Shown here piece by piece: positions 1 through 64,000 of a stretch of 64,000 nt of DNA. The stretch is taken from positions 13,899,962-13,963,961 of the forward strand of contig NC_067121.1 in NCBI RefSeq assembly GCF_021347895.1, in the 5' to 3' direction. A program made the translations under genes and the position numbers. Source of the stretch: Acanthochromis polyacanthus (lineage: Eukaryota; Chordata; Actinopteri; Pomacentridae). The number at the start of each line of letters is the position of its first letter. Within the stretch, counting starts at the first letter, position 1. The notes beneath the pieces are model-generated. The model saw only the letters and a list, made by a program, of their open reading frames with translations. It was not told the DNA's origin and ran no database searches.

Positions 1-299
1 TTGCATTCTGTTATCTATGTATGGTGTGATGTGTTTCTTTAGCATGTGTTGAATGTACAATTGTTTTGTTTTTTTATCTACAGTATATTTTTTCAACATT
101 TGTTCTCTTTTCTGTGGTTAACACAACAGAATGTGTATGGTCTTGTACAATTTAGTTTAATTGCTATACCAAAGACCTTAGCAATAGACTGTTCATATCA
201 CCACGGTGGTCTTTCTTCCTCCATTTTGGCATAGGCTGAAAATGGCGACAGCAGTGGCAGCAGATGTTAACAGACCTCCACCAGCTCATCCAGGACAGA

Positions 300-533
300 A
301 TGGAGGGAACCTGCCTTCAAGTCAACAGTGGTATGGCAAATGCAATGCAGCAGGATCCACGACTGCAGTGCATCAGCCAGAACCCAGGATCTCCATCTCA
401 TTCCCAACATCCCATCTTTGCCAGGCCTGTCTTTTATATACCAACTGTACAACCCCCCTCCCCCCCTCCCCCCTTCACTACCAGTGGCCCATGCCCTTAT
501 CTTATAACCCCTTTGATGGCTTCCCAGGCATGA
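300..533 (+). pseudogene. Bucky ball-like exon 1 (N-terminal BUVE region)
   Basis: The ATG at 300 opens MEGTCLQVNSGMANAMQQD and leads to the aromatic/proline stretch FARPVFYIPTVQPPSPPP. The continuation HYQWPMPLSYNPFDGFPGM is in a different frame, so a frame change falls in the C-rich tract around 450-475. The donor at 534 (gtgagt) and the acceptor ending at 892 (ttctctcag) join in phase to give PGMSYGMAMSP. An upstream in-frame alternative is the ATG at 242, which lies in the other frame. Confidence 0.65.
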
Positions 534-1964
534 GTGAGTTGTAATTTATTTATTTTTTACTTTTTATATATATATATTTTTTTTTCCTTTGATTGCCATA
601 CCCAAGGTATGGAAAGGAAAAAGATCTTGCAGTTCTGGATATTTTTGTAGATGCATGTATATATTTATATGGGATGGGCACAGTGTCATTCAACACTATG
701 GCCAATAAGCCTATATGAGAGAAAGGGGAACTTGAATAATTATTGCAGATTTTTTTTTGACAGTTGTTCAAATTTAACTCCTTTTTTTCCCCCCAAAGCG
801 TGTGAGTTGGTGGTTGTTCCAGATATTGTTTTCTCAGTACAATCAACTTCATACATTTGAAATATGTTTTGTTTGTTTTTACCTTCTCTCAGGCTATGGT
901 ATGGCTATGTCCCCATTCCCTCTTCCCCCTTACATGGAGGCTCCAGCCTATGTTTTACCACAACCTCATATTCAACCAGTACACTACAGACGCTTGCTCC
1001 GTCCCCAGGTTCACGCTCCCTTCTACCAAGTGAGAGCCACAGAATTCGCCTGCCTCATACCATCCCTGTAAGGGAAACTGTGAATTGTGAAGTCCAAACA
1101 GAAACCACACAGACAGGCATCGGTGGCGATAATGACGGTTGCCCATTTGTGAGCTCAGACTCTGGAAATGCAACTGCCTCAAACTCCCCATTGTCCTCAA
1201 GCTCCAGGCCTGAAAAGCAAAGCTCAACTGAAGTTGAGGATGATAGGTTACTCCGCTGTAATGCAAAAGACTCCCAGGTTAACAGGTCCTGCACAAATAA
1301 TACAGTCAGGCATGATTTTAACATGTATCCCACAGGAAAAACACTGTCCAATCATATGTAAGATCAACTGAAGAATCACAGATCTGTAAAGACAATATTG
1401 GTCAGGTGCCCCACTTTTCCTCTCCCAGCGGAAATGGTCTCTCCAATATGTGGTTAGTGAGTTCTCCAGGTAGTGTAGCTCCTGTGTGTACCTCTTATCA
1501 AAGAGAGGACGAGATTGTCAAAGAAAGGCATATCTCTGTTCCTGACATCAGGGGCGTCACCAGACCTAATACTGTACACTTGGGGCACAAAGCATTCATG
1601 AGAGTGTGCAAAGTGTGCGAGAAAAAAAACATATTCAGCACTTCACATAAAAAAACCTAAATAGTTCTTTAAACCATTCAATAATATCAGACTATGTTGT
1701 CTAGATCTTTGATTAACCATCTGAAATGTACTGCGGTAATGCATTTGGCCTACTTGTGCACTTTACTCTTGACTTCTAAACCATTACTGATAAATGCAAA
1801 TAGGAAGAGCAATGAATCTTTTTGAAATATTGATTTCAGTAAACATCTGCAAATTGAACATTTACAAATGTAAAAAAAATAAAATAAAGCACCCCAAAAT
1901 CTCTGGGTTCTTATATTTCCATAGTAGAAGAATAAATGAACAACTGTTGTGTCACTTCAGGCAA

Positions 1965-2756
1965 TCATTTTTTGGGGAGTAAACTGTAACGTGTTTTCAT
2001 TTTTGCAAAGTGGTCAATCACTTGGCTGTGGCTTAACTTGGAAAGTTCCTCACTCTCCACTGACATGATGGCAAGATGGTGAAGCCTATCCTGCCCCATT
2101 GTGCTTCTCAGCCAAGTGTGGAGCCGTCTCAGCACACTGAACGTCCGTTCACAAGTGCAGCTGGACACTGGGATGGTCAGAGCTATCTGAATGACCTGTG
2201 TCAAGGTTGGGAACATGACTTGATCCAGCAAGCTGAAAACACATTGCATGTCTGTGATTGGAAGGCTCTCCCACTTTCTGGCCAGACGGTTTTTGGCCAC
2301 CAACACCTCTTCAGGTTTTAGAACAACACTGTAATGATCTGTCAGACCTCTGAGGTCCTCCTCACAGAGGAAGTTGTCAGATCCTGGATTACAGGCCTGA
2401 ACACCTTTTAGAACTTGGCTGTGGAGAGATGAAAAATGCTGATCCATCTCAGCAACCATCCTGTCAAGGCAAGGTAGATACAAGTTTGCTTTCAATTTCT
2501 CTGCATCACCTCGGTCACTCACTGCCCCACAACTAGAGTCCACTAGATAGTCCTCCATGCGTTTCTGCTTCTGCCTTTGTCTGGTAACAGCACATGACTC
2601 TGGGATCTGGTTGGCTGGACAGTAGGTCTTTGCTCTGTCACAAAGCTCAGCAGCCTTCTCATCAGTGCGCATATCTTTTAGAGTGGCACACACAGTGCAT
2701 TTGTACTCCTCAGCTTTGGCCAGATGCTTTAGCTGAAGCCATTTATCTGGTGACAA
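1965..2756 (-). pseudogene. hAT transposase, C-terminal part
   Basis: About 263 residues are open. The C-terminal half carries the hAT dimerisation signature IPVSSCTCERTFSVLRRLHT followed by LRSTMGQDRLHHLAIMS, typical of the ZMYM1/TTF-finger hAT relatives. The N-terminal catalytic part is missing, so this copy cannot encode a working transposase. It is antisense to the buc-like gene it interrupts. Confidence 0.82.
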
Positions 2757-3120
2757 AACAAGATTCTTTTAGTCAAAGACAAACCGATTAACAAGACAAG
2801 TCTGTGCTATTTTTCTGTGAAATAAACTTGAATGGTTTAAACATTTGGCTCACGACTTGATGATAGGGAAAAATGTTTTTCTTCCTGATGATAGACCATT
2901 TGAGAACCACTGCACCATCCATAGGCTGTATCTGTCAACTAACACAAGCTTACTCAAAATCATCATTGATGCAGAGGTCCTGAGCAGAACCAGCAGACCA
3001 TAACCAACATTATCTTTCATGCTGATGAAACTCACTGGAATTTCCCCCAAAGCTTGTACAGCAAGTTAATATGGTTTGTCCTGATACAAGGATAAGATAA
3101 GTAATAAAGAAGAAAAATAT

Positions 3121-3256
<136 letters not shown>

Positions 3257-3375
3257 TTAGAAGAGTTATGCTTAGAAGAGTAAAGAGGAAAAGAAACCCA
3301 AATTAGGGGAAAAGTGGGACACGCAGAGTTCACACAAATCAACAAAAATCTGAAAATTTCCAGTATTATTTACAG

Positions 3376-3377
<2 letters not shown>

Positions 3378-3437
<60 letters not shown>
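3378..3437. repeat. (AT)n microsatellite
   Basis: About 60 bp of uninterrupted AT dinucleotides, inside the hAT element. Confidence 0.95.
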
Positions 3438-3440
<3 letters not shown>

Positions 3441-6400
3441 GAAAAGACCTTGAGCTGCTGCTGTTAAACAGTCTGACAGCTGCAGGTATGAATGACCTGT
3501 GGTAGTGCTCCCTCCTTGATGGTGGCGGCAGTAGTTAGTCAGTCTGCTACTGAAGGAGCTTTGAGCAGCTCCTTCAGTGTGGTGGAGGGGTGAGAGGCGT
3601 TGTGAATAACGTTAGCTAACTTAGCATTAACTTGAGACAGACTTATGTTGCCTAGCTAGCTAGGACTTCACTTACCTCTCTCATTCCTCGCTGCTTTATC
3701 CCTGCTGCGGGCGAATAACTTTCTGATATCCATCTAGGAGTTACAGTTCGAGTCAAATCAAAATCAAAAAAATATATTTAACAAGTTGTCGGCTAACGTT
3801 ACCTACCTCACGCAGTGATTCTCATCGCCCCCCCCTCTCTCTCGCTCTCTCGACTTCAGTTGATCAGCTGAAGTCGCTACACGTGAATAAATTACCATAT
3901 TAATTAGCCATGTGCACATTGTTTGAGTGGAGTGAATACAGTAGCAATGAATTACCATACTAAGTAGTATGTGCGCTGTAGTCTATGCTATGTAGACTTA
4001 AAACTCCGAAGTGATTTTTATTTTTTTTTATTGGTGAAATTTTTACTGGGGCACTGCAGATCAATACTGGGGCACGTGCCCCAGTGAAATCTGTCTGGCA
4101 ACAAGGCTGCCGGACATCCTGAGTTGGGGAGGTTGCACATCAGAGACAGCAGTGTTGAAAATGGCAGACAAGGAGCTGCCTCAGAATACTCACCAGCTGC
4201 CTTCTTATGAAACTGAAGTACAGCGTGAAAAGTCTGCTTATCTGAGCCCGACTGAGACAAAGAATGTTTCAGTGGTGACTGAAAGCATCGACGTTAATAA
4301 TGATGCTGAGGGTATCTTTTCTTCTACAGACTGTGAAATACTCAAGATCCTCAGGCTGCCTTGTCCTCTTTTTGAACCACAGTCAGGGTCAAGAAACAGC
4401 GAGCCTATGGAATTAGTTCGTTCTGCAAGTCACTGTCTCATCTACAGAGATGAATTGCTACCTTCAGGAAACACATCCCATAGGCTGCTTGAAAAAGAGG
4501 AAGAAAATGGCAAAGAAACAAAGCCACAAGACCACACAACAGAGATCATTCCATACCAAATGTGTTTAAGTAGCTGTCAGACAAAGAGAGTGTGTCTGGT
4601 CTGTTGAGTCTCTTGTCCCTTTTATCCCCACTAAGGAGTGGCTGTTGCAGAACAGTGTGCTTGAGTCTAAAGTAACTGAGGTGACAGAGGAAACTGAAAA
4701 TGAGAGACTGTCAACCCAAAATGACAACCTAATTACCAAAGCTAGTAAAGAAAGGAGACTGACTCGCAGGCTTTCCTTTTCTGACTTCGTTCCTATGTCA
4801 GAAAGCTGCCTCATTTTCAGTACTCCAGCTGACAAACTAAATCTTTCAATGAAGCCAGAGGCAAACCATGAAGTTGTCTGAAAACAGAGGACCAGAACAT
4901 GACCAGAACATGGCTCCATCTGAAAGCAATCCTCTAACTTCCATAATTCTTCTGTAGAGTAAAGATGTATCTACCTCCTGTGAAGATTGCATGGATGAAA
5001 ATGGGTCTTCTGAACCCGGAGCTAGTCAAAGCCCACACCAGGAATCTATTTTGAATGAACAGGAGAAAAGTCCTTGCTCTCCTGAGGAGGAAACATTCCC
5101 TCTTAACTCTGCAGCAGAGGAGAAAATCATTTTTACATCCCAGCTGATTTGACAACATGGAATGGGCATGAAGAAGGATGGAGCATGTGTAGTGGTCAAT
5201 CAGGTGAGAAACAAGGAACTGTGTAGTCCAGTGGTTGATCAGAAAATGATGAAAGTGTCACCATCAAAGAGACTTTTAGTGGACTGTGGCATCCAGTGCA
5301 CTGAATTACTGGAGCCCAGGTGTCCATGTAAACGGCCGGGCAGCGTTGGGCCAAAAGAAAGTCATCCTTTTAAATATTCAGGTGAGTGTTTAGGTCTTGT
5401 TGTTTTTTTTTTAAATGTTGCTTTGGCTTTTAAGAAAAGTGCTTTGACTGTGCCTTGTCTCCTAGATTTGAAGAAAGCAAACAATGGAATGGCACAACTG
5501 AAGTATTTTTCATGAATGGACTTGTGCAGAAAAATTTGAAGAGGAATAGTCAGCGGAGGAACAGAGGTCATGGTAATGCATGGAATTCCTTAGTGTAAGC
5601 CATCATCAGGTCAAAAGTTTGGTTTGAGCAAATCCCTGCAGAATGAAAATGCACTTAAAAAAATATGCATATTAAATGTAACATTACAAGTTTGTATAGA
5701 AAATACAAAAATGACGGTGGCATCGTATTTTTATTTAAATTTTTTTAGGAACAGGAATGGAGTTTTAGTTAAACACCAGAATTAAGTCGACAACATATAT
5801 ATTTTTTTATTTTACATTTAAATGCTACTCATACTTGTACATACCCAGCAGAGCCCCACCCATTTCAAGCCAATAAGAAGCGCAATGGAAAATGAATGGA
5901 AAAATCTGTGTTGACACAAGCAAATGTTGACACTTTGTTAGAAGTTCATGGTGCGTTAACAGTTTTGCCTCTGTCTACAGAAAAGCACAGCAGGAAGCCT
6001 ACAATGGATACAGTGGAAAACCTGGGAAATCAAAAGGTAAAGATTCATCTTGGCTCCTCTATGGAAAGTTCATGCTGATCATTTACATATTGCTTATAAA
6101 CATTTAAGCTGGCTAAAGACTTGAGTAACATTTCTTTAATTCATCTCATGGAATTGATCAGTTCAACACTATTTTCAGATGTTAGTGGATCATAGAGCCA
6201 AATGGATTAAAAGACCCCAACTTTAAACTGGTATTGGATAAATGTTGAACAGGTGTCATACACTTTCATATGTTTACATAGTGATTTATTTTAATAGGCT
6301 ACCTGAATTCTTTACATTGTGCAAAGACTTGCATTGCTCTGCTCATACACCTGCACAATGTATTGTGAATACATAAGGTTTCCTTTGCCCTAACAGTTTG

Positions 6401-6449
6401 TTGGTTCTTCCAGGTGGAATTAAAGGAAACCCATGATACCAAACACTGA

Positions 6450-7978
6450 CCATACCATACAAGACAACACTTGGGTTTTAAGTAATTTAAAATTACAATG
6501 AATTTTAAATAATGCAGTTATTTTTCAATAAATGTTTTTTATGTCATCAACATTAAAGTGTTTTTCTTTAGATTTCCATACATGGTTTAATGGCAAATTG
6601 TGGGTTAGTTTATAACCTTTATACAACAAAATGCTCTTCTAGGATTCTGCCTGCCAGAGAACCTGCTTAAATTGCTCAGTTAAATATATTGAACAAGACT
6701 CAAGCTGAACTTGTACTTGTATAGAACTCTTTAGGAATACGTTTTGTTTTTTTGTTTTTTTAAATTTTGTAACAAAACCAGTGTTTGTCGGATTAAGTCT
6801 CCTGTAAAGTTAAGCCGAGGATCTCGTCCACATATCAGTTCAAGTCAGTACCGTTTGTGATTTTTGTACACTGGATCACATTAAGATGATTTTTAAATGT
6901 TAAAGGTTGGCAGTATATGGGATAAAACACGATTTGCCAGCAACAGCCTTCACAGAAACAGACTGGATGCAATTGACATGGTTAAACAATGGTTCCAGTG
7001 GCTACATTCTAATATCTATATTATCCAAACAGTATGAGGAAAAAATATTTTGGATGTCCCAATGCATAATGTCAAATGTATGCCAAAAAATACTGTCATA
7101 CTGCATGCAGCTGGATTTTGCAGTAGGCAAGCCAGCATGCTTTTTTTGACCCCATTCTGACCCACAGTTACATCAGTGTTTTGAGAGTATAAACAAACTT
7201 GAGCTACCAAGCCTGCATGTTGCAGGCTTGCTCATTTTGAAAAACAGACCACAACACTTAAAGTTTGAAGCACATTTCCTATAAGTATGACTACTCCTCT
7301 GTGAGGGGAGCTGTAGTATGTACTGAATGTAAAAAGTGTGTGTTTTGGAATGCACGCCATCAGGTTTCCTGAAACAATTCTATCAGAGGTCATCACCAAG
7401 TTGGGCAATCTCATCCAGCAGGAAATCAATGTGCCCTTGCTGTGTGGCAGGATTGGAAAACGCACACCTGAAGAAATTGACTTTGACTCCCAAAGGCTTA
7501 TGGTTAATCAGAACAGAGCCCTTGAGAGTCCTTTTGCCTTTAGATCCAATGAGTCATTTGCAGGGGTATAAGGAGGAAAGCTCATTATCAACAATATGGT
7601 GTCTGACCATTACTGAGTCATTGTGATGTCCTGTACTGACCTGATTTAGTCTTATACCCCTGTCAGATCCAGGTGGCACACCTCTCAGACGATATGAATG
7701 TACCAGAAATACACACTACTGTGCTTGGGCTGCATGACTGAGGTAAAGGGACAAATATGGCCTTTAAGAATGGACTAATTTCAATAGAAAACCTAAAGAC
7801 TTGAGCTCTATTGTATTCCCAGGGTATATGAGGTCATTTCATGTCATAAGTGTGGCGTGGCGAGGGAGCTCTAAGAGGAGGGGAATGGAGAATGGGGAAA
7901 AATGGCTAGGATTCAAATAATTGTTGCGACAACGCCACCCAGGGGAATTTCACCCCCGGGACATTCAATTCAACATGA
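6450..7978. other. Region without assignable gene
   Basis: AT-rich DNA after the last putative buc-like exon. The only coding-looking stretch is 7338-7571, open in two + frames; one reads RFPETILSEVITKLGNLI and later CGRIGKRTPEEIDFDSQRL. I do not recognise it, and there are no clear flanking splice sites that would make it an exon. Confidence 0.5.
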
Positions 7979-9159
7979 CAGGGCTGTACAGTGCGAGCGT
8001 TTCACTCGCATATGCGCCTAAAAATAGATCGGTGCGAATAGAAAAAAATAAAAAGGGAGTACGTGCGAGTACAGATGTCAACCCTATCATTCGCATTTGC
8101 TCCTAAAATAAATCCACACAAAGTGGATCAAACTAAAAGTCATAGCCTACACCTTCTTCTTCAACAACTTTTTTTCACATCGGCAGGCTACAACACGACA
8201 TGGTCAGAAAAACCGTGAGCTCCTCTCGACTCTCAGGCCGTCTCCCCCACACAGAACCGAGCATCACACAGATCGCCGCACTTTCTTAAAGCGATAGGCT
8301 CCTATTTTTGTCTTCAGCTTTTATGAACACATTAACTTGAAATAACCAAATACTGTCTGTCTAAATTATAATAATGCAAATGACACCAAATTAAGCATGT
8401 AAAACAATTTAAATACCATAAAGTAATAACTGAACTAAAATTGTCATCAGTTAACCCAATCTATGCATTCCGCACCTATAATCAGACTCCCCTAAGAATG
8501 CAAGATATGGCATCAAAATATGTCTGGTATTTATGTATAAAGTCTTTAATATAAGTATAGTTCTTAAGTATAAAGTCATTTGTTATTGTTATTGTTTTTA
8601 TTGGGCCAGTTAACAATATAATAGAATTGAAATTCTTTAATCCCACACCTGGGAAATTATTTGCTACAACAGCTAAAACACCAAATTACAAGTTTGTTTT
8701 GTTTTTTTAATCCTAGTAAATTACAGTCTGTAAGAACAGAATAATAAAATAAGGGGCTAAATGATCACAGTATGGCAGATTAAGAACAGAGAGACTATTT
8801 CAAAACTAGGACTTTAACAAAAATATGCAGATTGAGTTAACTGTGCAGATTGTATGATATGAAATAAAATCTGGAGTCAGAATTTATTGGGCCACTTAAA
8901 ATATGACTCCCCTTATTGTTTTGGGAATGCAAAAAGTGACAACCTCCAAACTTTCTCAGCTACAACATCTGCACCTCTGCTGCTGTTGTATAAGGTCTTG
9001 TGTACATGCTGGCTCCCACCGAGTTTTTTGCTTGGAAATTGGAAAAATGTAACACAATGCCATCTGAGTGATAATGGAAAATATGACAAAAGAAAGAAGT
9101 CAGTAGACCAATCACACTCCAAATGAAAGGAAGCCATATTGGTGAAAGTTTTGTTTTCT

Positions 9160-9292
9160 TTTGTGAGAACAAAATCAATAATTCTTTACAAACTAATTAC
9201 AAAATACACATACATATGTACACCTCCTTTTATGAGAACAAAATCAAACATAATTCTTTGCAAACTATTTACAAAATACACACACACACACT
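9160..9292. repeat. Two-copy direct repeat, about 55-bp unit
   Basis: The phrase GAACAAAATCAA...AATTCTTT.CAAACTA.TTACAAAATACACA occurs at about 9167-9215 and again at 9235-9290, spaced by roughly 68 bp. It is a local duplication in otherwise unassigned DNA. Confidence 0.75.
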
Positions 9293-9404
9293 CTCTAAAC
9301 ATGGGCTTTGGTGTTTCCTTGTGACGGATGCAGTATAGATGTCCATCTGTAAAAAATACATTGGTTTATTAGTTCACAAAGTCCTGAGGACCAAAGAAGC
9401 TTTC

Positions 9405-10560
9405 TTTCTTTCAAGTTTATTTGTAAAAGGACAGCGTGCAGTTACATTAAAAAGATGGCTGCACCAGATTTAGCTTCAAGCTAATTTCCATCTGTAGTCC
9501 TTGGTCCATAAAAAACATTCATTATTTAAGACAACGCATATAAAACGCATTACATTAACAATGCAAAATCAAAATCAATCTTAAAATATTTACAAATATG
9601 TGTGCAACATTGTTGGTTTATAGTACAATTATCAAAAAGCAAAAGTATAACGAGGAAGACTATTCAAACCAATTACAATATATTTAAAATGCATTTAAAT
9701 GACAAAAACAGAGTGCAAAAGTACAAAGTTAAAGTGCAGCGTTGTATGCGAAACAATAGTTTCGTAGATCCTAAAGGTGGTAGCTATCAGATGGTACTGA
9801 CGAGGGTAGCATCTGATAGCTCTATACCAGATTGGTACTGTAAATACACACTGTACTATTTTTACACTGATAGTCTGGTAGCCATCAGATGGTACCCACG
9901 AGGGTATCATCTGATGGCCAAATACCCTTCTGGTATTATTAATGTGAACAGGACTGATGATCAAACAGCCAGTTTTTAACAGCCCAAGAAATGCTGTGGA
10001 AATCTGCCATGTTCTTAAAATTATCAGGCAGCCCATTCCATTCCTTGATGGCTTTGTAAGAAAAGGCTGACTGAGAGAAGGCAGACTTTCTTTTGGGAAT
10101 GTGGCAGTCACCCCTAAACGCTGACCTAAGCACTCTACTGGTTAGTTGAGAGCGTAGCTGTACAAAGGTCTTTAGAGGGGGTGGTGCTGCGTCATGTAAG
10201 ATTTTATGTACCAGGCAGATATCAGAGTACCTGATCAGGTTGTCAAAGCTTAAAATTTTATATTTTTCCAATATGTTGCAATGGTGGTACCGCCGGGGCT
10301 TTTTATCTAGGATTTTCAAGGCCTGATTATGTAGTGCCCTAAGAGGGTTTAGAACTGTCAATTTAGCTTGAGACCAGCTGATGTATCTGACACTGGTGAG
10401 GGATGATAATCCATTTTGTGGGAGAAGCTTTGTTTGTGCAATGTCACTGTTAGAACTGCATCCATTTATTTGACCACCACCGAAGACCTCATGAGGATCA
10501 GCTTGGAGGGGCCATGTCTTGAGGACTTTGATCAAAGTCCTGCCGTGGACCACTGGATGA
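9405..10560 (-). mobile_element. Non-LTR retrotransposon 3' end (CR1/L2/Rex-like)
   Basis: A 5'-truncated LINE. The frame 9939-10553 encodes the typical post-RT tail: LHNQALKILDKKPRRYHHCN, then YSDICLVHKILHDAAPPPLK, and SYKAIKEWNGLPDNFKNM. The 3' untranslated part runs to about 9405, where the antisense sequence ends in ATAAACTTG followed by GAAA repeats. Confidence 0.75.
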
Positions 10561-10770
10561 ATTCAGCCAAGTGTGCCAGGATGACTTGAATACAAAAAGA
10601 TGTGGGACAGGGATGTTCTCTGTGTGAAATAACTGAGCCTACTGCTTGGCTTGTTGTGTGAATGTTAATAATAAAATTGTGCGATTCATAGTGAAAATTC
10701 ATAGAGCTCCTAAATTTTTTCATTTAGGAGCACCTGTGCTCCTTGTGAAAAAGCCAAGCATACAGCCCTG

Positions 10771-11806
10771 CATGATCAACCAAGGACCATTTAAACACTG
10801 AAGGCACACAGGTTCGTAATCACTTGGGCTGAGACGTGTTTCCAAAAATATAACAATTTCTTTATTTAATTAGATTATTAAAGATAAGAAGCAAGCCACC
10901 AGTTTAAAATAAAGAATCAGGAGTACTTAACTTAAACAATAAAGGGAGCAGGCTGGCTTACCATGGCGGCAGGCAAACAAAAATAACCAAAAAGAAGAAA
11001 AAGGGGGTCCAAATAATCACACCTGTGACAACACACCAACGAAAAAGGGGATCCGTGAACCACCACCAGGGATTAAACTGCCGCCGAGGCTCACCAAACC
11101 TGCACAAAAGAAACAAATAATTAGTACTCCTGATTTTAGCAGTGCTGGTGACCAGACCAATATACACAATTAAAAACACACACACGCACTCACTCCACAC
11201 AGCCACTCTTAAAACACAGGTACAACATGAGGCATAATAATCCTCGTAACCTGAGGTTTTTAACAGCAAAAGTACGATGCAGTAACTCTAACACGTTGGC
11301 GATAAACCTAATGAAAATACACGCCAACACAGTCGAACAACAAGTTGTAGACACTTAAAGGAGAGCCGTAACAAAGAGAGCCGAAACAAAGAGCCGGCGA
11401 ACAAAAAGAGACGTCACAAAAGAGCCGAGACAACAGGTCCGGCGAAAAGAAAGAGCCGAAACAGCAGCCAGTCCAGGGAATGATGACATCCAATGAACCA
11501 CACGTTTAGCTGCAACCTAGTAAAGGTAAACAATTAAGCAGGATTATCATTAAATAACTTCACCTATGCTTCATTGATCACTTCCTCATTGAGCGATACG
11601 TACCCGGTTAGCCGTGGCGCAGCATAGCAGCAATGCAGGCGGAGGAGATCCAACAAAAACAGCAGCAAATAGACTGCAGCAACCACACAACAAAATCAGG
11701 GACCAATTAACACATCATATCACATAATACGGACCACATAGCTTACCCTGTCGTCACAGAAGCACCCACGGCACGCTGAACGGAGCGACCCGTCTCCCAG
11801 CGTCAC
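10771..11806. other. Region without assignable gene
   Basis: No coding signal I can support. It holds a degenerate short repeat around AGAGCCG.AACAAA between about 11360 and 11465 (five or six imperfect copies). Its right edge, like 13619-13950 beyond the ISL2EU element, belongs to the unidentified target of that insertion. Confidence 0.5.
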
Positions 11807-11954
11807 TATAGACCTTTTCGCAGTGACGTCAGAGTCTGGGACACGTGACCATACCTTCCTTAGCAACGCACACCGCCATTTTAAGAGGGGGCAACAAAGT
11901 CATTAGCAACCGCGATTTGACCACCGAAACCGCGCAGTTTTGACCCGGAGAAAA

Positions 11955-12200
11955 ATGTCTGCTGATTATTTCGGAAATCTTGAGCCAAAAGCCAAGCTAC
12001 GGTATCAAGAAAAATTAGAACTGGTTGGTTTGCAGTCATGTCCGTACCAAATTCCTCTGGTTTCATGGGAAAACGACCCTACTACGTGGCCAGATCTTCA
12101 ATGACACTCCATTTACGAGTACCTTATCAACAGCCCAGGCATCCACACAATGGAGAAGATGAAGACTTATAAAAGCCTGGACTCATACGTTTTCTTTGAG
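11955..12200 (+). pseudogene. YqaJ-type transposon protein, first exon
   Basis: The ATG at 11955 opens MSADYFGNLEPKAKLRYQEK and continues SCPYQIPLVSWENDPTTWPD, then IYEYLINSPGIHTMEK and YKSLDSYVFFE before a donor gtatgc at 12201. The same plan is seen in the second copy at 62221-62475. The tryptophan expected after WPDLQ is TGA at 12102-12104, so the frame is broken. The nuclease domain itself has been lost with the interior of the element. Confidence 0.62.
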
Positions 12201-13235
12201 GTATGCTTATATTTATATGTTTTTGTGCATACAGGTCAATGTCAGAATGATAAATGACTTGTAAGATAGGGCTACACCAGCTCCGCTATGCTAAGCTAAT
12301 GTTAAGCTAACGGGGTGAGCCATTACACCTTTTAATTTCAAGTGGAAGTAGTTTATGTATATTAGTTAGATGTGCATTATCAAAACTAAGAGTCAGATAC
12401 CTGTAAATGAGCTCTACCCACCCTAGGCCCAAGGGTATGAGGTGCTAACAATAATGAGGACAATGCTGCTGATTACAGCATAGTAGTTAGCAGAACGAAA
12501 GAGAGGAGAGAAGGGAGACTTGTTTGTTCAGTATTGAGTTTAGGAGTGTTTAAAAATAGCAGTGTGAGTAGAAAGACCCCTGACTTTTTGTGGGAAGCAC
12601 AGCTAGCACTAGCCTAAGCTAAGTAGCTAGCTCTCAACATTTCAGATAATTATAGACATCATAAGCTGCAGTCAATTCCAGCCATTTTCAGTACAAAAAA
12701 TCGCTAATATTCTATTTGTAAATAAAAATATGACGAGAAATACAGGGAATATTGGACGCGCATCGCGAGGTGCATTTCCTTGAAAACGACCTATTCGTGG
12801 AGTATATACCGACTTCAAGACATGTTTTGGACAAAATATGTTACTGGCTTGTTTCGTCTGGATGTCCAAGGTTGGATTATGGCCGTTTTTTGTGGAATAT
12901 TTTCATCTGTGTGTAATAATGAACCCGGAAATGTGAGTCGCGGTGTGTACGTTGAAGCCGTGAATAGAGAACGGATGGATGGATATTCGTTGTTTTTCGG
13001 ACAAATGTGGTTATATTACCCGCTGTGGTAATCACATCTGAAAGTGGTTTATACCGGCGGATTCATGAGAATCTAAGCTTTCCATCGGCGTATAGTGTTT
13101 GTATAATCGTGTTTGCAGTTTCAGACATTTAACAAATTGCTTATGCAGATCTCAAAGTGTACCATAGGCGGGACACTGAAGCGCAACTGAAGCACAACGG
13201 GTTAAGCTTATTAATTAATAATTTCAGAAAATCAG

Positions 13236-13466
13236 TTAAGGGGTAATAATTTCATGAAACACAACATACCATTGACGAAATGCTGACTGCAAACAGGACC
13301 ATTTTGACTGTGGGCTCCATGTGGTTCCATTATTGTTAATCCGCCTCAATGCTGTGAGCCATAAACTCCTTTTCTGGCCCTTTTCAGTCGGAATCCTGTA
13401 AAAGGAAATGTTCTTGTTGCTCCATGACTGAGAACTACAGCCAAAAACAGCGCAGGTTTTGGGCAT
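13236..13466 (-). pseudogene. THAP-domain transposase, first exon
   Basis: Starting at the ATG at 13466 (MPKTCAVFGCSSQSW) this is a THAP C2CH zinc finger: C-x4-C, FYRIP, LWLTALRR, W. The second half PVCSQHFVNG (C-x2-H) is present but one frame away, so a single-base frame change near 13296 splits the finger. THAP fingers bind the ends of THAP-type transposons. Confidence 0.7.
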
Positions 13467-13618
13467 ATCTGCTTTTGGTCGTTCAAATCGGGAGGGAAAC
13501 GTGGGAAAGTAATGGTCGTCAAGGCAAAGCATACCCCTCTTAAAATGGCGGAATCGCGTTGCTAGGGCCGGTGACCGGCAGTGACGTTCGATGACGACGT
13601 TTCGGAAAAAGGTCTATA

Positions 13619-13959
13619 CAAAGTAAAGCAGGCTGTCACTAAATGCGCCGCACATCACATAAAGAGGGAAGGGGAAAAAGCCCATTACCTGTATCAACGA
13701 TATTATGTACGCCCTGATCGATCACGCCAGATCCAGCCCGCTCGGCTGCAGTTACCACCACAGGGAGAGCTCAAGAGAAAGCATGAGACTGAGGTAAAGC
13801 CACCCACCTGTGTATATATATGCAGCGGCGCGGATGCCGCCCCGCTGTTACAGCGACGATTAAAATAACGCAGTGCACACAGTGGCTAGGAGGGAGAAAC
13901 CATCCGGCCACATAAGCAGCATTGCACATGCAAAGGCCTAAAGTGGTTTTCTGCTCACA
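13619..13959. other. Region without assignable gene
   Basis: Short stretch between the ISL2EU element and the Tc1 remnant. No coding or repeat signal recognised. The 5' inverted repeat expected for the Tc1 element, matching its right end, was not found here. Confidence 0.4.
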
Positions 13960-14373
13960 TTCAAGCAGTAGCACAACTCAGAAGTTGTCAGATCTCACAA
14001 AATACCTAAACTAAAGAATTCTGTGAAGTCACAACAGCAGCCATCTTGGCACTGCTGGAAATTGGCATGAGTGGGAGACAAGTAGCGAAAAAACTGAAGA
14101 TCTCCAAGACAGCTGTTCATTACACTAAGAAAAAAACAAGCTGAACATGGTACTACCAAATTGCTAGCTGGTCATGGCAAGAAACCTCTTTCTACCCCAC
14201 GAGATGACCACACACTCATCCGTTCCTGTGTCGGCAATCATGGTCAGACTTCCACGGACTTTAAAAATGAGTGGGCACTGTGGAGAAATGTGACTTGTTT
14301 GGCAAGGACAGTTGGAAACCGACTTCTTGAAGCTGGTCTGTTACACAGGGCACGGAAGAAGCCCTTCATCTCA

Positions 14374-14755
14374 CCCTCTGCATGACACTGTGGAGTCTTT
14401 AAGTCGCTTCTTCAGCAGCAGACTGAGACACCCACCCTGCAAGAAGGAGTGCTATCGCAAGCCATTCATTCCATCTGCTGTAAGACTTTATAACATCAGC
14501 ATCACTGGCTGATGTTAACATAAACTGGACTTTATCACATCATCCTTTATCACATAATCTGCACAGTTCTTGCACTATTTGAATTTTCTTGCACCTCACA
14601 TCATTCCATAAGCCACTTTTTCCTCCCTTCACTCTTGTGCATATCGTAAATATTATTATGATTATAACTATATTGTTGTCTATTGTTGTTCACTGTATGC
14701 TGTAACATGGGAAATTTCCCCTGACATAGGGAGTAATAAAGATGATCTTATCTTA
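14374..14755 (+). mobile_element. Rex1-like LINE 3' end inserted in Tc1
   Basis: The tail of a non-LTR ORF2 (RKPFIPSAVRLYNISITG-stop, ending about 14513) is followed by a 3' untranslated region that ends AATAAAGATGATCTTATCTTA. It sits between TCA (14371-14373) and TCA (14756-14758) of the Tc1 transposase frame (KKPFIS / ERQRK). Family call is approximate. Confidence 0.65.
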
Positions 14756-15499
14756 TCAATGAAAGGCAAAGGAAAGCCCAGTTAATCTTTGCTGGGGATG
14801 TCAAGGATCGGACTGTTGATGATTGGGCTAAGGTTCTCTTCAGTGATGAATCCAATTTTCAGTTGATGCCCACTCCAGCCAACTTAGTGGTTAGGAGGAA
14901 TCCTGGAGAAGTCTACTGCACCAGACTGTCTTGCCCCTACAGTAAAACATGGGGGTGGATCAGTGAAGATCTGGGGTTGTTTCAGTATGGGTGGAACAGG
15001 GCAAATGCAATTGTGTGAAGGGCAGATGAATCAGGTCACGTACAGGGCTTCTCTTGAAAATGGTCTTCTGTCAGTTGGAAAACTTTCCTGCCTTGAATGA
15101 AGGGGTTTTTCAACACAGCAAGGTCAGTTAAAGCCTGGATTGAGAACCAACACTGGAACCATGCCTTGGCCTGCTCAATCACGAGATCTAAATCCAATTG
15201 AAAACCTGTGGAAAATCAAATGCAAAAATGAAGAACCATAAGCCCAAAAACAAAGCAAATTTGTTTGAATTTGTGCAACAGGAATGGTCTGCTGTGACAG
15301 CAGAACAATGTCAGAAGCTGCACTGAAAAAATGGCCTCATGGGGGTTGTTGATTTTTTATAAATGTAGCTTAAACGTTCCACATCACTTTTCTATGTTTG
15401 AGGACTAAACATGATTCGGACATTTGAATTCTACACATTTTTTGAGGATGTTCACTGTTAAGGAAAATGTCATGTCATTGCGACATACAACAGTCATGC

Positions 15500-15605
15500 T
15501 TTCTGTCAGAAACCACGCCCCCTGACTTCACTTCTGGAGCCAAGTTCTCGGCCATTTTGCGTTCATTCCGCGGTGCAGGTCCAGGCCCCATGCTGTTTTG
15601 AAAAG
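15500..15605 (+). promoter_or_regulatory. Putative leader exon/promoter of the EnSpm-like element
   Basis: A GC-rich stretch (CCACGCCCCCTGAC, GGCCATTTTGCG) ends at a strong donor AAAAG|gtaagt at 15606. The GGCCATTTTG core resembles a YY1 site near a start site. It is inferred to be the shared 5' untranslated exon of the downstream genes. Confidence 0.45.
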
Positions 15606-16698
15606 GTAAGTGTCTGTCAAATTTTATAAACGTTTATGGGAATTGCACATTTAATCCGACGTCTTGTTTCTACATTGGTATTTTGTCCTTTTGGTTGCTT
15701 CTGTGTGATTTTAATTGTATATTTTTTGTCAGTTTGGCTTCACTAGCCAACTGGAATTGCTAGCTGTGGCGTACAACGGGCTAATTGTTAGGAACCTACC
15801 CTCCGCTACTTTTATGTTGGGCAGTGAGTCAAAGTTGTGAAATATATTTTCCGTGTTTGTTTTCATTTCATATGCAAATGACGACCTTATCCGTCGCAAA
15901 TTTTGTCCTTTTCCGCACATTTGAACGCTGTACTTCGCTCGTGTGTTTTTTTCTCCGCTATCTTTTGTCAGGTAATAGACGTAGCCAGCTTAAGCCCGCG
16001 ACACACGACAACGTCCCGCACCGTTGTCATATGACCTGTTCAAATGGTTGGAAATGTAATTCACGGTGTTAGCCAGGGTCACAACACGGAGTGAATTACC
16101 GCGGAGACGCACTTTATCGAGTTGGTTGCGTTATGAGTGTCTGAGTTGTGCTGAACCAGAAGTTGTTAACAACAGTGTGATTGACATTAACAGAGTTAAA
16201 TATTTTAGCTGGCCTTGGAATAATTGGAATGGATCCGTTCAGATTATAAACGTGTCCGTCGTCTTTGGAGTACAGGTTGTGATAGCGATAGTGAGAGAGG
16301 CAGATTGGAGTATAGGTCTCGCTTTTTATTATTTATTTACTTTTTAATGAATATTTATTTAATTAATCTATGTATTGAAACTCTGAATTTCTTGCAGGAA
16401 GTGGATAAAGAACATTTAACACAGCAGGTCTTTCTTTACCTTTTTAATCAACAAAGTAATTGGCTGTTTCACGTCTTGTAGTACTAGTTTTTATATACCA
16501 TTGAATGTTAGTTAAGCCAGGCATTCAGGAAATATAAAACATAAACAAAAGACTTTAGATATTGTCAAATGAGATGCACAGACACATTAAGCAGGTATAA
16601 TTCTAGTGTATATACAGACAGGAGTTTGCTGGATCTATATTTGATGAATTTAAAGTTTTATGCGCTGAAATCTAATGTGGTTTTCTGATGTCTTACAG

Positions 16699-16770
16699 GT
16701 TCCAATTATCAGCAGGACAGCTAAATTAAATACAATTCAAGATTCTCCATCCAAAGGCTCTGTAGTTGTG
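16699..16770 (+). other. Putative leader exon of the transposase transcript
   Basis: Seventy-two bases between an acceptor (tcttacag) and a donor (gtgagt), open in the frame VPIISRTAKLNTIQDS. It has no ATG in that frame, so it may be untranslated or extend the protein if an upstream start exists. Confidence 0.4.
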
Positions 16771-16876
16771 GTGAGTATGTCTGCTGTAATTATAAATTGT
16801 TAACTTCAGGTGATTACATTTGTTTTTTATTGTCTATGCTGATTTTTTTTCTCTCTTGTTTGTCGTTCACCAGTGT

Positions 16877-19723
16877 ATGTGGCAGTGTAAACTGTGCTTA
16901 GTGGCAGTTGCAGGAAGATTGGCATTATTGAACCACTACAAATTGAAGCATCCACACCTTGGGCGTACCAGCCGTTATCCATGTACGTTTTTAGAGTGCC
17001 CTTGCACATTTAAAACATGGAATGCATTACATATTCATCACTCTCGGGATCATTCCACAAATTATAAAGCAGTAAAGGCACTATCTGTATTTAAGTGTCA
17101 CATTTGCTCGTGTAAGAATTTGGGGAATGAAAGAGAGTACTTTGCTCACATAAATGCTCATTTAAAGAAGAATGAAAAAGTGACTTGCATGTTTGATGGT
17201 TGTGATTTTCATACAAGTGTTTATGGAACCTTTAGGTCACACAAAAGTCGTAGACACGCATCTCATTCTTTGACTGATTTTAAACCCGGTATTGTGACAA
17301 CAAATGCACCTCTGCCTTTTGAACTTTTACCCACTGATGGCCAGGAAGATGAGTGTGTGGAGAGCGACACTGTAGAGTCAGCTAATCCCGAGGTCCTCTC
17401 AAGTGCAATTGAGAAGCAACTTGCAGCAGCCTTACTCAAGTTGGAGTATCTTGTTCATGTGCCAGGTACGGCTGTAGATGATTTTTTATATGAGCTTAAT
17501 TATTTAAGTTCAGCATCTGTGCCACTTTCAAAAGCTATAGTTGCTGATATCTTAAAGCGACTTAACTTTCAGGTTGAGGACTCGGTAGTTGCTAATATCA
17601 TTTCTGCAGTGTATACAACCAATCCAATATCAAAGGCTATTGAAAAGGGAGGGCCACTTTCCAGTTCATATCAGCGTAAAAAATACTACAGGGATTGCTT
17701 CAGTGTTGTGGAACCTGTGACTTTTATCCTTGATGGTAAAAAGCGCAGAACCTTTCAATATGTCCCAATTTTAAAGTCACTGCAGCAGGTCTTAAGTAGA
17801 AAAGGTATTCTTGACAAACTCATAGAAAATCATAAAGGAACAACAAGCCTTGAAAGAGACCCATCTTATGAATACAGGTCATTTAAAGACGGTAATCATT
17901 TTCAACAAAACAAGTTTTTGAATAATGATGAGTTAAGAATATCAGTATGTCTGTATGTTGATGATTTTGAAACTTGTAATCCCCTAGGCACCTCTAGAAA
18001 AAAGCACAAGCTTTGTGCTGTTTATTGGTTGCTCTCGAACCTACCTCCAGGCTGTCATTCCTCTTTATCCTCCATTTATCTTGCTGTGCTTTGTAAGAGT
18101 GATGATGTCAAAAACTACAGTTTTGATAATGTTTTGGAACCTCTCTTAACAGACCTAAAAACCTTGGAGGACCATGGTGTGTATGTTCCGCTGTTAGGTA
18201 CGTCTTTAAAAGGTACAGTGCATAGTGTTGTTGCTGATAATTTAGGAGCACACAGTATTGCTGGCTTCATTGAGAGTTTTTCTGGAGATTACTTCTGTCG
18301 TTTTTGCACAGCGAGAAGTTGTGAAATCAGTTCTCATTGTGTTGCATCTGGTGTTTTTAATTTGAGGACAAAAGAAGAACATGCAGAACATGTGCAAATA
18401 GCTGTTGAGAACGTCACACATCACTTGGCTGTAAAACGAGAGTGTGCTCTCACCAAGAACCTGTCACACTTTAATGTTGTGACTGGATATCCCCCTGATA
18501 TTGCTCATGACATATTTGAGGGAATTGTGCCATTTGAATTGGCGTACTGCCTGAATTTTTTGATAGCAAAGAAATTTTTTACATTAGATGAGCTAAACAA
18601 AGCTATATTGTCATTCCCATACAAATGGTCTGACAAGACCAACAAGCCTCATGCTGTCCCTAAGAGTTTGTCCAGTCGGAAGTCCATTGGAGGCAACGCC
18701 CATGAAAATTGGAGCTTGCTTAGGTTCCTCCCATTTTTAATTGGGTCTTGTGTTCCACAAAATGAGCCAGCATGGGTTGTGTTGCTGGATTTGAAAGACA
18801 TTACTGAACTGGTTGTGGCCCCGGTGCATACTGATGAGTCCATCTCATACCTTGAAAGTAAGATAGTTGAACACAGACAGAGGTTCCAAGAGCTGTTTCC
18901 TACTGTGAGACTTCTGCCAAAGCACCACTTCCTTGAGCACTATCCTCGGTTGATTCGTTGTTTTGGCCCTTTATTGTCTGTCTGGACAATGCGCTTTGAA
19001 GCCAAACATAAATATTTTAAGCAGATAGTGAAACATACTAGTTGCTTCAAAAACTTACCTTTGACTTTGGCATCAAAGCATCAGTTTATGATTGCTTTCC
19101 ACATCAGTTCACCATCTTATGGTAAACCTTGCCTTGATGTACCATGTGTGTCCACAGTTCCAGTTGATTTATTGAAAGATGAGGTGGCTCGGGCTATTCA
19201 TTTAAAATATCCCAACACTGATGAAGTAAATCTTGCAAAAAATGCAACATATTGGGGTATTGCCTACAGCAAGGGCATGATAGTAGCACATGGATCGGCA
19301 TGTGGATTACCAGAGTTTGCTGAAATTATCCAGATGTGCATCATCGATGGGAACTTGTTTGTTATAGTGAGAGTGCTGTGTGCTTGGTATATTGAACACT
19401 ACAGAGCCTTTGAGCTAAGGTTGTCTCCTGCAAGAGAAGTCAAGCTATTAGCACTAAGTGAACTGACTGATGCCTATCCATTAGCTGCCTACATGGTTGG
19501 ATCCAGCCGAATGGTAACTTTAAAAAGGCACATCCACATTAAAGGTTGGTTACTAAATGTCCTAGCTTTGTTTATTCATAACGCATTTTGCGTGTTTTGG
19601 CTGTACATCCTAAAAAGTTCTCAGTTTTTTCCCCCACTGCATTCTTTCATAATTTTTATTAATTTTTATGTGTTTACTTTTGATGATCTAATGCACAGTG
19701 ACTTTCCATCTTTCACTCTATAA
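16877..19723 (+). CDS. EnSpm/CACTA-like transposase with N-terminal C2H2 fingers
   Basis: An acceptor (gttcaccag) at 16873 precedes the ATG at 16877, giving MWQCKLCLVAVAGRL and about 948 residues. Four C2H2 fingers occupy roughly residues 4-145 (CKLC, CTFLECPC, CHIC, CMFDGC cores, each with paired His). Conserved blocks follow: VVADNLGAHSIAGFIESFSG, then CRFC, then PPDIAHDIFEGIVPFELAYC, and near the end LPKHHFLEHYPRLIRCFGPL and SVWTMRFEAKHKYFKQIVKH. The Asp residues in the DNLGAHS and DIAHDIFEG blocks and the Glu in MRFEAKH are the likely DDE triad by analogy with CACTA transposases. A weak donor after HIHIK at 19544 could splice out the hydrophobic tail (HSFIIFINFYVF), which reads like intron. 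No internal stop. Confidence 0.75.
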   Translation: MWQCKLCLVAVAGRLALLNHYKLKHPHLGRTSRYPCTFLECPCTFKTWNALHIHHSRDHSTNYKAVKALSVFKCHICSCKNLGNEREYFAHINAHLKKNEKVTCMFDGCDFHTSVYGTFRSHKSRRHASHSLTDFKPGIVTTNAPLPFELLPTDGQEDECVESDTVESANPEVLSSAIEKQLAAALLKLEYLVHVPGTAVDDFLYELNYLSSASVPLSKAIVADILKRLNFQVEDSVVANIISAVYTTNPISKAIEKGGPLSSSYQRKKYYRDCFSVVEPVTFILDGKKRRTFQYVPILKSLQQVLSRKGILDKLIENHKGTTSLERDPSYEYRSFKDGNHFQQNKFLNNDELRISVCLYVDDFETCNPLGTSRKKHKLCAVYWLLSNLPPGCHSSLSSIYLAVLCKSDDVKNYSFDNVLEPLLTDLKTLEDHGVYVPLLGTSLKGTVHSVVADNLGAHSIAGFIESFSGDYFCRFCTARSCEISSHCVASGVFNLRTKEEHAEHVQIAVENVTHHLAVKRECALTKNLSHFNVVTGYPPDIAHDIFEGIVPFELAYCLNFLIAKKFFTLDELNKAILSFPYKWSDKTNKPHAVPKSLSSRKSIGGNAHENWSLLRFLPFLIGSCVPQNEPAWVVLLDLKDITELVVAPVHTDESISYLESKIVEHRQRFQELFPTVRLLPKHHFLEHYPRLIRCFGPLLSVWTMRFEAKHKYFKQIVKHTSCFKNLPLTLASKHQFMIAFHISSPSYGKPCLDVPCVSTVPVDLLKDEVARAIHLKYPNTDEVNLAKNATYWGIAYSKGMIVAHGSACGLPEFAEIIQMCIIDGNLFVIVRVLCAWYIEHYRAFELRLSPAREVKLLALSELTDAYPLAAYMVGSSRMVTLKRHIHIKGWLLNVLALFIHNAFCVFWLYILKSSQFFPPLHSFIIFINFYVFTFDDLMHSDFPSFTL

Positions 19724-19869
19724 ATTCTTGTGGCATGTTAGTCTGTCCTATTTCTCTCTTGGGCCTCTTAAAGTTGCTGAGTGGTTAGTTTTACTGTCTA
19801 AATGCATTTTTAACTACTCGAAAAAAAGTAACTTTTATTCATCCTCTTGACAGATTGAAACCTGTGGTC

Positions 19870-22779
19870 ATGGCGGCTCTTTTGAAAGTCATCCTTGGAG
19901 ACAACAACAGTCAACGCTTGACTTTCCCAGATGGACTTCCAACATCTGTCAGTGAACTTGTTGATATTGTGCAGAGACAGTGTGCTATTCAGACAAACTT
20001 CAGGCTTCAGTTCATGGATCCCCTATTTAACAATGAGTTCATGAACCTCACTTCAATGGATGAAGTGACAGATCGTGGAACAATCAGAGTAATCTATATG
20101 ACAGGCATCTTAACCCCGCAGCGCGTAGAGGTCCAGATTTCTTCAGGAAGTGCTTGTAACTATAGTTTTCTGGAAGAAAGCTCATCAGTGTCTAGTGGTG
20201 GTGTAGATACTGACATTCTGTCTTCACCGGAATCAGACGCATCCACCTCTTCAACCTCCAGGACATTTTGGCCTAGCACTTTCAGTGTTCCACAGTTTGG
20301 CTTTGATGCAGAGTTAAAACTTGAAAGAGGCAATGCAGCATTCAAAGAGAATGGCGTAGTGCTTATCCCAGATCTTAAACTCAAGTCAAACATTTTAGAG
20401 GGTCTGATTCAAGAAATTGTCAAATACAAAGTTTATGTCACAGACAGAGAGTTTGACATGGTTGGTGAGGCACTCCTCTCCAAACACCCTTGTCTAACAG
20501 AGAGGGGCTCAGTGACAGGATATGCTGGTTGGAAGGCAAGCTTAAAGAATAAACTTGCGATTTACCGTACCCATTTGAGAAAACTGGGATGTCCTGAGGT
20601 TTTGGTGAACTCTGTTAAGCACAAGCCTGAGGGTAAATCAAGTGCTGCCTCTGCCATCAAAAGACCAAGACGTTCTGAAGTGAACTACTGCCCCCCTTAT
20701 CCCACTGGAGAATCAGATCAGAGTCTGGAGGGTCTGAGAGTGGAACTCCTATCAGATGTGAAGAAGCGGAACAACAGGGAGGCAGTGAGAAGGAAAATGG
20801 ACCAGACCTTCGCACACAGGAGGTATGAAGTGGTTCGAGACAAACCAATGGTTGAAGATTTCAAGAACAGATGGCCAGCCCTCTTCGATGTAACTGAGGT
20901 ACGTCACACCTTAATTTACACAGCCAGTCAGCAAAATTGTCCACTTTGGCCCATTGCTAGATGTAAAAAAAATGATTAGTCTTTGGTTTTGACTAGTATG
21001 CGCTAAACATAACACTTCAAAGAAAAGACTGATCCTAGAAATCAGTTTGATTTAAATGTATTTTTTCTTTAAAAAAAAGAAACCTTTAAGCCAGCTGCAA
21101 AAATTATGTTCCTGACTTTTAAATACAATATGATGAAATTTAAAGATTTTGGTTAGATTTTTTTTTTAAACAAAATGGTTCTCATTCAGATTCATCCTAT
21201 AGTTATGTGGGTAAGTCTGCTTCAAGTTTAGGTTGACACAGGATTAACTTCATCCACATTTGTTTTTATAATGGAGCAGCAAACATGCTGCATGACTCTT
21301 GTATTAAAGGCATGCCCCCTTTGATACCCTGTTAATGCTCTAACTTTGACTTTTCAAACATGCACGGCACCACATGCCAGTGAAAATAAGGTCAGTTTGC
21401 ATTCAAAATTGTCTCATAACAATAAATGAAGTTAATTTGTAACATATTCACTTTTACTTGTGGGTGAACTGAGGAATTATTTTGTTGTTCAAAGCTCATG
21501 AATTTCTCTGCACACCTTTGTTCTGATTATTTGTTGAACACATAAAGTGTGCACAGATACAGCTGTGCACTATTAAGTTGGGCCACTGAAGGATACTTGC
21601 AAAACAATATTTCAATGGTAATATGACATGCTTTTCTTTAATATGTCTCTCTTTTACTGTTCTTATTTTTAAAACAGATAAATTTAGAGTTCAAACGCAT
21701 CACCACCATACCGCTACAGTCAAGGTTTTTATCTCGGATAGACGTGCTGTCCGGCAAACTCCTCAGACTGTTTGAGCGAAGAGGTGGACAGATGGGGAGA
21801 GTGCTCAAAGATATTGTGGCACCCATGGCTCAGGTAAGAAACAAATACAGCCATTATGCATTATCAATTTTAATTCAGTGTGTGATACTTTTGAAACATA
21901 ACTTGGTGATCTTGTTGCCTTTGGCCAGGATGACGATGTTGACCTCGGTCGAGGTTGTATCATCAAAGGACTGTGTGTGTACCTCAATGAGGAACCAGGA
22001 AACTTAGTCAAAGAATATGTGGTGAGTATTTAAGTGTTATAATGGTTTGTTTGTTTTATGAGGTCACAGGTTCAGAAATATATTTATGTAAATTGTAGTC
22101 ACTTGAGAATGTGTTCATCCTCTCATGGATTTTTCACCTGGTTGTCCAACAGATTTTTTTTTTATTCATTTGTGCTTTCCTCCTCATCAGCAGCACCTGT
22201 CAGCTCACCTTCACTTTCTTTAAATAGTCAATCAATTAAATACCAAACCAAAAAAGGCCACCTGCTGGTCTGATGGGCACAAAACAAACAAAAACCAAAA
22301 CAAATTAATTGCTCATAGAATTACTAGTGTAGATTGATGAGGCAAAATTATATAGCTGATGTTAGCATAAGGCTATAACATGACAGGGTGAAAAATCCTA
22401 CAAGGGATGTACACTTCTTGAGGATTGTCCAGGGCTATGTTGAACCTGATTTTTGACAATATGTGTTTCTAAGGGCGCAGACGAAACCAATGAAAGATCC
22501 ATCGAGGAGACCACTGTTGGCATTTACGTCCTGAAAGCAGACTGCAACTCAAACCCAGATGACATCGGCATAGTGATTGAAGGACAGGTGGTCTTGCAGG
22601 AACTGGACAACTTTCCGTTAGCTGTTGCCATGTTGTTTGGCTTGATTTACACACTGAACCTCGACTACCCTCGTGACCTCAAATATACATTTGAGGTGCT
22701 CCAAAAAATCATCATGGAGCTGGAGGGCACCACTCTTTCCAAAAAAGCGCAAGTGCTCAAGAACAGACTCTGTGAATGA
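19870..22779 (+). CDS. EnSpm-borne second protein ('SAMD3-like' of fish annotations)
   Basis: Four exons join in frame: 19870-20898, 21678-21833, 21929-22021 and 22474-22779, 527 residues, with donors gtacgt, gtaaga, gtgagt and clean acceptors. The start is MAALLKVILGDNNSQRLTFP, after an acceptor at 19853. Residues 1-80 look like a ubiquitin/PB1-type fold (LLKVILGD...TSVSELVDIVQ...FRLQFMDPLFN...GTIRVIYM); a low-complexity Ser/Thr stretch follows, then YAGWKASLKNKLAIYRTHLR and a C-terminal domain with DIGIVIEGQVVLQELDNF. Fish genomes hold many such proteins annotated as sterile alpha motif domain-containing 3-like. Its place inside CACTG ends suggests it is a transposon accessory protein rather than a host gene. 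Role unknown. Confidence 0.7.
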
Positions 22780-23094
22780 GTATTTTATCTGTCAATGCAG
22801 ATTTTCTAAGTGTTTACAGAGAAAAGGTTAGGTGTTCCTCAGTTTTTGAAATTTTACAGTTACTATATATTTTTGATATGAAAATAGTATATTTTTTCAT
22901 TCTTGCAGCTAAAGAGTCTTTTTTTTTTTTTTTACTACTGGAGCTTGTTCGTAATGTTTTGTGTAAAGCCGAAGGACACCATGCTCTGCAAGATGGCTCA
23001 AGAATTTAAGAACCGTACTGTTGATGATTTCAAAGTGTTCAGAAGAAACTTTATACACTGGTTTTCCTCAGTGTTGGATATGCTTTAAATATGT

Positions 23095-23325
23095 CGTGCT
23101 GTGATATGTGTTTGCACAGTACTGTATATTTTTGATGTTCAGTGCCTAAAAATGTGTCTGCACAGTACTCCATTTTTTGATGTGCAATTTTTAGTGCTTC
23201 AAGACTTGTTTGCACGGTATTGCATATTTGTGATTCACATTTTTATTGTTTATTTTTATGTAAAGACCTGTTTTCAAAGTATTGCAATTTTTGGATGTGC
23301 AGTTTTTTTGAAGGTTCATGAAAAA
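23095..23325 (+). repeat. Degenerate tandem repeat, about 55-60-bp unit
   Basis: Four imperfect copies of a phrase around TTTGCACAGTACTGTATATTT and TTTTTGATGTGCAGTTTTT lie near the right end of the EnSpm-like element. Subterminal repeats are usual transposase-binding regions in CACTA elements; here that role is inferred. Confidence 0.6.
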
Positions 23326-24197
23326 TGTTCTAAACTACAGCTGCTTTGTAATGCTTTAGTGTTGAACATCAGCATGTCAAAGCATTTTTGACAGTTTTGA
23401 ATTCTGTAATTCATCTTTGAATTAAAAGTGGCTCAAGATATTTTGTTTTATTCACTTTATCCTCTGAAAGGTGCTGTGTTTAGGTGGCACAAGAAAGATG
23501 TGGTTTTGATTGCAGTCTTTAAAAACTAGTATGTAATTGTGGGGGGAAAAGGTAACTTAAAGTAACATAACATAATTATTTTAGTTAATCATTTTGAAAT
23601 TTAATCAAATCAAAATGATTAAATTTTTGTTGTTTTATATGATAGATCTCTGTTCAATTAACATAAGAAAAGTAAAAATATCTAACCAAAATATATTATG
23701 TTAAAAGAGCATGAGAAAGTCATGTGAGTGTACCATATGGAGATCATGAAACATGCACATAATTTTTTTATATTGCCAAAACATAACTATATTTAGTGCA
23801 ACCACTTTCAATGATTTTATTATGTTAGTTCAACAGATTTTTTTTTTCAGTGTGGTGGAGAACAGTCAAGATTACTGACTAATTTATTCTTTCACTAATC
23901 TTAAAGTACTAATTCCTGTGTGTATCATATTACTAAAACAGACAGAAGAAATCATGGAATGCCTAAAAGCACTGTTATTGGCAGTACAATGCCATAGCTA
24001 TTGATGAAAGAACTTAAGTGATTTTGGTTATCAGGAAAACCATGGAAAATGGCTAGATATCAGCTCTTAAATTAAACTCTTATGAACTATTTTTTTTATA
24101 TTTGTCCAAACAAATGTACCTTTTGTGGTAGCAGGCATTAAAATGAACAAAAAATTGAAGAAAACAAGGATGACCTCATATTTTGTCCCTGACTGTA

Positions 24198-24670
24198 GTT
24201 CAACAGTCCAGCATCGTGCAGTAGTCTGAGCATGACTTTTATAATGAAGCTCGGATGGCTTGCAGGTGGAACACTTCCCACTGCAGGTGGTCACTCAGTT
24301 AATTATCCAATCATTTGTACCTGCATGCAAACCACACATCCACCCACGCCCACATGAGGGAAAAGGGTAAGAAGGGGAAAGGGAAGGCTGCCATTAAGCC
24401 AAGTTGGAGATGGAGACACACTTCAAAAAACTGGATGTGGAGCAGGCACAAGGCCTATGAATCTGCATTTGAGCTTTTTTTTAAAAAAACATTTCCATTT
24501 GCTGTTAAGAAGAGAAACTCATGTCAGCATACTAGGTAAATCTACAAGAGCATAGTAGTTCTCACCCAACTAAGACCATATTTGAGGACAGGACAATTAT
24601 TAAAAGACAAATGCAAAAAGTATGGCAAGAATACTGTGACACAACATAGAAAGACATCTATATCATATTC
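24198..24670. other. Region without assignable gene
   Basis: Stretch between the Tc1 right end and the L1 target site. No coding or repeat signal recognised. Confidence 0.5.
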
Positions 24671-24853
24671 ACAAATTGTGGTAAGGAGGATTAACACATT
24701 AGTTAATCACGATCACTTCCGGTTATGGCGGCATAGGGAAAAGTCATGCTTTCACAAGCTCTGCTGTTTTTGTAATTCTGGCAATTTAGACTCCACTTTC
24801 ATACAAGGTTCGACTGAAATCTGTTCTGAAGAGGAGGGAAGAGAAAGGACGAA

Positions 24854-25678
24854 ATGCCTAAGAAACCAAAAGGGGGCTCAAAAGATTTGGAATCGCCAAA
24901 GTCGGAGCTAGCCGATGCTAACATGCTACATCAGGATAACGTCTCTGAGGACAAGAGTACTGGCCCACCGCTTGAATGCACTTCAGGGGAAATTATGAAA
25001 GCAATTTGTGAATTAAAGACTGAATTCTCCGGGAAATTGACCGAGATGCTTTCCACAATGCAAGAGATACGAACTGACGTGCAAAACTGTGTTAGCAGAG
25101 TAACACAAGCTGAGGCTCACATTTCCGACACTGAGGACATCGTAGCCACCTTGCAAACTACTGTCAATAGGCTGGAAAAAGAAGTGAAAACGCTCTGCGC
25201 CAAAGTTGATGGCCAAGAAAACCGAAGCCGCAGTTCAAACCTGAGATTGGTGAATCTGCCAGAGGGAGCTGAGGCAGGAGATGCGTGCGCTTTTATGGAG
25301 CGCTGGATTTGGATACGCGTCGGGCACCGCTGATAATCGAGAGATGCCACCGTCTTCCCCCATCAAAAAATCCCACGCCGAGTCATTATTATGAAGTTTC
25401 TCAATTTCTGAGTCAAGGAAATGGTCCAGAGTGCGGCACGGCGTAAAGGAAAGGTTCTCTACAAAAATCACCAAGTGATGTTCTTTCCGGATTTGTCGGC
25501 GGAGGTCCACAAACAACAAAAGAGATTTCACGCCATCAAGCAAAAGCTGCGCCAGAAGGGCATTCGTTACGGAATGCTTTACCCAGCGCGGCTAAGAGTG
25601 ACCTACGATGAGCGCAGCTACACCTTTGACACTCCTGACGAGGCTGAGCGCTTCGTCAACACTCTGGAGGTGCATTAG
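24854..25678 (+). pseudogene. L1 ORF1 protein (nucleic-acid chaperone), broken
   Basis: Starts MPKKPKGGSKDLESPKSELA. A coiled coil follows (KTEFSGKLTEMLSTMQEIRT to VNRLEKEVKTLCAKVD), then the RRM-type core RSSNLRLVNLPEGAEAGD. The frame is lost near 25305 and recovered at 25421 in the C-terminal domain (VLYKNHQVMFFPDLSAEV, KQKLRQKGIRYGMLYPARLR). A TGA follows MKFLNF near 25411. Confidence 0.8.
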
Positions 25679-26120
25679 GAACTGGAGACCTGAAGAATCT
25701 CTTTTTCATGAACGTGTACTGAAATCAGTGTGAGTAATCTTCTAAACAATTGACACTGACTGATCTAAACCTGTTGAGGTGTGTATTTATCATCTATAAG
25801 GCTGTGTTGTTGTTTTTTTTTTCACCCCCTTCTTCCACAATAGCCTGTTTATAATTTCTGTTTTGAAATGCTGAATTAATATACAAACGTGGAGTACCAT
25901 GCTATAACAATAACAGCAGATAACAGTGGAACCCGACTGTTAACTGTCATAGCGCAGAAGTTTAATAGTGAGGGAGGGAAGCTTCATTGGGAAGCTGCAT
26001 GTTGTTCATGGGTTAGGTGTTCACTGTTCATTTTTCAACTTCGTTCCAAAGGGAGTTTTGTCCACAGTTTTTTTTTTTTTTTTTTGATGCCACTCCATAT
26101 TGTACTAAGACTTCAGATAA

Positions 26121-29100
26121 ATGATTATGGCTCAGGTTATGAATATTAAAATAATATCCTGGAACTGTAGAGGTTTAAATAAAGTCACTAAAGTTAAACA
26201 AGTGTTGACAAGATTAAAACGTCTGAATGCAAATATAGTACTTTTACAAGAAACCCATCTTTTATCCTCTAATGTTTCTGTGGTTGGTAAAAGATGGCCA
26301 GGTTCTGTTTTGTCCGCATCATTCAGCAGCTCCCATGCCAGAGGAACAATGACTCTTACTCATAAAAATATTCCATTTGAAACTGCTAACGTAATTAGTG
26401 ACAAAGCAGGCAGGTATTTAATTGTACAAGGTACTCTCTTGTCAACCAAACTTAACTTAGTTAACATATATGGCCCAAATGAGGATAACCCTGATTTCTT
26501 TAAGGACTTGTTTTTAAAGCTCTCTACACTGGATGGTCAAAATATAATTGGAGGCGATTTTAATGTTGTCTTAGACCATACTAAGGACAGGTCATCCACC
26601 TCTTCTCCGACACATCTACAAGCCAAAAAGTGCATTATGCACTTTATGTCAGAGTTAAACTTGTTAGAGATTTGGAGAGAACTGAAACCAGATGACATCT
26701 CATATTCTTGTTATTCCGCCACACATAAGACCTATTCCAGAATAGACTACTTTTTGGTATCCGCATCAATAAGACACAAAGTTGGAGATTGTTCTTATGA
26801 AAGCATTCTAATCTCAGATCATGCTCCGATCTGCTTGATTTATCTCGACTCAGCAATCACTGCAAGTCGACCACGCTGGTGCTTCTCTATTAGATGGCTG
26901 CAAAATTCAGCTTTTGTTGAATATGTAAACTCTCAAATAGACTTGTACTTTGATACTAATACTTCAGAAACTTCAGCTGCAATAAGGTGGGAGGGTTTTA
27001 AAGCATTTTTAAGAGGACAAGTAATAAGCTTTACCACCACAAAATCTAAAAAAGCACAACTAGTACTTAAGCAATTGGTAGCCAAAATTAAAGTTTTAGA
27101 AAAAAAGGTCTTTGTGGAAAAAAACACTCTCTGTGAACAGGAATTACTAGTCTGTAAGGCTCAATATAATGAACTAACAGCAGAGAAAGTTGCAGACAGT
27201 CTAAGAAGAGTAAATCAATCATTTTATGACCAAGGGGAGAAGCCCGGGAGGCTTCTAGCGTGACGTCTTAAGCAGCTTCAAACAGACAGGACAATTAACT
27301 CTATAAGAAACGATAAAGGTGAATTGGTATTAGATCCTCAAGGAATAAATACAACATTTTGTGAATTTTATCAAAACTTGTATAGTTCTTAGTGCCAAAA
27401 TTCTGATAGTTTGCAAAATTTGTTTCTGAATAATCTTGATATTCCATTGATTCCAGAAGAGCTTAAAGCACAACTTAATGCAAATTTAACAAGTAATGAT
27501 GTACTAGAAGCTATAGACTCAATGAAATTAGGAACAGCAGAAGGCCCAGATGGCTTACCATTGGACTTCTATAAAAAATTTAAGCATAAAATTCTAAAGC
27601 CATTATTGGAAATGTTTACTGAATCATTTGAGATAGGAACACTACCACCCAGTTTGAGGGCAGCATTGATAACACTGATACCTAAGCCAGATAAACCTAG
27701 GGACATGTGTCAGTCCTATCGTCCAATCTTCCTTTTGAATGCAGATATAAAAATTCTCTATAAAATTTTAGCCCAAAGACTGGAGAAATGTCTTCCCTCG
27801 GTAGTTAATACTGATCAAAACGGATTCATTAAACATAGGCAGGGATTACACAATGTTAGAAGACTAATTAACATTTTATTTGAAAAGCGTAATGCCCCCG
27901 ATACTGCAATATTATCATTAGACGCAGAGAAGGCCTTCGATTGGGTCGAGTGGCCATATTTGTTTGAAATTCTGTCTCGTTTTGGTTGTGGTGAAACATT
28001 CTGTGCTTGGGTAAAGGTGCTCTACTCACAACCAACAACTGAAATTCTAACAAACAATATTATTTCTAATTCTTTTAACATTTTTAGAGGGACTCGCCAA
28101 GGCTGTCCTCTCTCGCCGCTCCTATTTACATTGGCCATAGAACCTTTTGCCATCGCAGTAAGAGCGCATAGAAACATTACTGGTATTACATTGGGCAAAA
28201 TAGATAACAGAATTGCATTATATGCTGATGATGTTGTTCTCTTTTTAACTAAATTAAAACACTCAATACCAGCTTTGCTTGATATTATAAACAATTTTGG
28301 GTGCTTTTCAGGATATAAAATTAATAATTCTAAGTCATGTTTGATGCTCCTTAATGAGACTGAGAGAACAACACCTTCAGACATCCTTTCAGCATTTAAG
28401 CTTTCAAATTCACTCACCTATTTGGGAATTAAGATTGTACCGGACGTCAATAAAATAGCAGAAATAAATTATGACCCTATTGTTCAAACTATTACAGAGT
28501 CTATAGATAGATGGTCGACTTTACCAGTATCTTTGATCGGACGCATTAACATTGTAAAAATGAATATACTTCCCAAGCTTCTTTATTTATTTCAAAATGT
28601 CCCTCTATCAGTACCACCAGATCTCTTTCCAAAACTGAAGAAAATAATTACAAACTTTCTTTGGAATAATCGCCGCCACAGACTTTGTTTAACCTTACTT
28701 TACCTACCTTTTGATTGAGGTGGGCTCAAAGCTCCTAATTTTGAATGGTATTACTGGGCAGCTCAGTTGAGAATGATGATGTTCTATTTTTCTGATGACA
28801 AACCACCTGATTGGGTAGAAATAGAGTCTTCTTCACTTCATATTGAGCTGCCAATAAGTGTATACTTATATTCGGCACCAATCAAAGAGCTTAGGAGAAG
28901 AACTAAAAACCCTATTGTTATAAATATGGTCAATATATGGTATAAAGTACATACAGTTCTAAGACAACAACTCTCTCTTTCGCGTTTTAGCCCCATATGG
29001 GGTAATGATAAATTTATATCAGTTTTATCAGATCCGGGATTTCGCCTGTGGGTAGCAAAAGGGCTTGGTAAGGTTGATGACTTATTCTGTAATGGTGTAA

Positions 29101-29938
29101 TGATGTCATTTGAACAGATAAAAGATAAATACAATATACCCAATTCTCATTTCTTCAAATATTTCCGGTGAGGAATTTTATTTTTCCCTCACAAAACAAT
29201 AAACTAACATTACCCCCCTTCTCAATAATTGAAAAAGCTATCTTTGACTATCCTTACACCAAAAAGCATATTTCTTATTTGTATAATTTGTTCATTGTTT
29301 CATCTATGGAGTCCTCAGTTAACAGGTTAAATGCATGGAAAGAAGATTTTAAGGAGGACATTTCTCTGGAGGAATGGAAAGCTGTTTGCCTAAAAGCTCA
29401 TACCCAGACTGTAAATACAAGGCTGCAACTCTTACAGGTCAATTGGATAATGCGAACATATATATCGCCCATTAAACGGCACTCCTTTGACAATAATAAC
29501 TCAGATATATGTGTAAAATGTCACAAAGAAAAGGGGACCTTGTTCCACTGTATGTGGGAATGTGATGAGGTACAGAAGTTCTGGAAGAGTATCGAAGTTG
29601 CCCTGAATGCAATGTTAAATGTAAATATTCAGAAAAACCCCAAGTTATTTATATTGGGAATATACCCAAAAAGGTGTTCTATAAATAGCTATTCTAAGGT
29701 TTTAGCAAATGTTTGTTTGCTTCACGCTAGAAGATTAATTGCACTATTTTGGAAAAAGATGGACTGTCCAACACTGAGTCACTGGATAAGAGAAATGTCA
29801 TCATCTTTGGCGATGGAAAAAATAAAATACTTTCTTAAAGGTAAAGAAGAGCAATTTGATCAGATCTGGAGACCTTTTATCACCTACTTGGAGAGAACTG
29901 ATCTTTCGAATACATTAAAGGAAAGTAAAGAGCCATAA
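26121..29938 (+). pseudogene. L1 ORF2 (endonuclease-reverse transcriptase), few breaks
   Basis: Residues 1-230 are an APE endonuclease: IKIISWNCRGLNK, VLLQETHLL, VNIYGPN, GGDFNVVLD, SRIDYFLVS and SDHAPI. The reverse transcriptase lies in 27411-28718: GPDGLPLDFYKKF, SLDAEKAFDWVEW, GTRQGCPLSPLLF and the YADDVVLF box. The tail carries CVKCHKEKGTLFHCMWECDE. In-frame stops are TGA at 27261-27263 (LLA-stop-RLKQLQ), TAG at 27391-27393 and TGA at 28716-28718; two look like TGG-to-TGA changes. A frame change near 29168 precedes the last 256 residues. Otherwise colinear with an intact ORF2. Confidence 0.85.
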
Positions 29939-30221
29939 GAAATATTAGAAGTTTTGGAGTGGTATTTTAATTACTTATTTATTTGTTTGTTTGTTTTTTA
30001 ATATTATTATGTTTTATTTTTATTTTCCTATTTATCCATCCTTGCTTTATTTTATTTATCTATTTTTATTTTTTGTTTTGTTTTCTTTGCTCTGTTCAAT
30101 AACCTTGTAACAATTATCCAAGATTTAAGATTTAAATTGTTCAATTTCACTTTGTAATTTAATTTTTGGAAATCCGAGAAACTCAATAAAAACATTGTTC
30201 AAACAAATTGTGGTAAGGAGG

Positions 30222-30489
30222 CAGGGCATGGATGGAAAAGAAGAAGTCATTACCCATGTCAGACTAAATCAGACACTTCAGAAAATTAAAAAGCAAATAC
30301 CTGATATGTGCACACTGTGGTCATCCTAATTTCAGCATGTGCTGTTTGACTTGAACTGATGAATTGGAAAGGACAGAACTGAAATCATTCCGAAAGAAAA
30401 CTAAATTAAGTTCATTGTGGGCAGTCTGTTAGGAGCGTCATCATAAGAAACAGGGACCTGATGGAGCACTTGAAGAAAACACGACTCAC
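30222..30489. other. Short region without assignable gene
   Basis: Unique-looking sequence between the L1 and the Harbinger-like element. Nothing recognised. Confidence 0.4.
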
Positions 30490-31140
30490 TGAGGGGCCGT
30501 TTACACGAGGACGCTTGCAGGTAAAAACGTCAAAATATTTCAACAAAACACCCTATCGTTTATACGAGGACGGCGTTTTGGGGGCTTAAAAATGCAAAAA
30601 TTTGAAACCGGCCTCCAGAGTGGAAAAGTTGAAAACTCTCCGCCGTTACGTTTCCGTCTAAACAGCAAAACGCAAAACTTTTTTTTTAAAATTGAAACAA
30701 AGCAGCATCAACAGTCGTACAAGAGGTACGAAAAGTTAAAAAAAAAAAAAAAGGACGTACAAGATAGAAAGAAAAAGAGTAAAAAATTTTTAAAAAAAAG
30801 TCTGTCCGGATGAATGTTCAATGGGCTAAGGGTTGTCCATGAGTCCGACATCCTCAACCATACCAAAAAGCTTCACAGCAGTCCGCCCTTTCATATGCTT
30901 CAGTGATGAGAAGAATAGAGACATCTCTTTATGAAACACACCAAAAATGGGTCTACATTTTAGAAATCTACATTTGTGTATGAAAAATTTCACTAATATT
31001 ACAATGACATTCCCTAACATGTCTAGCAAAAAGTTATTAATTACAAATCCATACAAAATATTTTCACATTCAAAAGCAGGAATTGGTACTTATCTAGATA
31101 ACCAGTGATGTACATCATCCCAAAAAGCTTTAGAATACAT

Positions 31141-32966
31141 CGGGTGATATCAGGTAAATTGGGCCATCTGGTAAAATGGGCCATTTAAGCTTTGGATGTC
31201 CTAGCCCCTCTGATTTTTAGAGCCAATGACAGCAAATGGTCTCAAATGTTTGCCACAACTGTACTTAACATGAAACAACAGATTTTATTGGTCTGTGGTT
31301 GTTTTTGTGGGCGGAAATAAGATTCAAATTCACACTGCACCGGAAAACTGCGTGGTGAGTGGACTGGCATAAGAATTTCTGATAAAAATTATAAGGATGA
31401 TAAGTCAATTGAAGAAATGTGTATATATAAAATTGTTGATGTATAATATCTGTCTTGATGACACCTATCAGAAATAATGCTTAAAGTTTGGTATTTGGAC
31501 ATTTTTTTTCAAAGATTGATGTTTTTGTTAGTGGCCCAATTTAGCTGAACCTATTCAGGTAAGTTGGGCCCCCTGGTTTCAGCTAAAATGGGCCACCCTT
31601 TTTGTCAGTCACACATGCACACGTGTACACATTTGAAGGGAATGCAGAAGGCATTTATGTGAAAAGGATGCATCTGCCTAAAAATAATGATGATCAGTGA
31701 TTTTAGTAACAATCCACTGACTTTATCTGCAGTGAGTACGGCATCTATGATGATGACGGCTTCACCTGTCAGGACTGTATTTAAATTTGTGGTTTAAGTA
31801 GCCACATACCGGGCTTTGCAAAAGTTCTGTTACACAGTTTCATGATCTTTAGAGACGTTTACATGTCGGAGTGAAAAATTCCATTAAACAAACTGAAAGT
31901 TCTACCTTATAGGCAGGTGTCATTAACACAAATTTGTTCTCCGGTGAAGTTGTATCAAGATGGAAGTCAAAAGAGTTGAGATATCTGCTCTCCTTCATGC
32001 TGGCCACAACAAGTCTGACAGAGCCAAGCAGCTGAACATCAGCCGGATGACCGTCCACAGAGTCACGGAGAGGCTCAAGAATGGTGAAGCTCTTTCAGTG
32101 ATCTTTCAAGAATGGTGAAGACCTGAAAGATCTTCACCATTCTTTAGCCTCTCCGCAACTCTGTGGACGGTCATCCGGCTGATGTTCAGCACAAAGGAGA
32201 GCCGATATCTCAACTCTTTTGACTTCCATCTTGATACCACTTCACCGGAGAAAAAAATTTGTATTAAGGACACCTGCCTATAAGGTAGAACTTTCAGTTT
32301 ATTCAATGGAATTTTTCACTCCGACATGTAAACGTCTCTAAAGATCACGACACACCGTGTAACAGAACTTTTGCAAAGCCCGGTATGTACCTACCCAAGC
32401 ACACACACACATTTTAAAATTTTGACTATTTATATATTATTGAGGTTCAGTGTTTGCATTCATCCCATTTGTAGGCCTAGTAGGTTGCAGTTGTTTTTTT
32501 TAATCATTATTTATGTGTTTTATACCCAAGTTGACAGTGCCATGTGGATTCAATACATTTGCCATGAGCAGATCAGTTAATCATTTACAATGTAATGAAT
32601 TGTCCTGATATTATTAAATTGTTCTTACACAGTATGTTGCCATATTAACAGTTCTTTTTTTTTACAATAAAAATTGATGACTATCCCTTTGCAGTTGGAC
32701 TGGCCCAACTTACCTGATAAGCGTCCCATTTTACCTGATCAGCTGGCCCATTTTACCTGAACTTTGCTTGTGTAAAAAAATTGGCACAGCTGATGTATCA
32801 AGACCTGTAGGAACTAAACAATCCTATTTACTAGATAATTTCAATGCAAAATTAAAAGAAAACAACCATTACTAGCCATAAAACCACATTTTAATAGAAT
32901 ACATTGTTTTTTGTTAGTGCTTCAAGCGATTTACCAAAAAGTGGCCCATATTAGCTGATATCACCC
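31141..32966. mobile_element. Unassigned TIR element with repeated GGTAAATTGGGCC-like boxes
   Basis: Ends GGGTGATATCAGGTAAATTG (left) and, inward from the right, GGGTGATATCAGCTAATATG. TACAT flanks both sides (31136-31140 and 32967-32971). Nine copies of a box close to AGGTAAAATGGGCC, in both orientations, cluster near the two ends (around 31152, 31170, 31533, 31557, 31582, 32697, 32725, 32743 and 32943). No coding capacity of its own; a mariner-type hairpin sits in the middle. I cannot name the superfamily. Confidence 0.65.
31809..32383. mobile_element. Fold-back mariner: two 5' ends in inverted orientation
   Basis: Both ends begin CCGGGCTTTGCAAAAGTTCT, flanked by TA (31807-31808 and 32384-32385). 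The two arms (about 31809-32098 and 32110-32383) are inverted copies of the same mariner 5' region. Each starts the transposase helix-turn-helix: MEVKRVEISALLHAGHNKSD on + and MEVKRVEISALL on -, with LNISRMTVHRV. The catalytic part is missing from both. Confidence 0.8.
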
Positions 32967-34402
32967 TACATTCATAGAATAAGTGATCTGTAGTTTCAGT
33001 GTGTTCATTACAAAAGGAGCAGTTATTATTCTCAAAACCAAATCGTTTGCTTAAAAAAATCAGCTGAGGGATAAATTCTATTCATAATTTTGAAATGATT
33101 TTCTTTCATTTTGGGGGCAATAGGAAATTTGAAGAATTTAGATCTTAAAATTTGCGCATCTTTTTTGGAGAAAAAATTTAGAATTGAGTTTCTCGATGAT
33201 GGGTTTGGGAAAATTACTGTATTGAATATATTTCTAAGAACAAAGTTGGTAAGTTTGGAATCATTTAGCCTGTAACCATTCAGCATGAGCAATGGGAGAC
33301 TTGCCTGAATTTTGTTTTTATGCAAGTCTGATGCCATTAACAAGATTGCCTGAGGTATTGCTTTAATTACTTGGTTATATTGGCGTTTGTCAGTTATATT
33401 AAATTTGGTACTGAAATTTTCAAAAGTTAGCATTTTTCCAGAGCAGTCCAGTAAATGCATCACAGACCAGATTCCTTTATCAAACCAATTTTGTTGAAAT
33501 ATAGATTTGTGTTTATGTAGAACATATCTACAGTTCCAAAATGGGGTCATATGGGGACTGAAATTGTGCTTGTAAATTAATCTCCAGTATAATAAAGTCT
33601 GCTGATGAAATGAAGAAATTTTGATTGGGAGCTTATTTAGGTCATAATCGCATTTAAGTAGGAACTCGATTCCTCCTAATTTTGTGAAAATTTCGCAAAA
33701 CGCAAAACTTTGCCGAGATCTCACCACGTCGCGTACGCGATTACGTCACATACGTGCGCCGGTGCTTTGGTTTGCCGGTGTCGTGCCAAAGTAGTTACCC
33801 CCGACAGAAAATGTATCCCCTGCCGCGGGAGCGCGCATGCATTCGGAAGGGTGGAGTTATAATTCCGTGTTTAGATATCAGCGTAGTTTATTAATAAAAC
33901 AAAACTTGGATTGTTACGATCATGATTTGATTGTCAAACATGTTTGGTAATGCAGCATGTGACATTTCTGTCTAAATAAATGCTTTTGCTATACATGGCG
34001 TGTTGCTCAGTTAATAGTATTCATCGCGCTGCCTAACAATGTCTTTTCCTTCTCCCTTTTGTAATAAAGTGTAATGTTGCTACTCGATCACCCTGCTAAC
34101 TAAACGTAGGCTCAATACCTTCTGGGTGGGAACTAGATTCAAACGCTCTGTAATTCAATCTTTAGAGCAATCTGTCCAAAGTCTGATACAGTAAAATCAA
34201 CACCACTGTGAGCATTTTATCACACTGCCAGGCTCAATTCCACCAGGGTATCTTATCTTCAGATATTGGCGTTTGTTTGTTTGTTTTTTACTTTTGTTTT
34301 TAATTCCCCCTCTGTTGACCATCAGAACTTCAGAGCATTTATTCAGAAATTCTCAACACAGACAAATGACAATAAAGGAGGATCTACCAGAACATGTTAT
34401 GA

Positions 34403-36045
34403 GGGGAATACAGATTATATCAACCTCATTGTCTGCACCTGCCAGAAAATGTATCCCCCCTCTATATTACTCAGGTGATGTGCTAACATCCTGTGGTTTA
34501 TTCTGCAGACATTTCTCATCATGCTCAGCAAAACTTGTGAATTAGGACTAGTTTCTTTAATCACAGCTAAAGTTATAGGGGGATACAGATTATTTCAGCG
34601 TCAATGTCTGCACCTGCCAGAAAATGTATCCCCCTCTATATTACTCAGGTGATGTGCTAACATCCTGTGGTTTATTCTGCAGACATTTCTCATCATGCTC
34701 AGCAAAACTTGTGAATTAGGACTAGTTTCTTTAATCACAGCTAAAGTTATAGGGGGATACAGATTATTTCAGCGTCAATGTCTGCACCTGCCAGAAAATG
34801 TATCCCCCTCTATATTACTCAGGTGATGTGCTAACATCCTGTGGTTTATTCTGCAGACATTTCTCATCATGCTCAGCAAAACTTGTGAATTAGGACTAGT
34901 TTCTTTAATCACAGCTAAAGTTATAGGGGGATACAGATTATTTCAGCGTCAATGTCTGCACCTGCCAGAAAATGTATCCCCCTCTATATTACTCAGGTGA
35001 TGTGCTAACATCCTGTGGTTTATTCTGCAGACATTTCTCATCATGCTCAGCAAAACTTGTGAATTAGGACTAGTTTCTTTAATCACAGCTAAAGTTATAG
35101 GGGGATACAGATTATTTCAGCGTCAATGTCTGCACCTGCCAGAAAATGTATCCCCCTCTATATTACTCAGGTGATGTGCTAACATCCTGTGGTTTATTCT
35201 GCAGACATTTCTCATCATGCTCAGCAAAACTTGTGAATTAGGACTAGTTTCTTTAATCACAGCTAAAGTTATAGGGGGATACAGATTATTTCAGCGTCAA
35301 TGTCTGCACCTGCCAGAAAATGTATCCCCCTCTATATTACTCAGGTGATGTGCTAACATCCTGTGGTTTATTCTGCAGACATTTCTCATCATGCTCAGCA
35401 AAACTTGTGAATTAGGACTAGTTTCTTTAATCACAGCTAAAGTTATAGGGGGATACAGATTATTTCAGCGTCAATGTCTGCACCTGCCAGAAAATGTATC
35501 CCCCTCTATATTACTCAGGTGATGTGCTAACATCCTGTGGTTTATTCTGCAGACATTTCTCATCATGCTCAGCAAAACTTGTGAATTAGGACTAGTTTCT
35601 TTAATCACAGCTAAAGTTATAGAGGGATACAGATTATTTCAGCGTCAATGTCTGCACCTGCCAGAAAATGTATCCCCCTCTATATTACTCAGGTGATGTG
35701 CTAACATCCTGTGGTTTATTCTGCAGACATTTCTCATCATGCTCAGCAAAACTTGTGAATTAGGACTAGTTTCTTTAATCACAGCTAAAGTTATAGGGGG
35801 ATACAGATTATTTCAGCGTCAATGTCTGCACCTGCCAGAAAATGTATCCCCCTCTATATTACTCAGGTGATGTGCTAACATCCTGTGGTTTATTCTGCAG
35901 ACATTTCTCATCATGCTCAGCAAAACTTGTGAATTAGGAGTAGTTTCTTTAATCACAGCTAAAGTTATAGAGGGATACAGATTATTTCAGCGTCAATGTC
36001 TGCACCTGCCAGAAAATGTATCCCCCTCTATATTACTCAGGTGAT
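34403..36045. repeat. 174-bp tandem array, left Ginger1 arm
   Basis: Unit starts fall at 34577, 34751, 34925, 35099, 35273, 35447, 35621, 35795 and 35969, exactly 174 bp apart. The last copy is partial and the first copy (from about 34403) is diverged. Units differ at only a few positions (AGGGGG against AGAGGG at 35621 and 35969). Each unit contains CAGAAAATGTATCCCC, which also occurs near the element terminus. Confidence 0.95.
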
Positions 36046-36382
36046 TTTACCAACATTTCAGCCTGATTTTTTTCTTATTGCAAAATTTGTTTTACAAAAT
36101 GCTCAATTGATAAAACATTTTTTTAAAAAGTAAGTATTGTTACAGAAAAAAATTCATCTTGAAGAAAAAGGTTTAATACTTAAATATTATACAGTTATAA
36201 CAACTATGTCTCTTAAAAGTACTGAACTTACCAATAACTTATATAAATAATAACACAATCAGTTTTAGAAAAAAAGATATATACAGCTGAAGATAAATAA
36301 CAAAAATAAGAAAGAGAACTAACATTTTAATCCAACTATTTAACGATGACAACTCTATACACTATACATTGAGCTCAGGACT

Positions 36383-38468
36383 TTAGCAAGCCATGCAAAC
36401 AAAGGCGTCTTTTGCCGGTGGGCCTTGAAGGCACATTTGGTGGAACCACCGCAGACAAACATCACACTGTATCTGAAAGACATAGAATTCAGGTTTTAAA
36501 AAATGTCTTTTAGGAAGCTGTACATTGTTATTGTTGCAATCAATTCAACAATTATTACTTCAAGTGGAGCGAAGGCAGAAATAAAACAATGGCCCTCAGT
36601 ATAACAGAAGAATCTAACATAAGCATTAAAGACAATTCCCACTATCAAAACAGTATTCCATTTCAGATTTAGAGATAAATGTTACTGGATTGCTCAAGTT
36701 ACCCAGTTCACATCAGACTCATGTTCCTTTTCCCCACAGAAGCGGCATCTGTCTGTTAGGTCATCTGTTAAAAAAAGAGGACAGAAAAAATAAGAGCATG
36801 TGTAATATTGTCATGCATGAAAATATAATTAATATTTAGGTTACGTGAGAGTATTTACTATAACTGTAACATTTTTACAGGATTTTTATGGACAAGTCTA
36901 TGAAATACTAAAATATGTCCTACCAGTTTCCAGGAGAAGAGAAACAGCAATTTCCTGCCTGTATCTGTTTATGGCATCATTTGTGGCAGGAAAATTTGCG
37001 TCTCTCTTTTGCAGGAGACATTCTGCAAACTGAAAAAGAGATTTCAACATAACCTTAAGCTATGCATCTTAGTAATTACGAGCTTACATGTCACCATATA
37101 ATGATATTAATCTGCTGTAACTTAATAACTTCTGAGTTTTAGACATCTCAAAAAAGCATAACATTATTTGTCTTGGGTAAAAAATAAAAAAAAATAACAA
37201 ATGGACAGTCGTATTACAATACAGAAATTTGAGGATGATGACATTGCTCTGCAAAGCAAACATACCTTGAGTGCAAAGACTCCACATGACGTACTGCCAC
37301 ACTGTTTTGTGTGTGGTACAGTGTCACATCTCCACCTTGAAAAATTGCAGCCTTGTTTTCGCATGAAAGCCCTACATAAATAAAAGAGTAATTTCTAAAT
37401 TGATATAACATTAATGTGTGCCAATTTTGTAGCGATAGTTGACATGCCTGTTACCATGGTTTTAAAACAAGTATCCTCACCTTGTTGTGTCCAAACATTT
37501 GTTGATGGCTTCCTTCGACTCGCCCAGCGGATCCAAGTACAAGGACTTTTTTTCTTGTGGGTAGATGACCTAAAAATATTTTTCCCATGAAAAAAAATTA
37601 CTGAGACATTACTTCTTCACCTACTCTATTTTATACCAGGCACTGCAGTAGTATATTTACTCTTTTTATACTATGGTTTATTTATAAAATTTCTTTACCA
37701 CAAGTGTCCAGTGATGATGCTCATTTAGAACTCCAAGAATAATCTCATACTCCAGGGGTTTAATCTAAAATTGAATGGAATAGTAAAATGGAATAATTTA
37801 ATACAAATCTGAATTGCACATTAAAAAATAATTAGAAATTAGATTCCTACAACGAAATTGTTTCAAGCACAATATCTCTTGACATATGTAAAATAAAGAT
37901 TTACAATAGATGTATTTGAAATATTGAAAGCAATAGGTTTCATTTACCTTTAAAATTTTAACTAAATTGAAATCCGAGGGAAATCCATAACATTCATCAT
38001 ACCAATGCTTACCTTGAGCCTTTGAGATCTTCTTTGCCACATTGCAGTCATAGCAAACGAATCAATGAATGCTGCTTTTGCAGGATTGTGGCGATTTCGT
38101 TCACGCACTATGATTGCCAAATATGCATTGATCACCTGTAAGAAAAATTAAACCACAAAACATAATACTTTTTTACCATACAAATACACTGACTGTTTTC
38201 AAGCTGACTTGTAAAGCTGTAAAACATATTTATATAGCAAAAAATAAAGTTAAATAATATTGTACCTCGCTTTCCAACTCCATGTCAGGACCAAGTCTGT
38301 AAATGTCCCAGTAATTCAACTTGTATGCCCCTATTTTGGACAGGAGGACATGAACATCTTTTCCTGCCCAAGCATCCTTAACATCTGTCAAAATAACAAA
38401 AGAAGATAATTATTAAGAAAATTAAATGAGGGGAAAGAAGCAAGTGATATATATTTTGCCATCTTTGC

Positions 38469-38529
<61 letters not shown>

Positions 38530-41500
38530 AAAGATAAGAAGAAAGAAATAGCGATAGGGAGAAAACAGAGACAGAGAGAGGACATACACATAGAAAATCT
38601 TACATTTCTCTGCAAGAGCTTGTGTATAGTTTGGTGTTTCTGCTGCTGGCTGTAATGGCAGTATGGGATTTGGGTGGACTGCGGTTGGTGGGACAGCTGC
38701 TGGGGCTGTAGCTACTGGGGCTGTAGTTGCCGGGGCTGTAGTTGCTGGGGCTGTTTCTGTGGCTGTAGTCGCTGGGGTTGTTTGTAGAGCTGCAGTTGCT
38801 GGGGTTGTTTCTAGAGCTGCAGTTGCTGGGGTTGTTTGTAGAGCTGCAGTTGCTGGGGTTGTTTGTAGAGCTGCAGTTGCTGGGGTTGTTTCTAGAGCTG
38901 CAGTTGCTGGGGTTGTTTCTCGAGCTGCAGTTGCTGGGGTTGTTTCTAGAGCTGCAGTTGCTGGGGTTGTTTGTAGAGCTGCAGTTGCTGGGGTTGTTTG
39001 TAGAGCTGCAGTTGCTGGGGTTGTTTGTAGAGCTGCAGTTGCTGGGGTTGTTTCTAGAGCTGCAGTTGCTGGGGTTGTTTCTCGAGCTGCAGTTGCTGGG
39101 GTTGTTTGTAGAGCTGCAGTTGCTGGGGCTGTAGCTGCTGCTGGGACTGTAGTTGCTGGGGCTGTTGTTTGTAGAGCTGCAGTTGCTGGGGCTGTAGCTG
39201 CTGCTGGGACTGTAGTTGCTGGGGCTGTTGGTTTTAACAGGGATGATGATGCCTGTTGCACCACTGATGCTGATTTTTTGGTCATACTCCGGTGTGGAAC
39301 TCTGGCTGTGTCTTCAATGGTCAACTTTAGTTGGTCCATATTGATTTTGCAGAAGACTGTCCCTTTGTCATCCTGGAGATCTACACTTTTGTCAGTTATT
39401 GCCACAATAGTATAAGGGCCTAAAAAGCTGTGTTCCAATTTGCCCCCCTTTCTTTGTTGGCTCCTGATGTTCTGTCTCCAAACCCTGTCCCCAACTTTGA
39501 AGTTTAATAGTTTGGCTTTTGGCTTGACTTTTCCCCTTGTTTTTTCATGTCCTTTGTTTAGATTTTCTCTGACCAGCTCCAAGAGGTCCTGTTGCTGCCG
39601 AATGTCCTGCGACAAATCCTCCTGTCCCACTATGTCCTCCACAGAGTTGTCAACCTTTGAAGAAAAACAGATTATTTGATGTTTGTATCCAAATCTTTTT
39701 AGGGTTATACAGCCCACCACAGATGACTGCTAAATTTACTCTGTATATGCAATGATTGTAGATAAATATAATAATCCTTAGACAGTTGTCATGTAGATAT
39801 ATAAATCTTGGAAGCTGATAGGAAGACAGCGTGTCATAATGCAGTCTGATCTGTCAGTGTGTACAGAGAAAGAGTGTGAGAGAGAAAGATGGACAAATGG
39901 ACAGAGACAAATGCAGATTGATTATGTACTCAGACTGACATAGAGACAAATAGGTAGATCATAAACTGACCACATAGTGTTCTGGGACTTGTGAAGGGTA
40001 ACGCGCCTCTCTGCCAAACATCAAGAAATACGGTGAGTACTTGGTGGTCATCTGTTTTTTGGTTCTGAGACCAAACATCACTGCATCCAGATAATCATCC
40101 CAAGTATCTGGATGCTCACCGACCACTTTGCTGAGGGCTCTGAGAAAACAGATGATTTTAAAGCACTGATATTCATCACCATAGCAAAAAAATTAAACTG
40201 ACTTTGACTTTGTAATAATAATTCTCCATATGGCTTGGGAAGCCACACCCTAATACATGTATAAAAACATAATTTAAGTAACAGAGTTTGAAATGTTACA
40301 GTCTAATTTAACAGACACTCAAAGTGACATGGTTCAGGGATCTATGCAACACAAGCAAGGATCATATCAGAAGAGAACACCACAATAAGCCAGAAAGCTT
40401 TGAGTGTAAGTCAGATAGCATGCTATTGTCAACAGAAAATGCACTGATGCAAATTTAGAGTTATCAATTTATAACTAAAATGAAGAACTCACCTCTGGAT
40501 TGTGCCATTCATTTTTTCCACTAACCCATTTGTTTGAGGGTGATAGGGAGAGCAGAGGCTTCTCTTGATGTGAAGGATTTCACACACTTTTGAGTTGATC
40601 TAGAAGCACAAGTTTTTATTGACATTTTTGATATGACATTAATAACAGCATCCTGTCAAGAAATCAGTTCATACACATGGCTGTGTTACATAAACAGAAT
40701 GAATTAGCAACAAAATGAGGGGTTACCTGAATCAAATAATAATAGTTAAAATTATTGGTGACTAATATTTCAGAAAGACAAATTCTGCCAAGGATTTAAA
40801 TACTTACAGCATTGACGAATTCTGTCCCCTGGTCTGTTAAAATTCTTTTTGGTGATTCAAACTGATGGACAAACTTCATGATGCACTGTGCAACTTCTTT
40901 GGCTGTCTTTGAGGTCAGAGGGTAGGCCTGTGGCCATTTTGTGAAATAATCAATCATCACGCAGATGTATTGATGTCCATTCTTTGTCTCTGTCAGTTTG
41001 CCAATTAGATCCATCCCCACCAACTCAAAGGGCTGGTAAACCTTTTGTAGCAAAAACATTGTCAAGTTATATTTTTATTCAAAAAATTGCATTAATGCAT
41101 ACTGCCTTCTTTGTTGATATATAGAATAAGATTGAGGACTAACTACCTGTGGAAAAAAAATGCACTCAGAGCATCTTTTCTCTCATTGTCTTTATACTGA
41201 GAAAAATATTTCAGTGGTTTCTATTGATTTAAAAACATTTTGGCCTTCTTTGGCTGAACTCACCTTGATGGGAATGAACTCTGTGGGCATTTTAATGGCG
41301 TCACTGCTTGCCTGGCAAGCTGAACACTGGGAAACCTTATGATGACATATTATGGATGAGTAGTGGTTTTAAATAAGCACATGTACACGTAATACCATGA
41401 TAATGTTTTTTTCATGGAATTTGAGCAAAATAAAATAGGAGAAACTGTTTTTCAGGACCCCATTACATTGTAATTACGTGTGCTTTCAATTTAGGGCCGA

Positions 41501-42314
41501 CTTACCCACTTGTTGATGTCCACTGACATCCCTGGCCAATAAAACCTTTTGGAGATGGCATCTCGAGTTTTTGTCTGGCCACAGTGTGCCCCAGTGGGAC
41601 TTGCATGAAAATCAACAAAGATTTCATTGGCCTGATTAGCCCCACAGACCACCTTGGTTTTCAGGGCTTTTGCAGTACCCTTGTGTCGCCAATAATAAAG
41701 CTCCCCTCCTAAATGATGAGAGGAAAAGGAGCAGTATTTCAGACATTATTACTCTTAAATGCATGATACACACTGGATGGTATACGGTTTCATTAAAAAA
41801 AAGCCTCAATGTTAGTCTTACCGCGTAGATTACATAGGTGTTATCTTCCAAAACATACCAACAACTTTAAGATTCAAATATTATTTGTAAAATATTTAGG
41901 GCTGGACCCGAAGATCCGATAATCCGAATATTCAGTTCGTTCCTCCGTCCGTCATACAACCGCTCCCCCACCACCGTCGGACGTAATGGAATATTCGTCG
42001 TGAATTGAGCCCGAATACGCGGAGCCCAGAATGTGCGGGTCAGCCCGAAAAATATTATGAGACATAGAGTCACGTCTCATTTAATCATGACATAGCCTTC
42101 TAAAACTACTTCAGATATGGTTATAGACTATTGTATTTGTTACATGTTTATTCTGTCACATTTGCGAAATGGTTGTAACGTCATTGGTCTTACCTTCAAT
42201 GTCATAAAGATGAGACTTCCGTCGAAGTAAAAATTTGTCCCTTTTTGCGAAATCCGGAGGATACTCATTTTTAACTTTATATTCCAAAATTTGTTTGTAG
42301 TCCGTAGGATTCAT
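36383..42314 (-). CDS. Ginger1 transposase: integrase DDE + Ulp1 protease + PHD-like finger
   Basis: Fifteen exons (minus strand): 42314-42194, 41708-41506, 41335-41264, 41041-40808, 40599-40493, 40139-39971, 39654-38604, 38384-38266, 38135-38013, 37764-37699, 37569-37481, 37371-37266, 37029-36924, 36764-36703 and 36472-36383. All junctions are GT-AG and in phase; the sum is 2718 bases, 905 residues, with no internal stop. In order: N-terminal MNPTDYKQILEYKVKNEYPP; zinc-binding HHCC (FHASPTGAHCGQ...CSAC); integrase core with Asp in VGMDLIGKL, Asp in LTDQGTEF and Glu in GLVEKMNGT; GPY/F-like LGPYTIVAI; a nonapeptide repeat region; Ulp1/C48 catalytic His (NEHHHWTLV), Asp (LYLDPLGES), Gln and Cys (HTKQCGSTSCGVFALK); and Cys/His-rich RCRFCGEKEHE...IQCDVCLRWFH...CMAC. 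Ginger1 proteins are known to pair an integrase with OTU or Ulp1 proteases. Confidence 0.85.
38474..38527. repeat. (AC)n microsatellite in a Ginger1 intron
   Basis: About 54 bp of AC dinucleotides immediately downstream of exon 7 of the minus-strand transposase gene. Confidence 0.95.
38773..39235 (-). repeat. Coding minisatellite in the Ginger1 transposase
   Basis: About 13 copies of a 27-bp unit encode nine-residue repeats ATAALQTTP, with variants ALETT and ARETT. Next to it is a duplicated 54-bp unit encoding TAPATTVPAAATAPATAALQ. It forms a Thr/Ala/Pro-rich linker between the GPY/F-like region and the protease domain. The frame is kept throughout because all units are multiples of three. 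Antisense open frames here are shadows. Confidence 0.92.
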
Positions 42315-42436
42315 TGCTAGCTGACTTTAACAAAATCAAGGCTGCTGATACCAACGACACTGACACTGGACCTGTCCCAACATGCCGAAAGCTGACCTTT
42401 TTATTCTTCTTTTTTTTCGAAGGCTGACCTTGTGTA

Positions 42437-42483
42437 ATTTGCATAATTTGCATAATTAATTGAAGGAATGACGTGATCACGTG
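42437..42483 (-). promoter_or_regulatory. Putative Ginger1 promoter: two octamers and a CACGTG/CRE palindrome
   Basis: Two perfect octamer motifs ATTTGCAT lie at 42437-42444 and 42446-42453, nine bases apart. A near-palindromic TGACGTGATCACGTG (overlapping CRE-like and E-box motifs) lies at 42469-42483. They sit between the inner edge of the right arm and the transposase ATG at 42314. Octamers bind POU factors, including the early embryonic Pou5f family; function here is inferred. Confidence 0.5.
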
Positions 42484-42519
42484 TACTCTACCTATGTGTT
42501 CTCGTGTTTTGTAGCCTAT

Positions 42520-43295
42520 AGAGAGGGGATACATTTTCTGGCAGGTGCAGACATTGACGCTGAAATAATCTGTATCCCCCTATAACTTTAGCTGTGATTA
42601 AAGAAACTAGTCCTAATTCACAAGTTTTGCTGAGCATGATGAGAAATGTCTGCAGAATAAACCACAGGATGTTAGCACATCACCTGAGTAATATAGAGGG
42701 GGATACATTTTCTGGCAGGTGCAGACATTGACGCTGAAATAATCTGTATCCCCCTATAACTTTAGCTGTGATTAAAGAAACTAGTCCTAATTCACAAGTT
42801 TTGCTGAGCATGATGAGAAATGTCTGCAGAATAAACCACAGGATGTTAGCACATCACCTGAGTAATATAGAGGGGGATACATTTTCTGGCAGGTGCAGAC
42901 ATTGACGCTGAAATAATCTGTATCCCTCTATAACTTTAGCTGTGATTAAAGAAACTAGTCCTAATTCACAAGTTTTGCTGAGCATGATGAGAAATGTCTG
43001 CAGAATAAACCACAGGATGTTAGCACATCACCTGAGTAATATAGAGGGGGATACATTTTCTGGCAGGTGCAGACATTGACGCTGAAATAATCTGTATCCC
43101 CCTATAACTTTAGCTGTGATTAAAGAAACTAGTCCTAATTCACAAGTTTTGCTGAGCATGATGAGAAATGTCTGCAGAATAAACCACAGGATGTTAGCAC
43201 ATCACCTGAGTAATATAGAGGGGGGATACATTTTCTGGCAGGTGCAGACAATGAGGTTGATATAATCTGTATTCCCCTCATAACATGTTCTGGTA
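42520..43295. repeat. 174-bp tandem array, right Ginger1 arm (inverted)
   Basis: The same unit in reverse orientation: four full copies plus the diverged outer one (starts near 42522, 42697, 42870, 43044 and 43218). One copy has the AGAGGG variant, as in the left array. Together with 43296-43901 it forms the right inverted arm. Confidence 0.95.
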
Positions 43296-44349
43296 GATCC
43301 TCCTTTATTGTCATTTGTCTGTGTTGAGAATTTCTGAATAAATGCTCTGAAGTTCTGATGGTCAACAGAGGGGGAATTAAAAACAAAAGTAAAAAACAAA
43401 CAAACAAACGCCAATATCTGAAGATAAGATACCCTGGTGGAATTGAGCCTGGCAGTGTGATAAAATGCTCACAGTGGTGTTGATTTTACTGTATCAGACT
43501 TTGGACAGATTGCTCTAAAGATTGAATTACAGAGCGTTTGAATCTAGTTCCCACCCAGAAGGTATTGAGCCTACGTTTAGTTAGCAGGGTGATCGAGTAG
43601 CAACATTACACTTTATTACAAAAGGGAGAAGGAAAAGACATTGTTAGGCAGCGCGATGAATACTATTAACTGAGCAACACGCCATGTATAGCAAAAGCAT
43701 TTATTTAGACAGAAATGTCACATGCTGCATTACCAAACATGTTTGACAATCAAATCATGATCGTAACAATCCAAGTTTTGTTTTATTAATAAACTACGCT
43801 GATATCTAAACACGGAATTATAACTCCACCCTTCCGAATGCATGCGCGCTCCCGCGGCAGGGGATACATTTTCTGTCGGGGGTAACTACTTTGGCACGAC
43901 ACCTGCCGGTACAAGGAAGTAAACAAAGATGTGTGATTATTTCCATCCTTCGTACCTTCAAGCAATTCTGGCAGCTCTATGTACACTACAGGAGTCGTAC
44001 CAACAAACGTGCAGAATCTGTACAGATTCCATTCATTTACCGCGGCGTAGATCCGAAAAGGGAGATAGTACGCATGAGCGTAGACATGGCGGAGTTTTAT
44101 CACAGCGCCACCCAGCTGCCTGGCATGCATATCCAATCGAATTCCACACACTATAGAGTCACCGTATATACGCAGATTTCCTTCAAAACCGCTCGTCTAA
44201 ACGTGAAATGACAAGACGCCACTTTTGCGTTTTCTGTTAAGATGGTCCTCGTATAAACGTAGCCTGAGAAAATCTGTTTTTCCCCGTTTGTTTTTGCTTT
44301 TGTTCTGTATTTTCCTATCTTTCTTTTGTCAGTCTTCTCTCCCACACTC

Positions 44350-44478
44350 CAGTACAGTAGACGGCAGTAATGCACCTTTATGCTGGTTTACCAACCGCCA
44401 ATGAACCAAGAAGAAAAAGAAGCGATAGCGTCAGAGGAAGAAGAAGAAGGAGGAGGAGAAAGTGCAAGCACAGCAATG
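44350..44478 (+). other. Putative exoc3 5' untranslated exon
   Basis: Purine-rich GAAGAAGAAG sequence ending at a good donor (cagcaat|gtaagt at 44479), with an acceptor (tcttttgtag) ending at 45180 just before the first coding exon. The segment ACGGCAGTAATGCACC with its AAGAAG tail also resembles a dispersed fish repeat, so it may be repeat-derived or not an exon at all. Confidence 0.35.
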
Positions 44479-45242
44479 TAAGTCCGTTTGGAATTAAAAT
44501 ATTCAATCTTATGTTTGATATGTTTGTATCCCCTCTTGTGTTTCTTAAGTGCCTGAGAAATTCATATTTCCTGGGTTTTGATGGCAAGCTTGAACTGAAT
44601 TGTTCCACGGGCACTGAGGTAGTGTGAGCCTTCTACCGTCTGTTGTTAGCTAAACTATAAAGTATATTGAGCAGAAAGATTGTTATTGCGTCACATAGTT
44701 TGTTATTTTTTTATTTGACACTTTTAAATATGACAATGGTCAATCTGCTAGTTAAATAAACACTGAGTAACCTTGAACTCGCTAGCCTTTATTTCATTGT
44801 GCTGCCGTTACGGTGCTACATTGGAGCTAATGAAGCCATTTAACAATGTCCGATAACTGAACAGTGTCCAATTCTTGCCGTGAAGAAATGAGATTCCTGC
44901 GGATAATTGTTCACAGGAATTAGACATCTTCATTATTTCAATCATAAACCATTTAAAGCTGAAATAGATGCAACCTCAGTGGTGTGTGCTCCACTTGAGA
45001 GATGCTCTTGCTTTGAGTTGCCGTGAAGCTGGCTGCTGTGGCGCTCCAATTCACTTGCTATTGTTTTGGCTCATAAAAATACAGAATCTTACAGTCGACT
45101 GGGTGAGCATGTTTCGTACACACCCTGTTATTTTTTGTGTCAAATAATGACACCTGTGAATGTCCATTTTTCTTTTGTAGCTTCTTATTGTTTGCATAAA
45201 TCCTTTTGACGACACTGCTACTTTGAACGTTTGAGCAGCGCT

Positions 45243-48200
45243 ATGGAGGAGACGAATCGGGAGGCAGTTGCAACTGCGGTGCAGCGTGTGGCAGGGATGC
45301 TGCAGAGATCAGACCAACTGGATAAAGTGGAACAGTACAGAAGAAGAGAAGCTCGTAAAAAGGCCTCTGTGGAAGCTAGGCTGAAGGTAATGTGTTTGCA
45401 TACAGTACAATAAAGTTACACCCTAGTTATTTATTCACTATAATCGTTAAATCCTGCAACTGCTGTCTTGTCAACAAAATGTTCAGGTAATTTAGAAATA
45501 TCAAGGTCGAGGTCAAGCAGCATTTGCTACCTTTAATAGGACACGTAGTAGACCCATTAGTCTAATCCCAGTGTTAAACAGAATTCTGGAAAGTATTAAT
45601 TTTGAGCTAATTTATCATTGTTTCTACATGAATCTCTTACTACACCTCAGCATGTTGCTAACCTAGACATTCCACCAACACAGGTTTTATTCATCTGACA
45701 GACAATTAGTACAGAGACCTTGATAGTGGTACATTAGCAGGGGTTGTACTCTTGGAATCCAGTGCAGCTTATGAGTTTAAAAATTCCTGCTAACAATTTG
45801 TTACAATTTGTTGGGATTTCTATCTTGTACACTTGGTTGAGACTATTTACTCAAGATGTGAGACATTTAAAGAAAAAAGGGGAAAAACTGCAGCTAGAAC
45901 TTTATTTTAGGATACACAGTTTTTCAAAAGCTATATTTATTTATTTTCTCTTATTTTTAAATGCAGCCCTTCTTTTACTTAATGAGCGAAGAACATTATC
46001 CACATCTATAGTCTTATATATCTGTATAATTAAATGTTGAGTAACAATAAATATTGTCAAGGTGTTTTTGAATAATACTGATGTTTTTTAAAAATATATA
46101 TTTGACATTCAGTTACTGATTACATGCAGATGTTTTATACAATAGTTAGGCTACATTAACATATATTAATTCAAGTTAGACATTATGATGTTCTGGACCT
46201 TTGCTTTAATACATTTTCTCTGGCTGGACCTCTTATACCCCTGTGTTATAATATTCCATAATCAAATTTAACATTTCATTCTCATGTGTAACATTTTGAT
46301 TTCATTCGCAATATTTCACTTTCATGTACAACATAGTGAATGCAGTGTGCCATATTTCATTTTCATCTAATTTTTTCCTGTGCAAAATTAGATTTTTTTT
46401 AATGTGATATTGCTTATTACCACAGTATAAATGCCATCATTACTTTTTGACTGTTCTTTTCTAGCCTTAAATTCAGCTAACTTTTTTATTTCACTAATGT
46501 ATCTTATTGTTTGTTTGTTTTTTTACCTTATATAGTTTGCTTCTGTTTGTAAAGAAAATAATACTGTTTGATTTTGAGATTGTAGACTAGCAACCGTGAT
46601 GGCAGAAGCCAATGAGGATCCACGTTAATTAATATGTACATAATCATAATCAGTAAGAAAGCATGCGAAGCACTTTAGTAATTCACATTAATTCATTAAT
46701 AATAGCAATAATAATTATTAATAATAATTCATTAATTCATTTCTCTATAATCACTGATATCCTTCAGGCAGCCATCCAGTCCCAGCTGGATGGTGTCCGC
46801 ACTGGACTAACTCAGCTGCACAGTGCCCTGCTGGATGTCAAAGACATCCAGAGCTCACTGGTTGACGTGAGTAAAGACTGGAGGCAGAGCATTAACACCA
46901 TAGAGAGCCTAAAAGATGTCAAGGATGCTGTAGTTCAACACAGTCAGCTGGCCTCTGCTGTGGAAAATCTAAAAAACATTTTCTCTGGTAAGTTTATTTT
47001 AAATTACGAGTGTGCGCGCAATGTAAATCTCTCTGTATTTTATGGTATGCTAGAGTTTTAAATCTGGTTCTGTGGTGACATTCATGCTTTGGCACACTGG
47101 TAGTGATGTGTTGGTTTACCAGGGCTGACAGCAGGAGAATCTGAGACATAGCAGGATACAGCAATTAGGTGTGTGATGGAGCCTACAATAGATAAACCTG
47201 TGAAGTGTCCTAAGAAAGGTTGCACAATGTTCAGGATGTAATTACTGTTGCTGCCTGAAAGAAGAGATAAAAGTTCTGCCCTGAAGACAGAAGAACCTTA
47301 ACTGAAAGATGCATGTCCTCCATTACAGACAATATACAGGTGTTTCTCATATTGTTATAATAAGGTTGACAATGTTCAATGTTTTTCAGCAGGTATTGCT
47401 CAAAGGGAAAATATATATATTCTATACTTGGTACACATACGCTGAAATTTTGCAGGCATTTATTTGTTTTAACTTGAATGATAATGGCTTACAGCTTCTG
47501 TGTGTCCAATACTCCTTTTGACAACAAACCACAGATTTTCTATGAGGTTCAGATCTGGTGAGTTGGCTGGCCAATCTAGCACTGTAATGCCATGGTCCAT
47601 GAACCATTTCTGAGGATTTTAAGTCTTCATAGAAGACAAAATCTGTATCTTTAGAAAGCTCTGTAGTGCTCCGAAATCTGCTGGTAGATGGCTGCACTGA
47701 TTTTAAACTTGATTGTACATAGTGGACCAACACCAGTAGATGACGTGGCACTCAGGTCATCATGACAGTGGATACTTCACACTGGACTTCAAGCAGCTTT
47801 GATCCTATGGCTCCGCACTCTTACCTCAGACCCTAGGTCCTGGAGTCTTGGAGCTTGATTTCCAAAAGGAATGCAAAATTTACTTTCATCTGAAAAGAGG
47901 ACTTTGTACTACTCGGCAGCACTCCAGTCTTTCTCTTCTTAGTCTAGGTAAGATGCTTCTGACATTGCTGGATATTCAGAGTAACTTGATAATAGCAATT
48001 TAACACTTATATCCTATTACCTCAAAACATCAGTGATTGTCTTCCCCTTGTATGTGATTGTGTATATAAACCAGACTGAGAAATTAAAAGCACTTTGCAG
48101 GTGTTTTAGTTAATTAGGTTATTGGAGCTCTTCTTGGGATTGTGTGGGAATGTCTAGGAGTCCTTTATTGACATTTCTGTGGCCCTCTTTGCAATATTCT

Positions 48201-51200
48201 AATAGTCTGAGATTGATTTTTATAGGGTTTCATGAGCTGTAAGACATTATCACTAAAGTTAAAAACTAATAAAGTCTTGAAATCTTTCAGTTTATATGTA
48301 CTGAGTATGGAGTATAGATATTTTTCACTTTGAGCATTGTCCGGTAAAAAAAAAAAAAGAGAATCACCTGTACTGTTAAAACCGATCCGAACCATGAGTA
48401 AAAAAACTCACGGTTTAGATTGTTTCACGATTTTGAGTCACGGATCGGATCAGTTTTCGGATCAACTGTTTAAATGCCATGGTGATAAGTGGTTGTTGAG
48501 CAGCCTTTGTCTTGGCTCCTGTCACTGACACATCCAAGTGATGTCGCTTCATATGTGTGGCCATGCTCAATGTATTTCCACTCTCATACGGCTTTCTCGT
48601 GCCACAGTGCCTACACACCGTTATAGTTTTGTCCACCACCTTTCTTCCTTCATCACTGTATTTTACAGGGAAGCCAGAATGCTCCCATACGGGCAACTTA
48701 AATGACGCAGAAACTTTTTGAAGTTCCTCTGCTCCTCTGCTAGCCATGACTGCCGCTGCACTCATCTAGTGTGGATTAAACATACGCTCTCCACGTGACC
48801 ACGTACAACTTTTTTTCATCAACCAATCCGCGGACCACGTGCATTCCGAACCGTGGCGAGCGATCCGTACTGATCACGGATTAACGATGATCTGTTGCAC
48901 CACTAACTGTTAACATAGAAATGTTTGCCTTTGTGTTCTTTTGTTCTTAATACTATGTGTCTTCGTCCCTTTGCTTGATGTCCAGTACCAGAGATCGTGG
49001 CAGAGACACAGCAGCTGATTGAGCAGGCAGAGCTGTTGCAGGCCCACAGGAAATTGATGGAGCTGGAATGTTCACGGGATGATCTCATGTATGAGCAGTA
49101 CCGTATGGACAGCAAGAACACCAGTGACATGAACCTCATCTCCATCTACTTTGAAGATGTAAGTTCAGTGATGGTGTGTTTTAACTTCAGACTGACAGAT
49201 CTGAAGATCCCAAATCAACATCGGTTGGGATGTTTCAGGTCAGAAGACTGATATGAGATCAGAGAAATACTCAAGTTGTGTGCATACATGCAAACAATGC
49301 ATGATAACTAAGCATGTTCATACCATTTTCATAAACCTAAGTTTAGACATCATCATGTTTAATTTGTCTAGCACAGGGGTCGACAAACTTTAACACTCAA
49401 AGAGCTATTTCGACCCGTTTCCCACAGAAAACAAAACACCGGGAGCCGCAAAATCCTTGTGCCATTAAAAATGAAGACAACACTGCATAATCACTTTTTT
49501 ACCTCTATGCCCTTGTTAATCAGTCGTGATTAATTAATTACAAAGCCTCTAATTAGATAGATTCATTTTTTAATTGTGTCCTACCACTAATATTTATCTT
49601 ACTTGGTTAATGTAATTTTTACTCCTGGACCTCATATGTTATGTAATGTTAGCTGGAAATCAATATTTTGCGAATGTCTATTTAACTTGTAAAATCTATT
49701 TATCTATTTATCTTAAGCTAATAACTTTTCTCCGGTAAGTCACTGCCCTGTTTTCCAAGACAACACTCCTCTGACTCTCTGACCTGCTGCCTGAATGCTG
49801 TACGTGACATCAAGCCGTGCTCTCGCGAGTAACATCGTATTAACCTGACATATCAAAGTGTAGATACTGAGCAAGACAATTATCTGTAGTTTACCTTAGT
49901 ACTCACGAGTACCCGACACAATGCAGGACTCTGCTGTGAAGGCGGAGACGTGCGGCGGTGGTATATTTGCGACAATAAAAGAAAGAGGAAAAAGAAAGAA
50001 ATTTGAAGGAGCGACGGCTAGGATTTAGGAATGGTGGCCCGCCACTGCTGAATGAATGTGGAGGAAACACTGGAATCTGAAGATCAACAGGACTCCAAAT
50101 GAATACCCGCAGGCCACGAGTGTCGGAGATTGACGGCTGGGATGCATATTTTGACAGACGAAAATTTAAAACGTTTTATTTTGATGTTACAAGATCACCA
50201 TAATCTTCAAATTCAGAATTACATTTTTTAAAATTAACAATCTAAAATAAAAATAAAAAATTTAAATAGTCTGCTGATTATTTATTTTCCAAAGCTACAG
50301 GGAGCCGCAACAGAGGAATGAAAGAGGTTGCCGACCCCTGGTCTAGCATGACGTGTGGTGACAAGGTTTAGGTCACTGTTAGTAAATTGCCGTGAGTTCT
50401 CCTTGTAGATGGAAGACCTCGTATTGTAGACTATGGTGAAAAGCACCCTCTCAACAAAGAAAATACAAGAAGTTAATTCAGTTTTTAAACAATAAGCCGT
50501 GTATATGCAAACGATGAACCTTGTTGTATAACAATGAGTTGTATCACTACTCATATGTTATATGTTTTTGCTGATGTCTTGAACTAAAGATCTCTGTAGT
50601 GAACGAGTCAAAGTGGGTTTCAATCTGTCTCCGTTTTTCTCCAGGTTCAGGGGTTATCAGATGAGCTGGCCAAACAGTTATGGATGGTACTGCAGAGGTC
50701 GATGGTAACGGTTCGTCGTGACCCAACCATGCTGGTGTCCGTAGTTCGCATCATTGAGCGGGAAGAGAAGATCGATCGGCGTATGGTTGACCGAAAGAAA
50801 CAGACGGGGTTCATTCCACCAGGGCGACCCAAACGGTGGAAGGACAAGATGTTTGAGGTCAGAAAACTGATGGACAATCGGAGAAATACTCAAAATTGTA
50901 ATGAATATTATTTTGGACAATTAGAAATTCAAATATTTCTTCATGCTCTTTGAGATTGTTACAGAGGTGTTTGTAATCTATCTATTGATCAAAAGATGCA
51001 TAGTTCCTACTTCAAGGACTCTTGTTTTTCTTCATCTGGCTCTTCATTATCATCAGTCACTGGTTCTGATTCACCTGACATTGTCTCTTCAGGAAAGTAT
51101 TGTGTTCTTCCTCTTTGATTCTTCTTACCAACTCAACCCATCTAATCCATTGAATTTTACACACCTTCTTACTTGGTTTTTCCTTTCCTTTTATTCATAC

Positions 51201-51932
51201 AATTCTTATTAGTTTTCCAGAAGAAATTTTCAGACTTTTTCCTAAGTCCAAATGAGTGTTATATGTTTGGTTTTACAATTACTGTAGTTTGAAATTATCT
51301 GCCTCCAAATAAGAAGATCATATGAAGCCATACACTAATTAAAACTAATGTTTACTGTCAGGAATAAGATACTTTGGACTGATTCTGGATGACTGGATAA
51401 GCCACTAAGCCACTGAGCTTTTCCTGAAATCTTTGATTTATTTCCCATGCAGGTGTTGGAGGGTACAGTCAGCACTCGCATTGAAGGCACCCAGGCAGTA
51501 ACAAGAGAGACAGATAAAATGTGGCTGGTTCGTCTTCTAGAAATAACAAGGAAATACGTTCTGGATGACCTCATTGTTGTCAAGAACCTCATGGTCCAGT
51601 GCTTTCCTCCACACTACAACACTTTTGACAGGTAACAGATAGTAAATGAAATGGGTCTGGATAGATACACACAAATCACATTAGAATCAGGTCATTTTCA
51701 TTTGCACTACTAATGAAAAACTTCAAAAGGTCAAAGTATTATTTATGCATTTGTCCAGTATTATGTAATTCATTCAGGAAAGCGTTTGCTTACATGTATA
51801 TCTATGGTATTTCAGATTTTTCTGTCTGTACCACAATGCTGTGTCCACTCGTGTCAAAGAACTGGCCTCTGAGGACTTGGAGGCTAATGAGATCGTGTCC
51901 CTGCTCACCTGGGTCCTCAACACATATAAAAG
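45243..51932 (+). CDS. exoc3: Exocyst complex component 3 (Sec6), N-terminal half
   Basis: Sec6/EXOC3 is a subunit of the exocyst, which tethers secretory vesicles to the plasma membrane. Six coding exons join in frame: 45243-45386, 46768-46987, 48986-49158, 50645-50857, 51453-51631 and 51816-51932, about 348 residues of the roughly 745 usual for vertebrates. Recognisable text: [20 protein letters not shown], then [80 protein letters not shown], and finally [20 protein letters not shown]. The start at 45243 matches the position of the human start. The product is helical, with coiled-coil-prone segments. The rest of the gene must lie beyond the window: the intron after 51932 exceeds 12 kb and is filled with transposons. 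No frame damage, so this is the one clear host gene. Confidence 0.95.
45520..45740 (+). mobile_element. Possible LINE reverse-transcriptase remnant in exoc3 intron
   Basis: Broken frames read [19 protein letters not shown] and, after breaks, [13 protein letters not shown] text that resembles the RPISLLP...HQHGFR part of non-LTR RTs. Too decayed to name; could be chance. Confidence 0.3.
46271..46376. repeat. Degenerate tandem repeat, about 20-bp unit
   Basis: About five imperfect copies of AACATTTCATTTTCATGT in exoc3 intron sequence. Confidence 0.65.
47490..47960 (-). mobile_element. Tc1-like transposase fragment in exoc3 intron
   Basis: Read on the minus strand, the C-terminal DDE piece [20 protein letters not shown] is clear (second catalytic Asp and the Glu), followed by FVVKRSIG. 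Upstream sequence to about 47960 is a decayed continuation. Different from the other two Tc1 elements in the window. Confidence 0.72.
48380..48905 (-). mobile_element. hAT fragment with BED finger, 8-bp TSD
   Basis: ACTGTTAA is at 48372-48379 and again at 48906-48913, a perfect 8-bp duplication. The right end reads inward TAGTGGTGCAACAGATC, a common hAT terminus. The left end starts AACCGATCCGAACC and lacks the matching tip, so that terminus is altered or lost. The interior keeps only the first part of the transposase. Confidence 0.7.
48415..48765 (-). pseudogene. hAT transposase N-terminal part with BED zinc finger
   Basis: Opens [24 protein letters not shown]-type finger follows: [15 protein letters not shown], then [20 protein letters not shown] and ATHMKRHH (C-x2-C...H-x4-H). 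BED fingers bind hAT ends. The catalytic domain is missing because the element is internally deleted. Confidence 0.75.
49374..50340. mobile_element. Non-autonomous hAT, 967 bp, perfect 8-bp TSD
   Basis: Ends CAGGGGTCGACAAACTTTAA and, inward from the right, CAGGGGTCGGCAACCTCTTT. GTCTAGCA flanks both sides (49366-49373 and 50341-50348). Subterminal GGGAGCCGCAA occurs near both ends in opposite orientation. No coding capacity. Confidence 0.9.
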
Positions 51933-53213
51933 GTACACAGACAAAAGACACTGGCAAGTTCTGTACATATACACTCACTGGCCACTTTATTAGGTACACC
52001 TTACTAGTAAAAGGTCGGACCTCCTTTTGCCTTCAGAACTGCCTTAATTCTTGGTGACATACTTTCAACAAGGTGTTGGAAACATTCCTGAGAGATTTTG
52101 GTCCATATTAACATGATGGCATCACGCATTGCTGCAGATTTGTTGGCTGCACATCCATGATGCCAATCTCCTGTTCCATCACATCCCAAAGATGCTCTGT
52201 TGGATTGTGATCTGGTGACTGTGGAGGCCATTGGAGTACAGTGAACTCATTGTCATGCTCAAGAAACCAGTTTGAGATGATTTGAGTTTTGCGACATGGT
52301 GCATTATGCTGCTGGAAGCAGTCATTAGAAAATTATCCACTGTGGTCATAAATTGATAGACATGGATAGCAACAATACTCAGGTAGGCTATGGAGTTTAA
52401 CCCTTTAAGACCCACCGTTGTGCAAGTCCGCCAGGACATATTTTTACATTTATAGATGCTGTAGTGCCATTTTTTGAAGTATTTTTATTTGGTTTAAATA
52501 AAAATAATCCTTATATCTCAGGTTTTAATAATATGAATTGACTTATGTCTTAACTACTACAAAAATTCTTCAAAATGCAATAAACCTTAAAAAAATGCAA
52601 ATCATTTTTGTTTTTACACTTAAATTTCAAAATAAAGAAACTGTATTCCTCAAATTTGTAAATGTAAAAAAGTTGCACAATATCCTTTGGTACCACGGGA
52701 AATTTATTTGGAGTCTGTACATCACTTGCTTTTTGAGATATGGTCAATTTTGTAACCTGGAAAAAAAAAAGAAAATTAACAACAGTGTAAAATTTGCAAA
52801 GAGACAACATTAACATCAAAACAGATTATTTACATTGATGCAGTCAAATTTCTAAGTGTGCCAGATACTTACCAACACACACATTTTATGTACAAAACCA
52901 TGGTCAGACCATAGAAAGTACATTTTCAAATGCACATTCTATGGCTGGAGCTGGGCCCCTTCCTCTCCCTCTGCCTCTCGCTAGGGTACCAGGAGATCAG
53001 GAGACCTTCATTCTCTCCTATTCCTCCTCCTCCTCCTTCCCAAAATTGTAAACACTGCACGCAGAAAGAGTTACGTAGTACGTTAGATGTGCGCAGCACA
53101 TGACTTGTAATAATGATGCATATTTTGCGTTGAATGCTTTCGGCGACGTTAGATTTTAGTTTGTTTACTTTTCTCCAACTCAAAACAAACATCTTCTCAT
53201 GAATACAGACTTA

Positions 53214-54237
53214 CCGTATTTTCACGACTATAAGGCGCACATAAAAGTCTTAGATTTTCTTCAAATTGTGCGGCGCGCCCTATGGTGCAGTGCGTCCTGT
53301 GTGTGTTGTTGTTGTTGTAAGGCGGACGTAGACCAGGTGTTTTTTTCCACGCATCACCATCGCTGTTGATCTGTGACTCTATGCGTGCCCATCTCACAGC
53401 CGATGTGAAAAAAACAAGTGAAGCAAATGAACTCTGAGCTTGCTGTCATTCCGGGAGGCCTGACAAAGGAACTCCAACCGCTGGACATCGGTGTGAACCG
53501 GCCGTTCAAAGTAAGGCTGTGAGCGGCGTGGGAGCGATGGATGACCGATGGAGACCACAGTTTCACTAAGAGTGGAAGGCAGCGCCGGGCGAGTTACGCC
53601 ACAATTTGCCAATGGATTGTAGATGCTTGGGCTAACGTGTCTGCTGGCACTGTTGTTCGAACTTTCGCAAAAGCCGGCATCATTTCCGAGGCGCCGCACG
53701 GCACGGAAAGTGACTCTGACAGTGAAGAAAGTGAACCTGGCATGTTTGATGGAGGTTTAGCCCAGCGGTTCAATTCAGAAACAGAGGATGAGGACTTCCA
53801 TGGGTTTGATTGATGATGATTACCGGTAAAAAAAAAATGTGAATACCAAACTCAGTTTTGCTCCCGCTCTATTTTTAAATACGCACACTTGTGTGCTTGT
53901 TTTATCTGTGTTTTACCATGCCCGCGCCTATTGATGATTAAAAAAATGTTAGTACTTTGTAATCAATACTTAAATAAAGCACAACCAAACTCAGTTTTGC
54001 TCCCGCTCTATTTTTAAATACGCACACTTGTATGCTTGTGTGTGTGTTGTTGTTGTAAGGCCGACGTAGTAGAGGACACCATGAGAACGTTAAAGGGGGA
54101 AGTGTGGGCGTGGATTGTATATAAAACCCTCGACATATAATCAGGTGCGCCTTATGTGTGTGTTAAATACAGTAATGGCACACATAACTGAGACTGCGCC
54201 TTTTGGTACAGTGCGCCTTTTGGTCGTGAAAATACGG
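53214..54237 (+). mobile_element. pogo/Tigger-like element (mariner superfamily)
   Basis: Ends CCGTATTTTCACGACTATAA and, inward from the right, CCGTATTTTCACGACCAAAA; TA flanks both sides (53212-53213 and 54238-54239). Subterminal GGCGCAC boxes are present at both ends. The interior has the C-terminus of a DDE_1 transposase. A local direct repeat (CTCAGTTTTGCTCCCGCTCT...) occurs at about 53850-53910 and 53988-54045. Confidence 0.85.
53425..53813 (+). pseudogene. pogo-like transposase, C-terminal part
   Basis: Reads ELAVIPGGLTKELQPLDIGV and NRPFKV, then after a stop MTDGDHSFTKSGRQRRASYA, ICQWIVDAWANVSAGTVVRT and an acidic tail ending EDEDFHGFD. The LQPLD..VN.PFK motif is characteristic of the pogo/Tigger C-terminal catalytic region. 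The N-terminal DNA-binding half is absent. Confidence 0.75.
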
Positions 54238-54239
54238 TA

Positions 54240-55855
54240 CATCTTCTTCTTCTTCTTTTCCTTTCGGCTTTTCCCTTCAGGGGTCGCCACAGCGAATCAA
54301 TTGCCTCCATCTAACCCTGTCTTCTGCATCCTCTTCTCTCACACCAACTACCTTCATGTCCTCTTTAACCACATCCATAAACCTCCTCTTTGGTCTTCCT
54401 CTAGGCCTCCTGCCTGGCAGTGGGAAACTCAGCATCCTTCTACCAATATATTCACTCTCTCTGTCCGAACCATCTCAGTCTGGCCTCTCTGACTTTATCT
54501 CCAAAGCCTCTAACATGTGCTGTCCCTCTGATGTACTCATTCCTGATCATATCCATCCTGGTCACTCCCAGAGAGAACCTCAGCATCTTCAGTTCTGCTA
54601 CCTCCAGCTCTGCCTCCTGTCGTTTTCTCAGGGACACTGTCTCCAGACCAAACAACATGGCTGGTCTCACCACAGTTTTGTAAACCTTTCATTTTAGCTG
54701 AAACACTTCTATCACACATCACACCCGACACTTTTCTCCAGGCGTTCCAGCCTGCCTGTACACGCTTCTTCACCTCTTTTCCACACTCTCCATTGCTCTG
54801 GATTGTTGACCCTAAGTACTTAAAATCCTCCACCTTCTTGATCTCTTCTCCTGTAACCTCACTCTTCCACTTGTGTCCCTCTCATTCACACAGATACTCC
54901 GTCTTGCTGCGGCTAACCTTCATTCCTCTCGTTTCCAGAGCAAACCTCCACGCCTCTAGCTTCTCCTCCACCTGCTCCCTGCTCTCACTACATATCACAA
55001 TGTCATCTGCAAACATCATAGTCCATGGACTCCTGTCTAACCTCGTCTGTCATCCTGTCCATCACCATAGCAAACAAGAAGGGGCTCAGAGCTGATCCCT
55101 GATGTAGTCCCTCCTCCACCTTGAACTCCTCTGTTACTCCTACAGCACACCTCACCACTGTCTTACAGTCCTCATACATGTCCTGCACCACTCTAACATA
55201 CTTCTCTGCCACTCCAGACTTCCTCATACAGCCATGGCCATAAGTTTGGACACAGTATGACTTACTATGTCTGTTTTGATGTCTATTACAGAACATAACT
55301 AATATTTTTGACAGCACCACTTTAATTAGTCAACAAATCAACAAGGGATATAATATTATCAATAAATTCCAACAATTAGAACAACTTTGTTCCCAAAACA
55401 TAATATTAGAAGAAAATAACAAAAAAAATGCAGTACTTTCACAACCGAATTTGGTAAGAATAACAAAATGACACCAAACTCTTTTGATGTTTTTTTAAAT
55501 ATGAAACTTAATATAGTTCTCAGGAGTTGTGTACTGTATTGTAAGTGACAATTTTGTGGTATTTTCTAAGATTCACAAGCATCATGGTACTTGTGTCCAA
55601 ACTTATTGCCATGGCTGTACAAAACCACAGTTCCTCTCTGGGCACCCTGTCATAAGCTTTCTCCAGATCTACAAAGACACAATGCAGCTCCTTCTGACCT
55701 TCTCTGTACTTCTCTATCAACATCCTCAAAGCAAATATTGCATCTGTTGTACTCTTTCTTGGCATGAAACCATACTGCTGCTCACAGATGTTCACCTCTG
55801 CCCTTAGTCTAGCTTCAACTACTCTTTCCCATAGCTTCATCGTGTAGCTCATCAT
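54240..55855 (-). mobile_element. RTE-type LINE, 5'-truncated, with nested MITE
   Basis: On the minus strand the RT reads KLWERVVEARLRAEVNICEQ, YGFMPRKSTTDAIFALRML, VFVDLEKAYDRVPREELW, then after the MITE MRKSGVAEKYVRVVQDMYED, EEGLHQGSALSPFLFAMVMD, LGSTIQSNGECGKEVKKRVQ and the tail EARLRWFGQRERE. The 3' end is the GAA/TTC-repeat tail at 54241-54255, directly against the Tigger element. Confidence 0.82.
55229..55617. mobile_element. Mariner-type MITE, 389 bp, nested in RTE
   Basis: Ends CAGCCATGGCCATAAGTTTG and, inward from the right, CAGCCATGGCAATAAGTTTG, with GGACACA continuing both; TA flanks both sides (55227-55228 and 55618-55619). Removing it rejoins the RTE codons REELWFC and MRKSGVAEKYV. 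Confidence 0.88.
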
Positions 55856-56519
55856 GTGACTGGAATTATCAATTCCTTTGATAAGGTCGGCTTCATCCAC
55901 GCTGTTAACGGAATCCGGGCCAGACGAGGGGCTGGACTCTTCATCCAACGTGTGACAGGTCGTGGCCACAACGTGATCACATTTATTTCAATGTAGGAAG
56001 TCCTCCAAATACCCAAGGTCTAGTTTATATCGAGTTTTGTTTTGTGCGCTTTGTGTATTTTTACAAACCCAGCACTACAATGAAAAAGCGCCCTGAGACC
56101 TGGTGAGTGTGTGAAATGTTAGTGTAACTCCCCAGATTTTATATGCAAAAAGAATGATCGATCTGTCTTATCTGGTTTCAAATCTACAGCCAATCAAAAA
56201 TTAATATGCACTACGCTCGGTTCTAAAGGTGCTCAGTAGGTACTAAGGGGCCAAGATAATATCCTGACACCATTACATCACCACCACCAGCCTGAACCGC
56301 TGATGGATGGATCCATGCTTTCATGTTGTTTGCACCAGATTGTAACCCTTCTGCCTGAGTGTCGCAGCTGAAATCGAGGCTCATCAGACCAGGCAACATT
56401 TTTCCAATCTGCTATTGTCCAATTTTGGTGATCCTGTGTGAATTGTAGCCTCAGTTTCCTGTTTTTAGCTGACAGGAATGGCATTCGGTGTGGTCTTCTG
56501 CTGCTACGAGACCACTCTA

Positions 56520-57834
56520 CCGGTGATTCAAAGCAGTGGACAAGAGAAGGCTAACAGACAGCTAATTAGCACCACCGCCAAGGACGAGGAGGCCTGTCGA
56601 AACAGCCGCATATCAGTCATCAGTACTCCCTGGAACTTTCTTGGAGCAAAGCCAAAGCATACCTCAGATATGAATACAGCTGATATGGAAAGACAGGCTA
56701 CAGGCAAAATCCAACACACAGAGATTAGTGATGAAACTGGTTGGCCGGCTCTGCCATCCCACAGCAATATCTCCTCCACACCAATACAGAGAAGTAAAGA
56801 GCCCTGGACAGTGGCTACAACCAGGAATAAGAGTAAACAAAACCAAGAAACAGAGGTTCAGTTGGAGAACAGGTTTGCTGTACTGCAACAAGATTCTGAC
56901 ACCCCCCCAAAAGAGTTCATCTCCTGAAAGAAGACTAAGGTATGGGACTAAAAGGCTGCAGAATGAGCTAACTGCTGAGCCAAAAAGGTTGAGGAAAGAG
57001 CTTACTACTGGGCCTCAAACTCTGATAGTGAGTGACAGAGCTATGAATGATTTAAAGCACTTTTGTAGCAAAAAAACCCCAAAGTGTTGTGCTTTAACGG
57101 TGTCTGACATTTCTAAGAAAATTATGAGGATCACTGCTGAGCATCCCACAGCTAAATCCCTTGTCATACATACGGGAGCCCTCAATGTAGAGAAGCAGCA
57201 CTCAGAAGTGCTGAAACAGGATTTCATGGATCTGCTGAACAGAGTCAGAGGTCTGAAACCTGTTGTTTATGTGAGCGGTCCACTACCTACAGTCCGGAGA
57301 GGAGATGAGAAATTTAGCAGGCTGATGCTGCTAAACAGATGACTCAAAGCTACATGTGCTGCTCAATCAGTTAACTTTATTGACAATTTCAGCATCTTTT
57401 GGGAACGCAGGCACCTCTTTAAGGCAAATGGAATCTTCCTTAACAGATCAGGACTGCTGCTACCTTGCTCAAACATTTTCTACTCCGTGCGTCAGACACC
57501 AGCCACGGTCAGAGATAAAAGCCAAGGACATTCAAAACAACAGATTGCACAGCATGCTGGAGAAGAACTGTTACTGCTGGAGATAAGGACTGACCAAGGA
57601 CAACAAGGAACCCAGGAAGAGGCCCCAACTACGTCACCACCTGCTGCCCCTCATCCAACAGATCAAGGACAACAAGGGACCCAGAGAGAGGCCTCAAATA
57701 CATCGCCACCTCCTGCCCCTCATCCAACAGATCAAGGACAACAAGGGACCCAGAGAGAGGCCTCAACTACATCATCGCCTCCTGCCCCTCATCCAACAGA
57801 TCAAGGACAACAAGAGACTCAGAGAGAGGCGTAG
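56520..57834 (+). pseudogene. L2 ORF1 with esterase-like domain, broken
   Basis: Begins in one frame (DETGWPALPSHS, VQLENRFAVLQQDS), shifts in the C-run near 56905, and continues with CCALTVSDISKKIMRI, LNRVRGLKPVVYVSGPLPTV and VNFIDNFSIFWER, which resemble the SGNH esterase part of some L2/CR1 ORF1 proteins. A further stop follows LLNR near 57340. The C-terminal end is a tandem repeat. Confidence 0.65.
57592..57834 (+). repeat. 69-bp coding minisatellite in L2 ORF1
   Basis: Unit starts at 57592, 57661, 57730 and 57799, 3.5 copies. Each encodes 23 residues beginning TDQGQQGTQ and ending PAPHP. The frame is kept across copies until the stop at 57832. Confidence 0.92.
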
Positions 57835-58034
57835 TACGTAGCCCTTCAACTGAAGTCCTCATCTCGAGTTGTGCTACTTAATGTTTACAGGCCTCCTAAA
57901 TACTATGCAAACTTTTTTGATGATTTTAGTGGACTGCTGTCTATGATCTGCATTGATTTTAACTGTGTAATTATTGCTGGCGACTTTAACATCCATATTG
58001 ACAATCCTCAGAACAGAGGGACTATAGATCTGTG

Positions 58035-58530
58035 CAAGGGCGTCAGTTTGTTTTTAAAAGTGGGGGGGATGGAGACCACAGCACTTTGAGAAAATGTCGA
58101 AGAATGGCGGCAAAATGCCACAAGCTGGGCTCGAACTCACAACCACCGCACCAAAGGCGGAGGCTCAACCTGTTGAGCTATCAGTACATGCAGGTAGAGG
58201 GGTCTGTGGGCCGTTATAGTACTAATTCTCCTGGGCCGAAATTCTGCCCCTGCACGCCTCTGGTCGGAGCTTCCACTTGGCACGGGCGCAAATTTAGCAT
58301 CTGCGCGTTTTTTTTTTTTAACCTCACGAAGGTGTGCTGCATGTCTGTGCAACTCTCGGCCGAGTGCGGATGATGCGTTCAGGAGCGTCGGAATTTTCTA
58401 TACTGCTGAAAATAACTGGGTTTACAACGGCTTACATGTGAAGAATTTGAATGTGTTGGAGACAAAATGACCCCTGACAAAAAGTGGGGGGGGGACATCC
58501 CCACCGTCCCCCCCTAAACTGACGCCTATG
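58035..58530. mobile_element. Non-autonomous hAT, 496 bp, containing a tRNA-like stretch
   Basis: GATCTGTG flanks both sides (58027-58034 and 58531-58538), a perfect 8-bp TSD. Ends CAAGGGCGTCAGTTTG and, inward from the right, CATAGGCGTCAGTTTA. Runs of G near the left end and of C near the right end are complementary. The LINE frame rejoins as TIDLCNTLDN when it is removed. Confidence 0.85.
58116..58185 (-). repeat. tRNA-derived (SINE-like) sequence inside hAT
   Basis: On the minus strand TAGCTCAACAGGTTGAG resembles a pol III A box and GTGAGTTCGAGCCC a B box. The anticodon arm CCGCCTTTGGTGCGG gives loop anticodon TTG. The acceptor arms do not pair, so this is a tRNA-derived relic and not a functional tRNA. 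Confidence 0.55.
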
Positions 58531-59036
58531 GATCTGTGTAACACTCTTGACAACTTTGGGCTGGTTCAGCATGTAACAGAGGCCACACATGACAAAGGGC
58601 ATGCGTTATACCTACTTATCTCCAAGGGTCTGAGTATTTCCAATGTTACAGTGTCTGACGTGGGTCTTTCTGATCATTCCTGTCTTTTCTTTGAGAGCAC
58701 TGTCTCGGTGCAGTCAGCAACTTTCACGGAGGTAACCAAAAAACGGTGTATTACTGAAAACACCGCTGAAATATTTAACCAGACTTTTTCTTCTACACCA
58801 GCTCTGTCTCGGGGTTCAGTCGATGAGCTGATAGGTAGTTTTAATGCTAAAATTGTAAACATTATGGATGCCATTGCTCCAACTAAGGTGAAAGTTATCT
58901 CTGGTAAGAAAAAATCTCCATGGAGAAATGGCAAAAGAGAGTGTAGGAAAGCTGAACGCAGATGGCGAAAATCAAAACTCAAGGTTCATTATGACATTTA
59001 CAAAGAGAAACTGTGCACTTACAATTTACAACTGAG

Positions 59037-59397
59037 CAGTGGTGGTTCTAGCCTTATTGACTCCCTAGGCAAGTCAGTTTGTTGCGCCCAGTCACCGGTA
59101 AACAGGAGGGGGGGGTATATACACTATCGGGCCGTCTTCGCCGTCTCCGCCGCAGCCACGCACCCCCACGGTCTCGTCTGTCAGAGAGCAGAGGGCGCAC
59201 CTCTGAGTCTTGACCTGAAGAGGGCGCCATTTGTTATGTAACGTAACACCATCAGAGTGTCAATGGATGCTTACTCAGCTGCGTGCTTATGAAGGGAATT
59301 GTATTTAATGATTTTTTTTTCCACTTCATCATGCCGCCCCCTTGAGTTTGCTGCCCTAGGCGGCCGCCTAGTTGGCCTGTGCAAAAAACCGCCGCTG
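59037..59397. mobile_element. Non-autonomous hAT, 361 bp, perfect 8-bp TSD
   Basis: CAACTGAG at 59029-59036 and 59398-59405. Ends CAGTGGTGGTTCTAGCC and, inward from the right, CAGCGGCGGTTTTTTGC. Subterminal CCTAGGC occurs near both ends. No coding capacity. Confidence 0.85.
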
Positions 59398-59875
59398 CAA
59401 CTGAGGAATGCAAAGACTATCTTATTTCGCAGATATAATCACCAAAAACAGTCACAATACATGAGGCTTATTTACTACTGTGGACAGACTAACAAACCCT
59501 TGTGTGTCAGTAGCCCCTGAGCTGCATTCTACCAGGGCCTGCAATGACTTTGCATAATTCTTTATAGAGAAAATCCAAAACATTAGACAAGCAGTTGGTG
59601 CCCCCACAGCAGGTTCAGGATATGTCCTGTGTCAGCGTAAAACCATTTTAAACACCATGACGCAATTTAATCCTATTAATCACAAAAACCTGGAGGACAT
59701 TATGGATCAGCTAAACTCCTCTTCCTGCTGCCTGGATATTCTGCCAACAAGGTTTCTCAAAAAAGTCTCCCAAGTACTGCTGGTGGATCTTTTATGGATT
59801 GTGAACTTGTCTCTTATGTCAGGTGTTTTTCCTCAGGCTTTAAAAACTGCTGTGATCAAGCCACTTTTAAAAAAG

Positions 59876-60960
59876 GTTGATGCTACAGGTACGGACCCGT
59901 ACCTGTAGCATCTGTACTACAGGTACGGACCCGTACCCGTAGCATCTGTACTAGAGGTACGGACCCGTTAAGGTCACTGAAGAGCTGGCGCCGGTTAACT
60001 ACTATTTGCTGCACATTACAGGCAGTTTATATGAATGACTTTGACGGCGAACATTGTATAATTTAACCAAAAATACACCGTCTCCTCTCACGCTTTAGAC
60101 ATTGCAGTTTTTACGCTTTTAGACGCCGTGTCTAAATTGTTTGAAGTCCAGCTCCTATTAATTAGTTTACCGCGTTCAGTGGTGGAAGCGGCTGACGAAC
60201 GCCATTGCAAATGTTCCCATTTAATTTCGGACGCTAATTTACAAGATAAAGTTAAGGATGTCGAATATGAAACAAACACTCGTGAATGGTGAGGACCAGC
60301 TCTTTAATTCGGCATGAATTTAAAAAAACAACAAAAACTCGATTTACTGTGATATTGTGAGATTTGTTTGTGGTTATGTAACTTAGCCATTCAACAGAGT
60401 CCGCTAACATTAAAGTGACTGACGTGCAGTGTCTGTGTTGACAGACGTAGAAAACACGTCAGGGTTTTGTTTAGGTTGTTAATATGTAATAGTCTGTCGC
60501 TACTTTTGAAGGTAAAAAAATACTTGTAGTTTGCTGACTGTTAGTTCCGCCATTTGTTTTGTTTGCTGTTTGTGCTTTATTAGAACAGGGTCACGTGAAT
60601 AAAAAGTTTTGCTATTTTTAATAGTAGTGCTGATTTCAACCCCCAAATCACTGTCCGTGAAAAAGTCAGATAATGATATTTATAAGACATTATGCATGAT
60701 AGAAAAGAGAACAGCAGATGACTGACATGACAGGCTCGGCACGCAGATTCACCTCGAATCACGGAAGCGCCTTCATCACTCGGATTACCAAGCCGGCTCA
60801 TTAATATTTATGTACGTCGGATTACCAGCCAATCACAAAGCGCGTTCATCAGCCGGCTCATTAATATTCATGTCCGTCTCATTAATATTTATGGTAAGGG
60901 AAAGTGCCGTATCCGTAGGCCACAGGCTACGGGTACGGGTCCGTATCTGTAGACACTACC
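59876..60960. mobile_element. TIR element with 10-bp TSD (Mutator-like?)
   Basis: TTTAAAAAAG flanks both sides exactly (59866-59875 and 60961-60970). Ends GTTGATGCTACAGGTACGG and, inward from the right, GGTAGTGTCTACAGATACGG, both followed by ACCCGTACC. The left end has three near-palindromic repeats of about 41 bp around GGTACGGACCCGTACC (59886-59970). Inside, CCGGCTCATTAATATT occurs twice with a third, shortened relative (60792-60892). A 9-10-bp duplication suggests Mutator, but no transposase is present. The LINE codons rejoin as PLLKKSNLDRLQ. Confidence 0.7.
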
Positions 60961-61664
60961 TTTAAAAAAGAGCAACCTCGACAGGTTACAAATGAATAGC
61001 TACAGACCAGTCTCTAATCTCCCATTTTTAAGTAAGATCATTAAAAAAGCAGTTTTTCAACAGCTAAACAATTGCCTAATAAAAAGTAACAGCTTCAGTG
61101 TTTTTCCGTCAGGTTTTCGACAGCACCACAGAACTGAGACAACTCTTATTAAGGTAATAAATGACATCCGCTTAAACACAGACAGCGGCAGGATGTCGGT
61201 CCTAGTCCTGCTGGATCTGAGTGCTGTGTTTGACACAGTCGACCACAATGTACTACTTAACCGACTGGAGAACTGGGTGGGACTATCCAGCACAGTACTC
61301 AACTGGTTCAAATCTTACCTAAAGAATAGGAATTACTTTGTGTCTATCGGTAACTTCACGTCTGAGCAGACAGTAATTACATGTGGAGTTCCTCAAGGTT
61401 CCATTCTGGGGCCTCTTCTGTTTAACATCTATATGCTCCCACTGGCTCAGATTATTGAAAACAATAATGTAAGTTACCATAGCTATGCAGATGACATGCA
61501 GATCTACATTACAATGTCCCCAGGAGACCATGGCCCTATAGATGGATTTCACATGACGTATGCATACTTAATTAGGCAGCTGCGCGCGCAGACCCGGTGC
61601 AAAACAAAGCTTGTTTAGCTAGCCAACTCGGGATATTTATACACATTATATACATATGCTAAAT

Positions 61665-62135
61665 ATGCCTTCTTGTTGTGCTGTCGGCTGTCAGAATCGA
61701 AGTAAAGACAACCCTCATTTAAAGTTTTATTCAATACCTGGAGGGGCTCATCCATTTCAACAAAATCGAAGGCAGTTGTGGCTACGTGCGATCAACCGGG
61801 ATAGCTGGTCGGAGGCACAAATAAAGAATGCACGGCTTTGCAGTGCACATTTCATTTCAGGTAAACGGTCATTCAGTTTTGATTTATATTTGTAAAATCC
61901 TTTATATCATTATCGTGCATATGAGCGATAATAGGGTGTTTTGTCATTACCGCAATGAATATGTTTGTTGACTTAGCCTTGTTATTTTGTTTTATGGGAC
62001 TTTAATAATTATAATAAATACTATTTTAACAGGTCGTGCATCTGACGATTCAGATAGTCCTGATTTCGTGCCTTCGGTATTTCCTCACAGGCGTGACAGT
62101 GCCAACAGCACCAAAGCTAAGAACAAAATTGACAG
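61665..62135 (+). pseudogene. THAP-domain transposase, first two exons
   Basis: Exon 61665-61860 starts MPSCCAVGCQNRSKDN and holds a complete THAP C2CH finger: CCAVGC, KFYSIPG, LWLRAINRDSW, LCSAHFISG, ending at donor gtaaac. The next exon, 62033-62135, joins in phase (GRASDDSDSPDFVPSVFPHR, then KNKIDR) and ends at donor gtaatt. The catalytic region is missing, so the gene is a remnant, but these exons are undamaged. Confidence 0.75.
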
Positions 62136-62220
62136 GTAATTTGTACACTCACACCACGTTTCTGATACTGAATGGTATGTGAGTTCTTGTATGTGACTGC
62201 AAAGCACGAAATTAACAGCA

Positions 62221-62475
62221 TCAAGAGATTTGTATGCCTTTAAATTCTCTTTCGTGTAAAACGCTTGGCGAGTTGATTAAATATAAATAGATGTCCGGCC
62301 ACTGAATATTAGGCCATTGCCTCATATCCCGTAACCACTCTTGTTGCGGCAATGAGTACGGGTCCGGTAGTTGCGTACCTGCACTAATTGTCAACTTGCT
62401 TAAGTAACGGGTACGATCGGCAGGTGACAGCTCGTCAAGGTACGATTTCTTAACAATAACTTTCGGCTGTGCCAT
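62221..62475 (-). pseudogene. YqaJ-type transposon protein, first exon
   Basis: The ATG at 62475 opens MAQPKVIVKKSYLDELSPAD, then RTRYLSKLTISAGTQLPDPY, QQEWLRDMRQWPNIQWPDI and YLYLINSPSVLHEREFKG. The pattern matches the first copy at 11955 (LRYQEKL...DP..WPDLQ...IYEYLINSPG). Here the WP.I.WPDIY stretch is intact where the other copy has a stop. Nuclease part absent. Confidence 0.65.
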
Positions 62476-63336
62476 TATTGTATATATGAAACACGCGGAT
62501 GAACTTTTCACATTCTGCACCGGGTCTGCACGTGCATACCTTGTGTTAGTAAACACTGCAAGCCGTCTATACAGGTGCTGGGAAAGTGTATTGAACAGAT
62601 AAATGAGTGGCTGTGTCTAAACTTTCTTCAGTTAAATAAAGACAAAACTGAGTAATGGTTTTTGGAGCGAAGGAACGGCGATTAAAGGTGAGCCTAGAGC
62701 TTCAGTTGCTACAGTTAAAACTGCAGACCAGGCCAGAAATCTGGGTGTGGTGATGGACTCAGAACTCAGTTTTGGAAAACACATTAAAGCAGTTACAAAG
62801 TCGGCTTACTATCACTTAAAAATATCTCAAGAATTAAAGGGCTGATGTCTCAGCAGGACCTGGAAAAGCTAGTCCATGCATTTATTTTCAGTCGGCTTGA
62901 TTACTGTAACAGTATCTTTACAGGTCTATCGAAAAAAACAAACAACTGCAGCAGATTCAAAACTCTGCTGCCCGAGTCCTCACTAAACCAAGAAAATAGA
63001 TCATATCACTCCAGTTTTAAAGTCCTTAAACTAGCTTCCTGTCACTCAGAGGGTAGATTTTAAAGTCCTGCTGCTGGTCTACAAAGCTTTAAATGGTCTA
63101 GGACCAAAATACATCAGAGACCTCCTGACTCAGTATGAACCACCCAGACCACTCAGGTCATCTGGATCAGGTCTTCTAGTAGTTCCTAGAGTAAAAACCA
63201 AACACAGAGAAGCTGCATTCAGCTTCTATGCCCCATATATATGGAACAAACTCCCAGAAAACTGTAGATCAGCTGAAACTCTCAGCACATTTAAATCCAT
63301 TCTGAAGACGTACCTGTTCTCAGCTGCTTTTGATTA

Positions 63337-63545
63337 AAGTATTTTAAGTTATTTTAAATCTTATTTTATGACAGTTACTTTTAAGTTATTTTAACTCTTA
63401 TTTTATGACAGTTATTTTAAACAGCCTTTGTTTTCTGACTCTTGTTTTTGATCTTTTTACTGTTCTGTTTTTCTTTAATAATTGCCCTTGTTTTCTGACT
63501 TCTGTTTTTGATCTTTTTACTGTTCTGACCTTTTTTTTTAATGAT
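63337..63545 (+). repeat. Tandem duplications in L2 3' untranslated region
   Basis: A roughly 46-bp AT-rich unit (AAGTTATTTTAA.TCTTATTTTATGACAGTTA) occurs twice at about 63347-63415. A roughly 65-bp unit (CCTTTGTTTTCTGACT...TTTTTGATCTTTTTACTGTTCTG) occurs twice at about 63424-63527. Confidence 0.8.
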
Positions 63546-64000
63546 TTCATAAATGTTTTCTTTTGTTTTCTTTTAATAATTGTCATCCTCTGTCTTAACG
63601 TCTTTGTAAAGCACTTTGAATCGCCTCGTTGTTGAAATGTGCTATATAAATAAATTTGCCTTGCCTTGCTGTAGCCCATTTTCTTCAAGGTTCGATGTGT
63701 TGTGCGGTCAGAGATGGTATTCTGCATTCCTTGGTTGTAAATGAGTGGTTCTATCATCTCCAACCAATCTGCCCATTCTCCTCTGACCTCTCACAACAAC
63801 AAGGCATTTTGGTCCACACAACTGCAGCTCACTGGATATTTTCTCTTTCTCAGACCATTTTCTGTCAACTCTAGAAATAATTGTGTGTGAAAATCCCAGT
63901 AGATCAGCAGTTTCTGAAATACTCAAAGCAGCTCATCTGGCATGGACAACCATGCTGCGTTCAGAGTTGCTCAAATCCCCTTTTCATTCCCATTTTGATG

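Follow-up and report, generated by a model that had tools for sequence, protein, structure and literature searches.

Does the integrase gene at positions 33,779 to 43,901 of the window (the whole 64,000-nt stretch of DNA that was analysed) belong to a transposon that still moves, to a retrotransposon remnant or to a host gene, and how did the two copies of its target site come to differ by one base? The locus is very probably a recently mobile Ginger1 DNA transposon of the autonomous type in a fish genome, its activity being predicted from the sequence.

Ends, arms and predicted gene

The element is 10.1 kb long, with TGT starting at 33779 and ACA ending at 43901, and its termini (TGTCG...CGACA) match the TGTNR rule of Ginger1.

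33779..43901, gene on minus strand: Ginger1 element with TGT...ACA termini; copies C7 and C3 have identical end bases
33779..35155: left terminal inverted repeat, ungapped part, its end falling within a tandem array
42525..43901: right terminal inverted repeat, ungapped part, pairing with the left arm
34396..36045: left subterminal array of 9.5 tandem units of 174 bp, with the 15-bp motif AGAAAATGTATCCCC in it
42517..43284: right subterminal 174-bp tandem repeats, 4.4 units, mirror orientation

The arms were complementary at 1,376 of 1,377 bases (33779-35155 against 42525-43901; single mismatch at 34753), and their length of about 1,377 nt exceeds the approximately 40-270 bp of Ginger1, a range taken as reported and not as a defining limit. 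The motif was also found at the tip, starting at base 28. With the tip counted, the left arm had 11 copies and the right arm 6 in reverse orientation, and no copy occurred outside the two arms in the 64,000-nt window. Neither the long inverted arms nor the 174-bp repeats appeared in an earlier, sequence-only reading of this DNA.

The predicted gene has 15 exons on the minus strand, joined across 14 GT-AG introns into 905 codons plus a stop:

42194..42314, minus: exon 1, start codon at 42314
41506..41708, minus: exon 2, H2C2 histidines H75 and H82
41264..41335, minus: exon 3, H2C2 cysteines C112 and C115
40808..41041, minus: exon 4, D143 and D202
40493..40599, minus: exon 5, E238
39971..40139, minus: exon 6, predicted gene model
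38604..39654, minus: exon 7, GPY motif (381-383) and low-complexity linker
38266..38384, minus: exon 8, start of the protease domain
38013..38135, minus: exon 9, predicted gene model
37699..37764, minus: exon 10, catalytic H751
37481..37569, minus: exon 11, catalytic D768
37266..37371, minus: exon 12, Q808, catalytic C814 and private Gly810
36924..37029, minus: exon 13, predicted gene model
36703..36764, minus: exon 14, first half of the PHD-like finger
36383..36472, minus: exon 15, second half of the PHD-like finger, and stop codon

The exon 7 linker is coded by a 27-bp minisatellite. In the alignment, the fish relatives P0002 and P0022 were without exactly the 24 residues of exon 3, as if the exon were skipped.

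A Pfam scan of the 905-residue protein matched Integrase_H2C2 (1.5e-17), rve (1.3e-15) and Peptidase_C48 (1.3e-12), and gave a PHD match of 22.7 bits, below the Pfam cut-off of 24. The integrase core is homologous to retroviral and Ty3 integrases and has the triad D143, D202 and E238, with 35 residues between D202 and E238 (DD35E); G381 and P382 of the GPY motif were invariant in the alignment with relatives. Upstream of the zinc finger, where Ginger1 has a YPYY motif, YP at 18-19 is followed by later aromatic residues and may or may not correspond to it. The protease set H751, D768, Q808 and C814 was complete and the protease is homologous to SENP1/SENP2 (SENP alignment), which were also the best matches of the predicted fold of the fish relative P0005 (TM about 0.8 on target). 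From the fold of this relative, action of the protease on host SUMO or ubiquitin conjugates is plausible.

The sequence-only reading had described an apparently intact Ginger1 element at 33779-43901 with integrase, Ulp1 protease and PHD-like finger, 15 GT-AG-bordered exons in one open frame of 905 residues, and all DDE and His-Asp-Gln-Cys residues present. Domains, residues and termini support that description, TGT and ACA lie at the exact ends, and recomputing the exon join reproduced it exactly. The word intact holds for the gene, which is open and complete, but is weakened by Gly810, which lies next to the active site of the protease, four positions N-terminal to the catalytic C814. At this position 10 of 10 aligned relatives have Asp or Glu, and the C7 and C3 copies are also acidic.

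The transposase would bind the terminal motif together with the 174-bp repeats that carry it, cut at the TG/CA ends and join them to CCGG via integrase chemistry. The protease may strip SUMO-like modifiers, either from the transposase itself or from host proteins of repair or chromatin where the element inserts, and the PHD-like finger may read target chromatin.

Class of the element and its other copies

The core is similar to Gypsy and retroviral integrases, and some relatives bear the database name 'gypsy retrotransposon integrase-like', as would suit a Gypsy LTR retrotransposon integrase remnant or a host gene rather than a DNA transposon. Such an origin is very improbable, given that the terminal repeats are inverted and not direct as in Gypsy LTR elements, that the Pfam scan of the protein found neither reverse transcriptase nor RNase H, and that several copies with identical ends lie at separate CCGG sites. 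A tree without reference Hydra sequences separated the 11 labelled fish Ulp1/PHD rows from 9 Gypsy rows that bear reverse transcriptase, each set on its own branch (support 100/100 and 99/92); two OTU-bearing proteins fell outside the Gypsy part of the tree, not as one group. The top matches of a protein search were long homologues from several teleosts. Ginger2/Tdd elements have an RTATAY target and are without GPY/F, whereas a CCGG target and GPY were seen here. Judged by its structure and by the tree, the window element is a Ginger1 DNA transposon, grouped with teleost Ulp1/PHD-type transposases.

The earlier reading had named the absence of any other copy as evidence against itself; other copies were found in the genome, two of which (C7 and C3) lie at unrelated sites and keep both termini, with each of the 15 exons open. 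Because C7, whose insertion site is unrelated, differs from the window copy (C9) by 8 substitutions over 6,471 bp, the window element is judged to have moved very recently. Outside the linker, the coding changes between C9 and C7 were 4 non-synonymous against 0 synonymous, and pN/pS was 0.92 between C9 and C3; these counts give no visible sign of purifying selection on single copies after they split, and C3 is taken to drift neutrally.

Whether the window copy is instead a dead or non-autonomous passenger, recently moved by the transposase of another copy (e.g., C7), is a real question, the chance of it being appreciable if under even. Gly810 in the protease loop is private to the window copy, C7 has zero departures of its own among 221 near-invariant columns, and a synonymous excess is lacking. 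However, all integrase catalytic residues are present in the window copy, five of its six departures at near-invariant columns are common to C7 and C3, and C7 has two private changes near the catalytic Asp, outside the 221 columns; movement, moreover, may or may not need the protease. An autonomous type of element is the reading preferred.

Copies about 80% identical and without DDE exons (C6, C22, C23, C28, C40, C64 and C65) were first taken as a domesticated protease family, a reading later rejected. One DDE-less copy (L043) was 98.3-99.3% identical to eight others over 4.7-5.3 kb, and two translated in pieces had stops and frameshifts, on account of which the DDE-less copies look like a single dead fossil that segmental duplication has spread. 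A search for ends at L089-L092 and some further loci gave no additional complete pair. A three-mismatch terminus search gave counts at the level of the backwards control, and the places listed gave no new pair.

Target site and its unequal duplicates

33775..33778: left target-site copy, CCGG, read against paralogous empty sites
43902..43905: right target-site copy, CCTG in place of CCGG, read against empty sites

On the right flank, ACA is followed by CCTG and then by CCGG. Among the paralogous empty sites of C9 (18 read of 40 matches listed), 15 of 18 were exactly TTTGCCGGCCGGTACA and the remaining 3 differed from it by one substitution each; for C7, 44 matches were listed, its own two flanks among them, and 12 were read. 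Because the paralogous empty sites read so, insertion is judged to have been into CCGG with a 4-bp duplication. The CCGG that the sequence-only reading had placed in the target adjoins TGT on the left, and the empty sites bear it out. Taking TGCC as the duplicated 4-mer, with ends GGTGT...ACACC, fits the window copy alone, and CCGG with TGT...ACA is preferred because the other copies and the empty sites agree on it.

The identical one-base change was carried by C7, likewise at a CCGG target, C3 had CCGG at both ends, and in five of the six usable copies with both ends read one end was altered this way. Fifty-four termini were listed at ≤1 mismatch and 50 were read, some lying outside that list. 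Seventeen were in one repeat (a Ginger end captured in a different transposon, one that has 267-bp arms and seems to have a 6-bp duplication), 10 in a second and 3 in a third, and these 30 non-independent termini were left out of the end count. The 20 independent termini, counted by eye, had CCGG (11), CAGG (7) or CTGG (2), and none of the 20 had CCTG before TGT.

The CCTG duplicate may be unrelated to insertion, either a plain mutation or a side effect of gene conversion among terminal repeats; this is possible, if somewhat short of probable. Just six copies were usable with both ends read, and 17 of the 50 termini share a GGACAGG flank before TGT via the captured terminal piece, a possible pool of conversion donors. 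Yet C9 and C7 show the same base changed, and a private mutation in a given 4-bp duplicate would be expected in about 0.25% of copies, since C9-C7 divergence is 0.12%. Captured pieces are about 7% diverged, whereas the two C9 arms have a single difference in 1,377 bases; a conversion tract from most captured pieces would thus need to be very short, less than about 27 bp. Captured piece L019 matches C9 somewhat further than the others.

More tentatively still, and as a rather unlikely account, donor flank bases kept at insertion may give the asymmetry of CCGG and CAGG or CCTG (carried-flank model). Ginger1 ends would leave the donor carrying several 5'-strand flanking bases (...GGACAGG before TGT in this Ginger1 family), to be copied into the duplication. 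The carried bases would pair with the 4-base gap at the CCGG target and be kept, not replaced by repair synthesis, and a more extended match to the target would lengthen the kept tract; replication would then leave CCGG at one end and CAGG or CCTG at the other. The flanking tetranucleotide of piggyBac travels with the excised ends, and piggyBac is an analogy only, for the carried bases. In 2010 the way in which this group is excised was described as unknown; the carried-flank model, if true, would fill in a step of excision and insertion, and could account for the strictness of the CCGG target.

Significance and comparison with known systems

The element is a new Ginger1 member of an already known kind. 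In this fish genome at least three Ginger1 copies retain both termini and an open frame across 15 exons, and two of these copies are nearly the same in sequence; the transposase, its SUMO-protease-like domain and the long arms with their arrays can thus be tested in a vertebrate. With the one-base asymmetry read against the empty sites of two independent insertions, the question of Ginger1 excision and insertion becomes a sequencing experiment.

That a copy still competent would be unusual in a vertebrate, as the earlier reading held, is not supported, given the long teleost homologues and reports of Ginger in teleosts: zebrafish has 6,053 Ginger copies in a tabulation of teleost genomes (PMC4746887), and relics are reported in alligator, turtle, coelacanth and frog (PMC9004415). 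Domain order was shared over most of the length with Oreochromis LOC109202383 (P0001; 63% identity in alignment) and Triplophysa LOC130424925 (P0005; 48%). Both are annotated as uncharacterised.

Like the window element, Hydra Ginger1-9_HM and other Ulp1-type Ginger1 combine H2C2, DDE, GPY/F and Ulp1 in one transposase, Ginger1-9_HM also sharing the PHD, and the Hydra Ulp1-type elements share the TGTNR termini and 4-bp CCGG target (PMC2836005). The table of the same paper gives elements of 2,649-7,091 bp, arms of 44-270 bp (given in 13 of 16 rows) and 0-4 introns (Bao et al. 2010, PMC2836005). Ginger1 as a group has a 4-bp target duplication specific to CCGG or CCGT. The window element differs in its 10.1 kb, 1.38-kb arms with 174-bp arrays, 14 introns and CCGG/CCTG duplicate. 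PiggyBac likewise has tetranucleotide target specificity (PMC7351741), but an unrelated transposase. The host genes GIN1 and GIN2 (PMC2836005) and Imagin (PMC12863088), reported derivatives of Ginger1 transposases, are domesticated, whereas the window element is read as mobile because of its arms, target duplication and near-identical copies.

Structure of the element and its predicted protein

The window was taken from a 957-Mb assembly of 81 contigs (G000:C9:13899962-13963961), and its Ginger1 element is called here the C9 copy after its contig.

Features of the window
33779 (TGT) to 43901 (ACA), gene on the minus strand: Ginger1 element
16814-19723 and 19789-20979, plus strand: two long adjoining open frames (969 + 396 aa), start of the first zinc-finger-like by eye
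26121-29938, plus strand: LINE-like open frame (piece), recognised by eye
33032-33745, minus strand: LINE-like open frame (piece), recognised by eye
60953-61618, plus strand: LINE-like open frame (piece), recognised by eye

The inverted arms (33779-35155 and 42525-43901) were complementary at 1,376 of 1,377 bases, and both contained 174-bp tandem repeats (9.5 units left, 4.4 right). These repeats, putative transposase binding sites, carried AGAAAATGTATCCCC, which also began at base 28 from each tip; tips included, it occurred 11 times in the left arm and 6 times, in reversed orientation, in the right arm, and a motif search of the whole window found none outside the two arms. Counted by a longer motif, repeats numbered 10 + 5 in the C9 copy and 3 + 3 in a copy on contig C7, indicating fast-changing arrays. 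The C7 arms were 99.7% alike to each other over 1,039 bp.

The gene was predicted on the minus strand with 15 exons and 14 GT-AG introns, in a single frame of 905 codons plus stop. Exon 3 had an alternative possible acceptor nine bases further in; the acceptor chosen was supported by VSQC in relatives, and the exon borders by two fish relatives (P0002 and P0022) lacking exactly its 24 residues, as though the exon were skipped. In an alignment with ten fish proteins, gaps of the window protein outside the linker were insertions in one to three relatives. The linker repeats were encoded by a 27-bp minisatellite (38698-39228), whose length varied among the C9, C7 and C3 copies with the frame unbroken.

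The domains and catalytic residues assigned by the sequence-only reading were largely borne out. In a Pfam scan Integrase_H2C2, rve and Peptidase_C48 passed their cut-offs; the PHD-like finger was matched by its profile, but slightly under the cut-off (22.7 vs 24 bits). The integrase residues D143, D202 and E238 were present and kept in all nine relatives having residues there. The protease set H751, D768, Q808 and C814 was also complete, with H, Q and C kept in 10/10 relatives and D768 in 9/10. In sequence comparisons with solved structures, the core matched the integrases of PFV and Ty3, while SENP1/SENP2 were the matches for the C-terminus. A structure was predicted for the fish relative P0005 (Triplophysa LOC130424925; 869 residues, 15 sequences; mean pLDDT 60, pTM 0.38). 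It was confident chiefly at the N-terminus, the GPY region and the C-terminal part, so the DDE core was poorly modelled. Its top structure matches were SENP1 and SENP2 (TM about 0.8 on the target), NEDD8 proteases ranking lower; modelled fold and SENP match favour a SUMO-type substrate rather than NEDD8.

Other copies and their age

Own-genome searches were made with the outer arm (best 40 of 85 candidates scored) and the element body (best 40 of 101). Among the candidates scored, at least three copies had all 15 exons: C9, C7:42856966-42865562 and C3:42615283-42632319, the last stretched across 17 kb. Their open frames were of 905, 914 and 816 residues, with most differences falling in the repetitive linker. 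The near-identical copy at another site, sought as a sign of activity, was thus found on C7: over 6,471 aligned bp it differed from C9 by 8 substitutions (about 0.12%) and six indels, of which four were single-base and the other two 6 and 27 bases long. Fish substitution rates are some 5e-9 per site per year, at which the two copies would have separated of the order of 1e5 years ago.

Outside the linker, C9 and C7 differed by 4 non-synonymous and 0 synonymous changes, and C9 and C3 by 14 and 4 (pN/pS 0.92). Over 221 near-invariant columns, C9 had 6 departures, C7 had 5 and C3 had 11; five departures were common to all three, leaving C9 one private departure, Gly810. This position was Asp in 9/10 relatives, Glu in 1/10 and Asp in C7 and C3, and Gly810 may weaken the predicted protease of C9. 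C7 had two private changes close to the catalytic Asp. These comparisons point to recent movement of the Ginger1 family, the competence of any single copy being putative.

About 20 decayed copies, roughly 80% identical and without DDE exons (L043-L051, L053-L057, L060, L062-L068), lay on C6 (0.2-1.8, 5.2-5.4 and 44.0-44.2 Mb), C22, C23, C28, C40, C64 and C65, many close to both ends of a 44.7-Mb chromosome. Comparison of L043 with eight of the others gave 98-99% identity; the decayed copies are apparently one fossil spread via recent segmental duplication.

Target sites and the asymmetric duplicate

The C9 insertion sits in a high-copy repeat (33695-33778 and 43902-44121) that is nearly identical across chromosomes around the joint. 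With the joined flanks as query (559 candidates, best 40 scored), the 40 places listed matched at 93-95% without the element; the 18 of them that were read across the joint all had neither the element nor the additional four bases. These empty sites read TTTGCCGGCCGGTACA in 15/18 and had one substitution in 3/18; the filled site reads TTTG CCGG|TGT...ACA|CCTG CCGGTACA. The target was therefore CCGG, as claimed earlier, with a 4-bp duplication whose right copy has T for the target G.

The C7 copy also lies in a repeat, and 12 of its 44 listed matches were read across the joint, with CCGG in 9/12 and, at position three, G in 11/12 and T in none. Its filled site had CCGG left and CCTG right; one more difference, two bases past the right duplicate, may be a repeat-copy variant, since the nearest empty sites were only about 87% alike. 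The same base was thus altered in two recent insertions at different CCGG sites with 4-bp duplications, a shared change that random mutation cannot easily explain at 0.12% divergence.

On the opposite strand, CCTG after ACA reads CAGG before TGT. Six copies with both ends read had CCGG + CAGG (4), CTGG + CAGG (1) or CCGG + CCGG (1, the C3 copy); a seventh pair, on C17, was excluded as lying in another repeat with CATG either side. The CAGG end was on the gene's 5' side in C9 and C7 and on the 3' side in both C16 copies. Bases common to CAGG-end flanks varied by copy (CAGG, ACAGG, GACAGG, GGACAGG or TGGACAGG), as if a carried flank were retained to differing lengths. An excised end would retain flanking bases on its 5' strand, these would pair with the gap at the target leaving one mismatched base, and replication would then yield one CCGG and one CAGG end. 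Such copying of flanking bases into the duplicate is a tentative and rather doubtful explanation, because the pairs are few (six), at least five mixed pairs of six would be expected in about 7% of cases if ends were independent at 7/20 (CAGG among 20 independent termini, 30 of 50 in shared repeats set aside), and C3 is not predicted unless repair took out the mismatch. Part of the pattern could come from gene conversion, with the numerous captured ends as its source, or from a donor copy that already had such a flank and passed it on.

Ginger1 ends were also seen inside other repeats. In one case another transposon captured a 658-bp arm within its 267-bp inverted repeats (GGTCCGTGTACTTT...); it subsequently spread and shows apparent 6-bp duplications.

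Loci with Ginger1 ends in other repeats
L017-L021, L023-L030, L032, L034, L036, L084 (L084 from flank alone): captured arm
L037, L069, L071-L074, L079, L081-L083: another repeat, Ginger1 end and common flank
L031, L085, L086: third repeat, Ginger1 end and common flank; base before GG|TGT C in two, A in one

Family placement and published Ginger elements

The top protein relatives came from teleost fish, which makes a fish host very probable. In a tree of 34 core sequences, the window protein paired with P0001 (Oreochromis LOC109202383; 94/85) among fish Ulp1/PHD proteins; 11 rows so labelled and two unlabelled fish rows shared one branch (100/100), and 9 reverse-transcriptase-bearing Gypsy rows and one unlabelled fish row formed a separate branch (99/92). 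Tree, Pfam domains and SENP match agree with the assignment to Ginger1 with integrase and Ulp1 protease. The view that a still competent copy would be unusual in a vertebrate was not supported as stated, since published tables already include teleost Ginger: 6,053 zebrafish copies, plus a second entry of 236 in an ambiguous column (PMC4746887), and Ginger1 in grayling (PMC6505133). Searches of open literature, covering most papers as listings, turned up no published description of a full-length Ginger1 from fish that has an Ulp1 domain.

Bao et al. (2010, PMC2836005) characterise Ginger1 by H2C2, DDE, GPY/F and YPYY motifs, TGTNR ends, 4-bp target duplications of CCGG or CCGT, and an OTU or Ulp1 domain at the C-terminus; Ginger1-9_HM has a PHD finger as well. 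As a possible role for the proteases, they propose activation of repair while transposition takes place or afterwards. In their table, element length is 2,649-7,091 bp, arm length 44-270 bp and intron number 0-4, and the window element lies above each of these ranges.
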